A DNA stretch of 64,000 nucleotides from Taxawa tesnikishii (nom. ined.). Its lineage: Eukaryota; Ascomycota; Dothideomycetes; Dothideales. The stretch lies in NCBI GenBank assembly GCA_030247885.1, contig JAPDRO010000028.1, positions 186,001 through 250,000 on the forward strand. Direction: 5' to 3'. The notes beneath the pieces were generated by a model, which searched no databases, was not told the origin of the DNA, and worked only from the letters and a program-made list of their open reading frames with translations. Position 1 is the first letter of the stretch, and every line of letters starts with the position of its first letter. Of the stretch, positions 1-64,000 are shown piece after piece. Both the position numbers and the translations under genes were made by a program.

Positions 1-870
1 TGAGTCTCGTGTCTGTATCGATCCTTCGGTCGCATCGAGCGGTATTGCTGGATGGATGACTGACTGGAATGTGTTGCGCAGAGAGGCCTTCGTTGAATTG
101 CAATCTCCCCAAGCCGCCACTGCCCTGAAGCGTCGGATAGAATCTTTCGGCAACGGGCAAACGTACGCCAAGAAGGCCACGGCCATTTATGTACGACCTG
201 ATTTCAACCCATTCAAGACGTATCCAAAAGATGCTCCGGCCCGTAACAAAGATGGGTTTAAGGATCGCGGGGCTCCCGGAGCCTATAACAATGGCAACCC
301 CAACTTCAACCAGCACGGTGGGGGTTTCCGTGGCGGTCGTGGGAACTTCAACAACAACAACAGCCGCGGCGGCATGGGCGGTATGAACAATGTGAACACG
401 GGCGGGTTTGGCGGCCAGGGCAGAGGTGGTTTCCAGAATACGCAAATGGGCATGATGGGTTACGGTGCGGGTGCTGGCGGTATGGGTGGCAACTTTGGCA
501 ACCAGATGATGGGTGGATTCGGCAACCAGATGGGCTTCAACCGTGGTGGTGCGGGAATGATGAACATGCGCGGCGGCTTCAACAACAGAGGAAGAGGCAA
601 TATGATGGGTGGCAACATGATGCCGAATATGGCTATGGGAGCCATGGGGATGCCGATGAATGCTATGGGCATGGGAATGCAAGGTCAGTGTTATTCTTCA
701 ATTACCGACAATGGGCAAGCGTGGTTAGCTGACCAAGTGCCCTTGTAGGCGGTTTCGGCGGGAATGCGCAAGGCCACTTCAACCCTCAGTTCTTTGGAGG
801 AAACTCACCACCAGCCATGTCTCCTGGTGTAGGCAACCCACACGGCGCCAAGAGGCCTCGGCCAGAGTAG
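1..870 (+). CDS. RRM/RGG RNA-binding protein, 3' part (5' end outside window)
   Basis: Coding sequence enters the window through an intron whose acceptor AG is at 80-81, so the visible exons are 82-683 and 749-870 with a 65-base intron (684-748, GTCAGT...TAG). The first exon opens with EAFVEL, the RNP1-like strand of an RRM. It continues with helix QAATALKRRIESFG and a linker ending in FNPFKTYPKDAP. The rest is low complexity, rich in Gly, Asn, Met and RGG/RGR, and the protein ends with a basic KRPRPE tail. The layout recalls fungal CPSF6/CFIm68-like nuclear RNA-binding proteins, but the RRM is cut, so only 'RRM protein with RGG/Met-rich tail' is safe. An ATG at 56 lies in the intron and is unlikely to be the start. 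Confidence 0.75.
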
Positions 871-1899
871 TATTCATGCGAGTATGCCGGTGGTGCGGAA
901 ACATGCTGATGGTGCAGAAAGCCACGCAGGCAAAAACTACCACGCCTCTTGAATTTTCTAGATGGTATGCCTCTGCAGGTCATCCACGCTAGGGCTGCGC
1001 GCTCGTGTAGTACACCGAGTACTCTCGTCCCATTCAACAAGCTGTCCCTGTCGTGGAACTCTTCTTCCAGATGTGCTTGGAGTCTTTCGCTGATGTTGTT
1101 GTTGGACGGCGTTCAGGGAGGAGATTGTTTGCATCGGAAGCCGCTGCTCTGCTGTACAATAAGGGATCATCTGGACGGGGGCGCGACCTCTCATCGAACT
1201 ATGTCTTTCCTTATCTAGATCAGAACTATCCATCGAGGTTTCCCCGCTTTATACATGTTATGCATAGGATTCGCAAACAATGGTCCTTGAAGATTGACGA
1301 AATGTTGTCCATACCACGCGGCCATGGAGGGGTCCAGTGCGGAAGGGCCAGACAGCGGCAGTGTTGACGTTTTAGCGGGTTAACTAGGCTGGAGTGAATC
1401 TTGCATTGATAGGCGCACTCCACAGAGTTGCCGGGACGGCGTTTCGGCTGCCGGAACCCTGGATTCGACCATTGCTTCATCCTCACGCACATGCACGCGC
1501 ACTGCAATATCAGCGCCAATCCTCAGCGCCAATCTCAGACGTTGCGCGCCGGCCGTTGCGGTGTCTCGACGCGAAGGCGAGCGGCACACAGTCTGCTCGA
1601 GAGTATACTCGTCTTCGGTCTACGCATTCTCCGTAGATGCAATGCAACCTTCACCCTTCTCTTGCGGGCATTTGCACGGCGCAGCAGGTTGGACATATCC
1701 ATAACCAGGGTAAGCTTTGCGCTAAGGCAGGCAATCTCGCAGTGGCTCTGCATCAGCCCACTCGAGTGTCAATTCAGGGTCCGAATCAAGCGGAGGGCCG
1801 TTGCGCTACGTCGTACCTGCCGTGAAACATCAAGCACAGGCGCGACTCTCTCACTCAGGTAAAGTGCATGCATTCGATCGCTCCTTCGCGCAGCACAAC
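871..1899. other. Intergenic/5' UTR region
   Basis: About 1 kb between the RNA-binding protein stop and the septin-like ATG. Open frames here are short, overlap on both strands and show no recognisable domain. The frame of the downstream gene stays open back to about 1801, but the first residues resembling a protein start are at 1900. I see no RNA gene or repeat. Confidence 0.5.
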
Positions 1900-4317
1900 A
1901 TGGCCCAGGACTTCAACATGGACGACTTCACTCCTCCTCCTCCCTCTCAATTGCCGCCTCCATTGCCCCCTCCGCCGCGCGACTACAGCCCGAACGCCTT
2001 CTACCGGAGCAGCTCCGTGACCAGTCGTTCAACTGACGCACCTTCCTCCACAGCTGTCGCGACTTCCATTTCTGTCGGAGAAACCGACGACGGCAACCCT
2101 CGTCCACGTCGGCCCAGCTTCTCCTTCCTTTCGCGCACAAAATCGCACAACGTTCCAACTACGCGCAGTCCTTCTGGCCAAACAATGCTGCGCAAACAGA
2201 AGCTGCGCGACCAGGAGGAGCGCCTGCGTCAACAGCACGCTGCCTCCGTCGCCACGCCTCCTCCCCGTCTCCCTTCACACAGTCCACTTCCCACCATCAA
2301 TACCTTTGGCGGCGAAGAGGCACGTCCAGACTCCGTTGCTATCATTTCAAACAAGGCCGGCAATTTCTCCAGACCCTCAGTCCGTATGTCCTCCGTCACC
2401 TCAGGCTCGAGTCCAGGACCTCACGGCGTGCCGATTCCGCAGTTCCATGGAAGCACCTCCCCTGCCGCGCTTGCTGCAAGAACAGGAGATCACGTGGACC
2501 TTCAGGCCAGGACTGAAAGCATCACCAACCGCGGCAGATACAGCTATGCGAGCGGTGCAGTCGGTAACGTGAACAGTCCAAGAAGAGTGCGCAGACGGAA
2601 GGACCCTACTCCGTTCAAGTGAGTGTTGAACTGACTAGGCTTCAAACTCGCCTGCCAGATTTAGTTCTCTTGCAATGCCCCACTTGCGGACCCCGTGGCT
2701 AACTTGAGATTGTCTCGCAGCATTCTTGTCATAGGAGCTAAGAACTCCGGCAAGACTTCGTTCATCGAACTTCTCCGTAATTCTCTCGCTCTTCCAGCCT
2801 CCAAGCGTGCGACTGGTTCCCCGCCGCCACATATGACCTCTCAGCACGACAGCTCAGCCTTCACTTCTTGTTACCTGGACACCGAAATCGAAGGCGAGCG
2901 CATTGGCCTGACGCTGTGGGACTCACAGGGTTTGGAGAAGCACATCATCGACCTCCAGCTTCGCGAGATGATATCGTTCATCGAGTCAAAATTCGAGGAA
3001 ACGTTCATGGAAGAGCAGAAAGTGATGCGTACCCCTGGCGTCAAGGACACCCATATCCACTGTGTCTTTCTTGTGCTGGATCCGGTGCGTCTGGATGCTA
3101 CCGTCGCCATATCAAGAGCAAAGAGGCAGCAATCGCACGGCATTGCTTTTGCAACATCACGTCCGGCCGGACTAGACGAAGACCTCGATCTTCAAGTCAT
3201 GAGGGCTCTTGCTGGCAAGACGACCGTTGTCCCAGTCATCAGCAAGGCAGACACACTCACCAATGCACACATGACATTCCTGAAGCGCAGCGTTTGGTCC
3301 AGTGTCCAAGCAGCAAAGCTTGATCCCCTGGAAGCTCTTGGTCTGGATGAAGATGAAGAAGGCGATGAGGATCCAGGCAGCGACGAACACGAGAGCTCTT
3401 CGGATGTAGAACTTCCAATCCAGAAGAACACCAAAGCCGCTCTCGTCGGCGAGGACAAAGACGAGGAAGAAGGCAATGACGACAGCGACATAATCGACAA
3501 CCTCATCGACCGTTCCGACTCGTCGTCGTCCGCGAGAACCGCTAGTTCCGTCACCACGCCCTCTCCCGCTCGTCAGAAACAAGCAGCCGGAAGCGGTCAC
3601 GCACGGTCCTTCTCTCAACTCAGCCGGTTCAGCAACACCGGTTCCTCGTCCGAAGACGTCTATATCCCCTTCTCCTTACTCAGCCCTGATCCCTACGATC
3701 CCTCGGTTCCGGGTCGTCAGTTTCCTTGGGGACTCGCAGATCCGTACAATCCGCTGCACTGTGATTTTGTCAGGCTGCGCGACAGTGTCTTCAATGAGTG
3801 GCGAGCAGAACTTCGCCTTGCCGCGCGCGAGAAATGGTACGTGTTGTCCCCACAGAATGTGTTAAGATGGTCGGTGTTCTCAACAGGCCGTCGTCGGCCT
3901 ACCTGAAACATCATTATGCAAATGCAAGCCCTTCAAGCAGCCCTGGAGGAACTTGAGAGATGCCTTCCAAGGGCATCGTCCGCCAGCTAGACGGCCTGTA
4001 TCGAACCCCGGGCACATGCTTCTTGCTCTCACAGAACTCTGCATCGTGATCGTGTCTTATGCTGACCCCCTCCCAGGTACGAAGGCTGGCGCACCAGCCG
4101 GCTTAAGCGGACCCCGCAGAGGATCAGACAAGCGGGCGGTGTCACCCCGGTTGCGGTCGTGCCTCGAGAAGGGAGGAGCAGCAGCGGCGCGGGTCATGAG
4201 CTGACCCCTATCGCCACGCCGACTCACAGAGCCGTCAGCGCGGGCAAGGCGGAGAAAGTGCTGGGTACGTCGTCCGCAGAGAAGGGCTTGTATCGAGGCC
4301 TTACTGCGTACCAGTGA
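1900..4317 (+). CDS. Septin-like GTPase with proline-rich N-terminus
   Basis: Three exons (1900-2618, 2721-3836, 4077-4317) joined in frame give about 691 residues. The first 238 residues are disordered and start with a proline-rich stretch. The joint between exons 1 and 2 makes FNILVIGAKNSGKTS, a septin beta-strand and P-loop (G1, about residues 239-253). The G3 region reads WDSQGLE instead of the usual DTPG, and G4 is SKAD. A long acidic and serine-rich insert follows (3330-3650). Exon 3 supplies YEGWRTSRL, like the septin helix after the G domain. No coiled coil is evident at the C-terminus. It resembles the divergent septin-domain proteins of filamentous ascomycetes rather than a core Cdc3/10/11/12 septin. 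It may act at the cell cortex, but GTPase activity cannot be inferred. Confidence 0.8.
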
Positions 4318-5349
4318 ATAGGGACGATGCGAAAAGAAAAGGAAACCGGGTTGAGGCGATGGCGGTATGGAGTGAGGGGTGTTGGAACGAGTGATGGTAT
4401 TCTCGAGCAGGTTCTCATCTGAGGGCATTCATACAGGTGATGGACGTCTGGAAGAAGTCATGGGGGTTGGGAAAGGAATGAAGAGAGGCGGGGCACAGCA
4501 TTCCTTTTCTGTCCTTGTTGCATTGTTTTTTTTTTCTTTTTGATGTCTTCTGGTGCGTCTTCTGATTTCGGCTTCCCTTGCTTGATATCCCCAACAGCTT
4601 GTTTCATAGGGTTGCATTCTGAAAACCCAGGGTTACGCTTTCTTGCTTTCAAAACATAATCGAGTATGCTAGTATGGGAAAATGTGTTCTCCGTTCTTGC
4701 ATGTATCTCAATTTTCCTTGTTGAAACCCTCGGCCGTGTGATGGCACTCCCGGACTAGAGGGCAATAGCAGCTCTTTCTACACCTCTCTTCCTTTCGTAC
4801 TCAGATCCCGGCACACCCGTAGTATGCATCCGCATGTCGATAGCACTTCCTCTTGATATCGAACGCGTTGATTGGGAAAATACGTCTGCTCTGCTTGACC
4901 GGTCCATCACCTACCTACTGCGTTCGTCGGCGGAAGCAAACCTCTGAAGTTGCTGGAGGTCGAACTTCGCGCTCACTTGCCGAAAGTTCCTATACCGGAT
5001 ATCCCATGTCAGTACAGCGGACAGCCGACGTTGAGGTAGCCAGTGGCAAACAAGTCCAGGCAATGACACAGGCAGGTATACAACACGGTTGTGTCGCGTG
5101 ACGAGTCAAGGAAAGCTGAAGGATAGCATGGTTGACGCCAAGGACCTCCCCCGCCCCACCTTCCTCTCCAGACATCCAGCTTCCGGCTCAGACACAACCG
5201 CGTACCAACAGTCAAACACAGCCTACCTTGCGCGCGCAACGCATTCCTTAATCCTCCAACACCGACGCGACAAACGCTGACTTGTGCGACCATCCGTTTC
5301 GCCCACTCTCGCGTCTACACCTATTCAAGCATCCACATCTACCGCAACC
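4318..5349. other. Intergenic region
   Basis: Spacer between the septin-like stop and the SNX3 ATG. It contains a T-rich run near 4527-4541 and pyrimidine-rich sequence before SNX3, and no open frame with a recognisable domain. Confidence 0.5.
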
Positions 5350-6084
5350 ATGCAGGCGATGCCGGATTCGCGCCAGCAGAGCTTCGAGGAAATCTACGGC
5401 CCGCCCGAGAACTTCCTCGAGATCGAGGTATGTCTTCCCTTCACCCTTCACCCTTCACACCCTTCGCCCTCTCCCCCTTCCGTTCCCTGCCCCCTTCCCA
5501 AACCCAACCGCGGCAGCAACGCCCTTCTAACCCACGCACCAAAACCCCCACAGGTCAAAGACCCACAAACACACGGCCTCACGCCCTCATCCCGCTACAC
5601 GACCTACCTAATAACCCTCTCCACCAACATCCCCTCCTTCAAGCTGCGCAACAGCGCCGTGCGCCGCCGCTACAGCGACTTCGAATACTTCCGCGACGTG
5701 CTCGAGCGCGAGAGCGCCCGCGTCACCATCCCCCTTGCCGGGAAAGGTCTACTTTAACAAGTTCGACGACGCCGTCATCGAGGAGCGCAGGAAGGGCCTC
5801 GAACGCTTCCTCAAGATCGTCGTTGGTCACCCGTTATTGCAGACCGGGAGCAGGGTTTTGGGTAGCTTTGTGCAGGGTGAGTTCGTTGCTTGCCTCTCCC
5901 CCTACTCCTCCTTCTTTTAGCTCCGGGATGGAATTGATACACACACACACACATACACACACACACACACCGGAGGATCGGGAGCCGAAGGGGAAAAAAG
6001 AAGGCTGCACGGCTCGATGCGGAACGGGCGATGCTAACCGTGTGTTCCTGTACAGATCCGAACTGGGATCGCAACGCGTGGTAG
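5350..6084 (+). CDS. SNX3: Sorting nexin SNX3/Grd19 (PX domain), frame broken
   Basis: Small PX-domain protein of retromer-linked endosome-to-Golgi recycling; it binds PtdIns3P. Exons are 5350-5427, 5554-5876 and 6056-6084. Exon 1 gives [16 protein letters not shown], typical of the SNX3 N-terminus. Exon 2 holds the PX core with [14 protein letters not shown] (phosphoinositide-binding Arg-Tyr region) and [19 protein letters not shown]. Exon 3 ends in DPNWDRNAW, the diagnostic SNX3 tail. About 142 residues, as in other fungi. At the C-run 5730-5734 the frame slips between VTIP and [10 protein letters not shown], by one extra or two missing bases. Both sides are well conserved, so a sequence error is likelier than a pseudogene. 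Confidence 0.85.
5939..5970 (+). repeat. (AC)n microsatellite in SNX3 intron 2
   Basis: Near-perfect AC dinucleotide run, interrupted once by AT, inside the last SNX3 intron. Confidence 0.9.
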
Positions 6085-6540
6085 AAGCTTAGCGAGTTGC
6101 CCCCGGTCACTGCACCCTCCTCCGCCTCGCAGGCCCCAGTTGTTTCCATTCGGAAAAAATAAATTGTATCAAGGGCGTACACTTGGGGCATTGTGCTCGC
6201 GAAGCAGCACCGGTTCCACGCGCGCAATTATCTCCCGTCACCCCTCCGTGGCACTCTTGGTCTTTTGCTACCGTGTTTTTTTTCCTCTGCGTTCTAGCGT
6301 CTTTGTAGCGTCTTTCTTTTTGTTTCATCAGAAAAAGGTTTTCATATGCTGTATGCATCCTATCGACATCCCTACTTCAGGTTAAAAAGACATGTGCAAG
6401 AAAGACCGTGATTCTCGCCATTCGTTCGTACAAGGGCGCGCCCCTAACGCCTTGCCCAGCCCACCGTGACTCTCCAACCCGCCCGCAAAGAGCAGAAAAA
6501 CGCCCCCAATCATGCCGAACGATGCGCCGCCTCGATATCA
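6085..6540. terminator. Shared 3' region of SNX3 and NVJ2-like gene
   Basis: The two genes converge here. The spacer has AATAAA-like sequence near 6158 on the plus strand and T-rich stretches near 6276 and 6316, compatible with polyadenylation signals for both strands. No gene seen. Confidence 0.4.
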
Positions 6541-9529
6541 TCAGGAGAAGCCCAGCGTAGCCTCCAAAATCTTGAGCCTTTCCTCCTCCGATCGCGCCGG
6601 GCCGAATCCGTGTTCACGCGCGAGATGCCTCCGTTCCCCCTCCTCCACCTCCTCCTCCTCCGTGCGCACTCTTGGGACCGATTCTGGCTCCTCGACCGCC
6701 GGCCGCCCGCCGGTTCGGCCATCGCCACCGGCTTCGCGTCCCAACTCCGCGTTCTTTTCCACAATCGGTGTGGAGGGCTTGCTTTCGTCCTCGGGCGCGG
6801 CGACGACGAGCAAGTCTTCGGGGATGGCGGCGTCCGTTTCGGCATCGCTTTGCTTGCGGGACCCGATGGGACGTCTGGCCGGAAGGGGAGGAGGAAGAGG
6901 CGGGGTAGTCGCGTTGCCGTCCATCGTCTCCCGTCGGGGTGGCAGCGCTGGCGGTACCGGCTTCCTCTTCAGCCCCAGATTGAGGCTGCTGCCCGACCAC
7001 AGGCTCTTTTGCGGGCCGGGGAGCGGCGTCCCGGGCGGTGGCAATGGTTGCCCGCGGCCGATGGGGCCGATGGGGGTGGAGCTGTGCGATGCGGCGGTCC
7101 TCGCAGCAAGCTGCGCACCGTCGAGGGAGGGGAGAGAGGTCGTGGATGAGGAGGCAGACTCGTAAGAGGCTGGGACTTGAGGCTTTGGCGACTTGGCCCC
7201 GTGGTTCTGTCGGTTGAGCACCTGCCATGACCACTTCTTGGCGGCGGCCGTAGCGGTGTTGATGTGCGCGTGCACGGCGGCGGAGCGATTGGCCGTTCTC
7301 CCGGTCCCTTGTGCTTCGTCATCGTTGGGGCCAGACGCGGGCTTGATGGTCGAGGACGAGGATGGACTTTCATCGGGTCGGACCGTCTCTGTAGAGCTGG
7401 CCAGGTCTGTCGACTCCTGCTGCTGACGCGAACGTTCTGCGACCTCTCGTTCGACATCGGATGCTTCGGCTACGGAGTTGTCGGAATTCGACACAAATGT
7501 ATCAGCATACTCTCCAGTCTTCATAGGCGATTGGGCCGGCGAATCCGGTTGGCTGAAGGATTCGGAACGGGACCTGACTTCCTTCATTGTTTCTACCGCG
7601 TCCCTCTGGCCTTTCTTGTTCCTTCTGTCCGCTCTGGCAGCCTCAACGTTAGCCCCGTCCACACTAACAAGGGGTGATGCTGCAGAAGCGAACGAGTTTG
7701 AGCGCAAGGGCTTTGGCTTCTCCGAGGAAGCACGGGCGTGAAGGGACGTTGCGTTCGGTGTGGAAGGCTCCGTTGCAGTACTTGAGGTTGACGTTCCATT
7801 GTCACCGCCATCCAAAGATGTGACGGATTTCCTCGCAGCTGATTTGCGGAATGAGAGGCCAGAGCTTGTTGGATCAACTAAAACGGGCATGCTCATCGTC
7901 TTCTCGCGCGTTTCGCTGAGACTTGGGATCCGAATTGATGCGTCGTCGGGATCATTCGCAGTGTTCACGGCGGTATGGGCTGCCGTCTCAAGCGCTCCAT
8001 GCACCGGTTCCTTCGAGTCTTGTGCAAGTGACGCATTTTTGGATCGTGTCCATATGCCGCCCCTGTATTTCTTACCAGACGTGTCCAGAAACGGGCTGTC
8101 GTCCCAGTTCGGCAGGACGACCGTCTCGCTTATCACCTCTCTGATCCTACTTTCAATAGCTCGAAGGATGACCCCGTACGTGATTTGCCTGGTGCTCACG
8201 ATAGGTTCGATACTCATTTCGAGTTGTGGCATATGCTCGAAGGCGAACCAGATCCGGTTGCTGGGAGGTGGCTTGACCCTGATTAGGACGTGACCACTAA
8301 GTTTTCGCAGGATTCCCGCAAGGACGAGGTCGACCTCCCGAACCTTAAATCGTGAGCCTAGGTCAATACGTGCAACAGCCGCGATTTGAATCTTGAAGCC
8401 TCCGTTGTACTTGATGTCTGCTTCGATCGTCATATCGCCTTCGATAGTCAGTTCCTTCAATTTTGGGTTAATGATCGTCGGCGCGCTATCACCCATGTCG
8501 ATATCTTGGATTTGTATCGATGCGATGAAGTTGGGTTTGGGAACGCGCGAGATCTTGCGATTGATCTTGGACCTGATAAAGTTTTCGATATCATCCGTCT
8601 TGTATAGTCCGAGGAAGATGCGGCCGACAATAGCGTTCAGCCACCTGGTTTGCGCGTCTGCATCAGAGCTGTGCAAGCGCTGAACCAGTTTGATGATATC
8701 AGCTGTTTCGAAGCGCTGGGGTTGCGGAATCTCATTGTCGTCTACCGCAGAAGCTTGAGACCGGAGCAAGGCATGATAGAAGTCTTCCTTCTCGGAGCAG
8801 TTGTCGGAGAAAAGATGAAAAGGCTTTGATGGAGGAGAGGTATCTCCCGGGAGCGGTTTCCTCCTCAACCGTATGCAATTCCTCTTGATCCAGAGGTCAC
8901 CCTCCGGAATCGCTTCACCTCCGGCATATACGTCAATCGTATGGTGTGTGAGAGATATGACGTGCCGTACTTCAAGCTGCTCGGAATCGTCGTAAAGCAT
9001 GAGGTGGCTGTGTCTGTTGTTTCTCAGCACGATTTGTACGACTGACGAGAGACCAGCACCAACCTCAATACCACATAGAACACGTTGCGACCCCTTTTCA
9101 CCGCCTTCCCGTCCCTCCGGTCTCCCTCCAACGTGGGTATAGAAGTCTTCCCTCTTTCAAAAATGCTCCGGTACATGCTCTGGTATACACTCGGACTTTC
9201 CGCTATAAGCACCTCGCCTGCCGGCGTCGAGCGTTCCGGTGGCTTGCCATTGATGCCTCCAGGAACATATTCTCTGCATACCGCGAAATATGCCGCTGCT
9301 ACTTCCGGTTCGTTGTGTGCAACTGTGCTCTTGGCCTCGATTCCATCTTCCGACAGGCTCTGGACGTCTGTGTGTGGGTCGCCGCCCTCTCTCTTTTCCC
9401 ATCACCCCCGAGATTTACATTGGATTTGGGCAGGGTCAGGTAAGCGTAGCCCAAGATTGTCAAGAGCAAGAGAGGAATGAAGGTGAGACCGCCGGCGACG
9501 TACACCAGAATCAGGGTCTTCAGAGCCAT
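6541..9529 (-). CDS. NVJ2: NVJ2/TEX2-type SMP-domain lipid-transfer protein
   Basis: About 969 residues in three exons (9406-9529, 9064-9367, 6541-9022). The protein starts MALKTLILVYVAGG with one N-terminal membrane segment (residues about 5-30). A PH-like region follows (HSHLMLYDDSEQLEV, YAGGEAIPEGDLWIKRNC). The SMP domain comes next, from about RWLNAIVGRIFLG to VVLPNWDD, with the family's PKLKELTIEGDM and FAFEHMPQLE segments. The C-terminal half is disordered, rich in Ser, Pro and Thr. In yeast, Nvj2 sits at ER contact sites and moves ceramide from ER to Golgi; TEX2 is the animal relative. Both inferred introns are very short (38 and 41 nt). They are needed to keep frame and produce family-like joints (NLGDVQSLSED; FYVVLRNNRHSH). 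Confidence 0.85.
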
Positions 9530-11308
9530 AGCCGTCGCACAAAGGCTCCAGGTTGTCCCGGCTCTCTCCTGGCCATAGAGAAGTGGCTCGCGAGCAGGTT
9601 GGTGGTGTTGGTCTGGATCACTACTGCCGCGATACCATGTAAATCGAGGGGTGTATACGGATTACGTACGTGGAAAGCGGGATGTTGCTATCCTTGGCGT
9701 CGGGAGTAGGCCATGCCACGTGGAGCATCATTTGTGCATCTTAATGATAGAGGAGGCAAAGACGTTTATTGGATGTCATAGACAAAGCATTAGGGTCTTC
9801 CGCGATATGCTCGTTACTAAAACCCCAAATCCGGGTATATATCTGCGATGAAGTAGGATAGTCACAGGCTCCCCGAGGGCTGAGCTGTTGAAAGGAACTA
9901 ACTGCATTCAAAATCTCACACTGCTACGTCGGAACACTGAGAATGATCATCAACATGTTCATCTACACCAACCATATTTCAAAACTTGTCAGTCGGTTTC
10001 TTGGTCCGCGTACACCCTTGATTCAGGCTGCAAGCGTCCACAGATGGCAGCAGTGTGGAGTCTTCCACATCTGTGTCCTCCCGAACAACAGCAACGGTCA
10101 GGTCTCTCCGCCAGCACTTTATGGTATGTCAGTGATGCTCTCCCTCTACGGCGTCATGATGTAATAAAGCCAATGGCTGCCAGGTAACATCTATTGTATC
10201 GACCTGCGACCTTCAGTGAGCAGAGTTTTGAAATGGATGTTGGTATCAAGTGAATCGCTTTATAGCGCTACTCAATAACGAATCCACCACACCACCGTGA
10301 CGGGCTGAACTTTGGCTCCGTTGCAATCTTCTTCGGAAGCTGCAGGCATGTACCACTGCATCCCTCAGTTGCTTGCCATCCTGGACTAGACTTGTGCGCT
10401 GGCTCTTTCGCTAGACGATCAAGGAAACTAGATTCTTTCGAGATGCTCGCTGCACCTCTCCTGTAACGCTTAGAAGCGTGGCACGGTCAATAGTACTGTG
10501 CAATCACCCGATGTGTATATATCGCTGGGCAGTAGCTGTGTGTGCTGGAAGCGCAAAAGGATCCTGTGGTGTTTCTGCACACACAGTGTATCCAGATATC
10601 GGCGCGCGTTGTGACCATCGAGCCGCAAAGGCTAAGCCTTTCAGATTCCCGTCGTGCATAGCGCGTAAAGGCGAGTATTACCAGCATTCAGGTTCCAAGC
10701 GGTGGGCTTTGTTTCTAACGCGCCAAGAGCGCATAACATATACTGTGTACAAACTGACGAGAAAGTGAAGTTGATTCCCGTGTCGCGTAATGCCGCTACA
10801 ACGCCCGGAGATTTGTTGTTGTCCGACCGCTTCAAACCAGATGGATATGGTGCTTCCAATGCCAGGAGTATTAAGTCTCATTTCAGGCTGGGTTGTGTGT
10901 TGTCTTGCGGGCGATGTCCTGCAACCCGTGAGATGAGGGCCCTGCCGGAGATGTACACAAATAAGCGTGGCAAAAGCATTGCACCTCGTATCATAATACC
11001 AGTCGCATCGTCTGGATGCGAAGGCTCATCGTATGAGATATGAGTGAGGCACGAGAAGGTGTAGGCATGAACAGTGATTACATTCTATGGATAAAGTATG
11101 TGACAGTAGTGGTGGCCGCTGTTCCTTCCCGACAACGTTTGCTCTTGGCGAAATCAAAGCCAGGGAGCCGGACTCAACGACACCCCATTTGATCTTCTGG
11201 CCTGGTCTAGTCTCAACACCTCATATCACCACGAAACACTCATGCCTCTTCCGAAACACCGTCAGATGATAAGTGCATGCTCTGATACTCCGAGCAGTAC
11301 CGGGAGAC
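9530..11308. other. Gene-free region left of the mating-type genes
   Basis: 1.8 kb holding the NVJ2 promoter and the 3' flank of the next gene. Open frames are under 115 codons, overlap one another and resemble nothing. No repeat or RNA gene recognised. Confidence 0.45.
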
Positions 11309-12603
11309 TCATTCCATTGCACCAATGGATCCCACCATGTCGCTCAGGAGTCCCTCCGTCTCACTCAGGCGCCATTGGCGGAGAACCCAGGCCTTGAAAA
11401 CGGGCTGTGGTATGATTCTGTGGACACCTGCCAAGTCACCGAGAGCTTCTGCAACTGATGGAAGATCTTCATCTCCGAGCGCATTGGTCCACTCGTCATA
11501 CTAATCTTTGTCAGTAACGCCCATATCTCTGAGAATTATTCGACTTACCACTCCATAAGGTCTCTCCCCAAGATCGACCTATGATCTTATCAGCGGAAAC
11601 CCTTTTAAGATTTGTCTGGCCGTACTCACGATCTGCATCTTGGGGACGAGGATATCATTGCCGCACTCGATATAGGGTTTTCCAAGCAACAAGCGTTTGG
11701 CTGGTGGCTGTTATGCGTCAGTAAGTTCAGAGATCTCGGGAGTCGGACCAACCATTGAAAAATACTTGTCGCTCGGGTGCAGCTATCGATGAATTAATTT
11801 CTCATGTTTCCCATCTGTGAGTGAGAAGTGCAAGATACTAACATCGAGGAGACTGTCCATGATCTCTGTGAAGTCTGCGAGCCATTTCGCAGGTATGAGT
11901 TGGCCGGAGGGCGGCAAGACTTGCATGGAAGAGTTTTGTACATGCTCATACTGATGAGGCAGGTTCTTGACGGGTGGCCAGAATGGATTGTCACCTGGCT
12001 TGGACGTCACAGGCAGCCCAGGAGCTCCATCGTTCAGGAATTGATTCCAGGGGAGCAAAGCAGGCTTGTACGTCGGGCGAGCGACCCGGTTGTACTCCTC
12101 GCGCAACTCTTCCTGGATGGATGTTCGCACCATCTCGCGCTTTTTCCAGGCACCGATCACCTCCGCGATCTGCGCGGCCAGTGCAGCCGCTGCGGTCGTA
12201 AACTCTTTGTACTGATCCAAGGTTGCGAAGAGTGCGGGGTTCTGGCGAAGATGCAGGCATTCCTGCGTAATATTCTTCAAGTGGTCTTGTACAGGCTTGC
12301 GGTCGATCTGATCATGTTGAAAGATATAGGCATTGCGGAGAAACCTCAGGTCAGCGATGATCGCTGCGCACAGCTCGTCGACAGATTTGTCTTCTCGACC
12401 CATAATGGTGTCTGTATGCTCTGAGTTCCGAACGCTGATGTGATTTTAGCGAACGATGCAGACTGACCTGCTCCGATGTGAGTGAGAATATCGTCGTGCT
12501 CTTGTGAGAGCTTCAAGGTAGCGGACGATGGGCGTTTGCTTTCTGCGCTTGCATCGGATATGATTGACTGTCTGGGTTGGTGCGCGGCAGAATCTCTAGT
12601 CAT
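11309..12603 (-). CDS. Mating-type-linked protein of unknown function (MAT1-1-10 candidate)
   Basis: Six exons can be joined with every junction in frame: 12468-12603, 11843-12420, 11753-11782, 11630-11707, 11549-11578 and 11309-11500, giving 347 residues. Two exons are only 30 nt. Introns are 45-60 nt with GTNNGT donors and AG acceptors. The protein is mixed alpha-helical with no signal peptide or membrane segment. Visible stretches include ADLRFLRNAYIFQHDQID, an Ala-rich helix (TTAAAALAAQIAEVIGAWKK), WLADFTEIMDSLLD and VYDEWTNALGDEDLPSV. I recognise no domain. It diverges from MAT1-1-1 across 403 bases, the place where MAT1-1-10 occurs in Mycosphaerellaceae and Teratosphaeriaceae. That identity is inferred from position; the coding status is well supported by the clean splicing. 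Confidence 0.75.
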
Positions 12604-13006
12604 TGCAAAGTAAGTGATGAGAGAAGGGTTGGAGTTGTTGATGGTAAGTTGCGCGAACTAGCGAGGGATTTATGTGTGTAGGTGGGTCTATCGAACAATA
12701 GTATCTCCTGGCATTGAAGCCGGAACAGTGACTCAAAATTATCACATGCTCGCTTTACTTCACTACTAAGAGCTTCAGTGAATTTCGTTTAGCCTCAAGT
12801 GAGAGTCGTAAACTCGGTGGTTAGGTACCAGCCATTTCATTTCCACAGCAACGCTGTGTCTCAAAAGTTTCCCCTTGCAGTCCAACTTCCGAGACATTTC
12901 CTTTCACATTCCATCACACACAATTCGACGACCAACTTGCCGTTTTCGCACATACCTTTGTTACACGGCACAGCTCCGCCAGTAACCAGACATTTCCGCA
13001 TACGCC
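12604..13006. promoter_or_regulatory. Bidirectional promoter of MAT1-1-1 and its divergent neighbour
   Basis: 403 bases between the two start codons, with no gene of its own. Both 5' UTRs and promoters must lie here, so the two genes may be co-regulated. Confidence 0.6.
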
Positions 13007-14243
13007 ATGTCTTCCATCAGCTTGTCGGCGACGATGGGAAAGATCCTCACGAAATACACACAAGAAGAGATCGCTGAAATTGTCGCTGGCGTGTTCAACA
13101 TGCAGCCAGAGACAGCTGCGGCTGCAGTTCAGCCAGCTGTCGCTGTCGCTGCTGGCGCAACCTCGCAGCGCAAGAAGCGCTCTAAGAAGACGACAACCTC
13201 GAAGACTGCAAACAGCATTGCTCCGTCTCGGCCATTGAACGCTTGGATGGCCTTCCGAAGTAAGTAAACACCCGTTCACACCTCCGTCAGTAAGTTGTTT
13301 TAACAAGTTGTTAGCCTACCTGGCACCAATCTTCAAGTCTTTCCAACAGAAGGACATCTCCGGCCTCATGACCATCCTCTGGCAGAACGATCCTTTCAAG
13401 GCGAAGTGGAGCATCGTCGCAAAGGGCTACTCAATGATTCGCGAGCACCACACCAAGGACGCTGCACCTCTGGACGTGTTCCTCGTTATCGTCTGCCCAC
13501 ATATTGGCCTCGTCGATCGTCAGGAGTATCTGTCCATCATGGGCTGGGAAGTCGTTGGAGAGAATGGTGCGAAGAAGCTTGAGCGTCGCTACGAACCCGA
13601 TATCGCATTGTTCCCAGAGTGTTACCTGACCACCAACCTCTCTGCTGAGGACGTTGTCGCTTTCTGCTATCACGCCAACTACGTCCAGGATGGCGGCGCC
13701 ATCACACGCAACCGCAACGATGCCGCTACGCTTACCATGGCTGCACAGCCTACCCCTGTCGCTGTCCCTCAGCAAGCTCAGGATATTGCAGCCCAGGCTG
13801 ATGGAAATGCGTGGATCGACGATTTCATGACCAACTGGTCGGTCCCCGCCGCACCTCGTCCCTACAGCGCTGCACCGCTTGCGCAACCGTCCGCAGACAC
13901 AGATGACTCTGAACTGGCTCGCGCGCTCAAAGAAGTCCTTGCGGAGAACAACACCGAGGACTTCGGCATCTTGGGCGCCGGCACGGGTCAGCGCTGTCAG
14001 ACTGTCCAGGCCCTCGATCAGTCGGGCTTCCAGTATCCGTATAACGAGGAGTTCTCGCCTCTGAACACCTCCACACTTAGCTTCGATCCCTACATGGGAA
14101 ACGGCCGACTCTCTGAGTCGGTCTCTGCGCCCGAAATGGGCAACTACGCGACTGCGGGCAACAACCTCACCGCCGACGACTTCGATCTCAACAACTTCCT
14201 GAACCATGACATCTTCGATCTCAACACTGCTGGGCAGCGCTGA
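13007..14243 (+). CDS. MAT1-1-1: Mating-type protein MAT1-1-1 (alpha-box transcription factor)
   Basis: Master regulator of MAT1-1 mating identity, a nuclear DNA-binding protein. Exons 13007-13259 and 13315-14243 (55-base intron) encode 393 residues. The alpha box runs from about residue 75 to 170. It starts RPLNAWMAFRTYLAPIFK, with the intron falling inside it as in other ascomycetes. It continues through LWQNDPFKAKWSIVAKGYS, VFLVIVCPHIG and YLSIMGWEV. A basic KKRSKKTT segment just before the box may serve as nuclear signal. The C-terminal half is Ala/Pro/Asn-rich and poorly conserved, ending with FDLNNFLNHDIFDL, which looks like an acidic activation segment. The frame is clean. A second, downstream intron found in some relatives is not apparent. 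Confidence 0.95.
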
Positions 14244-16997
14244 GTCCCCGCCCCCGCCAGCATCACTTGCATTCGTTGTCCTTTCTTTGTCGCGGCTACT
14301 GTAACCCTTGGGAAGCGATGAGTTCTTCCTGGGGTAAGTGCATTGGTCACCAGGCTTCAGGCTTGGGATGATTGTTGATACTTGCTTCTTTTTGTTTCCT
14401 TGAGATGCTCCATGTACATAGTTTGCAAGACCATGCCAGTATAGCGGCGGCCATAATGTGCATACAATGCAAGTGATTGTACTTTACAACTACACTTTGA
14501 ACATGCCTTCTGCCGTTCCATACTGTGACAATCATAACATGCCCGCTCGTTTGAGAATCCACAAAGCTCGTCCGACTTACCATCCTCCGCCGCTCCAGGT
14601 CCCTCAAAGGGGCCAAGTTCACCCCAATCCCATGCCTCACTCTCGTTGTCCACTTGTTCACATTCACCTACTAGACGCTGACTCACACGTGCCCCATCCC
14701 AACCTTTTCCCAGCCTCCCAGTAAAATCTTGCTGATCGGATCGTTATTCCCGCCTCAGCAAGCGCAAGAACGTCATGTCCATGCCAAGCCAATGCGTCGG
14801 TCACGTCGGTTTGAAATCCTGTTATTATGTCTTTGCCCGTGCATACAATTATCACGAGAAGTCGTTGTCGCTGCTGGCACTGAGAGGAAGGAGTTGAAAA
14901 ACACGGAACAAGACTCATGCACTCAGCTTGCAGAAAGTGCGTGCAAGCGCCGTGATGAGAGATGCGGACCTGTAGTATATAGAACTCTCATCTACCACGT
15001 TGCACTTGAGAGACTGCGACGAGCGTACCGTTCTGCTGCCCGGAACGACGCCGTCCAACGAATGATGCGTCAACGAGACCAAGCTTGCTCAACCCGCAAA
15101 ATCTCCCACGTTCGGTCCGAGTTGGGATATGCGTTTTAGCTCCTCGTCCTGTTTCCTTCGGAAACCGATTTCTTCGTGCCATGATTGCTGCCCTTAACAA
15201 GGAAGACAGATTTGGGATTTTGGCTTTGTTCTCACGCATCTTGCTTTCAGGGCGGCCTGGCGGTATACCAAGGCGAAGATGGTGCACAGAGTGCAGCAAG
15301 CTGTACGCTGTTATCGTATCCCACCTTTGTGCTACCGCCCCTGCTTCCGCGGGACCATATAGGAAATACGCTCGCATGGATTTCCTGAAGTGCATCTACT
15401 GCCACCATCAGCTCATCTAAATGCCCAAGTTTGCGAAGCCCTCCTTGTTTGTTTACTTTCTCAATGCATCTTATCTCTCACACCCGGCCCCGTACAGCTC
15501 CCGCCAGTCAGTCACACCAAAACATACTTCGTCTCAGGCGCAGGTGCAACTCTTGTTTCCATCCTGCTACCGTGCCAACAAGTGTTATCCCCAGGGTCTG
15601 GACTCTTACTGCGAGCGTTCCCCAGCCACCCAATATCTGCCTTCCTTCCCTGACGTGAGGCCGGTAGCCGCAGCAGTGAGTAAAGCTATCCCCAACCCCT
15701 CTTCAGATGTGGTTGGGGCGCTGTAACACATACCGGATATAACGTTCCTCTGAATTCCGGATGATATTGGTGGGAATAACGGTCCTGTTCTTGGCTCGAG
15801 TTGTTACGGTAGATAAGCAGCATCTCGTGAAACCGACGTCGAGGTCGAGGACCTGTTGCTCCAGCATGTGAAGATGACGTCGGAGTCCCCAGCAGCGGGT
15901 CGGGTGCGTTGGGAAGTCGGTTTCGGGACGGTGCTTGGATGTCGAAGAGGGCGGGCGGCGCGCCAAGCACAAGAACTCACACGTCGCCCTCTCCGTACAT
16001 GCCGCTGCCGCCCCAAGGAGTATAGCAATGCGGATGTTCGCGACCTTGCCATGGTGACGGTGCATCGAGAATGCCGTTGCGGGACCGTACGCCGATTGAC
16101 GGATAGCGCAAGATCCTCACCAACGCAAGCGTGTTCGCCGGATATGCTGCGCCACGCGCGCTTTCTGTATTAATACAGTACTGAGGCCGGCATATGGATG
16201 ACTTTGGAAGTGGCCGCGCGACACCCAAACTGAAGCCCCGCAGATCTCGCCGGCAAGGGACCGTATGCATGCCTTGCTAACACTCGCTCTCCTCGATGGC
16301 ACTGCCGAGCATGCCCCGAGTTATGAGCATGCACGCTCTCCTCACTAGCTTCTTTTGATGTGTAGCTTTGCCATGGGTGTTCTCATGGCGAGGTCCGCTG
16401 TTAGGGGAGGCATATACAGAGCCACAAGAACCGACACTTGCCACAGCATATCCTCCTACCACCGTGTCAGTCCCGCCATTTGATGCACAGCTACACTGTG
16501 ACGTGATGCGGAACACCAGAGAACCGAACCGCATTGTCTTCTCCTCTCGACATGTGGGCCGTTCAAATGCACTGTGTATGATGGTTCATGCGCATGAGAA
16601 GGCGAACCGTTGAAACGGGGTAGTAGTTGTGACAAAAAGGATGTGAGACGTGCGCTCACCTCTTGCCCGCAATGCTCCGTGGCCTCTACGCTTCTACCAT
16701 CTTGTGTCGTGTCATGAATGCATTGGGTATGCGGTTCATGTACATATTGATGCGAGATGCTGGCATGAAATGATGGATTTGCCAAATGGGACGGAAGCTG
16801 TTCACCGTTTTAGTCATCCGCAACGGTAGACGACCTTACAATCTTCCTCTTGCACGTACGTTCCGAGATCTTGCGCCGCACGGCGATTTGGTATACGGGG
16901 AGGCGGAGGGCTAGAGTGACATGGTAGGTTCAATGGATTTGATGTAATTCTTACGACTTATTTACTTACAATGCTCACCTCATCTCGTCCACACCAG
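14244..16997. other. Gene-poor stretch between MAT1-1-1 and APN2
   Basis: 2.75 kb with no convincing gene. A minus-strand frame at 14357-14686 includes an acidic run (ESEAWDWGELGPFEGPG) followed by a possible donor GTAAGT near 14580, which could be a gene remnant, but no family is recognisable. The rest has only short overlapping frames. Part of this stretch is probably idiomorph-specific sequence. Confidence 0.4.
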
Positions 16998-19107
16998 TTA
17001 ACCCACGCCTTCACCCTTCCAATCGCTGCTCCAGATGAACGTCTTACACCTCCACTGCGTACCCGTTTCCTTCGCGCCACTCGGTCCTAACGGTCTCGCA
17101 CACATCCAAAAACTGCGTCCTTGATTCTCGCCCTTCTTGCGCGTGAGCATGCTCTTACAGGGCTCGCCGTGACCCTCACAGAGCGGCGCAGCCGGTTTAC
17201 GGAAGAGCGTCGTCCAGGATTCTTTCGAAACGATTGGGTCATGCACTGTTTTAGCGGACGAGAACGCGGAAGGTTGCGAGGGAGAAAGTGGTGGTAGCGG
17301 TGGGTGGGGTGGCGCGGTAGAAGAGGCTGAGGGTGATTCGTAAAAGGCAGCAGAAGGATGAGCCTCACTGGCTGATGGAAGATCGACGGCGGCGTCAGTG
17401 TTGGTCACGTTGGGCTCTACCACGTCAAGACCTTGCAAGTCAACATGAGCGTCTTGCGTTGTCTGTGTTCCGTTACTGATGAGCTGTTCGTGGCTTCTGG
17501 AAGGCTGAGGGTTGGATTCGCGCACGAGAAAGCCTTTCAGGCTTTGTTGGCCCCTTGAGACATCTTGCTTGGCTGAGGCAGAAGGATTGGATTTGGTCCG
17601 CTTAGTTGTCTTGCTGACTGGAGCATCGGATGCCTTACGCTTCTTGTCGGTGCTGGTTGCGGTCGGGGAGACTGCCGGAAGAGGTCTGACGGCTGATCCC
17701 GGCGCTGTTGATCCAGTGGGTGTTGCAGACAGGGCTCCTCCCTCTACAGAGGCGGGTCCACCTGTCGGAAGAGCATCTTTGGTGGGGGAAGCTGTTTGTC
17801 CGGAAAATGCATTGGCAGTGCTGGGTTTCTTGAACATGTCTTTGATGCTTCTCCTCTTGTCAAATTCTGGAAGAAGTCTGCCGCTGAATGCGGGAATGTC
17901 TTTGGTATTCCACTCCCGTTGCCTTTGTCCGTTGACGAACATGCCGGGTGGATTCATAATGTCAAGAAGGTGCACATCAAGATTCTGGTCTAAAGCTTGA
18001 ACCGTAACCACGTTTTTGAACACGCCATACACGGGGCAATGATCGGAACCCTAAACGACCAAAAAAGGATCAGAATCAGCACGGTCAAAAATCAACGAAC
18101 CCAGCATAGCATACCATTAACCCTTCCTGAATGTTCGCTTCTACAAACCAATCCTCCATATCATGACTGGCAAGTACGTAATCAATCCTGCTGCCGTAGT
18201 TTCCCGGCCTTGCGTTGATCTTCTGCTCCCAGTGGGTGTACATGCCTTTCCTGTCAGGATGAAACTCCCGCACCACATCCACCAGCACAGGTGTCTCACG
18301 GCCTTCATCTCTTTCCCCGACGACGTCACCCCGAACAGCATCTGATTGAAGATACGACGGTTCGGAGTGCTGACGTAGTCTTCGTGGGTCAGACCAGCTT
18401 TCTTGATGTCTTCGAGGGCAGAGGCAGTATCGATCTCGCTTCTTGAGACGTTGAGATCGCCAACGAGTACGACTCTCTTGCCCATCTTGACCAAATTCCT
18501 GATACGGCAGTCCAGCGCACCGAGGAAGCCGTAGCGAAAATCGTCTCGCAGGCCGTTGGAGTTTGCGGGACTGTAGACACCGAAGAGAACAAAGGCCGGG
18601 AACTCCAGACATACACAGCGGCCTTCGGCATCGAGCAGAGCCGGATCCACTCCCAGTTCGGCAATCTGCAGCTCTGATGGATAACCACCGATATGTTGAG
18701 ATTCCGGAAGGTCTCGATATTGTGTGATTGAGTTGGGAGGGCAGAGAACACCCAACAAACCTTCTTCGGCCCGGATGGGAGCGCAAGTGGCGTTGCGTGT
18801 GTATATGCCAACACCCGAGTAGCCTGTGACGATGGAATGAGCAAGCACTTGGATCGGATGCGGCGACATAGGCTGCAGCGGTGGGCATGAGTACCTTTTT
18901 GTGCTTTGGGAGACTGAAGTAGCAGTCCCATCCGTCATTGAGGACCATGTCATCGCGCAAGTCTTTCCTCTGAATCTTCAGCTCTTGCATCACGACAATG
19001 TCGGCCTCGAGGATGTCGAACATGGCAGAGAACGTCTTGGATATGCTCCATGGCTGATATCCGAAGGGGTTGCGGATGCCGTTCACGTTCCATGTGGTGA
19101 GTCTCAT
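16998..19107 (-). CDS. APN2: DNA-(apurinic/apyrimidinic) lyase Apn2
   Basis: Class II AP endonuclease of the EEP (exonuclease III) family for base-excision repair, and a standard flank of ascomycete MAT loci. Exons are 18895-19107, 18115-18823 and 16998-18050, about 658 residues. The start MRLTTWNVNGIRNPF is the family's conserved first strand. Catalytic landmarks are MQELKIQ (metal-binding Glu), GDLNVS (Asp/Asn) and GSDHCPV (catalytic His), the last formed across intron 2. A disordered linker leads to a C-terminal GRF zinc finger (CEGHGEPC ... FWMCARP ... WRCKTFIW). An upstream ATG at 19146 is less likely. The frame slips by one missing base in the G-run 18329-18332, before GERDEGRETPVL. A second base seems missing at the exon 1 donor (about 18894). 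Confidence 0.93.
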
Positions 19108-19469
19108 GTTGCAGATATGTACATCCTCACAAAACCACCCCTTCACCCCTCAGTGATCCTCCAGAGAAGTCTGAACCTCTGCCAGCGTCAGTGCCAGTGT
19201 CAGTGTCAGTATCAGGCTGTAGCACGCGCCACGACACGTCCAAGGCAGGAAACGACGTGAGTGGTGACGTCTATCGGCCTCGCTCTCGCTTCGCGCGTTT
19301 CAGGCGCGTTAGCCGAGGTTTATCCGGATCAGTACGTAGTAACATATCATGCGATGGTAATGCCAAGGAATGTCGTCTGACCATGCGCGGAACTTCCCAC
19401 CTGTGAACTTGACCTCACTGCTTCAGCAAGCTTCAGGAACACTGTACAACCACATACAACACCACCACA
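19108..19469. promoter_or_regulatory. Divergent promoter region APN2/COX13
   Basis: 362 bases between the two start codons. An imperfect CAGTGT repeat lies at about 19190-19215. No other gene seen. Confidence 0.5.
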
Positions 19470-20193
19470 ATGCTGTCCCGCCGCCTCGCAACCACGCAAC
19501 TGCGCTCTCCAATCTTGCGCCAGCTCGGCCGCCGCCAGCTGCACGGTGCTGGCCAAGAAGGTCTCCAGGGCGCCGCCGACAACGCATTCAACCGCGAGCG
19601 TGCCGCTGTCAAGGAGCACGCTGCTGCGACTAGTGGTGCGTACCATACCTCTCTCTCTCTCTCTCTCTCCACACGCCTGCAGTCGCTGAGGCGTTCCGCA
19701 TTTTACAATAGCTGACATGGGCCAATGGCAGACACCTGGCGCAAGCTCTCCATCTAGTACGGCCTTCCTCCCTCTATGTGCGACCTCGCGACGCATTGAC
19801 ATCCCCACCCTGTTGTTAAGAGATGGGAAAGCAATACGGGCTGACGTTCGGAAACAGTGTCGTGATCCCTTCCATCATCATCGCTGGCGTCAACGCATGG
19901 GGTCTCTGGGTCGAGCACTGGGAGCACAAGTCGCACGAGCCTCCAATTGAGGAGCGCAATGAGTACGCATATCAGAACATCCGGACGAAGAACTTCTTCT
20001 GGGGCGACGGTGACAAGGTAAATACCCCTTCTGCGGCTATTCACCACAAACTTCCTCGCATGCCCCCAGGGTTTCATGGACATTACTCACACACTGCATG
20101 TGTTATCTGGGCGCGCGAGGTAGGCTGACGATCGTTCGATAGACCCTCTTCTGGAACCCCAACGTCAACCACCACAAGAAGCCCGAGGCCTAG
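19470..20193 (+). CDS. COX13: Cytochrome c oxidase subunit VIa (Cox13)
   Basis: Nuclear-encoded subunit of mitochondrial complex IV in the inner membrane. Exons are 19470-19635, 19732-19756 (25-nt microexon), 19858-20017 and 20143-20193, about 133 residues. The N-terminus is an Arg-rich mitochondrial presequence (MLSRRLATTQLRSPILRQ). Joining the microexon gives DTWRKLSIYVVIPSIIIAG, the start of the single membrane helix. HWEHKSHEPPIEER and YQNIRTKNFFWGDGDK match the family's conserved C-terminal half. Directly beside APN2, as in many Pezizomycotina MAT regions. Confidence 0.93.
19649..19669 (+). repeat. (CT)n microsatellite in COX13 intron 1
   Basis: Pure CT dinucleotide run inside the first COX13 intron. 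Confidence 0.85.
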
Positions 20194-20750
20194 TAAATGG
20201 GTCCTCAAGGGCGCATTTCTTCATTCAGTCACCCGCCGCGAAACCATGCTGGAGGGCTAGTGGAAGATGCAGAAGTCAAAGGGTAGTGCGGATCTCAGGC
20301 ATTTGTAAATACTACGCAACGATAAACCAAATTCTGTGTCCTGATCCCAACTTGATCGGGAAGATTCCCTGTTTTGGTTTTTCGTGTTCTCTCTTTCACG
20401 ATCAACACCCCAATATACTAGGCTTCTTTTCTTGGTCTGTTCCTGTCCCGGTACTGTGAAATAAGCTGGTGGGCATTATCTTGTCACATATAGTGGACTG
20501 GTGATGTTGCTCGGAACCTGGCACTAGATGTTGATCATGGGAGTGGAGAGCGACGAAAGGAGAGATATCAAACAAGTGATGAAGTCGAAAGGACCTTCCG
20601 GCACTTACTGATGCAAATGCAGGCATCCGTTCGCTTGTGTTGCAAAGGCACCACATTCGGTCGGTACATGTGCCTAATCTCTCGCGTTCCGACAGATCTG
20701 AGCAGACGCAAGTGGAACCAAGAACCAGACAAACAACTACGTAAAACGTT
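20194..20750. terminator. Convergent 3' flanks of COX13 and the CLC gene
   Basis: 557 bases between two convergent stop codons, with only short meaningless frames. It presumably contains the 3' UTRs and polyadenylation sites. Confidence 0.4.
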
Positions 20751-23738
20751 CTATCCCTCGCTCCTCCCCTCATCCCCATCATCGCCCTCTCCATCCTCCC
20801 CCAACAACCCTCTCTCCTCCCCCGCCGCCTCCTCCCTCAACACCCCCGCACCCGACCCCACCTTCGCCTCCTCACCCTCACTCAGCACATACCAAACATC
20901 CTTCTTGGTCAAAAGTCCCGCCAGAACACCTCTATCCGCAAAGACCACATACCTCAACCCCAGTCTCTGGAACATGTTAACCGTCAACTGGAACCCGCTC
21001 CTGGAGTTCAACGTGATCGGGGTCTGATCCATCCAGGGTCTGAGATCGAGCGTCGTGGTCGGGTCAGCGAGCGGCTGGTGCAGGAAGAAACACTCAGTCG
21101 AGCCTGGGAGCGCGCGGCTGGGGCTCGCGGCCATCTCGAGCGCGTACTGGAGCTCGGTGCGTGAAATGTAGCCTAAGAGGAGCGGCTCGTGTTGGTCCGA
21201 GATGACGGGGAAGCCGCGGAAGCGGTGCGCGCGCAGCAGATCAAGCAGGCTATCGATCGTATGTCCCGTCGCGGTGATGACGATCAGATCATCCAGCCTC
21301 GTCATGATCTGGCTGACCGGTACGTCGGGGACGGGTTTGTCGTCGCGGTTGTCCAGGAGCGGGTACTGGTTGAATTGGATCCAAGACTCGTAGATGCCAC
21401 GTTTGCCCATCGCGTCGCCGACCCATTTGCCAATCATGACGGCGATCATGATGGGAAGGACGTATGTGAGTGCACCTGTGAGTTCGAACATGATGACGAC
21501 AATGCTCACCGTCATCCTCGTAGCGCCCGCGAGCGCGGACGCAGCACCGATGATGGCGTATGTGCCGGGCGTCACGCATGGCACGTCTGGTTCGCAGGAG
21601 GCGAAGACGATGAAGTTGGGATGTTCGCGCTGCCAAACTTCGACGATGAGCCCGATCACTCGGCCGTAGAGTGCGCCGACGGCCATAGACGGAAGGAGAA
21701 TGCCGGCAGGGATCTGTAGACCGAAAGTCAGGGAGGCGAGGAAGAAGCCGATGATTGCGGAGGTGAGAAGCAGGAAGATGACGCCCGTGTTTGCAACGCC
21801 GGATTTGCAAAGACCCAGTGGATCGTAGGTGAGGTCTTTGCATTCGGCGAAGAGGTAATATACCAGCTCTGTGGATTGAGCACGCAGAAAGGTTATAGGG
21901 AAGTTTATGAGAGTGGTAATGAGCGTGACGATGGCAACCTCGAGGACTGGTCGGCCATGCAGGGGGTATGAAGGGGACTGCCGCCACGCTGCGAGGCGCA
22001 TGTTCAGCTTGATGAAGAGGCCACCGTACAGGCCACCGAGGATGCCAATGAAAGCGAAAGGGACGAGCTCGAAGCCGTGCCAGCCAGTATGATAAGTGAC
22101 CTGGTAAAGGACGAGTTTACCGGTTCTGAACGGGTTGAAGGCTTGGAGAGTGAAAGCCGCGATCATGGCACATACAAATGATTGCCACATCGTCTTGTCC
22201 GGAAAATAATACGAGAGTTGCTATAGTCCATCAGCCTCAAGGTCTCTGCCCGAGTGGTCGATCTGCGTACCTCCAAACTGAACAAGACTCCGCCAATGGG
22301 TGATCCAAAAGCAACCGATATGCCTGAGGCTGCGGCTGCAGAAAGAACCTCGCGTTTACGTGCTGTTATGATATGTTAGCTGTCTTGGAGCTCTGTTTTG
22401 AAGAGAGCACAAACCTTCGTTTCCATTGATGCTATCGAATAACCTCATGAACACATTGGCACAGCAGCAGGCCACATGCACAAGCGGACCTTCTTTACCG
22501 AGCCACAGACCAGACGAAACCGCCAGACACTACGACGCAGGTAAGCAACCGAGAGTGCGTACTGAACGAGATATCCATCCTTACCAAACCAAGTGACTTC
22601 ACAATCAAAGTCCATACACCCATAAAACGCCGAATGACAAAGCCACCCAAAACCGTCTTGATCTCTGGTATACCACTCTGTTTCGCATATGGGGCGTATG
22701 ATGTAACCAAAAGGCTGGCACAGGTAGCAAAAGTTATCTGAGTAGGTTAGAATATCATTGCATGCGCTCCGGATGATTCGACTTACAGAAAACACAAGGT
22801 AGAAAATCAAGTCTAATATCCAGCTGCCGCCTTTGGCATGGACGCCTAATGCCGTGCTCCAAGACTTCCAGTCCATGCATTGTGAGAAATCTTAGGACGG
22901 CATCAGCATAAGACACGTATGTAATGCTATGCCATCCAACTTACCCTCGTAGCCCCAGCAACAGAACACTTTATTCAAGTAAAACTTTCCACCCGTGGAA
23001 ATGTTGCTGCAATAGCCGGTCTTCAGGTCTCCCAACCAGTCGCTGGCAACATCGATACCTGCGGCAACTGTTCCCACGGCGATTCCAGTAGCGATCAATA
23101 TCCACCAGATCTGGCTGCTGTCCGCTAGCTGCCGAATATAACCCATGAGACCTGTTGTGTTTGATGCCAAAACTCGCAATCTCTGCCGCTCTTTTGCATA
23201 CTCAAAAATCCAATCGATCGCAGTAAGGTCATCATATCCAACACGGCGCCCTGGTCCCTCCACATACCAATCCAACGCGCTGAGGTCTTTTGCATCTTGC
23301 AGTCCGATGCCACTCTCGGCAGCCTGATTTAGGTACGACAGGATTGCGCCAGTGCTAGGGTTTGTGCCCGCTCTTCTATGCTGACGCTGTTGGCGCGCTG
23401 AAGCTGGTCTTGATACAGGAGATTCAATGCGACTGTTGGAGAAGGGTGATGACAGGAAGCGGGTTCCGACGAAGGAAGGGGCCTTTTGCCTGCGTTTGAA
23501 AGAGATACTGTATACATCGTCAGTGTCAAGTCTATCGAGAAATGTGTCTTGAGCGCACGCACCCCTTGTGTGGGTTCTCGTTCAGCGGATCAGTCGCAAG
23601 GAGGTCGTCTGCCTGCTCATCGTCTGAAGCGGCTGCTGTTTCCTCTCCCATGAATTCATGGTCATCTAGGTATGGGCTGCGACTCGAAGAGGCTTCTGCT
23701 GCATCGGGCCTCGACTGACTGCTCGACGAGCTTGACAT
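20751..23738 (-). CDS. CLC-type chloride channel/transporter (Gef1/CLC-3 class)
   Basis: Intracellular voltage-gated chloride channel or Cl-/H+ exchanger, likely in Golgi/vacuolar membranes. Exon 1 is 23563-23738 (start [16 protein letters not shown]). The last exon reaches about 22190 and ends at 20751, with several short exons between, giving about 870-890 residues. The joint after exon 1 restores NPHKGISFKRRQ. Landmarks are [12 protein letters not shown] near the N-terminus, [14 protein letters not shown] (selectivity-filter loop, usually GSGIPE or GCGIPE), [12 protein letters not shown] (gating Glu) and [38 protein letters not shown] follows. Two C-terminal CBS domains follow [10 protein letters not shown], the second with [16 protein letters not shown]. 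The last 40 residues are Glu/Gly-rich. Intermediate exon borders were not all resolved. Confidence 0.9.
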
Positions 23739-24180
23739 GTGGCATCGAGTCGGGAATGTACTAATCGTTCATTGTCTAGGCGTACTCCAGCGATTCGGAT
23801 GGGTAAGCTCAGCCATGTGAAAGCGGAGGGCAATCAGGGTCTCGCCTGCGTGTTCCTGATCACGGCTGCGCACATTGTGGCATTGAACCCTGCAGTCGAG
23901 TCCCTAAGATACCTGGATATCAGCCACTCTTTGTTCAGATTGTACATGAGCAACGGATGAAGATCATTTTTGATATGAATTTTGTTCCTTGATTGAAACT
24001 ACAACAAGCTCGCAACACTGCCGGGCCAAAGTAAAATGTGGATATCTCAATGTACCCGCACCATGCATAGCCTGGAGCAAAGGTCCACCATTGCCCAATC
24101 TTTTATACATGATTGCCCATACAAGTACATCGCAACGCCGTGCCTATGCGCGTCTTCCACCAGCCCGTGGATACAATCCT
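23739..24180. other. Intergenic region upstream of the CLC gene
   Basis: Holds the CLC promoter and the 3' flank of the ribosomal L12 gene. No gene recognised. Confidence 0.4.
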
Positions 24181-24802
24181 TTACTCCATGACCACAACCG
24201 CACCGAGAGCCTTCAGTGTCTCTACAATCTTCTGTCCCTCCTCCTTCGGCACTCCTTCCCTCATCAGCTTGGGTGCGCTCTCCACGAACTTCTTGCTGTC
24301 CACCAAGCTGAGTCCCAGCATGCTCTTGATCTCCTTGATGACCTTAGGCTTAGCCGCCGCATCGAATGACTGCAGCTTCAGGTTGAAAAGAGTCTTCTCC
24401 TGCGCTGCTGGAGCCGCTTCCTCCTCCTCCACTGGCGCTGCTGCTGGCGCTGCTGCGGGTGCAGCGGCGAAGCCACCCATTGGCATGTCCGGGATGTTGA
24501 GGCGGGACTGTTACAAGCACATGTCAGTCACATAGATTGCGAATCAAGTCACCATTACTTCTCTTTACCTTCAAAGTAGAGACAAGGTCTGCCGTCTCAA
24601 GAAGCGTCAACTGGCTGATCTGGTCGACAATGGTCGCAATCTTTGGATTGGTGGGAGCCGCAGCATCTGTAGACTGCCATCTCCTGCTGAGGGTTTGCCG
24701 CCGGTGGATGGCCGCTGCGGACGAAGTGCGAAGACCCGTAGAGAGAGATGATTGGGCGGCAAAAGCGCATCGCCTTACGACGTTCTGGCAGGTTGTCGAC
24801 AT
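24181..24802 (-). CDS. MRPL12: Mitochondrial ribosomal protein bL12m (L7/L12)
   Basis: Stalk protein of the mitochondrial large subunit that recruits translation factors. Exons 24569-24802 and 24181-24507 with a 61-base intron give 186 residues. The first 45 or so are a mitochondrial presequence with Arg/Ser and ending RRWQS. The N-terminal dimerisation domain includes ISQLTLLETADLVSTLK. An Ala/Pro/Glu hinge follows. The C-terminal domain has KTLFNLKLQSFD, KPKVIKEIKSMLGLSL and KKFVESAPKLM, and ends LKALGAVVVME, the factor-binding fold of L7/L12. The frame is intact. Confidence 0.93.
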
Positions 24803-25067
24803 GATTGCGGGATGGTTGGTGATGGAGCACTTGAAACTACGAATGTTCATTACATTCAATTCTCTCCGTCCTCTCAGTCTCCAGCAAATCCAGCGACTTT
24901 TGCAAGCGAGAACTAGCGCGGGCTCGCCGCAGGACCTCCGAGAAAATCGTCTTGGGCATCTGAACATTTTCGCCTGCAGTATCGTTGCGATCTGCAACAA
25001 CTTCTTGTTCAATCTTCTTGTCGTTTTTCTGGAAGGTCCTCTGGAGGTATCGCACAACATCTCCGTT
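24803..25067. promoter_or_regulatory. Bidirectional promoter MRPL12/MDN1
   Basis: 265 bases between the start codons of two ribosome-related genes. A shared promoter is inferred from the spacing. Confidence 0.55.
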
Positions 25068-28000
25068 ATGGACGTCTCTTGGAATACGCGAGAGCTCTCG
25101 TCGCGCATACAAGAGCTCCCAGCAGAGCTCTTGAACCTACTACAGCACGGGAATGATACAGAATATTTACGAGCTCTCACGCATCTTGCGCTTAACAAGA
25201 GATATACCGACCTTGTCACTATTTACTGCGACCCTCTCCTTGCGCATTGTTGTGCCTCGTTTCCTCAACTCGGCGACGATCATGGCGCGGCCCTCGCTGC
25301 CTATGCCCGCGTACTACCCTTTGCGCCACATCTGGCCGAGTGTGCAGAGCAATATCTTGCCTCCAGACAACTAGAATATCCTCAGTCTTTGGACGATGCG
25401 ATCGCCGTGGAATATCTTCTTTCGCTATATCGATTACTGCGGTTCGACCATGCAACCTTCAGTCCGTTCGTACCTTTCCCTAGGGTAGAGGCCTTCCTCT
25501 CCTACCAGTCGGCTTGTGTACGATACCTGGCGGTGAGGACGTTGTGCGTATACCTTCATGCTGCGGATGCAGCGACAGAGAGAATGCTGGAACAATATGT
25601 CCCGGAAGGCCAGGCGGAAGGCCCTTGGGAAGGCAAGAGCATTGACTACCGATTCTTGTCACTGTGGGAAGAAGAACGCATGAAGGATGTACATGAAAAG
25701 ATTGCAATTGCCCGGATAGCGCGCAATACCGAGCAGGTTTCTCTTCATCGCGTCATCACTGCGAACAGTCTGCATCCAGCTACAGCGCTTGTTGGAGGTG
25801 TCTTATTACCAAGATCCAGTAATCCCGAGTCCTCGTCGCGGGAGCCGACACACCGGCTCGTTGAGACTCCAACAACCATGTCTAACCTCCATGAGTTTGC
25901 AAAAGGCCTGAGCTCTTCGCAACCTTTGCTTCTGACCGGCCTTGCGGGTTCCGGAAAGACACTCATCGTTCGTCATGTAGCTCGCCAGCTCAACAAGGAG
26001 GACAATATGGTCACTCTTCATCTTAACGAGCAGAGTGACGCGAAACTGTTGATCGGAATGTACACGACTGGCAGCACTCCAGGTTCTTTCAGCTGGCAAC
26101 CTGGTGTTTTGACCAGGGCGGTTCAAGAAGGCCGTTGGGTGTTCATTGAGGATATCGACCGAGCTCCAAACGAAATCTTGAGTACTATGCTTCCTCTTAT
26201 CGAAAGAAGAGAGTTGATGATCCCGAGTCGAGGCCAGACAATTCCCGCTGCTCGGGGTTTCAGAGTCATAGCTACACTGCGGACAGTGTTGAATCCAAAT
26301 GGTGAAGAGTCAAAACCGGCTATAAGCATGGTCGGCGCGCGCCTCTGGAACATCACACATTTGCGCATGCCACCTACCAACGAGCTGAGGAGTGTCATTG
26401 TTGGGCTCTATCCGGCTTTGAGCGAATATGCTCTCCAATTCATTACGGTTTTCGAACAGCTGCAGCACCTCAACCGACAATCGGCGTTAACAAGCCGTTC
26501 GAAGACCGGTATTATGCGCGCTCCGACCTCGCGTGATCTGCTGAAATGGTCATCCCGAGTTATGTCTCTGGTTGCTGGGCGAGATACTTTCAACGACGGT
26601 GACCACGATGAGATCTTCTTGGATGCTGTAGATTGTTTTGCCGGTTCTCTTCCAGACAGCATCGTCTCCGAAGCATTAACGTCCTGCATCGCGCAGTACC
26701 TTCAAATCGATCCTCAACGCAAAGAGCATCTTCTGCGTGTTCGTCATGTTTTGTACGAAGAGAACCGGCAGCAGCTACGCATTGGCCGTAACACCTTCAA
26801 TCGCCAGCAGCAAGGTGGCCTGGTCCGTCAAAGTGGGAGGGCTTTTTCTACAAACGACCACACACTCAGAATGCTTGACCGAGTGGGTAAAGCCGTCAAC
26901 GGCCGTGAGCCTCTTCTGCTCGTGGGTGAGACCGGCGTCGGGAAGACGACCAGTGTACAACATCTCGCAGACCGTCTTGGCAAGAAACTCGTACCTTTCA
27001 ATCTTTCCCAACAGAGCGAGAGTGGGGATTTGCTCGGTGGCTTCAAGCCTGTCAATGTCCGCTCTATCGTCGTGCCTTTAAAAGAGGAATTTGACGATCT
27101 CTTCAGCGCTTCGTTCTCGGCCAAGAGGAATCAGGATTTCCTGAAAATGTTGGGCAAGTTCTTCGCCAACGGCCAATGGACCCGTGTTTGCAGGCTCTGG
27201 AAGGAAGCGCTAGGCATGGTTGAAAAGCAACGACTTGCCTCGTCTCAGGCTGGCTCGGATTCGCCAGCACGTCCCGGCAGCAAGCCGCACAAGAAGCGAC
27301 GGGTGGAGAGTGCGATGTCGCCCGCCATCAATGACCGCTGGGACAAGTTTGCGGAGAATGTCAAGAGTCTCGATGCCAGACTTTCGGCGAGTTCGAGTCC
27401 TCGAACTTTGCATTCGCTTTTGTCGAAGGCAACATCGTCAAGGCTGTGCGCAACGGTGATTGGGTGCTGTTGGACGAAATCAACCTGGCCTCAGCAGATA
27501 CCCTTGAGGCCTTGGCGGACCTGTTCGATGCTTCGTCCCCGTCGTTGATGCTCAGCGAAGCCGGCAGTGTGGAAAGAATACATGCACACCCAGATTTCCG
27601 GGTCTTTGCCGCTATGAACCCTGCCACCGACGTGGGCAAGAAAGACCTCCCATCTGGCATCCGGTCGCGCTTCACGGAGCTTTATGTTGAAAGTCCTGAC
27701 CGAGATTTCAAAAGCTTGCAGGACATCGTGAGGGCATACATCGGCAAAGAAGCTACCCTCGATCCGGCTGTTGTAGTTGACGTGAGCACCCTGCACCGCA
27801 AAGTTCAGGAACTTGCCGAGCAGAATCTTTTGGTAGACGGCAGTGGTCAGAAACCGCACTTCAGCTTGCGCACGCTGACGAGAGCTTTGACATATGCCAA
27901 GGATGTGTCAACTCTTTGTTCCCTCCGACGAGCGCTTTTCGAAGGCTTCCAGATGAGCTTCTTGACTCTCCTTGACAAAGAGTCCGAGTCTCGGCTGTAC

Positions 28001-31000
28001 CCTCTCTTACAGCAGCACCTCTTGCCCAAAAAGGCGGCATCCGAGCTGAAAAAGGCATTCAAGATGCCTTCTGACGGCCACCAGTATGTGCGTGAAGGTC
28101 AATACTGGTTGAGACAAGGTGCATTTCCCATAGAAGATCAACCGCACTACATTATCACACCGTTCATCAGACGCAATCTGGACAACCTCATTAGGGCAGC
28201 CTCTACTCGGAGATCTCCGGTCTTGATCCAGGGACCAACCTCCGCGGGAAAGACGAGTATGATTGAGTACCTGGCTAAGAAGTCTGGTAACAAGTTCGTG
28301 CGCATCAACAACCACGAGCACACCGATCTACAGGAGTACCTGGGCACGTACGTATCCATCAACGGAAAACTACAGTTCCAGGAGGGCATTCTGGTCAAGG
28401 CGCTTCGAGAAGGCCACTGGATCGTCTTGGATGAGCTCAACTTGGCACCAACGGACGTTCTAGAGGCACTCAATCGTCTTCTGGATGACAACCGAGAGCT
28501 GCTTATTCCGGAGACCCAAGAGACCGTACGCCCGCACGAAAACTTCATGTTGTTTGCGACGCAAAACCCAGCCGGACTCTACGGAGGTCGTAAGGTCTTG
28601 TCTCGTGCCTTCCGCAATCGATTCCTTGAACTTCACTTTGACGACATACCAATCGATGAGCTGCACGAGATTCTGCATCGCCGGACTCAGATCCCTGATT
28701 CATGGTGCAAACGGATTGTCAACGTGTACCGAGAGCTCTCAGTTTTGCGTCAGGAAAACCGTCTGTTCGAGCAGAAAAGCTTCGCCACTTTGCGTGATCT
28801 TTTCCGATGGGCTATGCGAGAAGCAGTCACCGTGCAGGATCTCGCAGTAAACGGATTCTTCCTTCTGGCAGAACGCGTCCGCAAGCCGGAGGAGCGTGAG
28901 GCTGTGAAGAAGGTTATCGAGAGTGTACTCAGCAAGGGCGGGCCCAAGGTGACAATTCGTGAGAATGACCTTTACAGTGAGCAAGGATCACCGGAACTGC
29001 GACGATATTTCAGCCAAGGACAGTCCAAGGGATTGGTGTGGACCTCCGCAATGAGAAGGCTGTATGTTCTGGTAGCCAGAGCCATCGATGCGAACGAGGC
29101 AGTTTTGCTTGTGGGAGAAACTGGTTGCGGCAAGACAACCGTCTGTCAAATGCTTGCTGATGCGGCGGTTACAAATCTCAATATTGTCAACGCTCATCAG
29201 AACACAGAGACGGGTGATCTCATCGGCGCTCAAAGGCCGGTCCGTAACAGAGCGGCGATCGAGCAGGAGCTTCGGCAGAAACTGTCTTCCCTGCATCATG
29301 CGGAGATTAATGCACTCCAAGGCGAGCAGGGCATCGAGAAGCTTCTTCATGCCTACGATCGTGCAGTGAAGGTACGCTCCGATGATAAAGTCACCTTGCT
29401 GGACGATGTGCACGCAGCTATCCAGATAGACCGGACCCGGCTGAAGGCGCTCTTTGAATGGTCGGACGGTAGTCTGGTGCACGCTATGAAAACAGGCCAG
29501 TATTTTCTGCTTGATGAGATCAACCTTGCCGATGACGCCGTTCTGGAACGTCTGAACAGTGTACTCGAACCTCAGCGCTCGATTCTGTTGGCAGAAAAAG
29601 GGTCTCTGGATTCCTTTGTCACAGCTAAGAAAGGCTTCCAGTTTCTCGCATCCATGAATCCAGGTGGAGACTACGGCAAAGGGAGCTCTCCCCGCGCTAC
29701 GCAACCGGTTCACCGAGATCTGGGTGCCAGCTCTGTCCGACCTTGACGACGTTCTGCAGATTGTTCGTTCTAAGCTTCGAAGGGAGGCGGTCGATTATGC
29801 TCCAGCTCTGGTCAGTTTCGCTCAGTGGTTCAACGAGCGATTTAATACCTCCGCCGCATCATCAATATCCATCAGAGACACTCTCGCGTGGATCGAGTTT
29901 ATCAATCGCGACAAAACTGGTGATGTGGTCTTTGCTATTGTGCACGGCGCCGCAATGGTCTACATTGACACCCTTGGTGCTAACCCAGCTGCGCTCCTGG
30001 CCATCAACCCTGCCAACATCGAGCCTGAGCGCCGTCAATGCTTGGTCAAGCTAGGCGAGTTCCTCAAGGCTGATGCGGCGGCCACGTATGACCGCCCAGT
30101 AGAGGTTGGAACAAGTTCGACAAGGCTCAGTCTGGGTCCTTTCTCCTTGCCCATCATCTCTTCTCCCCAGAAGGAAACGGATAAAGAGGACGCGGACTTC
30201 ACTTTCGAGGCACCGACTACTCGATCGAATGCCATGCGTGTCGTTCGAGCATTGCAGCTGTCCAAGCCTGTCCTTCTGGAGGGAAACCCCGGTGTCGGCA
30301 AGACCACACTAGTAAGTGCCCTGGCAAAAACAACTGGAACGCCTCTCACACGCATCAATCTGTCGGAACAGACAGACTTGATGGACCTTTTCGGCTCCGA
30401 TGTGCCAGTGGAGGGCGCGGAAGCTGGAGCCTTTGCTTGGAGAGATGCACCCTTCTTGCGAGCGATGAAACAAGGCGAATGGGTTCTGTTGGATGAGATG
30501 AACCTGGCCAGTCAGTCTGTCCTTGAAGGTCTGAACGCGTGTCTCGATCACAGGGGCGAGGTGTACATTGCCGAGCTGGATCAAACTTTCAGTCGGCATC
30601 CCGAGTTTAGGCTTTTGCAGCCCAAAACCCGCACCACCAAGGCGGCGGTCGCAAGGGATTGCCTGCATCTTTTGTCAACCGTTTCACGGTTGTCTATGCA
30701 GATGTGCTACGAAGGCGAGATTTGGTGCTCATCTGTCAGCGGACATTCAAGCAAATCAACGTCAACAAACTGGAATCTGTCGTGGAGTTCGTTGATCGCC
30801 TCGATCAAGAAGTCGCACAACAGAGAAAGATTGGCTCTGTCGGTGGCCCGTGGGAGGTCAATCTGCGGGACACCTTGCGTTGGTTGACACTCGTCGCTTC
30901 CCAGGAAGGTTTGTTGAAAGCAGGTGATGTATACGATTTTCTTTCGCCGCTGCTTCAACAGCGCTTTCGTACTGTCAAGGATCGCTCTTTCGTTTCTGAC

Positions 31001-34000
31001 TTATTTTGTTCTGTAATGCAATATACCCCTTACGCGCGCAGTCTGTTTCACAACCTCAGCTATTCATCGTTCCAAGTGGGCCTAGGCCTTCTCGAGCGGC
31101 GTCTACTAACCTCGTCTTTGGACGAAGTCAGTAATCACCCAGATTTCAAACCACATTTGCCGATTCTGGAATCAATGATGGTCTGCATACAGAAGCAGTG
31201 GCCTGTGCTCCTTGTCGGGCCATCTGGTTCTGGGAAGACGGTGCTTATTGAGAAGCTCGCGAGCCTGGCAGGAAGACCTCTTACCACACTCGCCATGAAT
31301 GCTGATATCGACTCTATGGACCTGGTCGGCGGCTATGAGCAATCGGATCCGCAAAGAGAGGTTATCCAATACCTCGACAAGTTGACGGTCACTGTTAAGC
31401 AGTTACTCATTGAGTCACTCACAGAGAAGCAGCAAGGTTCGCATACTCTCAGAGAAATTCTCAATCTCTGCAGCAGTGCCGAAGCGGTTTCTGGTACAAG
31501 GTCAAAAGATGTACTGTTGCAGATCAGCCGGGCACTTCAGACTCTTCTGGGGGTAAGACACCTTTCGGGGTTCAAATTCTCTACGAAGAATGCGCTCAAC
31601 TTGCCGCAAAACCCGTATCCATCGATCGTGCCCAATTCGAATGGATGGATGGAATTCTTGTGAAGGCACTTGAGCAGGGACAGTGGCTCGTGCTTGATAA
31701 TGCGAACCTCTGCAGTCCGGCGGTTCTAGACAGACTGAACTCTTTACTCGAGCCCAATGGGTCTCTCATTGTAAACGAGCATACTGATGCCAATGGTCAA
31801 GCTCGTACAATCAAGCCACACCCGGACTTCAGAGTTTTCTTAACGATGGATCCTAAATACGGCGAGTTGTCACGAGCGCTCAGGAACAGGGCCGTCGAGC
31901 TGTTCTTGCTTTCTCCAGAACGCACAGCGGATTCACTCTCTGCTGGCGCGCTCAGTCTGTCCACCGAATCTAACTTACACAGACTCCGTAACACATCGGC
32001 TCTGGCACACCAGAACTTGGGCAGCGCGCAGTTGTCCGCTGTCATGGACGTGGCGGTTGACCATTTTGCTGAAAAGGACTTGTCTCTACTGCCTTCTTTT
32101 GCGGCTCAAGTACAGAGCGGACTATACGGATTACAAACTGGAGACGTTGAGGAGTCGCTGCAGAAGCTCAGTACTGTTGTCCAGTTCAACCACGGACAAG
32201 GGTTCAAGACACAAGAAATGGTTGAGGAGCTTGTGGGATCTCAGCTTCCTACTGATTTCACCCTTGTACAGGTCAGTGACTCAACGTTGCTGTACCTTAG
32301 AATGATCGCTGATTGTAGGTATTGGTATATAGACAATACATCCATTAAACAACGAAGCACTTGCCAGTTTCAACTCATCTATGGCCACATACTATGCCCG
32401 CATATTCGAACTCGAATGGGATCTCTCCACTATGCAACGGGCTCTCGCCGTCGTTGAAAACATTGATGTGGCGCGGAAAGATATGACTAGACTGCAGCGA
32501 TCTGCTAGAGCGTTGCAAGTACCTAACGCTGCGAAAGACTCGACCGCTGGCGCTTTTCATTGCCTGGCAGGCATGATGAACGCTGTAAGGGAGTGGTGCA
32601 AGGCCATGATCTCCCGAAAAGGTCGGAACCTAAATGACATGGTAAGCTCAACGCCGCACCACGGCTGCAATGTTACTGACAAAAACTAGGATACCATTGA
32701 TGAGCTTGTGCGCCTCCGCAGGTTTTGGTGGGACCTGTTCCACTTGCTGAACTCTGCGAACTTCGACGAGGCTGTGTTTCAAGCCTACCTTGACATCGGT
32801 CGCTCGCTTTTCCATGGAAGGATGAGAGCACCGCTATCTCAAATTTTAGGGGACAGCGTTGTGACGGCTTTGAGCACTTTCCGCTCTAAGAACGAACTAA
32901 CGAATGGTCCGAGTATGGTTGCTTTGTGGTCTGCTCTCAAGCCGCAGACGCCCCGTACGTTTTCACAACTGCAGGATCTGTTGCGTCTGGAGAAACTGGC
33001 GGATAAGTTCGATGCTTATGCTCAGCGGTTTGAGGGTCCGCTTGAGGATTCGATGAAACTTCAACAGTCTTTCTCCAATGCATTGCAGATCATGAGGAAA
33101 GGAACTGATGAGGCATCGACGCTTTTGTGGGACCTGAACGAGGTCATGTCCAGCATCGACCTTGGTGATGCCGGAGAGGATATCGTCCCACCGCACTTCC
33201 AGAGACAGTTCGAAGGCATCTGTCAGATATTCGACCTTCTTGCACTTCGCCGACCAGATCTCTCCACAGAAGCCGCACCCCCACTAGCAACGGCGCTTGC
33301 TCTGCGGTCTACCAGATATGGACGCCAAGAGGATACGTCACCGAAGCAGACACCGTCTTTGCAACTGCTTGGAGGCTACATCGGATTTAATGGTAACGAA
33401 CAAGGTCCGGTGGTTCTTGGAAACGACTTGCCCCTCAGTGTGGCTTCACAGTTAGCTCAGACGAATACCGTCCCTCTCAGTCGACTCGATCTATTGCATA
33501 CAGAGCTCACTTGCCTTGGCGATCTCATTGCCAGCCATGCTCAGCTTCTTGGAGCTGACCAGATCGTCTTTCTCAGGAACTTACTCTACCAGCTCCTTGA
33601 AGATGTATTCGGCTCCTCCGGTTCTTGTTTGTTTTCCGTCGATGAAGGCGCATCAACAGAAAAGAAAACGGTTGATGAAGTAGCACTCAGCGACCCTCAC
33701 CTCGCTCCAGTCGACCCAAGCAACAAACTCTTGCAGAACGTACAGCAATCCCTGCTGCTACCTGTGCATTTCTACCTCATCCAACCGCAATCTTCACATC
33801 CCCAGGACCGCCCGGACGTCTTGGCAATGGCAGCGAACGCCTGGCTTGCTTTCGCACTGGCTTGCATACAGCTCTACGTTCCAAACCAGCCATTCGATCC
33901 AGCGCTCAAGCCGCTCGTGGAACGAGATATGTTCCGCAAGAGGCAAGACGAACTTAGCGCCCGGTTGTCTTCGCTAGAGACATTTGAGGCCCTCTTCACC

Positions 34001-37000
34001 GGTCAATCGTCCACCTCGCGTATTCTACTGACACAAATGGACCTCAAGCGGATGGGCCCCGAGCCTTCAGCTCCAGAAATTGCTAGGCCTCCACAGTCAG
34101 AGATCATGCAGCTTCAGGGTGATTTCCACGCTCTATTCAGAACAATTGCCCCGCTTCAACAAACAAGTCAAGAAAAGCTGTGCAGCTTTGCGCAGGACTC
34201 GACTTTGCGCCAGAACGTGGCCCACATCAAGAGACGGCTTAGCGAAGGATACCGTGCGTACGACGATATCACGGCACCCGCCGTAGGTTTCCTGCACTGT
34301 TTGGAGATCGGATTCACCTTGGCTACACTTGCTACCGCTCCGGTCAGTGAATCGTCAGTGGTAGTCTCTCAGGTTAACAGAATGACGCCCTTGCTCGGCG
34401 CAAAACCGAAAGATTGGGCTACAGGCGCTGCCGTGATCGGGATGGCGAACACCACAGAATCGGTGCGTCTGCGTCTGCACGGCCTGTCTTCTTACGCTCT
34501 ACTTCGCAGCATCCAGTCATCAGATGGTATGACTGGAGCTGCCGTTGACGTGGTTTACGGGATGTTTGATGACTTCTACGCCCAGTGGAAGCACGAGTTG
34601 GAGACGAACCAGGAAAAGGCCGCCGCTAGGTCAAGTCTATACACCTTCCGCGGTGGAGATGACGTGGAGGATGAGGCTTCAGCAGAAGAGTATGCTGCGC
34701 TGTTCCCGGAGTACGATGCCGAGCAAGAGGAGAAGAGTGCAAAAGACCTTGTTCGACAGAGACTTCACGACTGGGCTCCACAAATTGCTGACGTGCAGGG
34801 CGATATCTGTGCGACGACGGATAGCCAGGATCAACGGGTTCTGAAGTTGGTCAACAGCGCCGCCTCTGTACTCAATATACGCTCCTTGTCTACGCTGTCA
34901 ACCGAAGCCAGCAAGGCGACGCCAATGTTGATCATGCTGCTGCAGGAGAAGACAAATCTAGTAACTGGAATCTCAACCTCGCCGCAGCGTTATAACATCT
35001 ACACCGACCCCAACATCACCGAGACGAGAAGTCTCATCGATCTGGTCCGTAAGGTCCAGGCCCGCTTCCGCGTTCTCCGGGAAGCGTGGCCTGAGCATGC
35101 TACATTGCACGATGTACTTCGCGTCTGCGACGAGCTTCTTGCGTTCCAGCACACAGAGCCCGTCGCTAAACTCCTCACGAAGGTCGAAAAGCTTCATGAG
35201 TATGTACACGAGTGGCAGCGGGTCGCCAGCAGAGAGTACACTGCAGCTTCACTTTACGACAATATCACCGATCTGATTGTTCACTGGAGGCAGCTCGAGC
35301 TCTCAACCTGGGCACGCTTGCTCGATATTGAAGTCATCAAATGCAACGAAGATGCCAAGACGTGGTGGTTCATCGCCTACGAGAATATCGTCAAAGTGCC
35401 ACTGATGCTTCAAAGAGAGGAAGTCGAGATGCGTACGCATGTGACCGAGCTGCTGAAGACTTTGCATAGCTTCTTCTTCAATACGGGGCTCGGTCAGTTC
35501 AGCGAACGGTTACACATGCTGAACGTCTTCCGGCAGTACCTCAAACTCAGAATTGCCACGGTCCCTGCTCTCCAGACTGTGCATGATGGTCTCAGCAACT
35601 TCATCGCTTACATGTCGCACTTCGAGAGGCCGGTGGCGTCGGCTATCATCAACGGTCACAATGGCCGCAAAGGCCGCCAAGCGCTCGAGAAAGTCATGAA
35701 GAACATCATCCAACTTGCAAGCTGGAAGGACAGGAACGTTGATGCGTTGAAGCAAAGCGCAAAAGCGTCACACCGGAAGCTCTTCGCAGTAATCCGCAAA
35801 TTTCGAGATTTGCTCGCACAGCCCGTAGAAGGGATTGTCAGAGCCCCTATACCGGACGCCATCGCTGACGCGATCTCGGACAACAATGTACAGCTCGCTC
35901 GCATCACTGCGGCTTCCGCTCAAGAAGCGCTCGCTTTGTGTGCTCAGCATGTAACATCTTGGAATGACCGTCCGGCCCGGTTCAGGAACATTCCGGTCAC
36001 CCTCTCTGTGATGCAGTCTAAGGGCCAGATCAAGCCGGATTCCATTAACGGGACTACAGAACTGCAAACCTGGCTCACTGATACCGAGTCACTAGCTGCC
36101 CAGCTCCGGAAGGCTACACCCACTGTATTGACGGATGAGAACAAGGAGACCGTCAAACACCTCAAGACCCGGAAGCGGAAGCTTTTTGCTGACGTTCTGA
36201 AGGAGCTACGGAACATGGGCTTCAAGTCCAACCTCAGCAGTGACGTGCTCGCCGCCCAGGGCTCGCTCCAAGCGGTGCTGGCTACGCTTCCTGATCCGGC
36301 ACATGTTAACCATGCCAAACTCGGTGCTGCGCAACACTGTCTCGATCAGCTGCTGCAAATCATGCCAGACGTACGTGAAGCCTTGCGCGAGCACTCGGAT
36401 GACCTTACTAGCGCAGAGGTGGCGCGGAGCGTAGCTCTACTTGAAAGCATGTTACAGACGATCACTCAACAGCGGGTGGCGCTCCATGTCGCAAACACGA
36501 ACAAGCGGAGCCTTGATGATGCTGTAGCAGAGATTCAAAATCTTTGGGGCAACGGTTCGTTGGAGAGGGTCTTTGCATCTTTCGAGAAGGGATACACTAC
36601 GCAAGCTGCAACCGAGATTCTGCCTGCGCTGATACGTGCAAGCGCGCATATTGTGTCTTCTCAGATCGGTCTAGGCAAGCTCGATTGCGATTCTGTCGTT
36701 GAGGAGCTCCGACAGAAAGCGGGCCAATTCGAGGACTTGAGGTCACAATCACGCTCGCTTGTTAAGCTACCCTCCGGCTTGTCCTCCAACACTCACACGC
36801 ACGTCACCAAGCGCGGGAGCTAATGCTCCGAGACCTGCAATCAAGTCTGAGCTCTACTACGAAACGCTATCCATACTTGACCCCAGTGTTGGACGAGCTT
36901 GCCACTTGGGCCACCGTGGACACTGACCGAAAGGCATCAAACGGGGACATCGATGGCCACAACTCTGTTCAGTTGGACAGCTATTCTCAGGGCGTGTTCG

Positions 37001-39936
37001 ACTTCATTGACACAATTCTCGGTTCGATTCAGGATGTAGAAGAGCCCTTGTCTAAGCTGCCGCTTTCGTACGACGATCCGGCTTGGCTGCTCCAAGAAGG
37101 CAGCTGCCTCAGCTCTGCTCTGAGAGCTTTGCGCACACAGCACATCACCGGCAAGCTTGATGCTCTGTTAGCTCAGCTGCGGGATCTTGACGATTCCCAT
37201 GACTCGCTGTCCGTTGCGGGCGCGCTTTTCCACAACTTCATGCCTGTGATCCAACAATACCAAGCAATCATAAAGTATTTGTCTGAGAGACTAGCCAAGC
37301 TACATGAGTCTGTGTGCAGCATGAGTCACCGCCTAGCGAAAATCTTCGTTCAGCTTGCAAAAGAGGGCTTTTGCACACCGTCTGAGAAAACAAGCGGCAA
37401 GGATAATCAAGACGACAAGCTCGAGGGTGGTACAGGTCTTGGAGAGGGTGAAGGTGCCGAAGACATCAGCAAAGACATCCAGGATGATGAAGACCTTACG
37501 GAGCTTGCCCAGGAACCCCAAAAGGCGGACAACCAGGATGGGATTGAGGACGAAAAGGATGCTGTCGATATGGCTGATCAGGAAATGGAGGGTCAGACGG
37601 AAGACAAGGAAGAGAACGGTAAAGACGAGGGTGAAGGTTCTGGCGACGAGGATGAAGATGAAGATATGGAAGAGGAAGCTGGCGATGTTGATGATCTTGG
37701 TCCATCCACTGTTGACGAGAAGATGTGGGACGATGGTGGCAAAGAGGCGGACAAGGACAAAGAAGCAGAGAACGCTAAGGGCACCGAAGATAAGGACGAC
37801 ATCACCGCCGCAGAGGGCCAAGAGCAGAACAAGCCTGAAGGGGACAAAGAAGAAGCCAGTGATGAAGACGCTGAGGAAGAAATGGGTGCTGAAGAGTCTG
37901 AGAATGTTGGCATGGACGAAGTGGAGAAGGCCGATCCGCACATGCAAGAACAGGAGAACCTTGATTTGCCTGATGAAATCAATATGGATGGGGAGAACAA
38001 GGAGGATGACGAATCCGATCTCGAAGATTTTGGAGATGGAGACGCCATGGACCAGGATATACCAGACGTACCAGAAGAGGAGCAAGCCGAAGAAGGTGAT
38101 GTTGGTACGCCAACAGCTGAGGAGGACACCCATGAGGAAGCCAACGCCAAAGACGAGCACCCGCCTGAAGTAATCGATGAGAATGAGCTCGAGAAGACTC
38201 AGGATGCCGGCGAAACAGCGGAAGAGGAAGAAGTCGGAATAGAAGAAGAAGACACGCTTCTGCAAGACCAAACGAAAAACGATGATGTTACAGAGGACGT
38301 TGCACAGAGCGAAGCGCAGGGCACCGGTCTCAACCAGGAACAAGTACGAGATGAGCAAAATCAAGCCAACAGCGGAGCTGCTCAGCAGGAGGAGGGCACA
38401 GAGGGCGACGCAACCGAGCAACAGCAAGCCGCTGGTGCGAAGGGTCAGCGAGGCCAAGCTCAGCAAGACAAACCCTCTCAGGGCGACAATGAAAACGCTG
38501 AGGAGAACAAAGAAGCCCTGCCCTTCAAGAAGATTGGCGATGCCTTGGAAAAATGGTACCGGCAGCAGAAACAGATTCAAGAAGCTCAAGAAAAGGGTGA
38601 GAACGAGCCTCAACAACAGCAGGATGCCGACATGGCCGATGCTGAGTTCGAGCATTTGCCCGACGAAACTACCGAAGCTGACGCACAAGCACTCGGAGCT
38701 GCCAAAGAGGAACAGGCAACTGCCATCGACGAGGACCTGGGCCAGCCGACCAATGAGAACGAAGACAGGGAACGGTTTCCATTGGACAAGCAAGAGCTGG
38801 ACAATCAAGATAGACAAGATCAAGACGTCGAAATGGAGGAAGCTGAGATCGATCCCAAGCAACGATCAACAGATGCAGAAGGCCGGCCGAATGCCTTTGT
38901 CGGCGAGTCTCGCGATGAACAGATGGACATCGACAATGCCCGCGAACAGCCCAAGGAAGAATCGCCAAATGTTGAGGAAGTTGACACACAGCTCACATCC
39001 ACCCATCTTGATGTCTCGCCGTCCCAGTTGTCGCATGAAGAAGCCCGCGCACTCTGGAGCGCCCACGAGTCGTCAATCCGTACGCTGTCCCTCGTACTCA
39101 CGGAGCATCTTCGGCTCATTCTCTCGCCCACCCAAGCCACGAAGATGCGAGGAGACTTCCGTACGGGTAAACGCCTCAACATCAAGCGCATCATCCCATA
39201 CATTGCGTCACAGTACAAGCGTGACAAGATCTGGATGCGCCGGTCCATTCCCTCCAAGCGCTCGTATCAGATCATGCTCGCCATTGACGATTCCAAATCC
39301 ATGGCCGAGGGCAATAGTAGCGAGCTTGCGTTTGAAACGCTCGCACTGGTAGCCAAGAGTCTCAGCATGCTTGAAGCAGGAGAGCTGTGCATAGCCGGAT
39401 TCGGAGAAGACGTACAGGTCGCCCATGAATTTGCGACGCCCTTCACCTCCGATTCCGGCGCCGAAGTTGTCCGCCGATTCAGCTTCGATCAAACAAGAAC
39501 GAATGTGCGCCGATTGATCGAAAAGAGTCTGGAGCTGTTTCGCGCTGCACGAATCCGCGCAAGCAGCTCCGCGGCTGAGCTGTGGCAGCTGCAGCTTATC
39601 ATCTCCGATGGTGTCTGCGAAGATCATCCCACGATCAGACGGCTGGTCAGACAGGCACAAGAGGAGCGCATCATGATCGTGTTCGTCATCGTCGATGCCG
39701 CCGCTGCTGCAAGCAAAAGCGGCAAAGGCGGAGGTAACAGTATCCTGGATCTCAAAACGGCGGAGTTCGGCAAGGATGAGGCGACGGGTGAGATGAGGGT
39801 TCGCACGGTCAAGTACTTGGACACGTTCCCTTTTGGATATTATCTGGTTGTCAGAGATGTTAATGAATTGCCTGGTGTGCTGGCTGGCGCGTTGAGGCAA
39901 TGGTTTGCGGAGGTTGTGGAGACCGGGGGTCAGTAA
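25068..39936 (+). CDS. MDN1: Midasin (Mdn1/Rea1), pre-60S remodelling AAA ATPase
   Basis: Giant nuclear AAA+ ATPase that removes Ytm1-Erb1 and Rsa4 from pre-60S ribosomes. About 4,920 codons, equal to the family's usual size. Six P-loops appear in order: GLAGSGKT (about residue 291), GETGVGKT (620), GPTSAGKT (1055), GETGCGKT (1350), GNPGVGKT (1740) and GPSGSGKT (2050). Walker B motifs such as WVLLDEINLA and WIVLDELNLAP accompany them. A long helical linker, an Asp/Glu-rich region (about 37380-38990) and a C-terminal MIDAS/VWA domain with LAIDDSKSM (DxSxS metal site) follow. Introns at 32272-32318 and 32642-32689 are clear. About seven one-base frame losses occur near 27370, 29678, 29690, 30613, 31549, 32342 and 36780. 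Adding one base at the 30613 T-run, for example, restores FAAQNPHHQGGGRKGLP. Confidence 0.95.
37380..38990 (+). repeat. Acidic low-complexity segment of midasin
   Basis: GAA/GAG/GAT/GAC-rich coding sequence encoding Asp/Glu/Gln-rich runs, expected between the linker and MIDAS domain of midasin. Its composition produces a long antisense open frame (37333-38862) that is not a gene. Confidence 0.8.
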
Positions 39937-40995
39937 GAGCGTACTCGATGGTATTTGTCTGAACGCAGGCGTAGAGGCGTTCAACCAGAATGCAGAGATG
40001 AGCAGGATTCATTGTAAGGGCGTTTCAGGCGTAGAATCACTCTATGACTATACATTTAGACCATGTTAAGTTCTCTACTCTTTCTTCAAGGACGATGCTT
40101 CCACAGATACTTTCAATCTGCTTTCCAGAGCGAAGTGTGTCATGGTTGTGGAGGGAGAAAGCCCCAGACCTAATACATGAAGGAATGACCCCGTCTCGTT
40201 CTTTCCCCGGCTTGACTGCCCTCTGGGTTCTGAGTCCGAGTGCGAGCCATCGTAGACTACTTCTGTTGGTACAATCACACCTAAGGGGTTCGATTGTCCG
40301 CAAACCTGCTCGAGTGAAGCGGCGGCCATCCACGCGACGGGTTCACCCACGAGGTTAACGACATCTGACGGAGCTGGCGTGGACATGGTGCTGAGATGCC
40401 AGATTCTGTCAGCTCCCTCTGTTTCAACGAATCGCGAGAAAGCCATGTTATCTGATGGAGATCTCAAATACAGCGAAGTTGTTGTTCGTTGTTCAGCTTC
40501 TGGTGTGGTTACTGGGGTGAAGGGAAAGAAGACAAGAGAAAGAGAGGGCCGCAGATGAGCAATGGAGAAAAGCAGGCCCTGACGTTCAAAGGAAAGTATC
40601 CACTAGTAGTGAAAGCAGCAGTTTGCTAACAAACCAAACCTACGCTGCATGAGAGGTGTTTGGGTCACATGTCTTGTGCCGGCCATTATCCGTGAAGTTT
40701 CACATGATTGTTCACCCGTTCCTTTCGGCTTCCACTACAATTCCTCTTCATAAACAGACCACCGACACAAACATACCGGTCGCTCTTCGTTCTTATGCCT
40801 GAGCCTCCACTGATCGGTAGGTCCGCTTCCAAATCTCGTGAACCTTCCAAGCTCGCGGTCTCAACCTGTTTCGTCACCTACTTGATCGTCTCTGACCCCG
40901 GTTGCTCCAGCAATCTCAACTTCTTTGTCATTGTCAAAGCCGTGGATAAGAGAAAGAGGTCTGACAGCAAGACAGGTTTTACCCAGAGCTCCAAT
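39937..40995. other. Intergenic region with one doubtful frame
   Basis: Between the midasin stop and the first BTB gene. The only frame of note is listed separately (40075-40467, minus). The remainder, including 40468-40995, has no recognisable gene. Confidence 0.4.
40075..40467 (-). CDS. Hypothetical protein, doubtful
   Basis: A single-exon frame of 130 codons (start at 40467, or 40446 for MAFSRFVETEGADRIW). It has no recognisable domain, signal peptide or membrane segment. It lies in the 3' flank of midasin and diverges from the BTB gene. Composition is unremarkable. It may be a small orphan gene or chance. Confidence 0.25.
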   Translation of the reverse strand: MRSPSDNMAFSRFVETEGADRIWHLSTMSTPAPSDVVNLVGEPVAWMAAASLEQVCGQSNPLGVIVPTEVVYDGSHSDSEPRGQSSRGKNETGSFLHVLGLGLSPSTTMTHFALESRLKVSVEASSLKKE

Positions 40996-42005
40996 ATGTC
41001 CGACCAAGCTTCAACCATTACGTCTACCATGGAAATCCTACACTCTGACGGCGATGTCATCCTTGTCGTCGGCAGCGACAAGCAGAAATACCGTGTGTCG
41101 AGTGCCTATCTTAGCCATGCGTCACCGGTATTCGCTGCCATGTTCTCTGGTCGCTATGCTGAAGGTTTGAACTTATCCACCTCCGAGCCTAAGGAGATTC
41201 CACTCCCAGAGGATCCCCCGAATCCATCGGCATTATCTGCAAAGTCATGCACCTGAAGCAAAGCGACCTGCCCGAAAGCTTGCCCTTGGTCGATTTCCTT
41301 GAATTTGCTAGAATAGCCGACAAGTACGAGTGCGCAGAGGCGCTGCGTTACATCGCACTGGCCTGGTTCCAAGAGGTCGAGCAACACCAGGTTGGCGGGA
41401 CATGGCTGGTCTCGGCGTTAATTGATGCTGCTTACCTACTGAAGCTGAGAAAGAAATTCCGTCAATGGACGGGCTTTTTCGCGTACGAGCGTCACGAAAG
41501 TTATGCCGGTATAGGGATAACGGCACTCCCAGCCAGAGCTTATCGTAAATTGACTCGACACCTACCTGCGAGTCACTTGTCGGCTAATCGAAGGACAATC
41601 TGCCTCGAACGTCAGCGCAAGGAAGCACGCGACCACCTCTCCTCACTGCTGGCAAAGTCCCCTACATGTACTCGCTGTGCCCAGTTCGCCTACCTTGTCG
41701 GCATGAACAACACGAACGTCGTCCCGAGACACAATCTGTACAAGCTTCTGAACAGTACACCGATCTCGATCAGAGATGCAAGCGACTCCATCATGAAAGC
41801 TTTCGGAGTAGCATACGATGAAGACGCACTCTGCTATTCGTTTAACAACAAAACATCTTACAGCCAGCACTTATGGTTTTCCTCGCTGCCGCTGAAAGCG
41901 GTGGAGGAGCACATCAAGGGTGTAAAGGGCAAGTGTCGTGGTCTGTGTCTGACGTGCGTCCTCGAGGGCAACGACGATCCCGACAATTGCGAGGAAGATC
42001 ACTGA
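40996..42005 (+). CDS. BTB/POZ-domain protein, tandem copy 1
   Basis: About 336 residues. The BTB domain runs from EILHSDGDVILVVG through KYRVSSAYLSHASPVFAAMF to LPEDPPESIGIICKVMHL. BTB proteins usually dimerise and can serve as Cul3 adaptors; the true partner is unknown. The helical region following (EFARIADKYECAEALRYIALAWFQE) is typical of fungal BTB proteins. The tail carries a four-cysteine motif, CRGLCLTCVLEGNDDPDNC. Another CxxC lies at TCTRC. The start could be 40996 or 41029. One C appears missing in the run 41215-41219, where the frame switches to ESIGIICK. It shares domain order and tail with the gene at 42629, so the two are tandem duplicates. Confidence 0.8.
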
Positions 42006-42628
42006 GACCGGATCAGCGCTGAAGCACTTTGCGGAAGAGGACGGATGCTTGGAGCGGGGTCTGGGAAGGCGAGGAAGACAGACAGACAGATGGGGATTTC
42101 ACCTCATCAAAACATCAGGGGTTGCAGAGCACTGTAAGGGCTTTTACATACTTGATGAAGCCAGCACCATATCAGAACAAAACACAAACGCACCGTTTGC
42201 ACCATGCTGTCTCCTTGTGGTTCCGTGAAGTGAAATATGATCTCGACATGCGTCCAAATGACTGATCAAGAGCCATTGCATGGCAAGGGAAACACTAACA
42301 CGTTTACACCCGTTATCAAATTCGTCGGTCGCGTGTTGTACGATAGTGAAAGTAGGCTTACCTCGGCATGTTCCGCGAAGCTCTTCCAAACGTGTTTCTT
42401 CGATCATCCTCCACCATAACAACTCTTTCCACGTACCCATACATAAACACATCTGTCGCCTCTCTTTCCACCTTCAAGCACCTGCCGTTCACCACCTTGA
42501 AGGCCGCCTCTGCTCTCGTAAGTCTCCCCTCCAGCAGGTCTGGCGCAATTCGGATGTTGATTAGGCGCTGCCGCTGACCTCTCTCGCGATAACCGACGGC
42601 CGAACAGACCTCCGACACTGCACCAGCC
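42006..42628. other. Spacer between the two BTB genes
   Basis: About 620 bases with no domain-bearing frame. It includes a short GACA tetranucleotide run near 42080. It probably holds the promoter of copy 2. Confidence 0.45.
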
Positions 42629-43934
42629 ATGGAGGTCGAAATCCTGCATCCTGACGGCGATGTCATCCTCGTTGTTGGCAAAGATGAGGAAATCCAGAAG
42701 TATCGTGTTTCCTCCGCCTTCCTGAGCCACGCCTCACCGGTCTTTACCGCCATGTTTGCAAAGACCGCTTCGCCGAAGGCCAGAACCTGTCCTCTGCGAA
42801 TCCGAAAGAAGTCCGACTTCCTGACGATGATCCTGATTCGATTGGTAAGTATGTGGCCGACAGATCGCCCTCAGGCGCCGAGGTTCTCAACAGGTGGTTC
42901 GTCGAACGCTTGCTTGGATGCCTCTTCACGGCAGCTTTGTAAAGCATTCTGTTGACAAAGACCTGACATTACCGTCCATCGATGGACTGGTTTTCCGGAG
43001 GGTCCTCTATCCGCTAGATGGCCTGTACTGAACACCGGCGCTTGATAGACCATAGGCCGCATCAAAAACTCTGATGATATTCTGACGCTTCTTAGATATC
43101 ATCTGCAGGGTGGCGCATCTCGACCACGATGGTCTGCCAGAGGCGCTGTCTCTCGAAAGACTGCGATTGCTCGCAATGGTTGCGGACAAGTATGGCTGTG
43201 TAAGCTCACTCAGTCTCGCTGCGAAACTGTGGTTTCAAGAGATTGGGAAATCAACTTCGAGCGTAAGGGATATCTTGACTCTGGCGGAAATTTCTTACCG
43301 CTTGAACCTGAGCAAGCTGTTCCGTCACTATACTGGACTGCTTGCGTATCAGTATGGTTACAGCTTCGTCAATCTGGCAGAGTCGTCGGCGCTGCCACCA
43401 ATCGTTTTCCGTAAGTGACACTTCCTCTATCCCTTACACCATGCACCACGACGCTGGGTCTTTAGAAGGACCTGACCTGCTATTTATACCTTTTTTGCTT
43501 GATCTCAACTCGACTGACGGATCACAGTCTACCTCGGCCGACAGAGAAGGAACGCGGAAGTGACTCTGCGGGCTGAAATGCTTCGTCGGGAGGAGAGCAT
43601 TTCACATAGCAGCTCAGAGTTCTTCAAAAAGCGTGAAGCGATCTATTTGACGGATGTCAAGACCATCTTGGAGGCAGGCGGAATCCATGAAGATGGGATC
43701 GTTGAGACTGACTTGAAAACGAAATGCCGGGTGATCAGACACCTCGCCGAGAAGATGAAGCAAGTATGGACGTCAGCGTACGGATCTAGCCAGAACGACC
43801 GCGACCACGAGCACGCCATCATCGATCGCGTGAAAAACATCGCAGAGATTACGGAGACAGCTTGCCGTGGTCTGTGTCTGACCTGCGTCCTCGAGGGCGA
43901 CCACAACCCCGACTTGTGTAGGGAAAATTACTAG
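42629..43934 (+). CDS. BTB/POZ-domain protein, tandem copy 2
   Basis: Exons 42629-42844, 43096-43410 and 43528-43934, about 312 residues. The BTB domain reads EILHPDGDVILVVGKDEE, YRVSSAFLSHASPVFTAMF, then FAEGQNLSSANPKEVRLPDD. Splicing across the 251-base intron gives DSIDIICRVAHL, aligned with copy 1 SIGIICKVMHL. Next come LLAMVADKYGCVSSLSLAAKLWFQEI and a Lys/Glu-rich helical segment. The tail CRGLCLTCVLEGDHNPDLC matches copy 1 almost exactly, also at the nucleotide level. One base is missing by the T-run 42754-42756. The middle regions of the two copies have diverged strongly while BTB and tail stayed alike. Confidence 0.8.
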
Positions 43935-44515
43935 GACTCGGAGGCTTGTGGACGGATAACGGCGACAGCGTTCTCAACACTCTGTCAGCACAACAGTCGA
44001 ATGCTTGCGGGAGTGCCATTGTTCGGCAGCCTCGTAAGCATTGGACGCGCCCTAGGGTCATGACACCCAGGTTTACCGGCCGGCTGAGCACGTGGAACAG
44101 CGAGGGTATTCAGGGACACTCAATCTCATCGAAGGTGGTCAGCGAATGCACAGCGTTTTATAGTGTGACACAAGTGCGGTTGCTTACAGTCGATGAGACC
44201 AATATCAGAGCATAACGAAATCGAAAACCAAGACCCAGACCACATCTTCTCTCCATGATCTGTAGATCGAGACAGCACTCCAGTATCGCTGCGCAGCAGC
44301 AGTTCCCCATACAGTCTACAGAGCTTGTAGCCTTCGTGAGCAAAGTGGCAACAGCATTTTCGTTGCAGGTAAAAGAAAAGTATACACACCATCTAACTCA
44401 TCCCATCATTGTTTTCCATCAACGCCACGCCATGCCACGCAGCAAACCATTCTTTATTTCAATCCCATCCGCCTGTTAAACGCCATGACCTCATTTCCTC
44501 AATCCTACATCCCCG
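43935..44515. terminator. Convergent 3' flanks of BTB copy 2 and CTK3
   Basis: 580 bases between two convergent genes; no domain-bearing frame. Confidence 0.4.
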
Positions 44516-45805
44516 TCATAACAGCGCCTGAAACCTCGCGCCCTGCCTCCTCTCTCCGACCTCCTCATCCACCTCGAGAAAGTCATCCTCGCCAAGCTCA
44601 CTCGTCTCATCCATCAACTTCTCAAACTCCTCTCCCTCGCCGGCGCCTACGGCCCAGATGCTCTCCCTGAGCCTCTTATGCCTCTCGCGATCCTCCTCGA
44701 TCCTCTGCTCAATCTGTCGCTTGTCCAGCCTCACACTCCCCACCCCCATCCCGCCCGGCGTGCCCTTCCCCTCACCTCCCCGACCCCGTTCATGCCGCGA
44801 CCGTCGCCCTCGTCCGCCATTCCGACTTCCCCACCCACGGCATCCCTGTCCTTTATGCAGTCCTCCAACTCGACGACGGTCTGGGGCTGCAGGTAGTTCT
44901 TGCTCTGCAGGTCCGCGAGGACCTTGCGCACGACTTTTACGTTTGCGGCGCCGGAGCCGTCGTCCGGGGCGACGAGGTCGATGATCTTGAGGATGTCGCG
45001 TTGGATGAAGCGCGTGTACTCGGGGTGTCCTTCGAGCGTGGAGAGGGTGCAGAGATGCGGGATGAAGTACATTATGTTGGCGCGGTTGTTCATGTTGTTC
45101 TAAAGAAAAAACAATTCACTGGGTTAGCGGCCTTGCCCGAAAGGTGCACAACACACGAGAGGGGGCGTGGAGGGTTGGAATCGGGGAGAAGGGAAGGGGA
45201 AGGGGAGGGCAGGCGATTGAAGGGGTATTGTTGTGGGACATACATACCCGTTCCAACTGCTCCAGGATACAAGAGTGCAGATCCTCGTCCATGTCCCTGT
45301 ACCTGAGCGCGTAATGCGCCGCCTTCTGCGCGCTCGTCACGCTCGCGTTCAGGTGCTGCAGTTGACTCGTGAAGCGCATGCGCACTTCGAACGGGTCCGC
45401 CATTGCGCCGGCAGTTCCTGAGCCGGCGACTCCTCCTACGCCTTCTTTTCCTTGGTTCTTGGTGGTGATGGGCTTCTTTTTCGCGGGCTGTCGGGCTGGG
45501 ACGCAGGACGTTGCCTCATAGTACTCGTTGTCGAAGACGGACGGAGCCGGTGTTGGATTGGACGGGCCCGGCCCGAGTTGGCCGCCGACAGTAGGGGTGG
45601 TGGTGGCGGTGGTGGGAGCGGTGGGCGGCCCTGACTTCGGCAGCGGAGAAGCTGAGTCGCGGGTGATGGAGGGAAGGGTGTTGGAGATATGGTCGGCCGT
45701 TCCCGCGGTGTTCTCCATGGTGGAGCGAGTCCGGGCTGCGATTCCGGCTGCGAGAGCTGCGGGTCTGGTGGGGGCTCGGTTTGCGACGGATTTGCGACGG
45801 GCCAT
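44516..45805 (-). CDS. CTK3: CTD kinase subunit gamma (Ctk3)
   Basis: Subunit of the CTDK-I complex that phosphorylates Ser2 of the RNA polymerase II tail. Exons 45248-45805 and 44516-45099 encode about 380 residues. After a disordered Ala/Thr/Pro-rich N-terminus, the CID-like domain starts DPFEVRMRFTSQLQHLN. It continues SAQKAAHYALRYRDMDEDL and LEQLERNNMNNRANIMYF, the last formed across the intron. The C-terminal helix RLDKRQIEQRIEEDRERHKR and a downstream acidic segment are characteristic of Ctk3. The N-terminal extension of about 110 residues is longer than in yeast. One G seems missing near 44778-44781, inside a Gly-rich linker. It diverges from the P5CR gene. Confidence 0.9.
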
Positions 45806-46013
45806 TGTATGGTGTCGGTGTTGTTTCGTCCTCCCAGTCACTGTAGCCGTACAGAGACTCTGCAGTTGTTGTGATATACGGGCAATTGTCTTGTCGGAAA
45901 GAGGAAGAGAAAGAGGAGTGCTCAGGCAGAGAGATTCAGGAAGGCATAAGGCACGAGGCACGATCAAGTGAAACTACGCAATCTACAAACAGCAGTCACT
46001 TCCCCATCCGGCC
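45806..46013. promoter_or_regulatory. Divergent promoter region CTK3/PRO3
   Basis: 208 bases separate the two start codons; a shared promoter region is inferred. Confidence 0.45.
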
Positions 46014-47127
46014 ATGGCGCAAGCAAACGATGGCCTTACTCTCACCGTGCTGGGCTGCGGTATGTCCATCCATCTCTCCTTTCCCCTCCTCCCCTCCCCT
46101 CATCCGCCATCCCTCATTCCTCACTTCATCACCCTCACGTAGCTTCCCTCACTCCTCTCACTCACTCACTCACTCACTCACTCACTCCACTCACATCTAA
46201 CTGTCACCATGTAGGCACAATGGGCATCGCCGTCGCAGGCGGCATAATGGCCTCCCTTGAGTCCTCCCAATCCTCCTCCTCCACTTCCGACGTTGACTCC
46301 TCCCACCCCGCCTCCCCACCCGCTTCAACGCCTGCGTACGCACGCACAGCTCGCGCGTAGAAAAGAACTAGGCCACTACAAAGCTCCTCTTACCGTCTAC
46401 AAAAACGACAACGTCTCCGCCGTCCGCGACTCCGACATCGTCCTCCTCGGCTGCAAACCCTGGATGCTATCCGACATACTGGGCCAGGAGGGCATGGTCG
46501 ACGCGCTCAAGGGGAAATTACTGATCTCGATCCTGGCCGGCGTCTCCGTCGAGCAGATCGAGCGAACCCTATACCCTTCCAACGGGGAGGGAGGGGGAGA
46601 TCCTGCGGCGGGGCGGCTGCACGGTCGTGCGCGCGATGCCCAACACCGCCTCCGCGGTCCGGGAGGGCATGACGGTGATCGCGACGACGGACCCCCGCTC
46701 GCGGACGACCAGCTCGCAATTGTCAAGTGGATGTTCTCCCAGATCGGCCTGGTGAGCGTGCTGGAATCGAAGCTCATGGACGTGAGCACGGCGCTCTGCG
46801 GCAGCGCCCCGCTTTCGTCGCGCTCGTCATCGAGGCCTTGGCGGATGGCGCCGTCGCCATGGGCATGCCGAGGCAGGAGGCCAGTATGATGGCTGCGCAG
46901 GCGGCGAGGGGGACGACGGGGTTGGTGTTGAAGGGTGGGGAGCATCCGGCTGTGTTGAGAGAGAAGGTGAGTACGCCGGGTGGATGCACGATTGGGGGCT
47001 GTTAGTGTTGGAGGAGGGGGCTGTGAGGGGCAGTGTGAGTAGGGCGGTGAGGGAGGCCACCGTTGTGGCGAGTCAGTTGGGGAAGGGGGTGCAGGGGGTT
47101 AACGGGACGAGGCCGCCGCCGATGTGA
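46014..47127 (+). CDS. PRO3: Pyrroline-5-carboxylate reductase, frame broken repeatedly
   Basis: Last enzyme of proline synthesis (P5C + NAD(P)H to proline). Exon 1 is 46014-46059 and exon 2 starts at 46215. The joint makes TVLGCGTMGIAVAGGIM, the Rossmann nucleotide-binding motif. Conserved segments follow: DIVLLGCKPWML, LLISILAGVSVEQIERTL, TVVRAMPNTASAVREGMTVI, VKWMFSQIGLV, FVALVIEALADGAVAMGMPR and LREKVSTPGGCTIGGL (substrate-loop region). The total fits about 320 residues, normal for fungi. Six frame changes occur near 46320, 46366, 46590, 46694, 46808 and 46996, five of them as one missing base at G/C runs. The residues are too well conserved for an old pseudogene, though a recent one cannot be excluded. 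Confidence 0.85.
46158..46187 (+). repeat. (CTCA)n tetranucleotide repeat in PRO3 intron
   Basis: About seven tandem CTCA units within the only PRO3 intron (46060-46214). Confidence 0.9.
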
Positions 47128-48082
47128 TGGTGGGAAGAGAGGGTGAGATGGTTTGACTGACAATAAGGTGGAGTTGGGGTGTGGCATTCATGGGACGATT
47201 GAGGAGTGTAGGAGAATGACCGGGCGGAGATGAAATGGGATCGGCGATGCGACAGCATTTGCTGCAAATAGGCGAAGCAGAAGGAAAACCACAGCTGGAA
47301 CCAAGCTAGGGTCTGGCGCCTGGCACGATGCATGCACGCAGTACATGGAAGTCTCATGATAGACATCTGGCTGGCGGAATGCTTGTTGTACGAGAAGCAT
47401 ATCAGAACGAAGAACAAGATAGACGGACGGTCACGTACGATGTTTGCGCTAGGAAACTTGAAAGGTAGAGAACGCAACATTCGCACTGAGGTGTGTGCAT
47501 TTTATGAGCATGTCTGCTGTAGAGTCGCCTATCGGTCTTCCAGTACTCCCTCTCGTAGCTTGAAAGGTCTCCAAACATCACCCTTGGAATTTATGCACAG
47601 CCACGTTCGTCAAGGACCACTGCGTGATTAGAACGAGATGAGTGAGCCCGTTGAGTTCGTATGCTGATACGGCGAATGCAGAAAGCGAAACTCGACCGGG
47701 AATGGAAAAGTGAAAGAAAGGAAGGATTGGGTCGGAAGTCGGTCGCGTCGGAGTTCGGAGTTGTGCGCGACGCGACTCCATCATCCTCCAGCTCAGGGAT
47801 TGCTGTAACGACGACGAAACCCGAACGTAACAGCAAGCGCTGAGTGAGAGTAATCAGCAGCATCAACCGGAAAGAAAACCGTTACCTCGAACTGATTTAG
47901 ATTCACTATATGGCTAACTTGATTCATGCGTTCTTCCCGAGGCCAGGCCTGTTTGGTTGCGAGTTCGTGTCGGGACTACTGCCCCACCGAACAAGCCTCC
48001 ACTCCATATTACCGTGCTGGTCAGTCTCCCGTCAACAGCCGTTACTATATGTAATTGTAAAGTGCGCGATTCTACATCAATC
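47128..48082. other. Intergenic region left of tRNA-Glu
   Basis: 955 bases with only short overlapping frames; no gene or repeat recognised. Confidence 0.45.
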
Positions 48083-48168
48083 TCCGTAATGGTCTAGTGG
48101 CTAGGATTCCTCGCTTTCAAGCGCTAAGCTGTCCCGAGGCGGCCGGGGTTCAATTCCCCGTTACGGAA
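48083..48168 (+). tRNA. tRNA-Glu (anticodon UUC) with 14-nt intron
   Basis: The acceptor stem pairs TCCGTAA (48083-48089) with TTACGGA (48161-48167), plus discriminator A at 48168. A box TGGTCTAGTGG and B box GGTTCAATTCC are present. The anticodon stem is CCTCG/CGAGG with loop CTTTCA-C, so the anticodon TTC is at 48116-48118. A 14-nt intron (48120-48133) sits between positions 37 and 38, the standard place for tRNA introns. A short T-run (48174-48177) follows and may end Pol III transcription. Confidence 0.95.
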
Positions 48169-48954
48169 ATCTCTTTTGCCTGGGAGTGGTCACTGCATCT
48201 CTTGATGATGATGAGGAGCGAGCCCTGTATCCGTCCTTTTGCTGCCTCGAATTGGGGGCTGCTCAAAGGAACAACGCTGAAGACGGCATAAGGGGAACAG
48301 CCCCTTTGGCAAACGAGAGAACTGAAGAATCATTTGACTTACGAAAAGGCCTCCCGGGCTAGATTGTCTTCGAACAGAACTGTTCACCGCTCTAGTTGTT
48401 GCACAAGAAGGAGAAAACACTCACAAGGAACAGTAACTCGCGTCCTGTATCCTGAATCTCGGCCGCCACGTACTCTCTCAAGTCAACGACGCGTCACCGT
48501 TCTTGTTCGCAACAGCTTCGATGCAGTCGACCCGATCCTCCAGCACGGAACAAGACCTGATTCATCCAGGCGACCAGGCCCGTCATCAGGCTTCGTCCAG
48601 TTGGAAGCGCCTCTACAGGTTTGCAATCTGCGGAGTCGATCAATGCCCTGCTACTTCTCGTCGCCCTTAGGTCACGGTCGGAGCTTGACTGAGATATCGA
48701 GGTCGCGTCAGGCGATGGGTATGTACTTTGTTTCGCGTATTCCTTCTGAACCGTCTCTTCCATAATTCCTCCGGCCGTCGCGCTGCTGTCACTTATGAGA
48801 GTGAGACGTGTGCGCGGTGCTCCAGAGCAACGGCGCTGCCACTGTGCTGCGGTTGCGAAGCAAGATGGACTTCGATTAAGGCAAGAAGAACGCCAGCGAG
48901 CAAGGGGAAAAGCACTTCCCTGAACCCTCCCAATGTGTCCTCTACAGAGCTCGC
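48169..48954. other. Unassigned degenerate-looking region
   Basis: Frames of up to 200 codons overlap on both strands, without a recognisable domain. It borders the decayed glycoside hydrolase fragments and may be equally old debris, but no family can be named. Confidence 0.35.
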
Positions 48955-49425
48955 GTAACACGCTGCGTCCGGACTTCTGCTGGGGTTTTGCAACCGCCGC
49001 AGCTAAGGTCGAGGGAGCCTGGAGCAAGGACATTAAGGGCGAGTCGATCTGGGATGAATTCTGCCACGAGGCAGGCCGGGTTAAAGGCAAGAGCACTAAT
49101 GAGGAAATTGTGCGGTCATACGATCTCTGAAAGGGAGATGTTCAGCTCATGAAGAAGTTCAGCGTCAAATCCTACCGCTTCAGTCTCGCCTGAAGCCGCG
49201 TCATCCCCTTGAACGGTGCAGATGATCCCGTCAAGAAGGCAGACCTGCAGTACTACAGCAACCTGGTCGACGGGCTGTTGGTCAACGGCGTCACTCGTTT
49301 TGTTACTCTCTTCCACCGGGATATTCCGCAGGAGCTGGAACACCGCTATGGCGGTATGCTGAACAAGGAAAAGTATCTCCAAGGTGTCAAGGAGCTCATT
49401 AGTCTCGAACTCGCTCTCACTTAAT
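48955..49425 (+). pseudogene. GH1 beta-glucosidase fragment, decayed
   Basis: The N-terminal part of a family-1 glycoside hydrolase is readable: DFCWGFATAAAKVEGAW, GESIWDEFCHEAGRVKG, LMKKFSVKSYRFSLA, LQYYSNLVDGLLVNGV, VTLFHRDIPQELEHRYGGML. These match the start of the (beta/alpha)8 barrel up to the usual TLFHWDIP and RYGG segments. Two in-frame TGA codons occur, at least one where the family has Trp (SLSWSR becomes SLA-stop-SR). The downstream catalytic half with NEP and ENG motifs is absent. The fragment stops where an oppositely oriented GH95 fragment begins. No function expected. Confidence 0.8.
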
Positions 49426-49905
49426 CTGGTCATTCCAATATCGGCCTTGATCTTCAACGAAGCAATCAGGCGCAAAGCGAGAACATCCTGAGGAAAACTT
49501 GCGATCACCTCTCGCTTCAACTTCACACCATTATGCCCGTATTCCACGCTCGAGATCCCCGTTTTCAGCTTCAGCGTCCGGCTGTAGTTCAGGACATGAT
49601 CGTGATTATGGTCGAATTCCACAAGTAGGTTGTCCATGGGCTCACAGTGATACTAGCTCCAGGGAGATGCAGAAAATGCTCCCCGGACGAGCTTCCCAGC
49701 CTCTTCTTGCTCGCCACCATGGACAAGCTTTCTCGGTCGAGAAAGATGCTTGATCGCATCATCACGTAGAAGCCGATCTTATGGACCTCCAAATCAGAGT
49801 GAATTTCCATTGAGGCACAGCAGTTCGGTTCCAGTACGAACATGAATATTGCAGCCGCGTCGGCCGTTGCCGATGGGCAGCGCTTCAGCAATAGCGTGCG
49901 CGTAG
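49425..49905 (-). pseudogene. GH95 alpha-L-fucosidase fragment, decayed
   Basis: Read on the minus strand, ALPIGNGRRG (family EALPIGNGRLG), LNGNSL-stop-FGGP (family LNEDSLWSGGP) and EQEEAGKLVRGAF appear in order. PMDNLLVEFDHNHDHVLNY and VKLKREVIASFPQDVLALRL complete the N-terminal beta-sandwich domain of family GH95. Stop codons interrupt it, one replacing the conserved Trp of LW.GGP. The catalytic (alpha/alpha)6 barrel is missing. It faces the GH1 fragment tail to tail. The assignment is from motif recognition without alignment. Confidence 0.65.
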
Positions 49906-50556
49906 ATCATTTGTGGCCAAGTCAGACAAAAACCAAGAAGGCCGTGAAGGCAGATTTTCGGGTGGTATCAGTCGAGCAACCACATCGCGTACGAGTTCTC
50001 GTCCAACGATAAACCTGGGAGTCGTGAGATCTGCTCCAGAATCATGCAATCGAAGCTCTGGAAGACTGTCCCCATTTCGCCTGCGGCCCCTTCCAGTAAA
50101 CAGAGTCTGGAAAGTCCGCTATTAGACCCCGGACTTGCTGTACGGACCAGCCTCGCCGGCGGATCATCACACTTCGCGTGGCTATCCTGCAGACGCCCGC
50201 GTGACTCCGCTTCTGACTGGGGCTTCTCTCACGACAAGTGCGAGTTTGAGGTGAGGATAAAAAGCCTTCTGTCTCCACGTTCAAGTGGAACAGTGGCTTT
50301 CTCGTACCTTGTTGTTTGATTGAACCTGCCTGTCCACCTCAGGAAAGTATCTCTCGAAGGCCTGTCGGCAATCGTTTGTTACATCTCCTTCCACTCGTTC
50401 CAGTTGTCGCATAGGTACAATCATAGGTACAGTACTTGCGTCCGCGTTGCGTAGGGACAAAGAATATACTCAATGGTATCAAGAACGACTCTTACAAGAA
50501 TGGGCTTCTCCCAACGGCATTCCTCAGCGGCAGCCTCAGCTCTCCATCCTCGCGCC
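49906..50556. other. Unassigned region between GH relics and SLA2
   Basis: 650 bases with frames under 95 codons; none recognised. It holds the SLA2 3' flank and perhaps further relics. Confidence 0.35.
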
Positions 50557-53500
50557 TTACTCCTCCTCACGGTACGAGATCTTCCGCATTTCACCTAATT
50601 CGTGTCTTGCAGCACTGAGTGCATTCTCCAACTGCAGAATTTGCACCTGGTATCCATCGTCAGCATCCGAGTGCGGAAGAAAAGGGAAGCATAAACACAT
50701 ACCTGCTTCTCCATCTCCTGGACCTTAAACTCGTGCCCACTGAGCTTCGTGTAGTCAACAGCCTCATCGCCCGTCCTCTTACCCTCAATGATCGCCTGCA
50801 CCTGCCTGACAAGACTCCTGCACGCGCTCGTGACCGCCTTACTTGCGTCCTCAAGGCGCTCTTGCGTCTTGCTCATGAAGCCCGCGCGGACTCTGCTGGC
50901 GGCGACGAGCTGCGCGGTAGCGGCGCTGACATTGTTGGCCGCCACGATCAGGCGCTCGGGTTCGTTACGCCCGCTGATAACGCCATCGGCAGTCTCGATG
51001 AGCGTGTTGGTACCGCTAGCAACGGCCTTGGCGGCGGAGATGAGACCTTCGGTCCACCTGCTGTTCTTCTTGTAGAACTGGGCCTTGGAGCTCGTACCAC
51101 GTCCTTCGCGCACAATCTCCTCTTGCGAGGCGGTCGCGGCTTTGATCAGCTGCGCGATGGCGTTTGTGACCATGATGGCTGCCTCAAGGATCGAGTCGTG
51201 CACCTTGAGCTCGTAAGTCGAGTAGCCGTCGCGGGGTTTGTTCATGAGCTTGTTCAGGCGTTCGGCCGCGGCGTCGATGGCGCGGGCGGCGTTGGCCAGC
51301 TCTCGGTCGACCACTTCGCCCAGATCGCCACCGCCGGAGGTGATCTTGGACTTCGGTGCGAAGGCGTCGGCAATTTTGGAAAGGTTGTTTAAATTGACTT
51401 GGACTTCGTTGTTCCTGTTGATGACGACGTCGGTCTTTTCGAGGTCGTCCCGGCCTTCCAGTCGGTAGCTTTGGATTGAACGGAAGAAGCTGACGGTGCT
51501 TGCGGCTGATTGGCGGGCTGCGCTGATGAGTTGGTCGCCCTTCTTGTCGTCCGAGGCGAACCGCGTGAGACCCTTGGTGTTCGATAGAACGTCTGCGATG
51601 GCGCCGGAGAAGGTCAGGGTGGTACGGATAACCTCTGCATGGTCGCTGTTTGGTCCATCGGCGATGAAGTTGTTGAAGGCAGTGGAGAACTCCATTGCGC
51701 TTGAAGCGGCCTTCTCAATTGTGGACAGGACGAAAGCACCAGTGGCATTCTGGTTGCCAGCATTCATGGTAGAGTCCAGCTCGTAAAGGGCATCATCCAC
51801 TCTCTGAACACCTCCTTGGAGGACGGAGTCAATCAGATCGTTGATCCTGCGGATGTTGTCGAGCAGGACGGTATCAATCTGCTCGTTCAAAGCGTTGTCG
51901 GTGTCGCCTTGGCCGTTACGGAGTTCGTTGAGTTCCAGGAGCGTCTGATCCATGCCAGCCTTGAAGATCTCAAGCTCTTCCTCCTTCTCGCGCAGTTGCC
52001 GCTCCAGGTCAGAGTCACCTTCCCGGAACTTCATCTGGATATCATCAAGCTGACGAGTCTTGTTACGCAGGGCTTCTTCGAGATCCGCAATCTCCCTGTT
52101 ATGTCGAGACAACAGAGCAGAAAGTTCGGAACCCTTTCCTCTCTCCGCATTCTCGGCCTTCTCCAGAGCAAAACGAAGCTCTCTCTTGAGTTTCTCCACT
52201 TCTTCCTTGTGGCCGCCGGTAGTCCGGTCTTTGTCGTGCAAAGCGCGATCTCTTTCGCGTATCATGTTTGCCAGTTCCAGGTTCTTCGTCTTCAGTTCCC
52301 GCTGCAGCTTTTCCCTCTGATCGATTGCTTCTTGCGCCGAGGCTGCCTTCAACTGAACACCCTTGAATTTCTGCAGCAGCTCCAGATGCTCGTGCCGCAA
52401 TTGCGAGTACAGCTTTGCCAGGGCTTCATATTTTGTCCTCCAGGTGTTGATCTGCTCTTGTAAGGCGCGGATTTGCTCATCCTTGGAAGCTGATTGCTGG
52501 CTGAAGTTGGCGTTGAGCTGTTGAAGCTCACCTTCCAATGCCTTCATTCTCCGGTCGTATTGTTCCAACATGAGCTGGTCCCGCTCGTACTGAGCTCTTG
52601 CGCTGAGATTCTCACGCTCCAGTTCTGCCATCCTTCCTTGGGTCTGCTGTTGGTATTGGTCCCGCATGAGCTGCTCTTCAGCCAACCTCATCTGCTCCGC
52701 TTGCAACCGCTGTTGCTCTTCGAATTCCCTCTGTGCTCTCAGAGCCTGCTCTTGTTGTCGCCTCTGCGCTTCTTCCTGTTGCGCCTGCAACCTTCGCTGC
52801 TCTTCCGCATACTCTTCCTGCTGGCGTTGCTGCTCGTTCTTCCAGAACTCATTGATGGGCTCGGGATCTGTTGTCGGCGCTCTTGCTGGAGGGATTTCTG
52901 CAGGAGGAGGTTCGTTCTTCGGTCTCGCAGGCAAAGCGGGCCTGGACTCATCGTCCTCAGAGAGAAGGTTGGGAGGGTCTTGTGGTAGCTTCGGTACTGT
53001 AATCAGGCTGGTAAGGTACCGAAGATTCGAGCACTCGTAGTAGAACTTGACGAGCCGGTAGTGTTGTGCATCGTAACGGCCGCGCAGCGGGGAGAGAGCC
53101 TCATCGTCTCCGAGGGACGTGTGCATAGCGCGCAGCATGCTGGTGATGAACTTGTAGATACCGTAACTCTCCTGCACTAGAGGCACCAATGCGGAGATCC
53201 GGCACTCGTTGTTCGCACCAGCACTGAAGTTTGCGAAGATCAACTTCTGGAATGTATCGATCTGGTCCTGCAGTGTCATCAAATCCGAGATCGTCTCGTA
53301 GCCCTCGTTGGGGTCATTGATCGACTTCAAGCTGATGTACTCCTCGTACTCGAAGGTGCCGTTGAATTCGGGGTGATTCCGGTGGAAGGTCAGCTTAGCG
53401 ATCAGGTAGTAGACGTATTCCGAGATGAGCGGCCCGTATCCTCGCATCCCCATCCCGTCCGTACCAGACATGCCTCTTGACAGGCTCTCCAACCATCCAA

Positions 53501-53896
53501 TATTTGCCTGGGCTTCCTTTAAGGCCACTGGGTGACCCTCCTGGAGGACCTTGTGTATCGTGATGAGGGCCTTAAAGGTCTGGACCTCATCCGCCATGAT
53601 AGGCTGCACCTTCATCCCTGCCCAGAAGGATTGGGAAGACTTGTGATCCCATGTGTAGACAATGCAACTTCGCACATGTTTCCCTATCTCTTCATGAGCG
53701 TATGCGCCGTGCCGGCAGTGGTGGGTGGGACGTACGTTTCGGCGCGGTCTCCTCGACGCTGGTTGCTTTGCGAATATTGATGGCAAGTTCGGACTCGGAC
53801 CTGATGCCTGTTAATCCTGGCACGGGTATGTGTTCCTGGCGAGGCGTATGATACTTACTTGCCCATGTCCACGTTGCGCGTAGCGTGGTAAGCCAT
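50557..53896 (-). CDS. SLA2: Endocytic actin adaptor Sla2/End4 (HIP1R family)
   Basis: Couples clathrin-coated pits to actin at the plasma membrane; SLA2 is a standard MAT-locus neighbour in ascomycetes. Exons are 53859-53896, 53736-53800, 50703-53683 and 50557-50646. The first joints make MAYHATRNVDMGKSESEL and then APKRKHVRSCIVYTWDHK, the start of the ANTH domain. That domain binds PtdIns(4,5)P2 and spans about residues 10-270. A proline-rich linker and a long Gln/Glu-rich coiled coil follow (about 300-640). The C-terminal I/LWEQ (THATCH) actin-binding domain includes ILEAAIMVTNAIAQLIKAAT and ends near KLSGHEFKVQEMEKQ. The last exon adds VQILQLENALSAARHELG. About 1,057 residues, with a clean frame. 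Confidence 0.95.
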
Positions 53897-55282
53897 GACC
53901 GTCACGTCGCTGCACGCTGATGTACGATCTCTTGCTTGTGGTTTACTGGAGTCCCGGGTTATATATCACAGTGTGCCCTGGTGCACGCGTCTGCCTGGAC
54001 TTGGCAAATCGTATGGTAGGAGATAACAGTTGCTGTGGTATTCAATGGCTGGAGGCTTGCGAAGCTCGGAACCGCGGAGTGTCGGTGGCAACGTCATGCT
54101 CCATTGCCAAGACTTCCGTTTCAGGTACCAGTATTCAACCTGCTCTTCCAATTCGCTGGGATGCTTGAGTTGTTAGAATGTACCCGTGCCCTGGCCAAGC
54201 AGTGGATTATACGTTACTGAAACAAGGGAAATCGCATTCCATTCCGCCGCACAGTCACTACTTCACTTCTGCTCAAGCGCCAAGAACCAGACACATCTGT
54301 CTTGGTATATGCTCTTCAACTGCGCTGTCTCTCAAGACGGAAGATGGAAAATTGCTTCACGTTCCTATCTTGACTGGAAGTAGTCCTGCATATAACGATG
54401 CCACTCTCTCGCTAGACACGTGCAAACAGCAAAGCAAACCATACAAGATCTACCAAGTCCGCATACGTGCTTCTACCATCATCACTGTCCGTGACAGTCA
54501 TCCGATCTCAATATTTCGAGTGTATACCATATCACCGTCTCTCACTTCTGTTGATATAGCAATCATGTGGTCCACAGCCGTGGCATCCACGACCTAACAA
54601 AACCGAACCTCGACCAAATATCCATCCTCTGAACCTCAATCAGGCCAGCCAGCTGCAGATGAACATCCCAACGCAGCAGAAAGTATTCGGGCAGCGACTT
54701 GGAATACACCAATCCTTGAACTTCCAAGCAGACCGTCCGGTGCACAGGACGAGTCAGGAAGAATAGGAGTTTCTTAGGAAGAAAGGTATCAACTCCGTCA
54801 TAAGGGCTTAAAGGTCGGAGGTGGAGCAGGAAGCGGAGAAGGGCAGAACGGTCAGGGTTTGGAGTAGGACATTTAGGTTGGTAGGGCGGATTTGAAGAGA
54901 GGAAGGAAAACGGAATGGAACAGAGGTTGGGGAGTGGTTTCGACCTCAGTTGGTTAATAGGTACAGCAGAAAGCTTACGCAAATTGAGGGTGGTAGAGCA
55001 AAGGACCGAGCAACTTGAGCATCTCAAAATACAACAGATCAATATCCGAGCGGTCACGCACGAATCCGACGCGAGAAGAACGAGGTGGAACAGATTTGAA
55101 TCGCTTTTTGTTTGCATGTCCCTGAATGAAGCCCCGCTGGTGCTACATTGCAGAATAACGCCCTGAACTTGGGGAAACCAAGCGCTGTAGCGTGTCTGAT
55201 CACCTTGACGCCTCTGTGCCCCCCAAAGCATGGAATTTCCTCGTCACATTTCGTACCGATTCCTCAGTACTACTACACTCCT
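53897..55282. other. Spacer between SLA2 and RPS4
   Basis: 1.4 kb. A minus-strand frame (54563-55231, 222 codons) overlaps the RPS4 3' flank but is Leu/Ser/Pro-rich, resembles nothing and is not called. No RNA gene or repeat seen. Confidence 0.45.
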
Positions 55283-56830
55283 CTACTGGCCGGCGAGGGC
55301 GTAGGCACGGCGGCGGTCGCGCTCCTCGGCGATGGAGAGCTTGACACCCTTGCCCTGTGGAATGGTCAGCTCTCAAGTTTATTCGGCTGAGCAACAGCTC
55401 CAGTCTTCGTACCTTTGGCAAACTGATCCATGGCTTCTCACGTCCGATGATGAAGACGTTACTCTCACGCTGCAAGAAATGGTCAGTGTACCGTTCTGGA
55501 AAGGTTGAGGAGGAGTCAGGTCAACTAACAGTTGCGAATTCGTTGTCAAGCGCGTCTTCGATGCAGTTAGTATGGTATACTCTCAGGCGGAGTGAAGGCC
55601 CAGGGATTGCGGCAAAACACTGGGCTGCAGTAGTCGGTGTCGAATGACTGGGACTGTCCCGTAGACAGTTGCTACAACCCAGCATTTGCTTCACCTGCTG
55701 AGTTCCCTCGGAGTAAGCTTACCCTTGATGTGGACCTGTACAGGGTGTTAGCTGAGTGATACAATGTGATAACTGGGAGGGTCCTTACGATGTTGAAGCC
55801 ACCGTCATGTCTTTCACGGTGAACAATTACGCCGACGCTATTTACCGCCGTTAGTTAACCCTTTACTAGGAACTTCCACGTGGACTCTCGGTCTTACCGC
55901 CCCATGTTGCGTCCACCAGTCGCCTGGACGTGTTAGCTTGCGTAGTTTGAGAGATACAGAAAGTTGCATACCATTGCAATGGCTCCCGTATCAAACGAGA
56001 TGAAGTCCTCGATCTTTCCAGTGCTCAGGTTAACCTTGATGGTGTCGTTTGGCTTGATAGAAGGGTCGGGCTAATCGAATTTAGTATGGCATCCGGGATG
56101 GAGGGTATGAGGGATTATAATACGTACGTAGCGGATACTGCAGTACAGGAATCCAGTTAGCGTGTCCACAGCTTAGACCAACGGCTGATAGCTTGAAAGC
56201 ATGCGTATCCAAGTATGGCACTTACGTTCTAGCGTCGTGGGTGACGCTGCGAATACGTTAGCAGAGTATATCTCTCGACATGGGGAGGCTTGTACTTGCA
56301 GGTATGGGATCCCGCCCTTGCCAAGCTGAACTCTCTTGACCTTGCAGAGCTTGTACTCGGCCTCCTCAGCCTGGATACGGTGGACGGTGAAGCGACCCTT
56401 GGTGTCGTAGATGAGACGGAAGTTCTCGCCGGTCTTCTCGATGCCTGGATCAATCATCAATTCCTGCTCCTCAATTCCTGTCCCAACCACTTCTTCTTAC
56501 TGATGACGTCCATGAAACCAGCGGGGTAGGTAGGGTCAGTGCGGACCTGGAATGGGTGTCAGTTGCTTCGTTTAGAGTTTTCGAAAGTCCAGAAGCGATT
56601 GCGCACCTTGCCGTCGACCTTGATCAGACGCTGCATCATGATGGCCTTGGTCTCACGGCCGTTCAGGGCGTACTTGAGACGGTTGCGGATGAAGACGATC
56701 AGGGGGAGGCAGTCCCTCAATTTGTGAGGTCCGGGAGAAGCCTTGGGAGCGTAGGCACCGCTCAGCTTGTCGAGCAGCCAGTGAGATGGCGCGGACAAGC
56801 GCTTCTGGTGCTTCTTTGGTCCTCTTCCCA
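55283..56830 (-). CDS. RPS4: 40S ribosomal protein eS4 (RPS4), twelve exons
   Basis: Small-subunit ribosomal protein. All twelve exons join in frame to 262 residues: 56606-56830, 56501-56546, 56300-56444, 56226-56246, 56128-56137, 55972-56070, 55898-55923, 55789-55837, 55723-55735, 55530-55555, 55413-55469 and 55283-55354. It starts [15 protein letters not shown], includes [14 protein letters not shown] (S4-like RNA-binding segment), [15 protein letters not shown] and VTHDARTIRYPDPSIK, and ends [10 protein letters not shown]. Length and order equal the family norm. The intron after exon 3 (56247-56299) has a GC donor (GCAAGT). The five smallest exons are 21, 10, 26, 13 and 26 nt. The frame is intact throughout. 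Confidence 0.95.
56128..56137 (-). other. 10-nt microexon of RPS4
   Basis: Exon 5 of RPS4, bounded by CAG upstream and GTACGT downstream on the minus strand. It supplies the last base of a Thr codon plus Ile-Arg-Tyr in DARTIRYPDP. Without it the conserved segment and reading frame are lost. Confidence 0.8.
56247..56299 (-). other. GC-AG intron in RPS4
   Basis: Donor GCAAGT, acceptor GCAG. Only this donor joins IPYL to VTHDART in frame; the nearby GT at +6 does not. Confidence 0.75.
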
Positions 56831-57692
56831 TTTTGGCGGTGTTTTCTTGTCGACTGGAAGGGCGATTCGGTGGCGGATGTCGTTGGTGGGAAGAATGTCG
56901 AAGTCGCTGCGCGAGGAAATTGAAGGTCGACAGATGGAGGACCGCTTTTTCGCTTGTCCAAATCTTGGCGTGCGATGCACGGACTTCCGCAAAATCGCAT
57001 GGCGACTTCCGATGCTGCAAGGGTTCCCGAACTCGAACTTCAGCATTTGCACAAGCAACATCGTCAAAACGCAGTCGACATGTCTGTGTCTGCTCGCTGC
57101 TTTCTTTACCGGATGCTATCTGGACAACGGGAAAGCTTTGTAGCTCTGTGGCCATCTCACAGCAAGAGCCGAAACTACAGGTTACATTCGCGGTTTGGTG
57201 AAAGAACCGCTTGCCTGCACATTCTGTACAAGCACAACCAGCAAACGTACATACGACCTTGGTCCAGAAGGGTGCTTTTCCAGTTCAGAGACAGACATTA
57301 TTAGCACTCAATCAGTCCGGGATGTTTGCCTCTTTCACCGCGCAATCACCGTTCCGTGTCGATATCTGCATCTGGCTTTGTGCTGTACTTTTTGTCTTAC
57401 ATCTGTTAGATTAACCCCAGAGTGTGAATCGTCCTTTTCCTGCTACTGCGCTTGTTTGGTCAAGCAAGCATCGAGCTAGTTATCGTTGTAGGTCTGTTTG
57501 GTCGGCAATGGGCCAATCGCACCACTGTTTCATTGAACGAGACCATCTCTAACAAAGATTACTTTGCAATACCTGAAAAATGAGTGGGAGGGAAGTCTAT
57601 AAAATGCCCACGCCTGGCTCGCTGATTACACTTCCAGATTATCGTCATCCTTCCTAGCTCTGACCAGCTGACTGAACGGAGAAGTATTGATC
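56831..57692. promoter_or_regulatory. Divergent upstream region RPS4/Argonaute
   Basis: 862 bases between the two start codons, holding both promoters. The frames present are short and overlap on both strands; none resembles a protein. Confidence 0.45.
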
Positions 57693-60600
57693 ATGTCCGA
57701 CGATAGCAGACGTCCACCACGCCCGCCCGGCACTGCCGTTCAAATGTCTAAGAGCGCTAGGAAGAGAGCCAACAGAAGAGATCGCGAGAATCAAGCCCGG
57801 TTTATGCAATTCCCGATTCGGACCGGAACCGACGTTGCGACAACTTCTGCCGCAATGTCAGCGTCGGGAAAAGTTGTGAGCATCCTAGCTTTGTGACTTT
57901 CTCAGAGACTCGAGCTGAACACGTAGGCTGCGAAGCAGAGTGGTCAGGGCGCCGATCTATCGTGGCCTGTATTCGAAACACCGGATTCACCGAACACCGG
58001 AGAGATTTGGAAAGCGCCAGTGGTCACCACCAACTACTTCAAGATCAACGACAAGCCTGGTTTGCTGTACCAGTACTCGCTCGACTTTGGATGCCTTGAC
58101 AACAACCCCAAAAAGCCTATCAAGAAACGCGGGCTCAAGCGCGAGTTGATCAAGCTTCTCTTCAAGGAGGATGACTTCCGACGAGCTGATGTTTCACCTT
58201 TTCTGGCTACTAACTGGAATGATCTCATCGTTTCCACGCTGAAGCTTCCCAAGGATGCTCCCTTTGACAAAGTCGGTCGTGGGAAGGATTACAGAGTCAC
58301 TTTCCACGGCCAAGTGGGTTCAGCCTCGGTTACCATCACGGTGAGATTCGCAAACGAGATCAACACTACACTTCTTGATGACTGGTCCCAAGGCGGTGTT
58401 GAGAAAGACTGCGAGAAGATACTGACGGCCATGAACATCATCACTCAAAGCCAGGTAAGCAAACCAGACTCCGGGTGGGAGAATGTAGGAAAGAACAAGT
58501 TCTTCCCTGCCCTGGTTGTTGAGGAACAGCGAGCTCGCGAACGCGATCTTGGTGACGGACTGCATTACCGCCATGGGTTGTTTACCTCAGTTCGTCCTGG
58601 CAAGGGTAATATCCTACTGAACGTCAATCTTACTACGTCCGCTTTCCATACCAGCATGACCTTGTCAAATTTGGCAGAAAAACTTTTCGACACGAGGAAT
58701 GTTGATGCTCAGAAGTTTGAAAACTTTATCAAGGGGCTCCAAGTTCGGCTTACTTACGTGCCGCCTGGTACCCCGAAGAATCAGGATAAGCTCGCAAGGA
58801 TGCTTCCTCTTCAACCCGACGAGTTCCCGCAACAGGGAGCGTTGCGCACCGTGAGCGGCGTGGATAAAACTTGGAATATGGAGATCATCAAGAACATATG
58901 GGAAACAAGGGTCTGGAATTCCACCAACCCAGGTTTGCCTGCGGTCAATATTGGAGGGAAGGATCACCCGAATTGGGTGCCCGCAGAGTTCCTTTGGATA
59001 GAACCATATCAGCCATACCGCAGACAGCTGCCGCCCAAGGTCATTAGTAAGATGGTCAAAGTAGCCCAGAAGAATACTGCTGATCACCGACGTTTTGTCA
59101 TTGGTGAAGCCAAGACCGCCATCAATTTCGACAAACTTCGTGTACGTACTATTCAAAAGCTGCATGTCTACTGACAAGCTAACACCAAGCAGTCCAGCTT
59201 CCGTGTTGGTGTGGACGACAAACTTCTCGAAACTGAATCAAGAGTGCTCAATGCCCCCAAGGTGTTTTATGGCGCTCAACAGCCGAAACTCATCGGTGGT
59301 ACATACGCGGGCACCTGGAATCTCCAGGGCGGGAAGTTCACCGAGACTCGCTCCGCAGATCGGCTAATTGTATTGTTCATTGATCGTGACGATAAGCTGC
59401 TGGGACAAGTCAGAGCAAGATGTACCAAACTCGCTGCAGTGCTAAAAGATTACGGTTTCCGATACCGCAACCCCCGGATGTCCGTGGGATAGACCTTGAT
59501 TGTCTTGGCCAGGAGTTGAGGAACTGCAGCTCAACAGACAGCTTGCTGGTGGTCTTGTCGGACGCCAACACGAGCGCTGACAATTTTGCCCGGGTCAAAT
59601 GTCTGGGCGACTCCCTTGGGCATCCTACGGTATGTATCACGAATGAAAAACTCGCTAAGCAGGTGCCGCTCAACGGAGCAGCCAGCGGAAACTACGTTGC
59701 CAATATTGCGTCGAAACTGAATCTTCACCTCGGCGGCACCAATCAGCACATCAGGACAATCCATGATGAGGCAATGAGCAACAAATATGCCAGTACTATG
59801 ATTGTAGGTGCGGACGTCACCCATCTTGGTTCTGGAAGCGTGTTCGGTTGTCCATCGATTGCTGGTATTGTTGCAAGTATGGACGACCAATTCACAAGAT
59901 ATTCCAGTTCCATCAGGTTGCAGACCAGCAAGCAGGAGGTAAGTGTCTTTGATATCGATCGCGTTAGACTTGCTGACTGTCTCTAGATGATTGACGATTC
60001 GTGTGGTATGGTGAAGGAGAGTTTGAGGACGTGGTATCGCACGCATCAGAACTCTCTCCCGGAGAAACTGTTGTTCTACCGCGACGGTGTCAGCGAAAGC
60101 CAATTCGCCGACGTCAAAAAACTGGAGTTGTAACGGATCAAAAATGCATGTGAGGAAGTGGCTAACGAAAACAATGTCGCAAACTCTGTCAAGATCACCC
60201 TCCTTGTCGTCGACAAGAGACACCACGCACGATTTTACGCCAAGCATCTGGGATCAGAGTATCGAGCAGCTCCTGAAGAACTTGAAGTAGTTGACCCCAG
60301 GCCGAATTCCAACTTCTGGCCGGGTTTTACTGTCAAAGAGAGCGTCACGAGTCCAAAGCGCGCCGACTTCTACCTTCAATCGCACAAACCCCTTGCTGGC
60401 ACCGCTCGTAGCGCTCACTACTTCATCCTTCACGACGACAATAGGTTCAGCGCCCAAGAGTTGCAGGTCCTAGTAAGCTTCCTTCATTCACCGTAGTCCT
60501 TCAATATAGACCGGCTAACCGTTGTACACAGACATACAATCTCTGCTTCCTGTACGCCCGCAGCACTACTGCGGTCTCCTACGCCACCCCAGCATACTAC

Positions 60601-60840
60601 GCTGACCGCCTCTGCGATCGTGCGCGTTGCTATCTGAGAGGCTTGATGGTCAAGGGAAGTTACCAAAACACCAGGAACACGCGCTGCCCGAAGCCAGAAA
60701 GGTCGCGTGCGGCGGATGATGATGGGAAGCGTGACTGGATGGTGACTGAGTGCAACAGGTACTGGCGCGCACCAAACGCTACCCTAGGGACTAACAACCC
60801 TTGGGACGGCAGCCTGGACGAGATCATGTTCTATCTTTGA
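57693..60840 (+). CDS. Argonaute (QDE-2-like) RNA-silencing protein
   Basis: Small-RNA-guided effector of gene silencing. Exons are 57693-57875, 57927-59141, 59193-59938, 59987-60472 and 60532-60840, about 979 residues. A short basic N-terminus (KSARKRANRRDRE) leads to the ArgoN domain at TNYFKINDKPG. The linker and PAZ region follow, with FFPALVVEEQRA and LFTSVRPGKGNILLNVNL. The MID and PIWI domains come last. PIWI residues visible are Asp in VGADVTHLG, Asp in FYRDGVSESQF and, at the His position, Asp in TPAYYADRLCDRARCYL; fungal QDE-2 also has Asp there. One C appears missing in 59471-59475. A TAA (60131-60133) interrupts LEL-stop-RIKNACEEV in PIWI, where a CAA codon would fit. If real, the stop removes the end of PIWI. 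Confidence 0.9.
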
Positions 60841-61272
60841 TGCTGGAGCTTCGCATCTTGAAGACAACTGGTCCGCCATCGTCCAGTGCGAGAGCTTATG
60901 ATGATGTAGTGACGTTCAACAGTCTTCTAGCCGCTGCTCTTGTATCGCACTCTGTCAAGGATGGCGTGGTGGGTTAGCTTCGGACTGCTTTTCCTCTTTT
61001 CTCGCATGTTTTCTCTTGTGACGCGTCGTTGAGCAAGTCTGGCTTGCGGGTGTCAATAGATCGACAAACGAAATGTTGTGTTCCCCCATTTTTGAAGCTT
61101 TTTTACGCGAGCAGCAGTGCCCCGAACAGTTTTTATACCACAGCCAAGCATCCGTCTCCCACCCTTCTTCCATGAACGGTCGATGATTGGTACATCGTGA
61201 GCAACTTTGAGAGAAGGTTGTCGTGATACTATGACGCAGACCTGTCGACGAGCCCTAGCCAACTGCTTTGAA
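60841..61272. terminator. 3' flank of the Argonaute gene
   Basis: 432 bases without a domain-bearing frame, between the Argonaute stop and a possible minus-strand gene. Confidence 0.4.
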
Positions 61273-61838
61273 TTAATATGGCACCTTTTTGGCAAGCTGT
61301 GGAACCTTCGAGGGCTCCTCAGGAGGGTGGTTTGACGAGCTGGGAGCAGAGCCAGCGGGGCTGCCAATGTTGAGCTCTGAAAAGGAGCCCGGAACACAGA
61401 CGCATCTGGATCGTTTCCTGTCCCGACACAAGCAAACCTGACTAAGTACCTCTATTCCTGACTTCCGCCAGCGGAGAGAGCAGAAGAGGGCGCACACCAT
61501 AACCTACACTCTTCTTCCCCTTGCCCCTACTGCTGCCGCACATTTTCAGCGATTCGCGCGAATCGTGGCAGCAATGTACTCAGTACCGCACCTGGTGTTG
61601 GAAACGATGTACCGGGACTGGAGGGTGGCCCGTTGGAGACCAGCAAAAGTGCCGATGCAATGAATGGGAGCCCCAAGATATGATTCGCGTCATCAGCGGG
61701 ACTTGCAGCAGGTTTTTCGTTCTCCTCCACTTCTCGCATCAAGTAAGAACGAGGAGTGGAAGAAGCATATGTCCTCATTGAAACCACGCTAATAGGGGCG
61801 GGGCGGCGAGGATTAGCGTGATAAGAGGTTTCCGTCAT
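61273..61838 (-). CDS. Hypothetical protein, doubtful
   Basis: A frame starting at 61838 (MTETSYHANPRRPAPISVV) has 103 codons. Further down, a frame ending at 61273 (SAPSSSNHPPEEPSKVPQL...) can be joined upstream by a donor GTACTT near 61448 and an acceptor CAG near 61380. The two parts are in different frames and their link is unclear. No domain is recognisable. It may be one small gene with an unresolved structure, or chance. Confidence 0.25.
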
Positions 61839-62126
61839 GATCTAGAGTATGCCAGGTGAATGCATGTAACGCCAGGAAGGGAGATGAAGAGAAGCATGTC
61901 GAAATGCGAGTAGGAGGATGATGGAAAGTTCATGGCAACGATCACCAATCCACAACCTGAATACGATGGAACAATAGCGTGAATCAGGGTGGTGGTTCAG
62001 ACGGACTTTACCTAGGTATACGCAGAAGCGCATCAAGCACAAACGCCTAGTGCCTGCCCTTTCCTCCTTCTCCCGAACGCCTTCAACTCCATGCACCCAA
62101 CCATAATCTCTCCCCAAACAGTCAGA
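61839..62126. other. Short intergenic region
   Basis: Lies between the doubtful gene and the CIA30 stop; nothing recognised. Confidence 0.4.
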
Positions 62127-62918
62127 TCAATATCTTCTCCGGCTCATTCTTTCCCCTTTTCTTGTCCCCCTCTCCCAGATTCCCAAACAAATCCACGTTC
62201 TCATCATCCTCCCCTTGCCCACATTCTTCCCCTCCCCATCATTCGTAGCATAGATCTCCGCGATCCTCAGATCAAAAGGGCCGGGAATCCTATCGATCAA
62301 TCCAATGCCCACACTCCTAACCCTCTGCCTCATCATCTCCGCCTGCGGCTCGACCACCATGCCGTAATTCGTCCTTACGAAATCTCTGAATGCCACAACC
62401 ACAGTTTCCCACTCGCCGTCGCGCGTCGTGTACAGGCGGTGTTGGTGGATGTCCGTCGGTACGATCGACTCGGTCTGGATGTTGATAAAGTATTTCCGCC
62501 CATCCGCCTTGACGCGCAACGCAAGGTAAGAATAGGGATCGATATCCCACAGACTCTTCCCGAACAGCGTGGGCGGGCGATCCCGCGTCCTGAACGCCGC
62601 GTATCCACTCCTCTGCACCTCCGGGCGATTCGGCGGCAGCTCAATGCTAATGCTGCCGCTGAACTGCGCGTGTGCGGGCTCGGAGGCGGCTGCGGCGTGG
62701 TGGGTGAGAGAGACCTTGGAGAATCCGCCCATGTCGCGGTCGGACATGGTCTTGCACATGGCAATGGAGTCTGGGTCGTTGAAGTTTATAAGTGGGTAGG
62801 GTCGTGTGGGTACGTGTAGGGTTTCCATCTTTATGGCGATGTTGGAGAGACGCTTGAACTCGTCGAGACTGCGCTTCCAGAAGCCCGGAGGGGCGAGGAG
62901 CCGGCGCGTGCACTGCAT
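62127..62918 (-). CDS. CIA30: Complex I intermediate-associated protein 30 (CIA30/NDUFAF1)
   Basis: Mitochondrial chaperone for assembly of NADH:ubiquinone oxidoreductase. Single exon, 263 residues, intact frame. A short N-terminal segment with positive charges (MQCTRRLLAPPGFWKRSL) could serve for import. The CIA30 fold is a beta-sandwich. It begins at YPLINFNDPDSIAMCKTMSD and includes DRDMGGFSKVSL (family SDRDIGGFS), YAAFRTRDRPPTLFGKSLWD, YLALRVKADGRKYFINIQT and TVVVAFRDFVRTNYG. IGLIDRIPGPFDLRIAEIYA is the end of the domain. A basic tail closes the protein. It diverges from the carrier gene. Confidence 0.92.
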   Translation of the reverse strand: MQCTRRLLAPPGFWKRSLDEFKRLSNIAIKMETLHVPTRPYPLINFNDPDSIAMCKTMSDRDMGGFSKVSLTHHAAAASEPAHAQFSGSISIELPPNRPEVQRSGYAAFRTRDRPPTLFGKSLWDIDPYSYLALRVKADGRKYFINIQTESIVPTDIHQHRLYTTRDGEWETVVVAFRDFVRTNYGMVVEPQAEMMRQRVRSVGIGLIDRIPGPFDLRIAEIYATNDGEGKNVGKGRMMRTWICLGIWERGTRKGERMSRRRY

Positions 62919-63357
62919 CGTGGGCGAGTGTGAGCCGGGAGGAGCTTGTCGTGGTTTGGAGGAGCTGTATCGGGAAGAGCTGCTGCTTAATGTCTGTAGT
63001 GGACAATGGGTGGTGCAGTGTATATGGGGCTGGCTAATGTTGACGTAGAGTGAAGCTCCAAGTTGATGCGGGATGAGCGGAGGTGCTCAGACTTCCGGAC
63101 ATGTGGATTATCTAATCAAAGATGGGTATAGACCTGATCTGATCTGATAATATAAGATATTAGTACATCATCTAGCTGTTTGCCCTGAGCTAAACTCCTG
63201 CACGAGAGAAAGAACAGGGAAGGCAACTTGACCAATCTACTGCCTAATCACCAACTACAGCACCTAATTCACCCATTGCTATCGAGTTCAAAGGATCTCC
63301 TCACGATTCTCGTTCCGTTGCGCCTCTACCACCAGTTCCGCCGTGCCTACAACGTTG
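62919..63357. promoter_or_regulatory. Divergent upstream region CIA30/mitochondrial carrier
   Basis: 439 bases between two genes for mitochondrial proteins, probably both promoters. AT-rich around 63120-63175. No other gene seen. Confidence 0.45.
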
Positions 63358-64000
63358 ATGACATTCTCTTCGCCCGCCCAAGGCCGCAATCCTACTGTCA
63401 CAGGAGCGCCCATCGCCCCGAATCCTTTACCTCAATCGCGCGAAACCGGCGAGGCATTGCCGGAGAAGGGCCTTGATGGCACCAAGATAACATCGAAGCC
63501 GGCCCCTGTGGCCAAGTCATGGGCGCACTTCGTCGCTGGAGGGTACGTCGAGCCAGCACACATGCGCTGCGGCACTCGCGACAGGTGCATATCTAACTGA
63601 CTGCTTCTCTTTGCAGCCTAGGTGGTATGACAGCAGCGACCCTGACCTCTCCCTTGACGTCCTCAAAACTCGCCTCCAGTCCGATTTCTATCAGTCACAA
63701 CTCGCTGCTGCACGAGAAGCAAGAGGCATACCACCACTTTCACAACTCTCCTTCGGCCGGACCGCATTACTCCACGTCCGTGAGACATTCCAAATATTAG
63801 GCGCGATCCCCAAAGTCGAAGGCTGGCGCGCTCTCTTCAAAGGTTTGGGACCCAATCTCGTCGGCGTTGTACCCGCACGAGCGATAAATTTCTTCGCGTA
63901 TGGAAACGGAAAAAGGATTATAGCAAACACTTTCAACGACGGCAAAGAAGCGACATGGGTGCATCTGCTCGCAGCCGCACAGGCCGGCATCGTCACCGGA
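63358..64000 (+). CDS. Mitochondrial carrier, RIM2/SLC25A33-36 type, 5' part (continues past window)
   Basis: Inner-membrane solute carrier. By resemblance to Rim2 it would move pyrimidine nucleotides; this is an inference from the N-terminal repeat only. Exon 1 is 63358-63542 and exon 2 starts at 63617. The joint makes WAHFVAGGLGGMTAATLTSP, the first transmembrane helix. The signature PLDVLKTRLQSDFYQ (Px[DE]xx[KR]) follows. EGWRALFKGLGPNLVGVVPARAINFFAYG closes repeat 1. The long loop between these (REARGIPPLSQLSFGRTALLHVRETFQI) is typical of the Rim2 group. A C seems missing in the run 63651-63653, just before the signature. The start could be slightly different. Confidence 0.85.

Follow-up and report, generated by a model that had tools for sequence, protein, structure and literature searches.

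We analysed a window of 64,000 nt, i.e. the whole stretch of DNA at bases 186001-250000 of contig C21 (384,398 bp), and the interval 11309-14243 of this window is a MAT1-1 mating-type locus. MAT1-1-1 (13007-14243, + strand) has one intron and encodes a protein of 393 aa that matches the Pfam model MATalpha_HMGbox (PF04769) with 138.1 bits (E 3e-40, cut-off 28.1); its codon score was 0.340 per codon. An earlier sequence-only reading had called an alpha box in MAT1-1-1 and had identified the locus as MAT1-1, and this match bears out both claims. The second gene, here referred to as the divergent gene, is on the - strand with its ATG at 12603 and its stop codon ending at 11309. It adjoins MAT1-1-1, with 403 bp between the two start codons, as expected of MAT1-1-10.

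The gene that we take to be APN2, from its domains and from synteny, lies 2.8 kb to the right of MAT1-1-1, and a presumed SLA2 lies ~36 kb to the right; both are usual MAT neighbours, and having the two nearby is the company expected of a MAT1-1 locus. To the left, the flanking gene encodes PH and SMP-type domains and is presumably NVJ2-like. In Cladosporium fulvum, by contrast to this proximity, SLA2 is 1.43 Mb away from MAT1-2-1 according to an excerpt of PMC9453070. The fungus described here looks heterothallic and is a dothideomycete, probably a member of the Mycosphaerellaceae. The coordinates of the features are given in Table 1.

Table 1. Features of the locus and its neighbours (positions in the window) and loci with MAT-gene pieces (positions on the named contig)
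Feature	Position	Strand	Evidence or remark
MAT1-1-1 exon 1	13007..13259	+	spliced frame open across 393 aa
MAT1-1-1 intron (55 nt, GT-AG)	13260..13314	+	missing from the C1 fragment
MAT1-1-1 exon 2 (most of alpha box, C-terminal part)	13315..14243	+	PF04769
Interval between both start codons (403 bp)	12604..13006	.	probable shared promoter (putative role)
Divergent gene (MAT1-1-10 candidate) exon 1	12468..12603	-	in-frame codon score
Divergent gene exon 2	11843..12420	-	codon score; pieces at C29 and C34
Divergent gene exon 3 (30 nt)	11753..11782	-	weakly supported
Divergent gene exon 4	11630..11707	-	gene model, codon score
Divergent gene exon 5 (30 nt)	11549..11578	-	splice signals, not codon score
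Divergent gene exon 6 and stop	11309..11500	-	gene model, codon score
Left flanking gene, PH and SMP-type (MMM1 model) domains (probably NVJ2-like)	6541..9156	-	PF15413, PF10296
Presumed APN2 (endonuclease part and GRF zinc ribbon)	16998..19149	-	PF03372 and PF06839
Presumed SLA2	50595..53810	-	ANTH and I/LWEQ domains
Firm fragment locus	C1:1665451-1666106		
Firm fragment locus	C3:298057-298595		
Firm fragment locus	C12:1947888-1948090		
Firm fragment locus	C13:33185-33337		
Firm fragment locus	C23:751644-751846		
Firm fragment locus	C29:131417-131572		
Firm fragment locus	C29:275124-275322		
Firm fragment locus	C31:1050495-1051551		
Firm fragment locus	C34:914619-914789		
Weak tenth fragment locus	C34:91476-91568		divergent-gene exon 6 piece; genome-wide E 1.22 and 0.50

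Two further observations concern the surroundings of the locus. A septin-domain frame is present to the left of MAT (window 2665-3906), and its end region matches C32:798051-798274, perhaps a paralogue. At window 57927-59174, ~44 kb from MAT, an open frame with ArgoN and ArgoL1 domains represents the start of an argonaute gene.

The divergent gene has a coding signal beyond chance

The divergent gene consists of six exons of 136, 578, 30, 78, 30 and 192 nt, which are separated by five GT-AG introns of 45-60 nt and encode a protein of 347 aa. The outer coordinates, the number of exons, the two 30-nt exons and the protein length proposed from sequence alone were all reproduced; of this model, the 30-nt exons stay provisional.

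The codon score of the divergent gene was 0.210 per codon, which is akin to that of conserved genes in the window and ~8 sd above the score of 2000 shuffles (-0.151, sd 0.043, highest -0.001); the other two forward frames scored ~-0.15. When both strands were compared, exons 1, 2, 4 and 6 each had their best codon score in the frame of the model. We conclude that the divergent gene is real. Exons 3 and 5 had a negative in-frame codon score and were beaten by some other frame. Moreover, both are phase 0 and the frame stays open if either is skipped, and therefore the frame is no proof of these two exons. Among 4000 dinucleotide shuffles, 0.45% yielded a microexon of the exon 5 type together with its splice signals. 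Exon 3 fails the splice-signal rule of exon 5 because the distance between its branch-site motif and the AG is larger than permitted. In total, we regard exons 3 and 5 as provisional, and exon 3 as weakly supported.

The sequence-only reading had also stated that the protein contains no known domain, and this stands: against Pfam, the 347-aa protein gave three weak matches (best E 0.13) and none above the cut-off. Among PDB sequences there were two matches, neither significant (best E 0.73), and among viral contigs there was no match. Exon 2 folded alone, as a single sequence, gave a model with helices only and a mean pLDDT of 60.9, in which 70 of the 192 residues were below 50; compared with PDB folds, this model gave 54 matches at E up to 10 and 0 at E <=0.001, and no fold was assignable. 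Altogether, no DNA-binding domain was found in the product of the divergent gene by comparison with Pfam, with PDB sequences or, for exon 2, with PDB folds.

Pieces of both genes lie elsewhere in the genome

The genome itself (29.37 Mb, 34 contigs) was searched for pieces of the MAT genes at the protein and DNA level, and ten loci were then compared locally. Because the search scores the best candidates only, the fragment counts given here are lower bounds. Decayed pieces were present at nine firm loci on eight contigs, with a weak tenth locus. Pieces of MAT1-1-1 were detected on C1, C3, C12, C13, C23, C29 and C31, while for the divergent gene two pieces are firm, one is probable and one further piece is weak. 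The two firm pieces, at C29:131417-131572 and C34:914619-914789, are from exon 2 and correspond to window 12084-12220 and 12198-12338 (protein E 5.7e-12 and 6.7e-13; DNA E 2.2e-33 and 9.8e-17 for C29 and C34, respectively). The probable piece, on C23, is from exon 1 (window 12506-12597, 70% identity, E 3.6e-4 with only the ten compared loci searched); it was noticed only once the C23 locus had been extracted and is not strong. Short pieces of MAT1-1-1 together with a MAT1-2-1-like piece (see below) are thus located outside MAT1, which is what defines MAT fragments in Mycosphaerellaceae.

In two of the own-genome searches, all non-self matches listed fell at fragment loci (12/12 at E <=1; 11/11 at E <=10). 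As a control, the flanks at window 2600-9400 and 16950-24400 were used in a DNA search at E <=0.001; it returned two septin-region matches, one CLC-channel-region match and many CA-type microsatellite matches, identified by their position, and no MAT-type pieces. This control was sensitive enough because the pieces in the matching search all had E <=1.3e-6. Within 9400-16950, the pieces span 11364-14322, and neither 9400-11363 nor 14323-16950 had matches.

The pieces tile the spliced MAT1-1-1 transcript and one lacks the intron

The MAT1-1-1 pieces cover 1253 of the 1340 nt of the spliced transcript. By random placement, 857 nt are covered on average if the C3 locus is left out (P 2e-5) and 910 nt if it is included (P 1.6e-4); we prefer the former value, since the pieces on C1 and C29 are overlaid by C3 as a second layer. 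This test was post hoc, used hulls of collinear pieces and had its span set by the outermost pieces. The intron edge was off by one base in the tiling, spliced-alignment and splice-signal tests, which alters the length of the transcript by 1 nt and leaves the conclusions unchanged. Where tiles next to each other on MAT1-1-1 overlap, they do so by 8, 14, 23 and 28 nt, the last of which becomes 12 nt without one 19-nt exact match, and the gaps between other tiles are 32 and 55 nt. The divergent gene shows an overlap as well, of 23 nt, between its two pieces from exon 2.

A piece on C1 crosses the site of the MAT1-1-1 intron, and the intron is missing: the alignment scored 283 bits when spliced, vs 200 and 102 bits for its two parts taken unspliced. 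This is the only intron-spanning fragment, and 0 junctions of the divergent gene are spanned. The C1 locus itself consists of two MAT1-1-1 pieces that are 253 bp apart and share the above-mentioned 23-nt overlap in gene coordinates; this split has the look of an insertion accompanied by duplication of its target, or of a staggered break that was filled in.

Both the tiling and the loss of the intron favour an origin of the pieces from processed transcripts, which bears on how MAT fragments arise. The main competitor, tentative yet with an appreciable share of the probability, is that the pieces are repeated small DNA copies of the locus, such as repair patches, rather than one processed copy. 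The second layer on C3 and the uneven identity of the pieces (see below) fit repeated copying, as does the orientation of the divergent gene on the opposite strand, for which a processed origin would need a transcript of its own; tiles that overlap by 8-28 nt and the missing intron argue against it.

The pieces have decayed unevenly

With one exact 19-nt match set aside, the identity of the pieces to the genes is uneven, from 70% to 95%, and is highest for C31 over 14136-14245. At this range of identity, homogenisation of the pieces with the genes is not evident. Among the gene-to-fragment changes, 34 of 94 were synonymous for the divergent gene (expected share 0.276, P 0.043) and 70 of 203 for MAT1-1-1 (expected share 0.279, P 0.023); the excess is weak, with third-position tests alone giving P 0.08 and 0.19. 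A slight synonymous excess is expected if one side, either the gene or the piece, is under selection. Moreover, pooled over the nine fragment loci and the weak tenth, one stop-making change was seen vs ~11 expected if all differences were neutral (P 2e-4) and vs ~5.5 expected if half of the differences arose on the side of the gene (P 0.03).

Repeat-induced point mutation was considered as a cause of the decay and rejected: there were 66 C>T and 55 G>A changes and, in the opposite direction, 69 T>C and 43 A>G changes.

A MAT1-2-1-like piece is embedded between MAT1-1-1 pieces on C31

At C31:1050495-1051551, ~530 bp with a MAT1-2-1-like HMG piece separate the coding end of MAT1-1-1 from MAT1-1-1 3'-flank. 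The HMG piece, in decayed surroundings, matches the Pfam model over the cut-off with E 1.0e-4 and covers 42 of 69 HMG positions. This arrangement is what a MAT1-2-1 gene joined at the stop codon of MAT1-1-1 would leave; across the present join, the reading frame is broken. No second copy of the MAT1-2-1-like stretch was found in the own genome.

Nine HMG-box matches are present genome-wide, and only the C31 piece looks MAT1-2-1-like when judged by eye. The others were considered as candidates for a hidden MAT1-2-1: the match at C34:174064 seems, by eye, to belong to an amine-oxidase-like protein that carries an HMG box, and the remaining ones do not look MAT1-2-1-like by eye.

The divergent gene is most likely the Mycosphaerellales MAT1-1-10

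Our main reading, to which we assign a probability of about 0.7, is that in this MAT1-1 locus the divergent gene is the MAT1-1-10 orthologue, that it shares a promoter with MAT1-1-1 and acts as its accessory partner, and that the scattered pieces are remains of processed MAT transcripts. MAT1-1-1 would encode the alpha-box transcription factor that sets the mating type. The 403-bp interval is probably a two-way promoter common to both genes, and the divergent gene would therefore be made in the same cells as MAT1-1-1. Judged by its position only, its product is most likely an accessory partner in MAT1-1-specific development and not a regulator; we know of no function for MAT1-1-10. The pieces would be the broken remains of spliced MAT transcripts, including those of the divergent gene, and their source would be an ancestor with MAT1-1-1 joined to MAT1-2-1.

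With orthology judged from position and the like, the divergent gene is most likely the Mycosphaerellales MAT1-1-10. The name fits because the gene is beside MAT1-1-1, contains no known domain, agrees with the gene content in Teratosphaeria and has left pieces scattered alongside those of MAT1-1-1. In Teratosphaeria pseudoeucalypti, two MAT1-1 isolates carry MAT1-1-1 and MAT1-1-10 in the idiomorph, as described in a portion of PMC7513301; the locus analysed here is the same in that MAT1-1-1 is accompanied by a second gene, a likeness of gene content as far as that portion goes. The gene and the locus thus most likely belong to an already known kind, i.e. MAT1-1 with MAT1-1-10. The name has to be qualified because it is used in both Morchella and Teratosphaeria. 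An excerpt of PMC9318749 states that MAT1-1-10 was first named in Morchella, where it is a gene of the MAT1-1 idiomorph and has small homologous fragments in the MAT1-2 idiomorph. Within what that excerpt covers, name and place in the MAT1-1 idiomorph are alike while nothing shows that the genes are the same, and the Morchella fragments sit at the MAT locus, not elsewhere in the genome.

An unlikely alternative is that the divergent gene is not MAT1-1-10 and instead is a lineage-specific, mating-type-linked gene of the idiomorph. That searches of Pfam, PDB and viral contigs detected no homologue would suit such a gene; however, the Teratosphaeria MAT1-1 idiomorph, as far as described in that source, already pairs MAT1-1-1 with MAT1-1-10, and a second, unrelated gene in this place is a less simple explanation. 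Still less probable, in our judgement, is an ordinary flanking gene that is present in both mating types and unrelated to mating. Genes common to both idiomorphs exist elsewhere, with MATORF1 and MATORF2 reportedly being of this type in Pseudocercospora fijiensis; nevertheless, the pieces derive from the divergent gene and MAT1-1-1, and none from the flanks tested. Like MAT1-1-1, the divergent gene is found as pieces, and this ties it to mating biology without recourse to a MAT1-2 strain. Finally, it is very improbable that the gene model is partly wrong or that the gene is a decaying pseudogene: the frame-neutral 30-nt exons with their negative in-frame score and the branch-site failure of exon 3 would agree with this, but exons 1, 2, 4 and 6 score best in the frame of the model and the whole frame is open.

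The pieces extend a known pattern of MAT fragments

For Cercospora beticola, Bolton et al. 2014 reportedly suggested that the pieces arose by retroposition, in a homothallic ancestor whose MAT genes were joined, and the present data agree with this proposal. Exon pieces of both MAT alleles are present in C. beticola, according to an excerpt of PMC5431814 citing Bolton et al. 2014. The genome analysed here is the same, so far as that excerpt describes the system, in having exon pieces of MAT1-1-1 and a MAT1-2-1-like piece away from the intact MAT1 idiomorph; in addition, pieces of the divergent gene are found here. Similarly, many Pseudocercospora and Cercospora genomes have numerous expressed short MAT-related fragments of unknown origin and function, as stated in part of PMC13041039 (2026, citing Aylward et al. 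2022). Compared with that statement, numerous short MAT-related pieces outside MAT1 are also found here, where they are known from DNA alone, and the tiling statistics and the intron loss are added. In a literature search that did not cover Aylward et al. 2022, no published report of pieces of the Mycosphaerellales MAT1-1-10 was found. This genome offers a worked example of a divergent gene that, like MAT1-1-1, left pieces across the genome, and we consider this the more interesting part of the result.

A more far-reaching version of the main reading, which we offer as speculation with low odds, is that all pieces go back to a single event. In a self-fertile ancestor that had MAT1-2-1 joined to the end of MAT1-1-1, spliced transcripts would have undergone reverse transcription, with the divergent gene copied too, and the copies would have ended up in pieces on eight or more contigs. 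Some pieces might still act, e.g. by serving as a template for small RNA or in gene conversion of MAT. Activity of some pieces would account for stop-making changes being rarer than under neutral decay.

At C23:751644-751846, the piece of divergent-gene exon 1 lies 70 bp from a MAT1-1-1 5'-leader piece, and the two read in the same direction, unlike the divergent gene pair of today.
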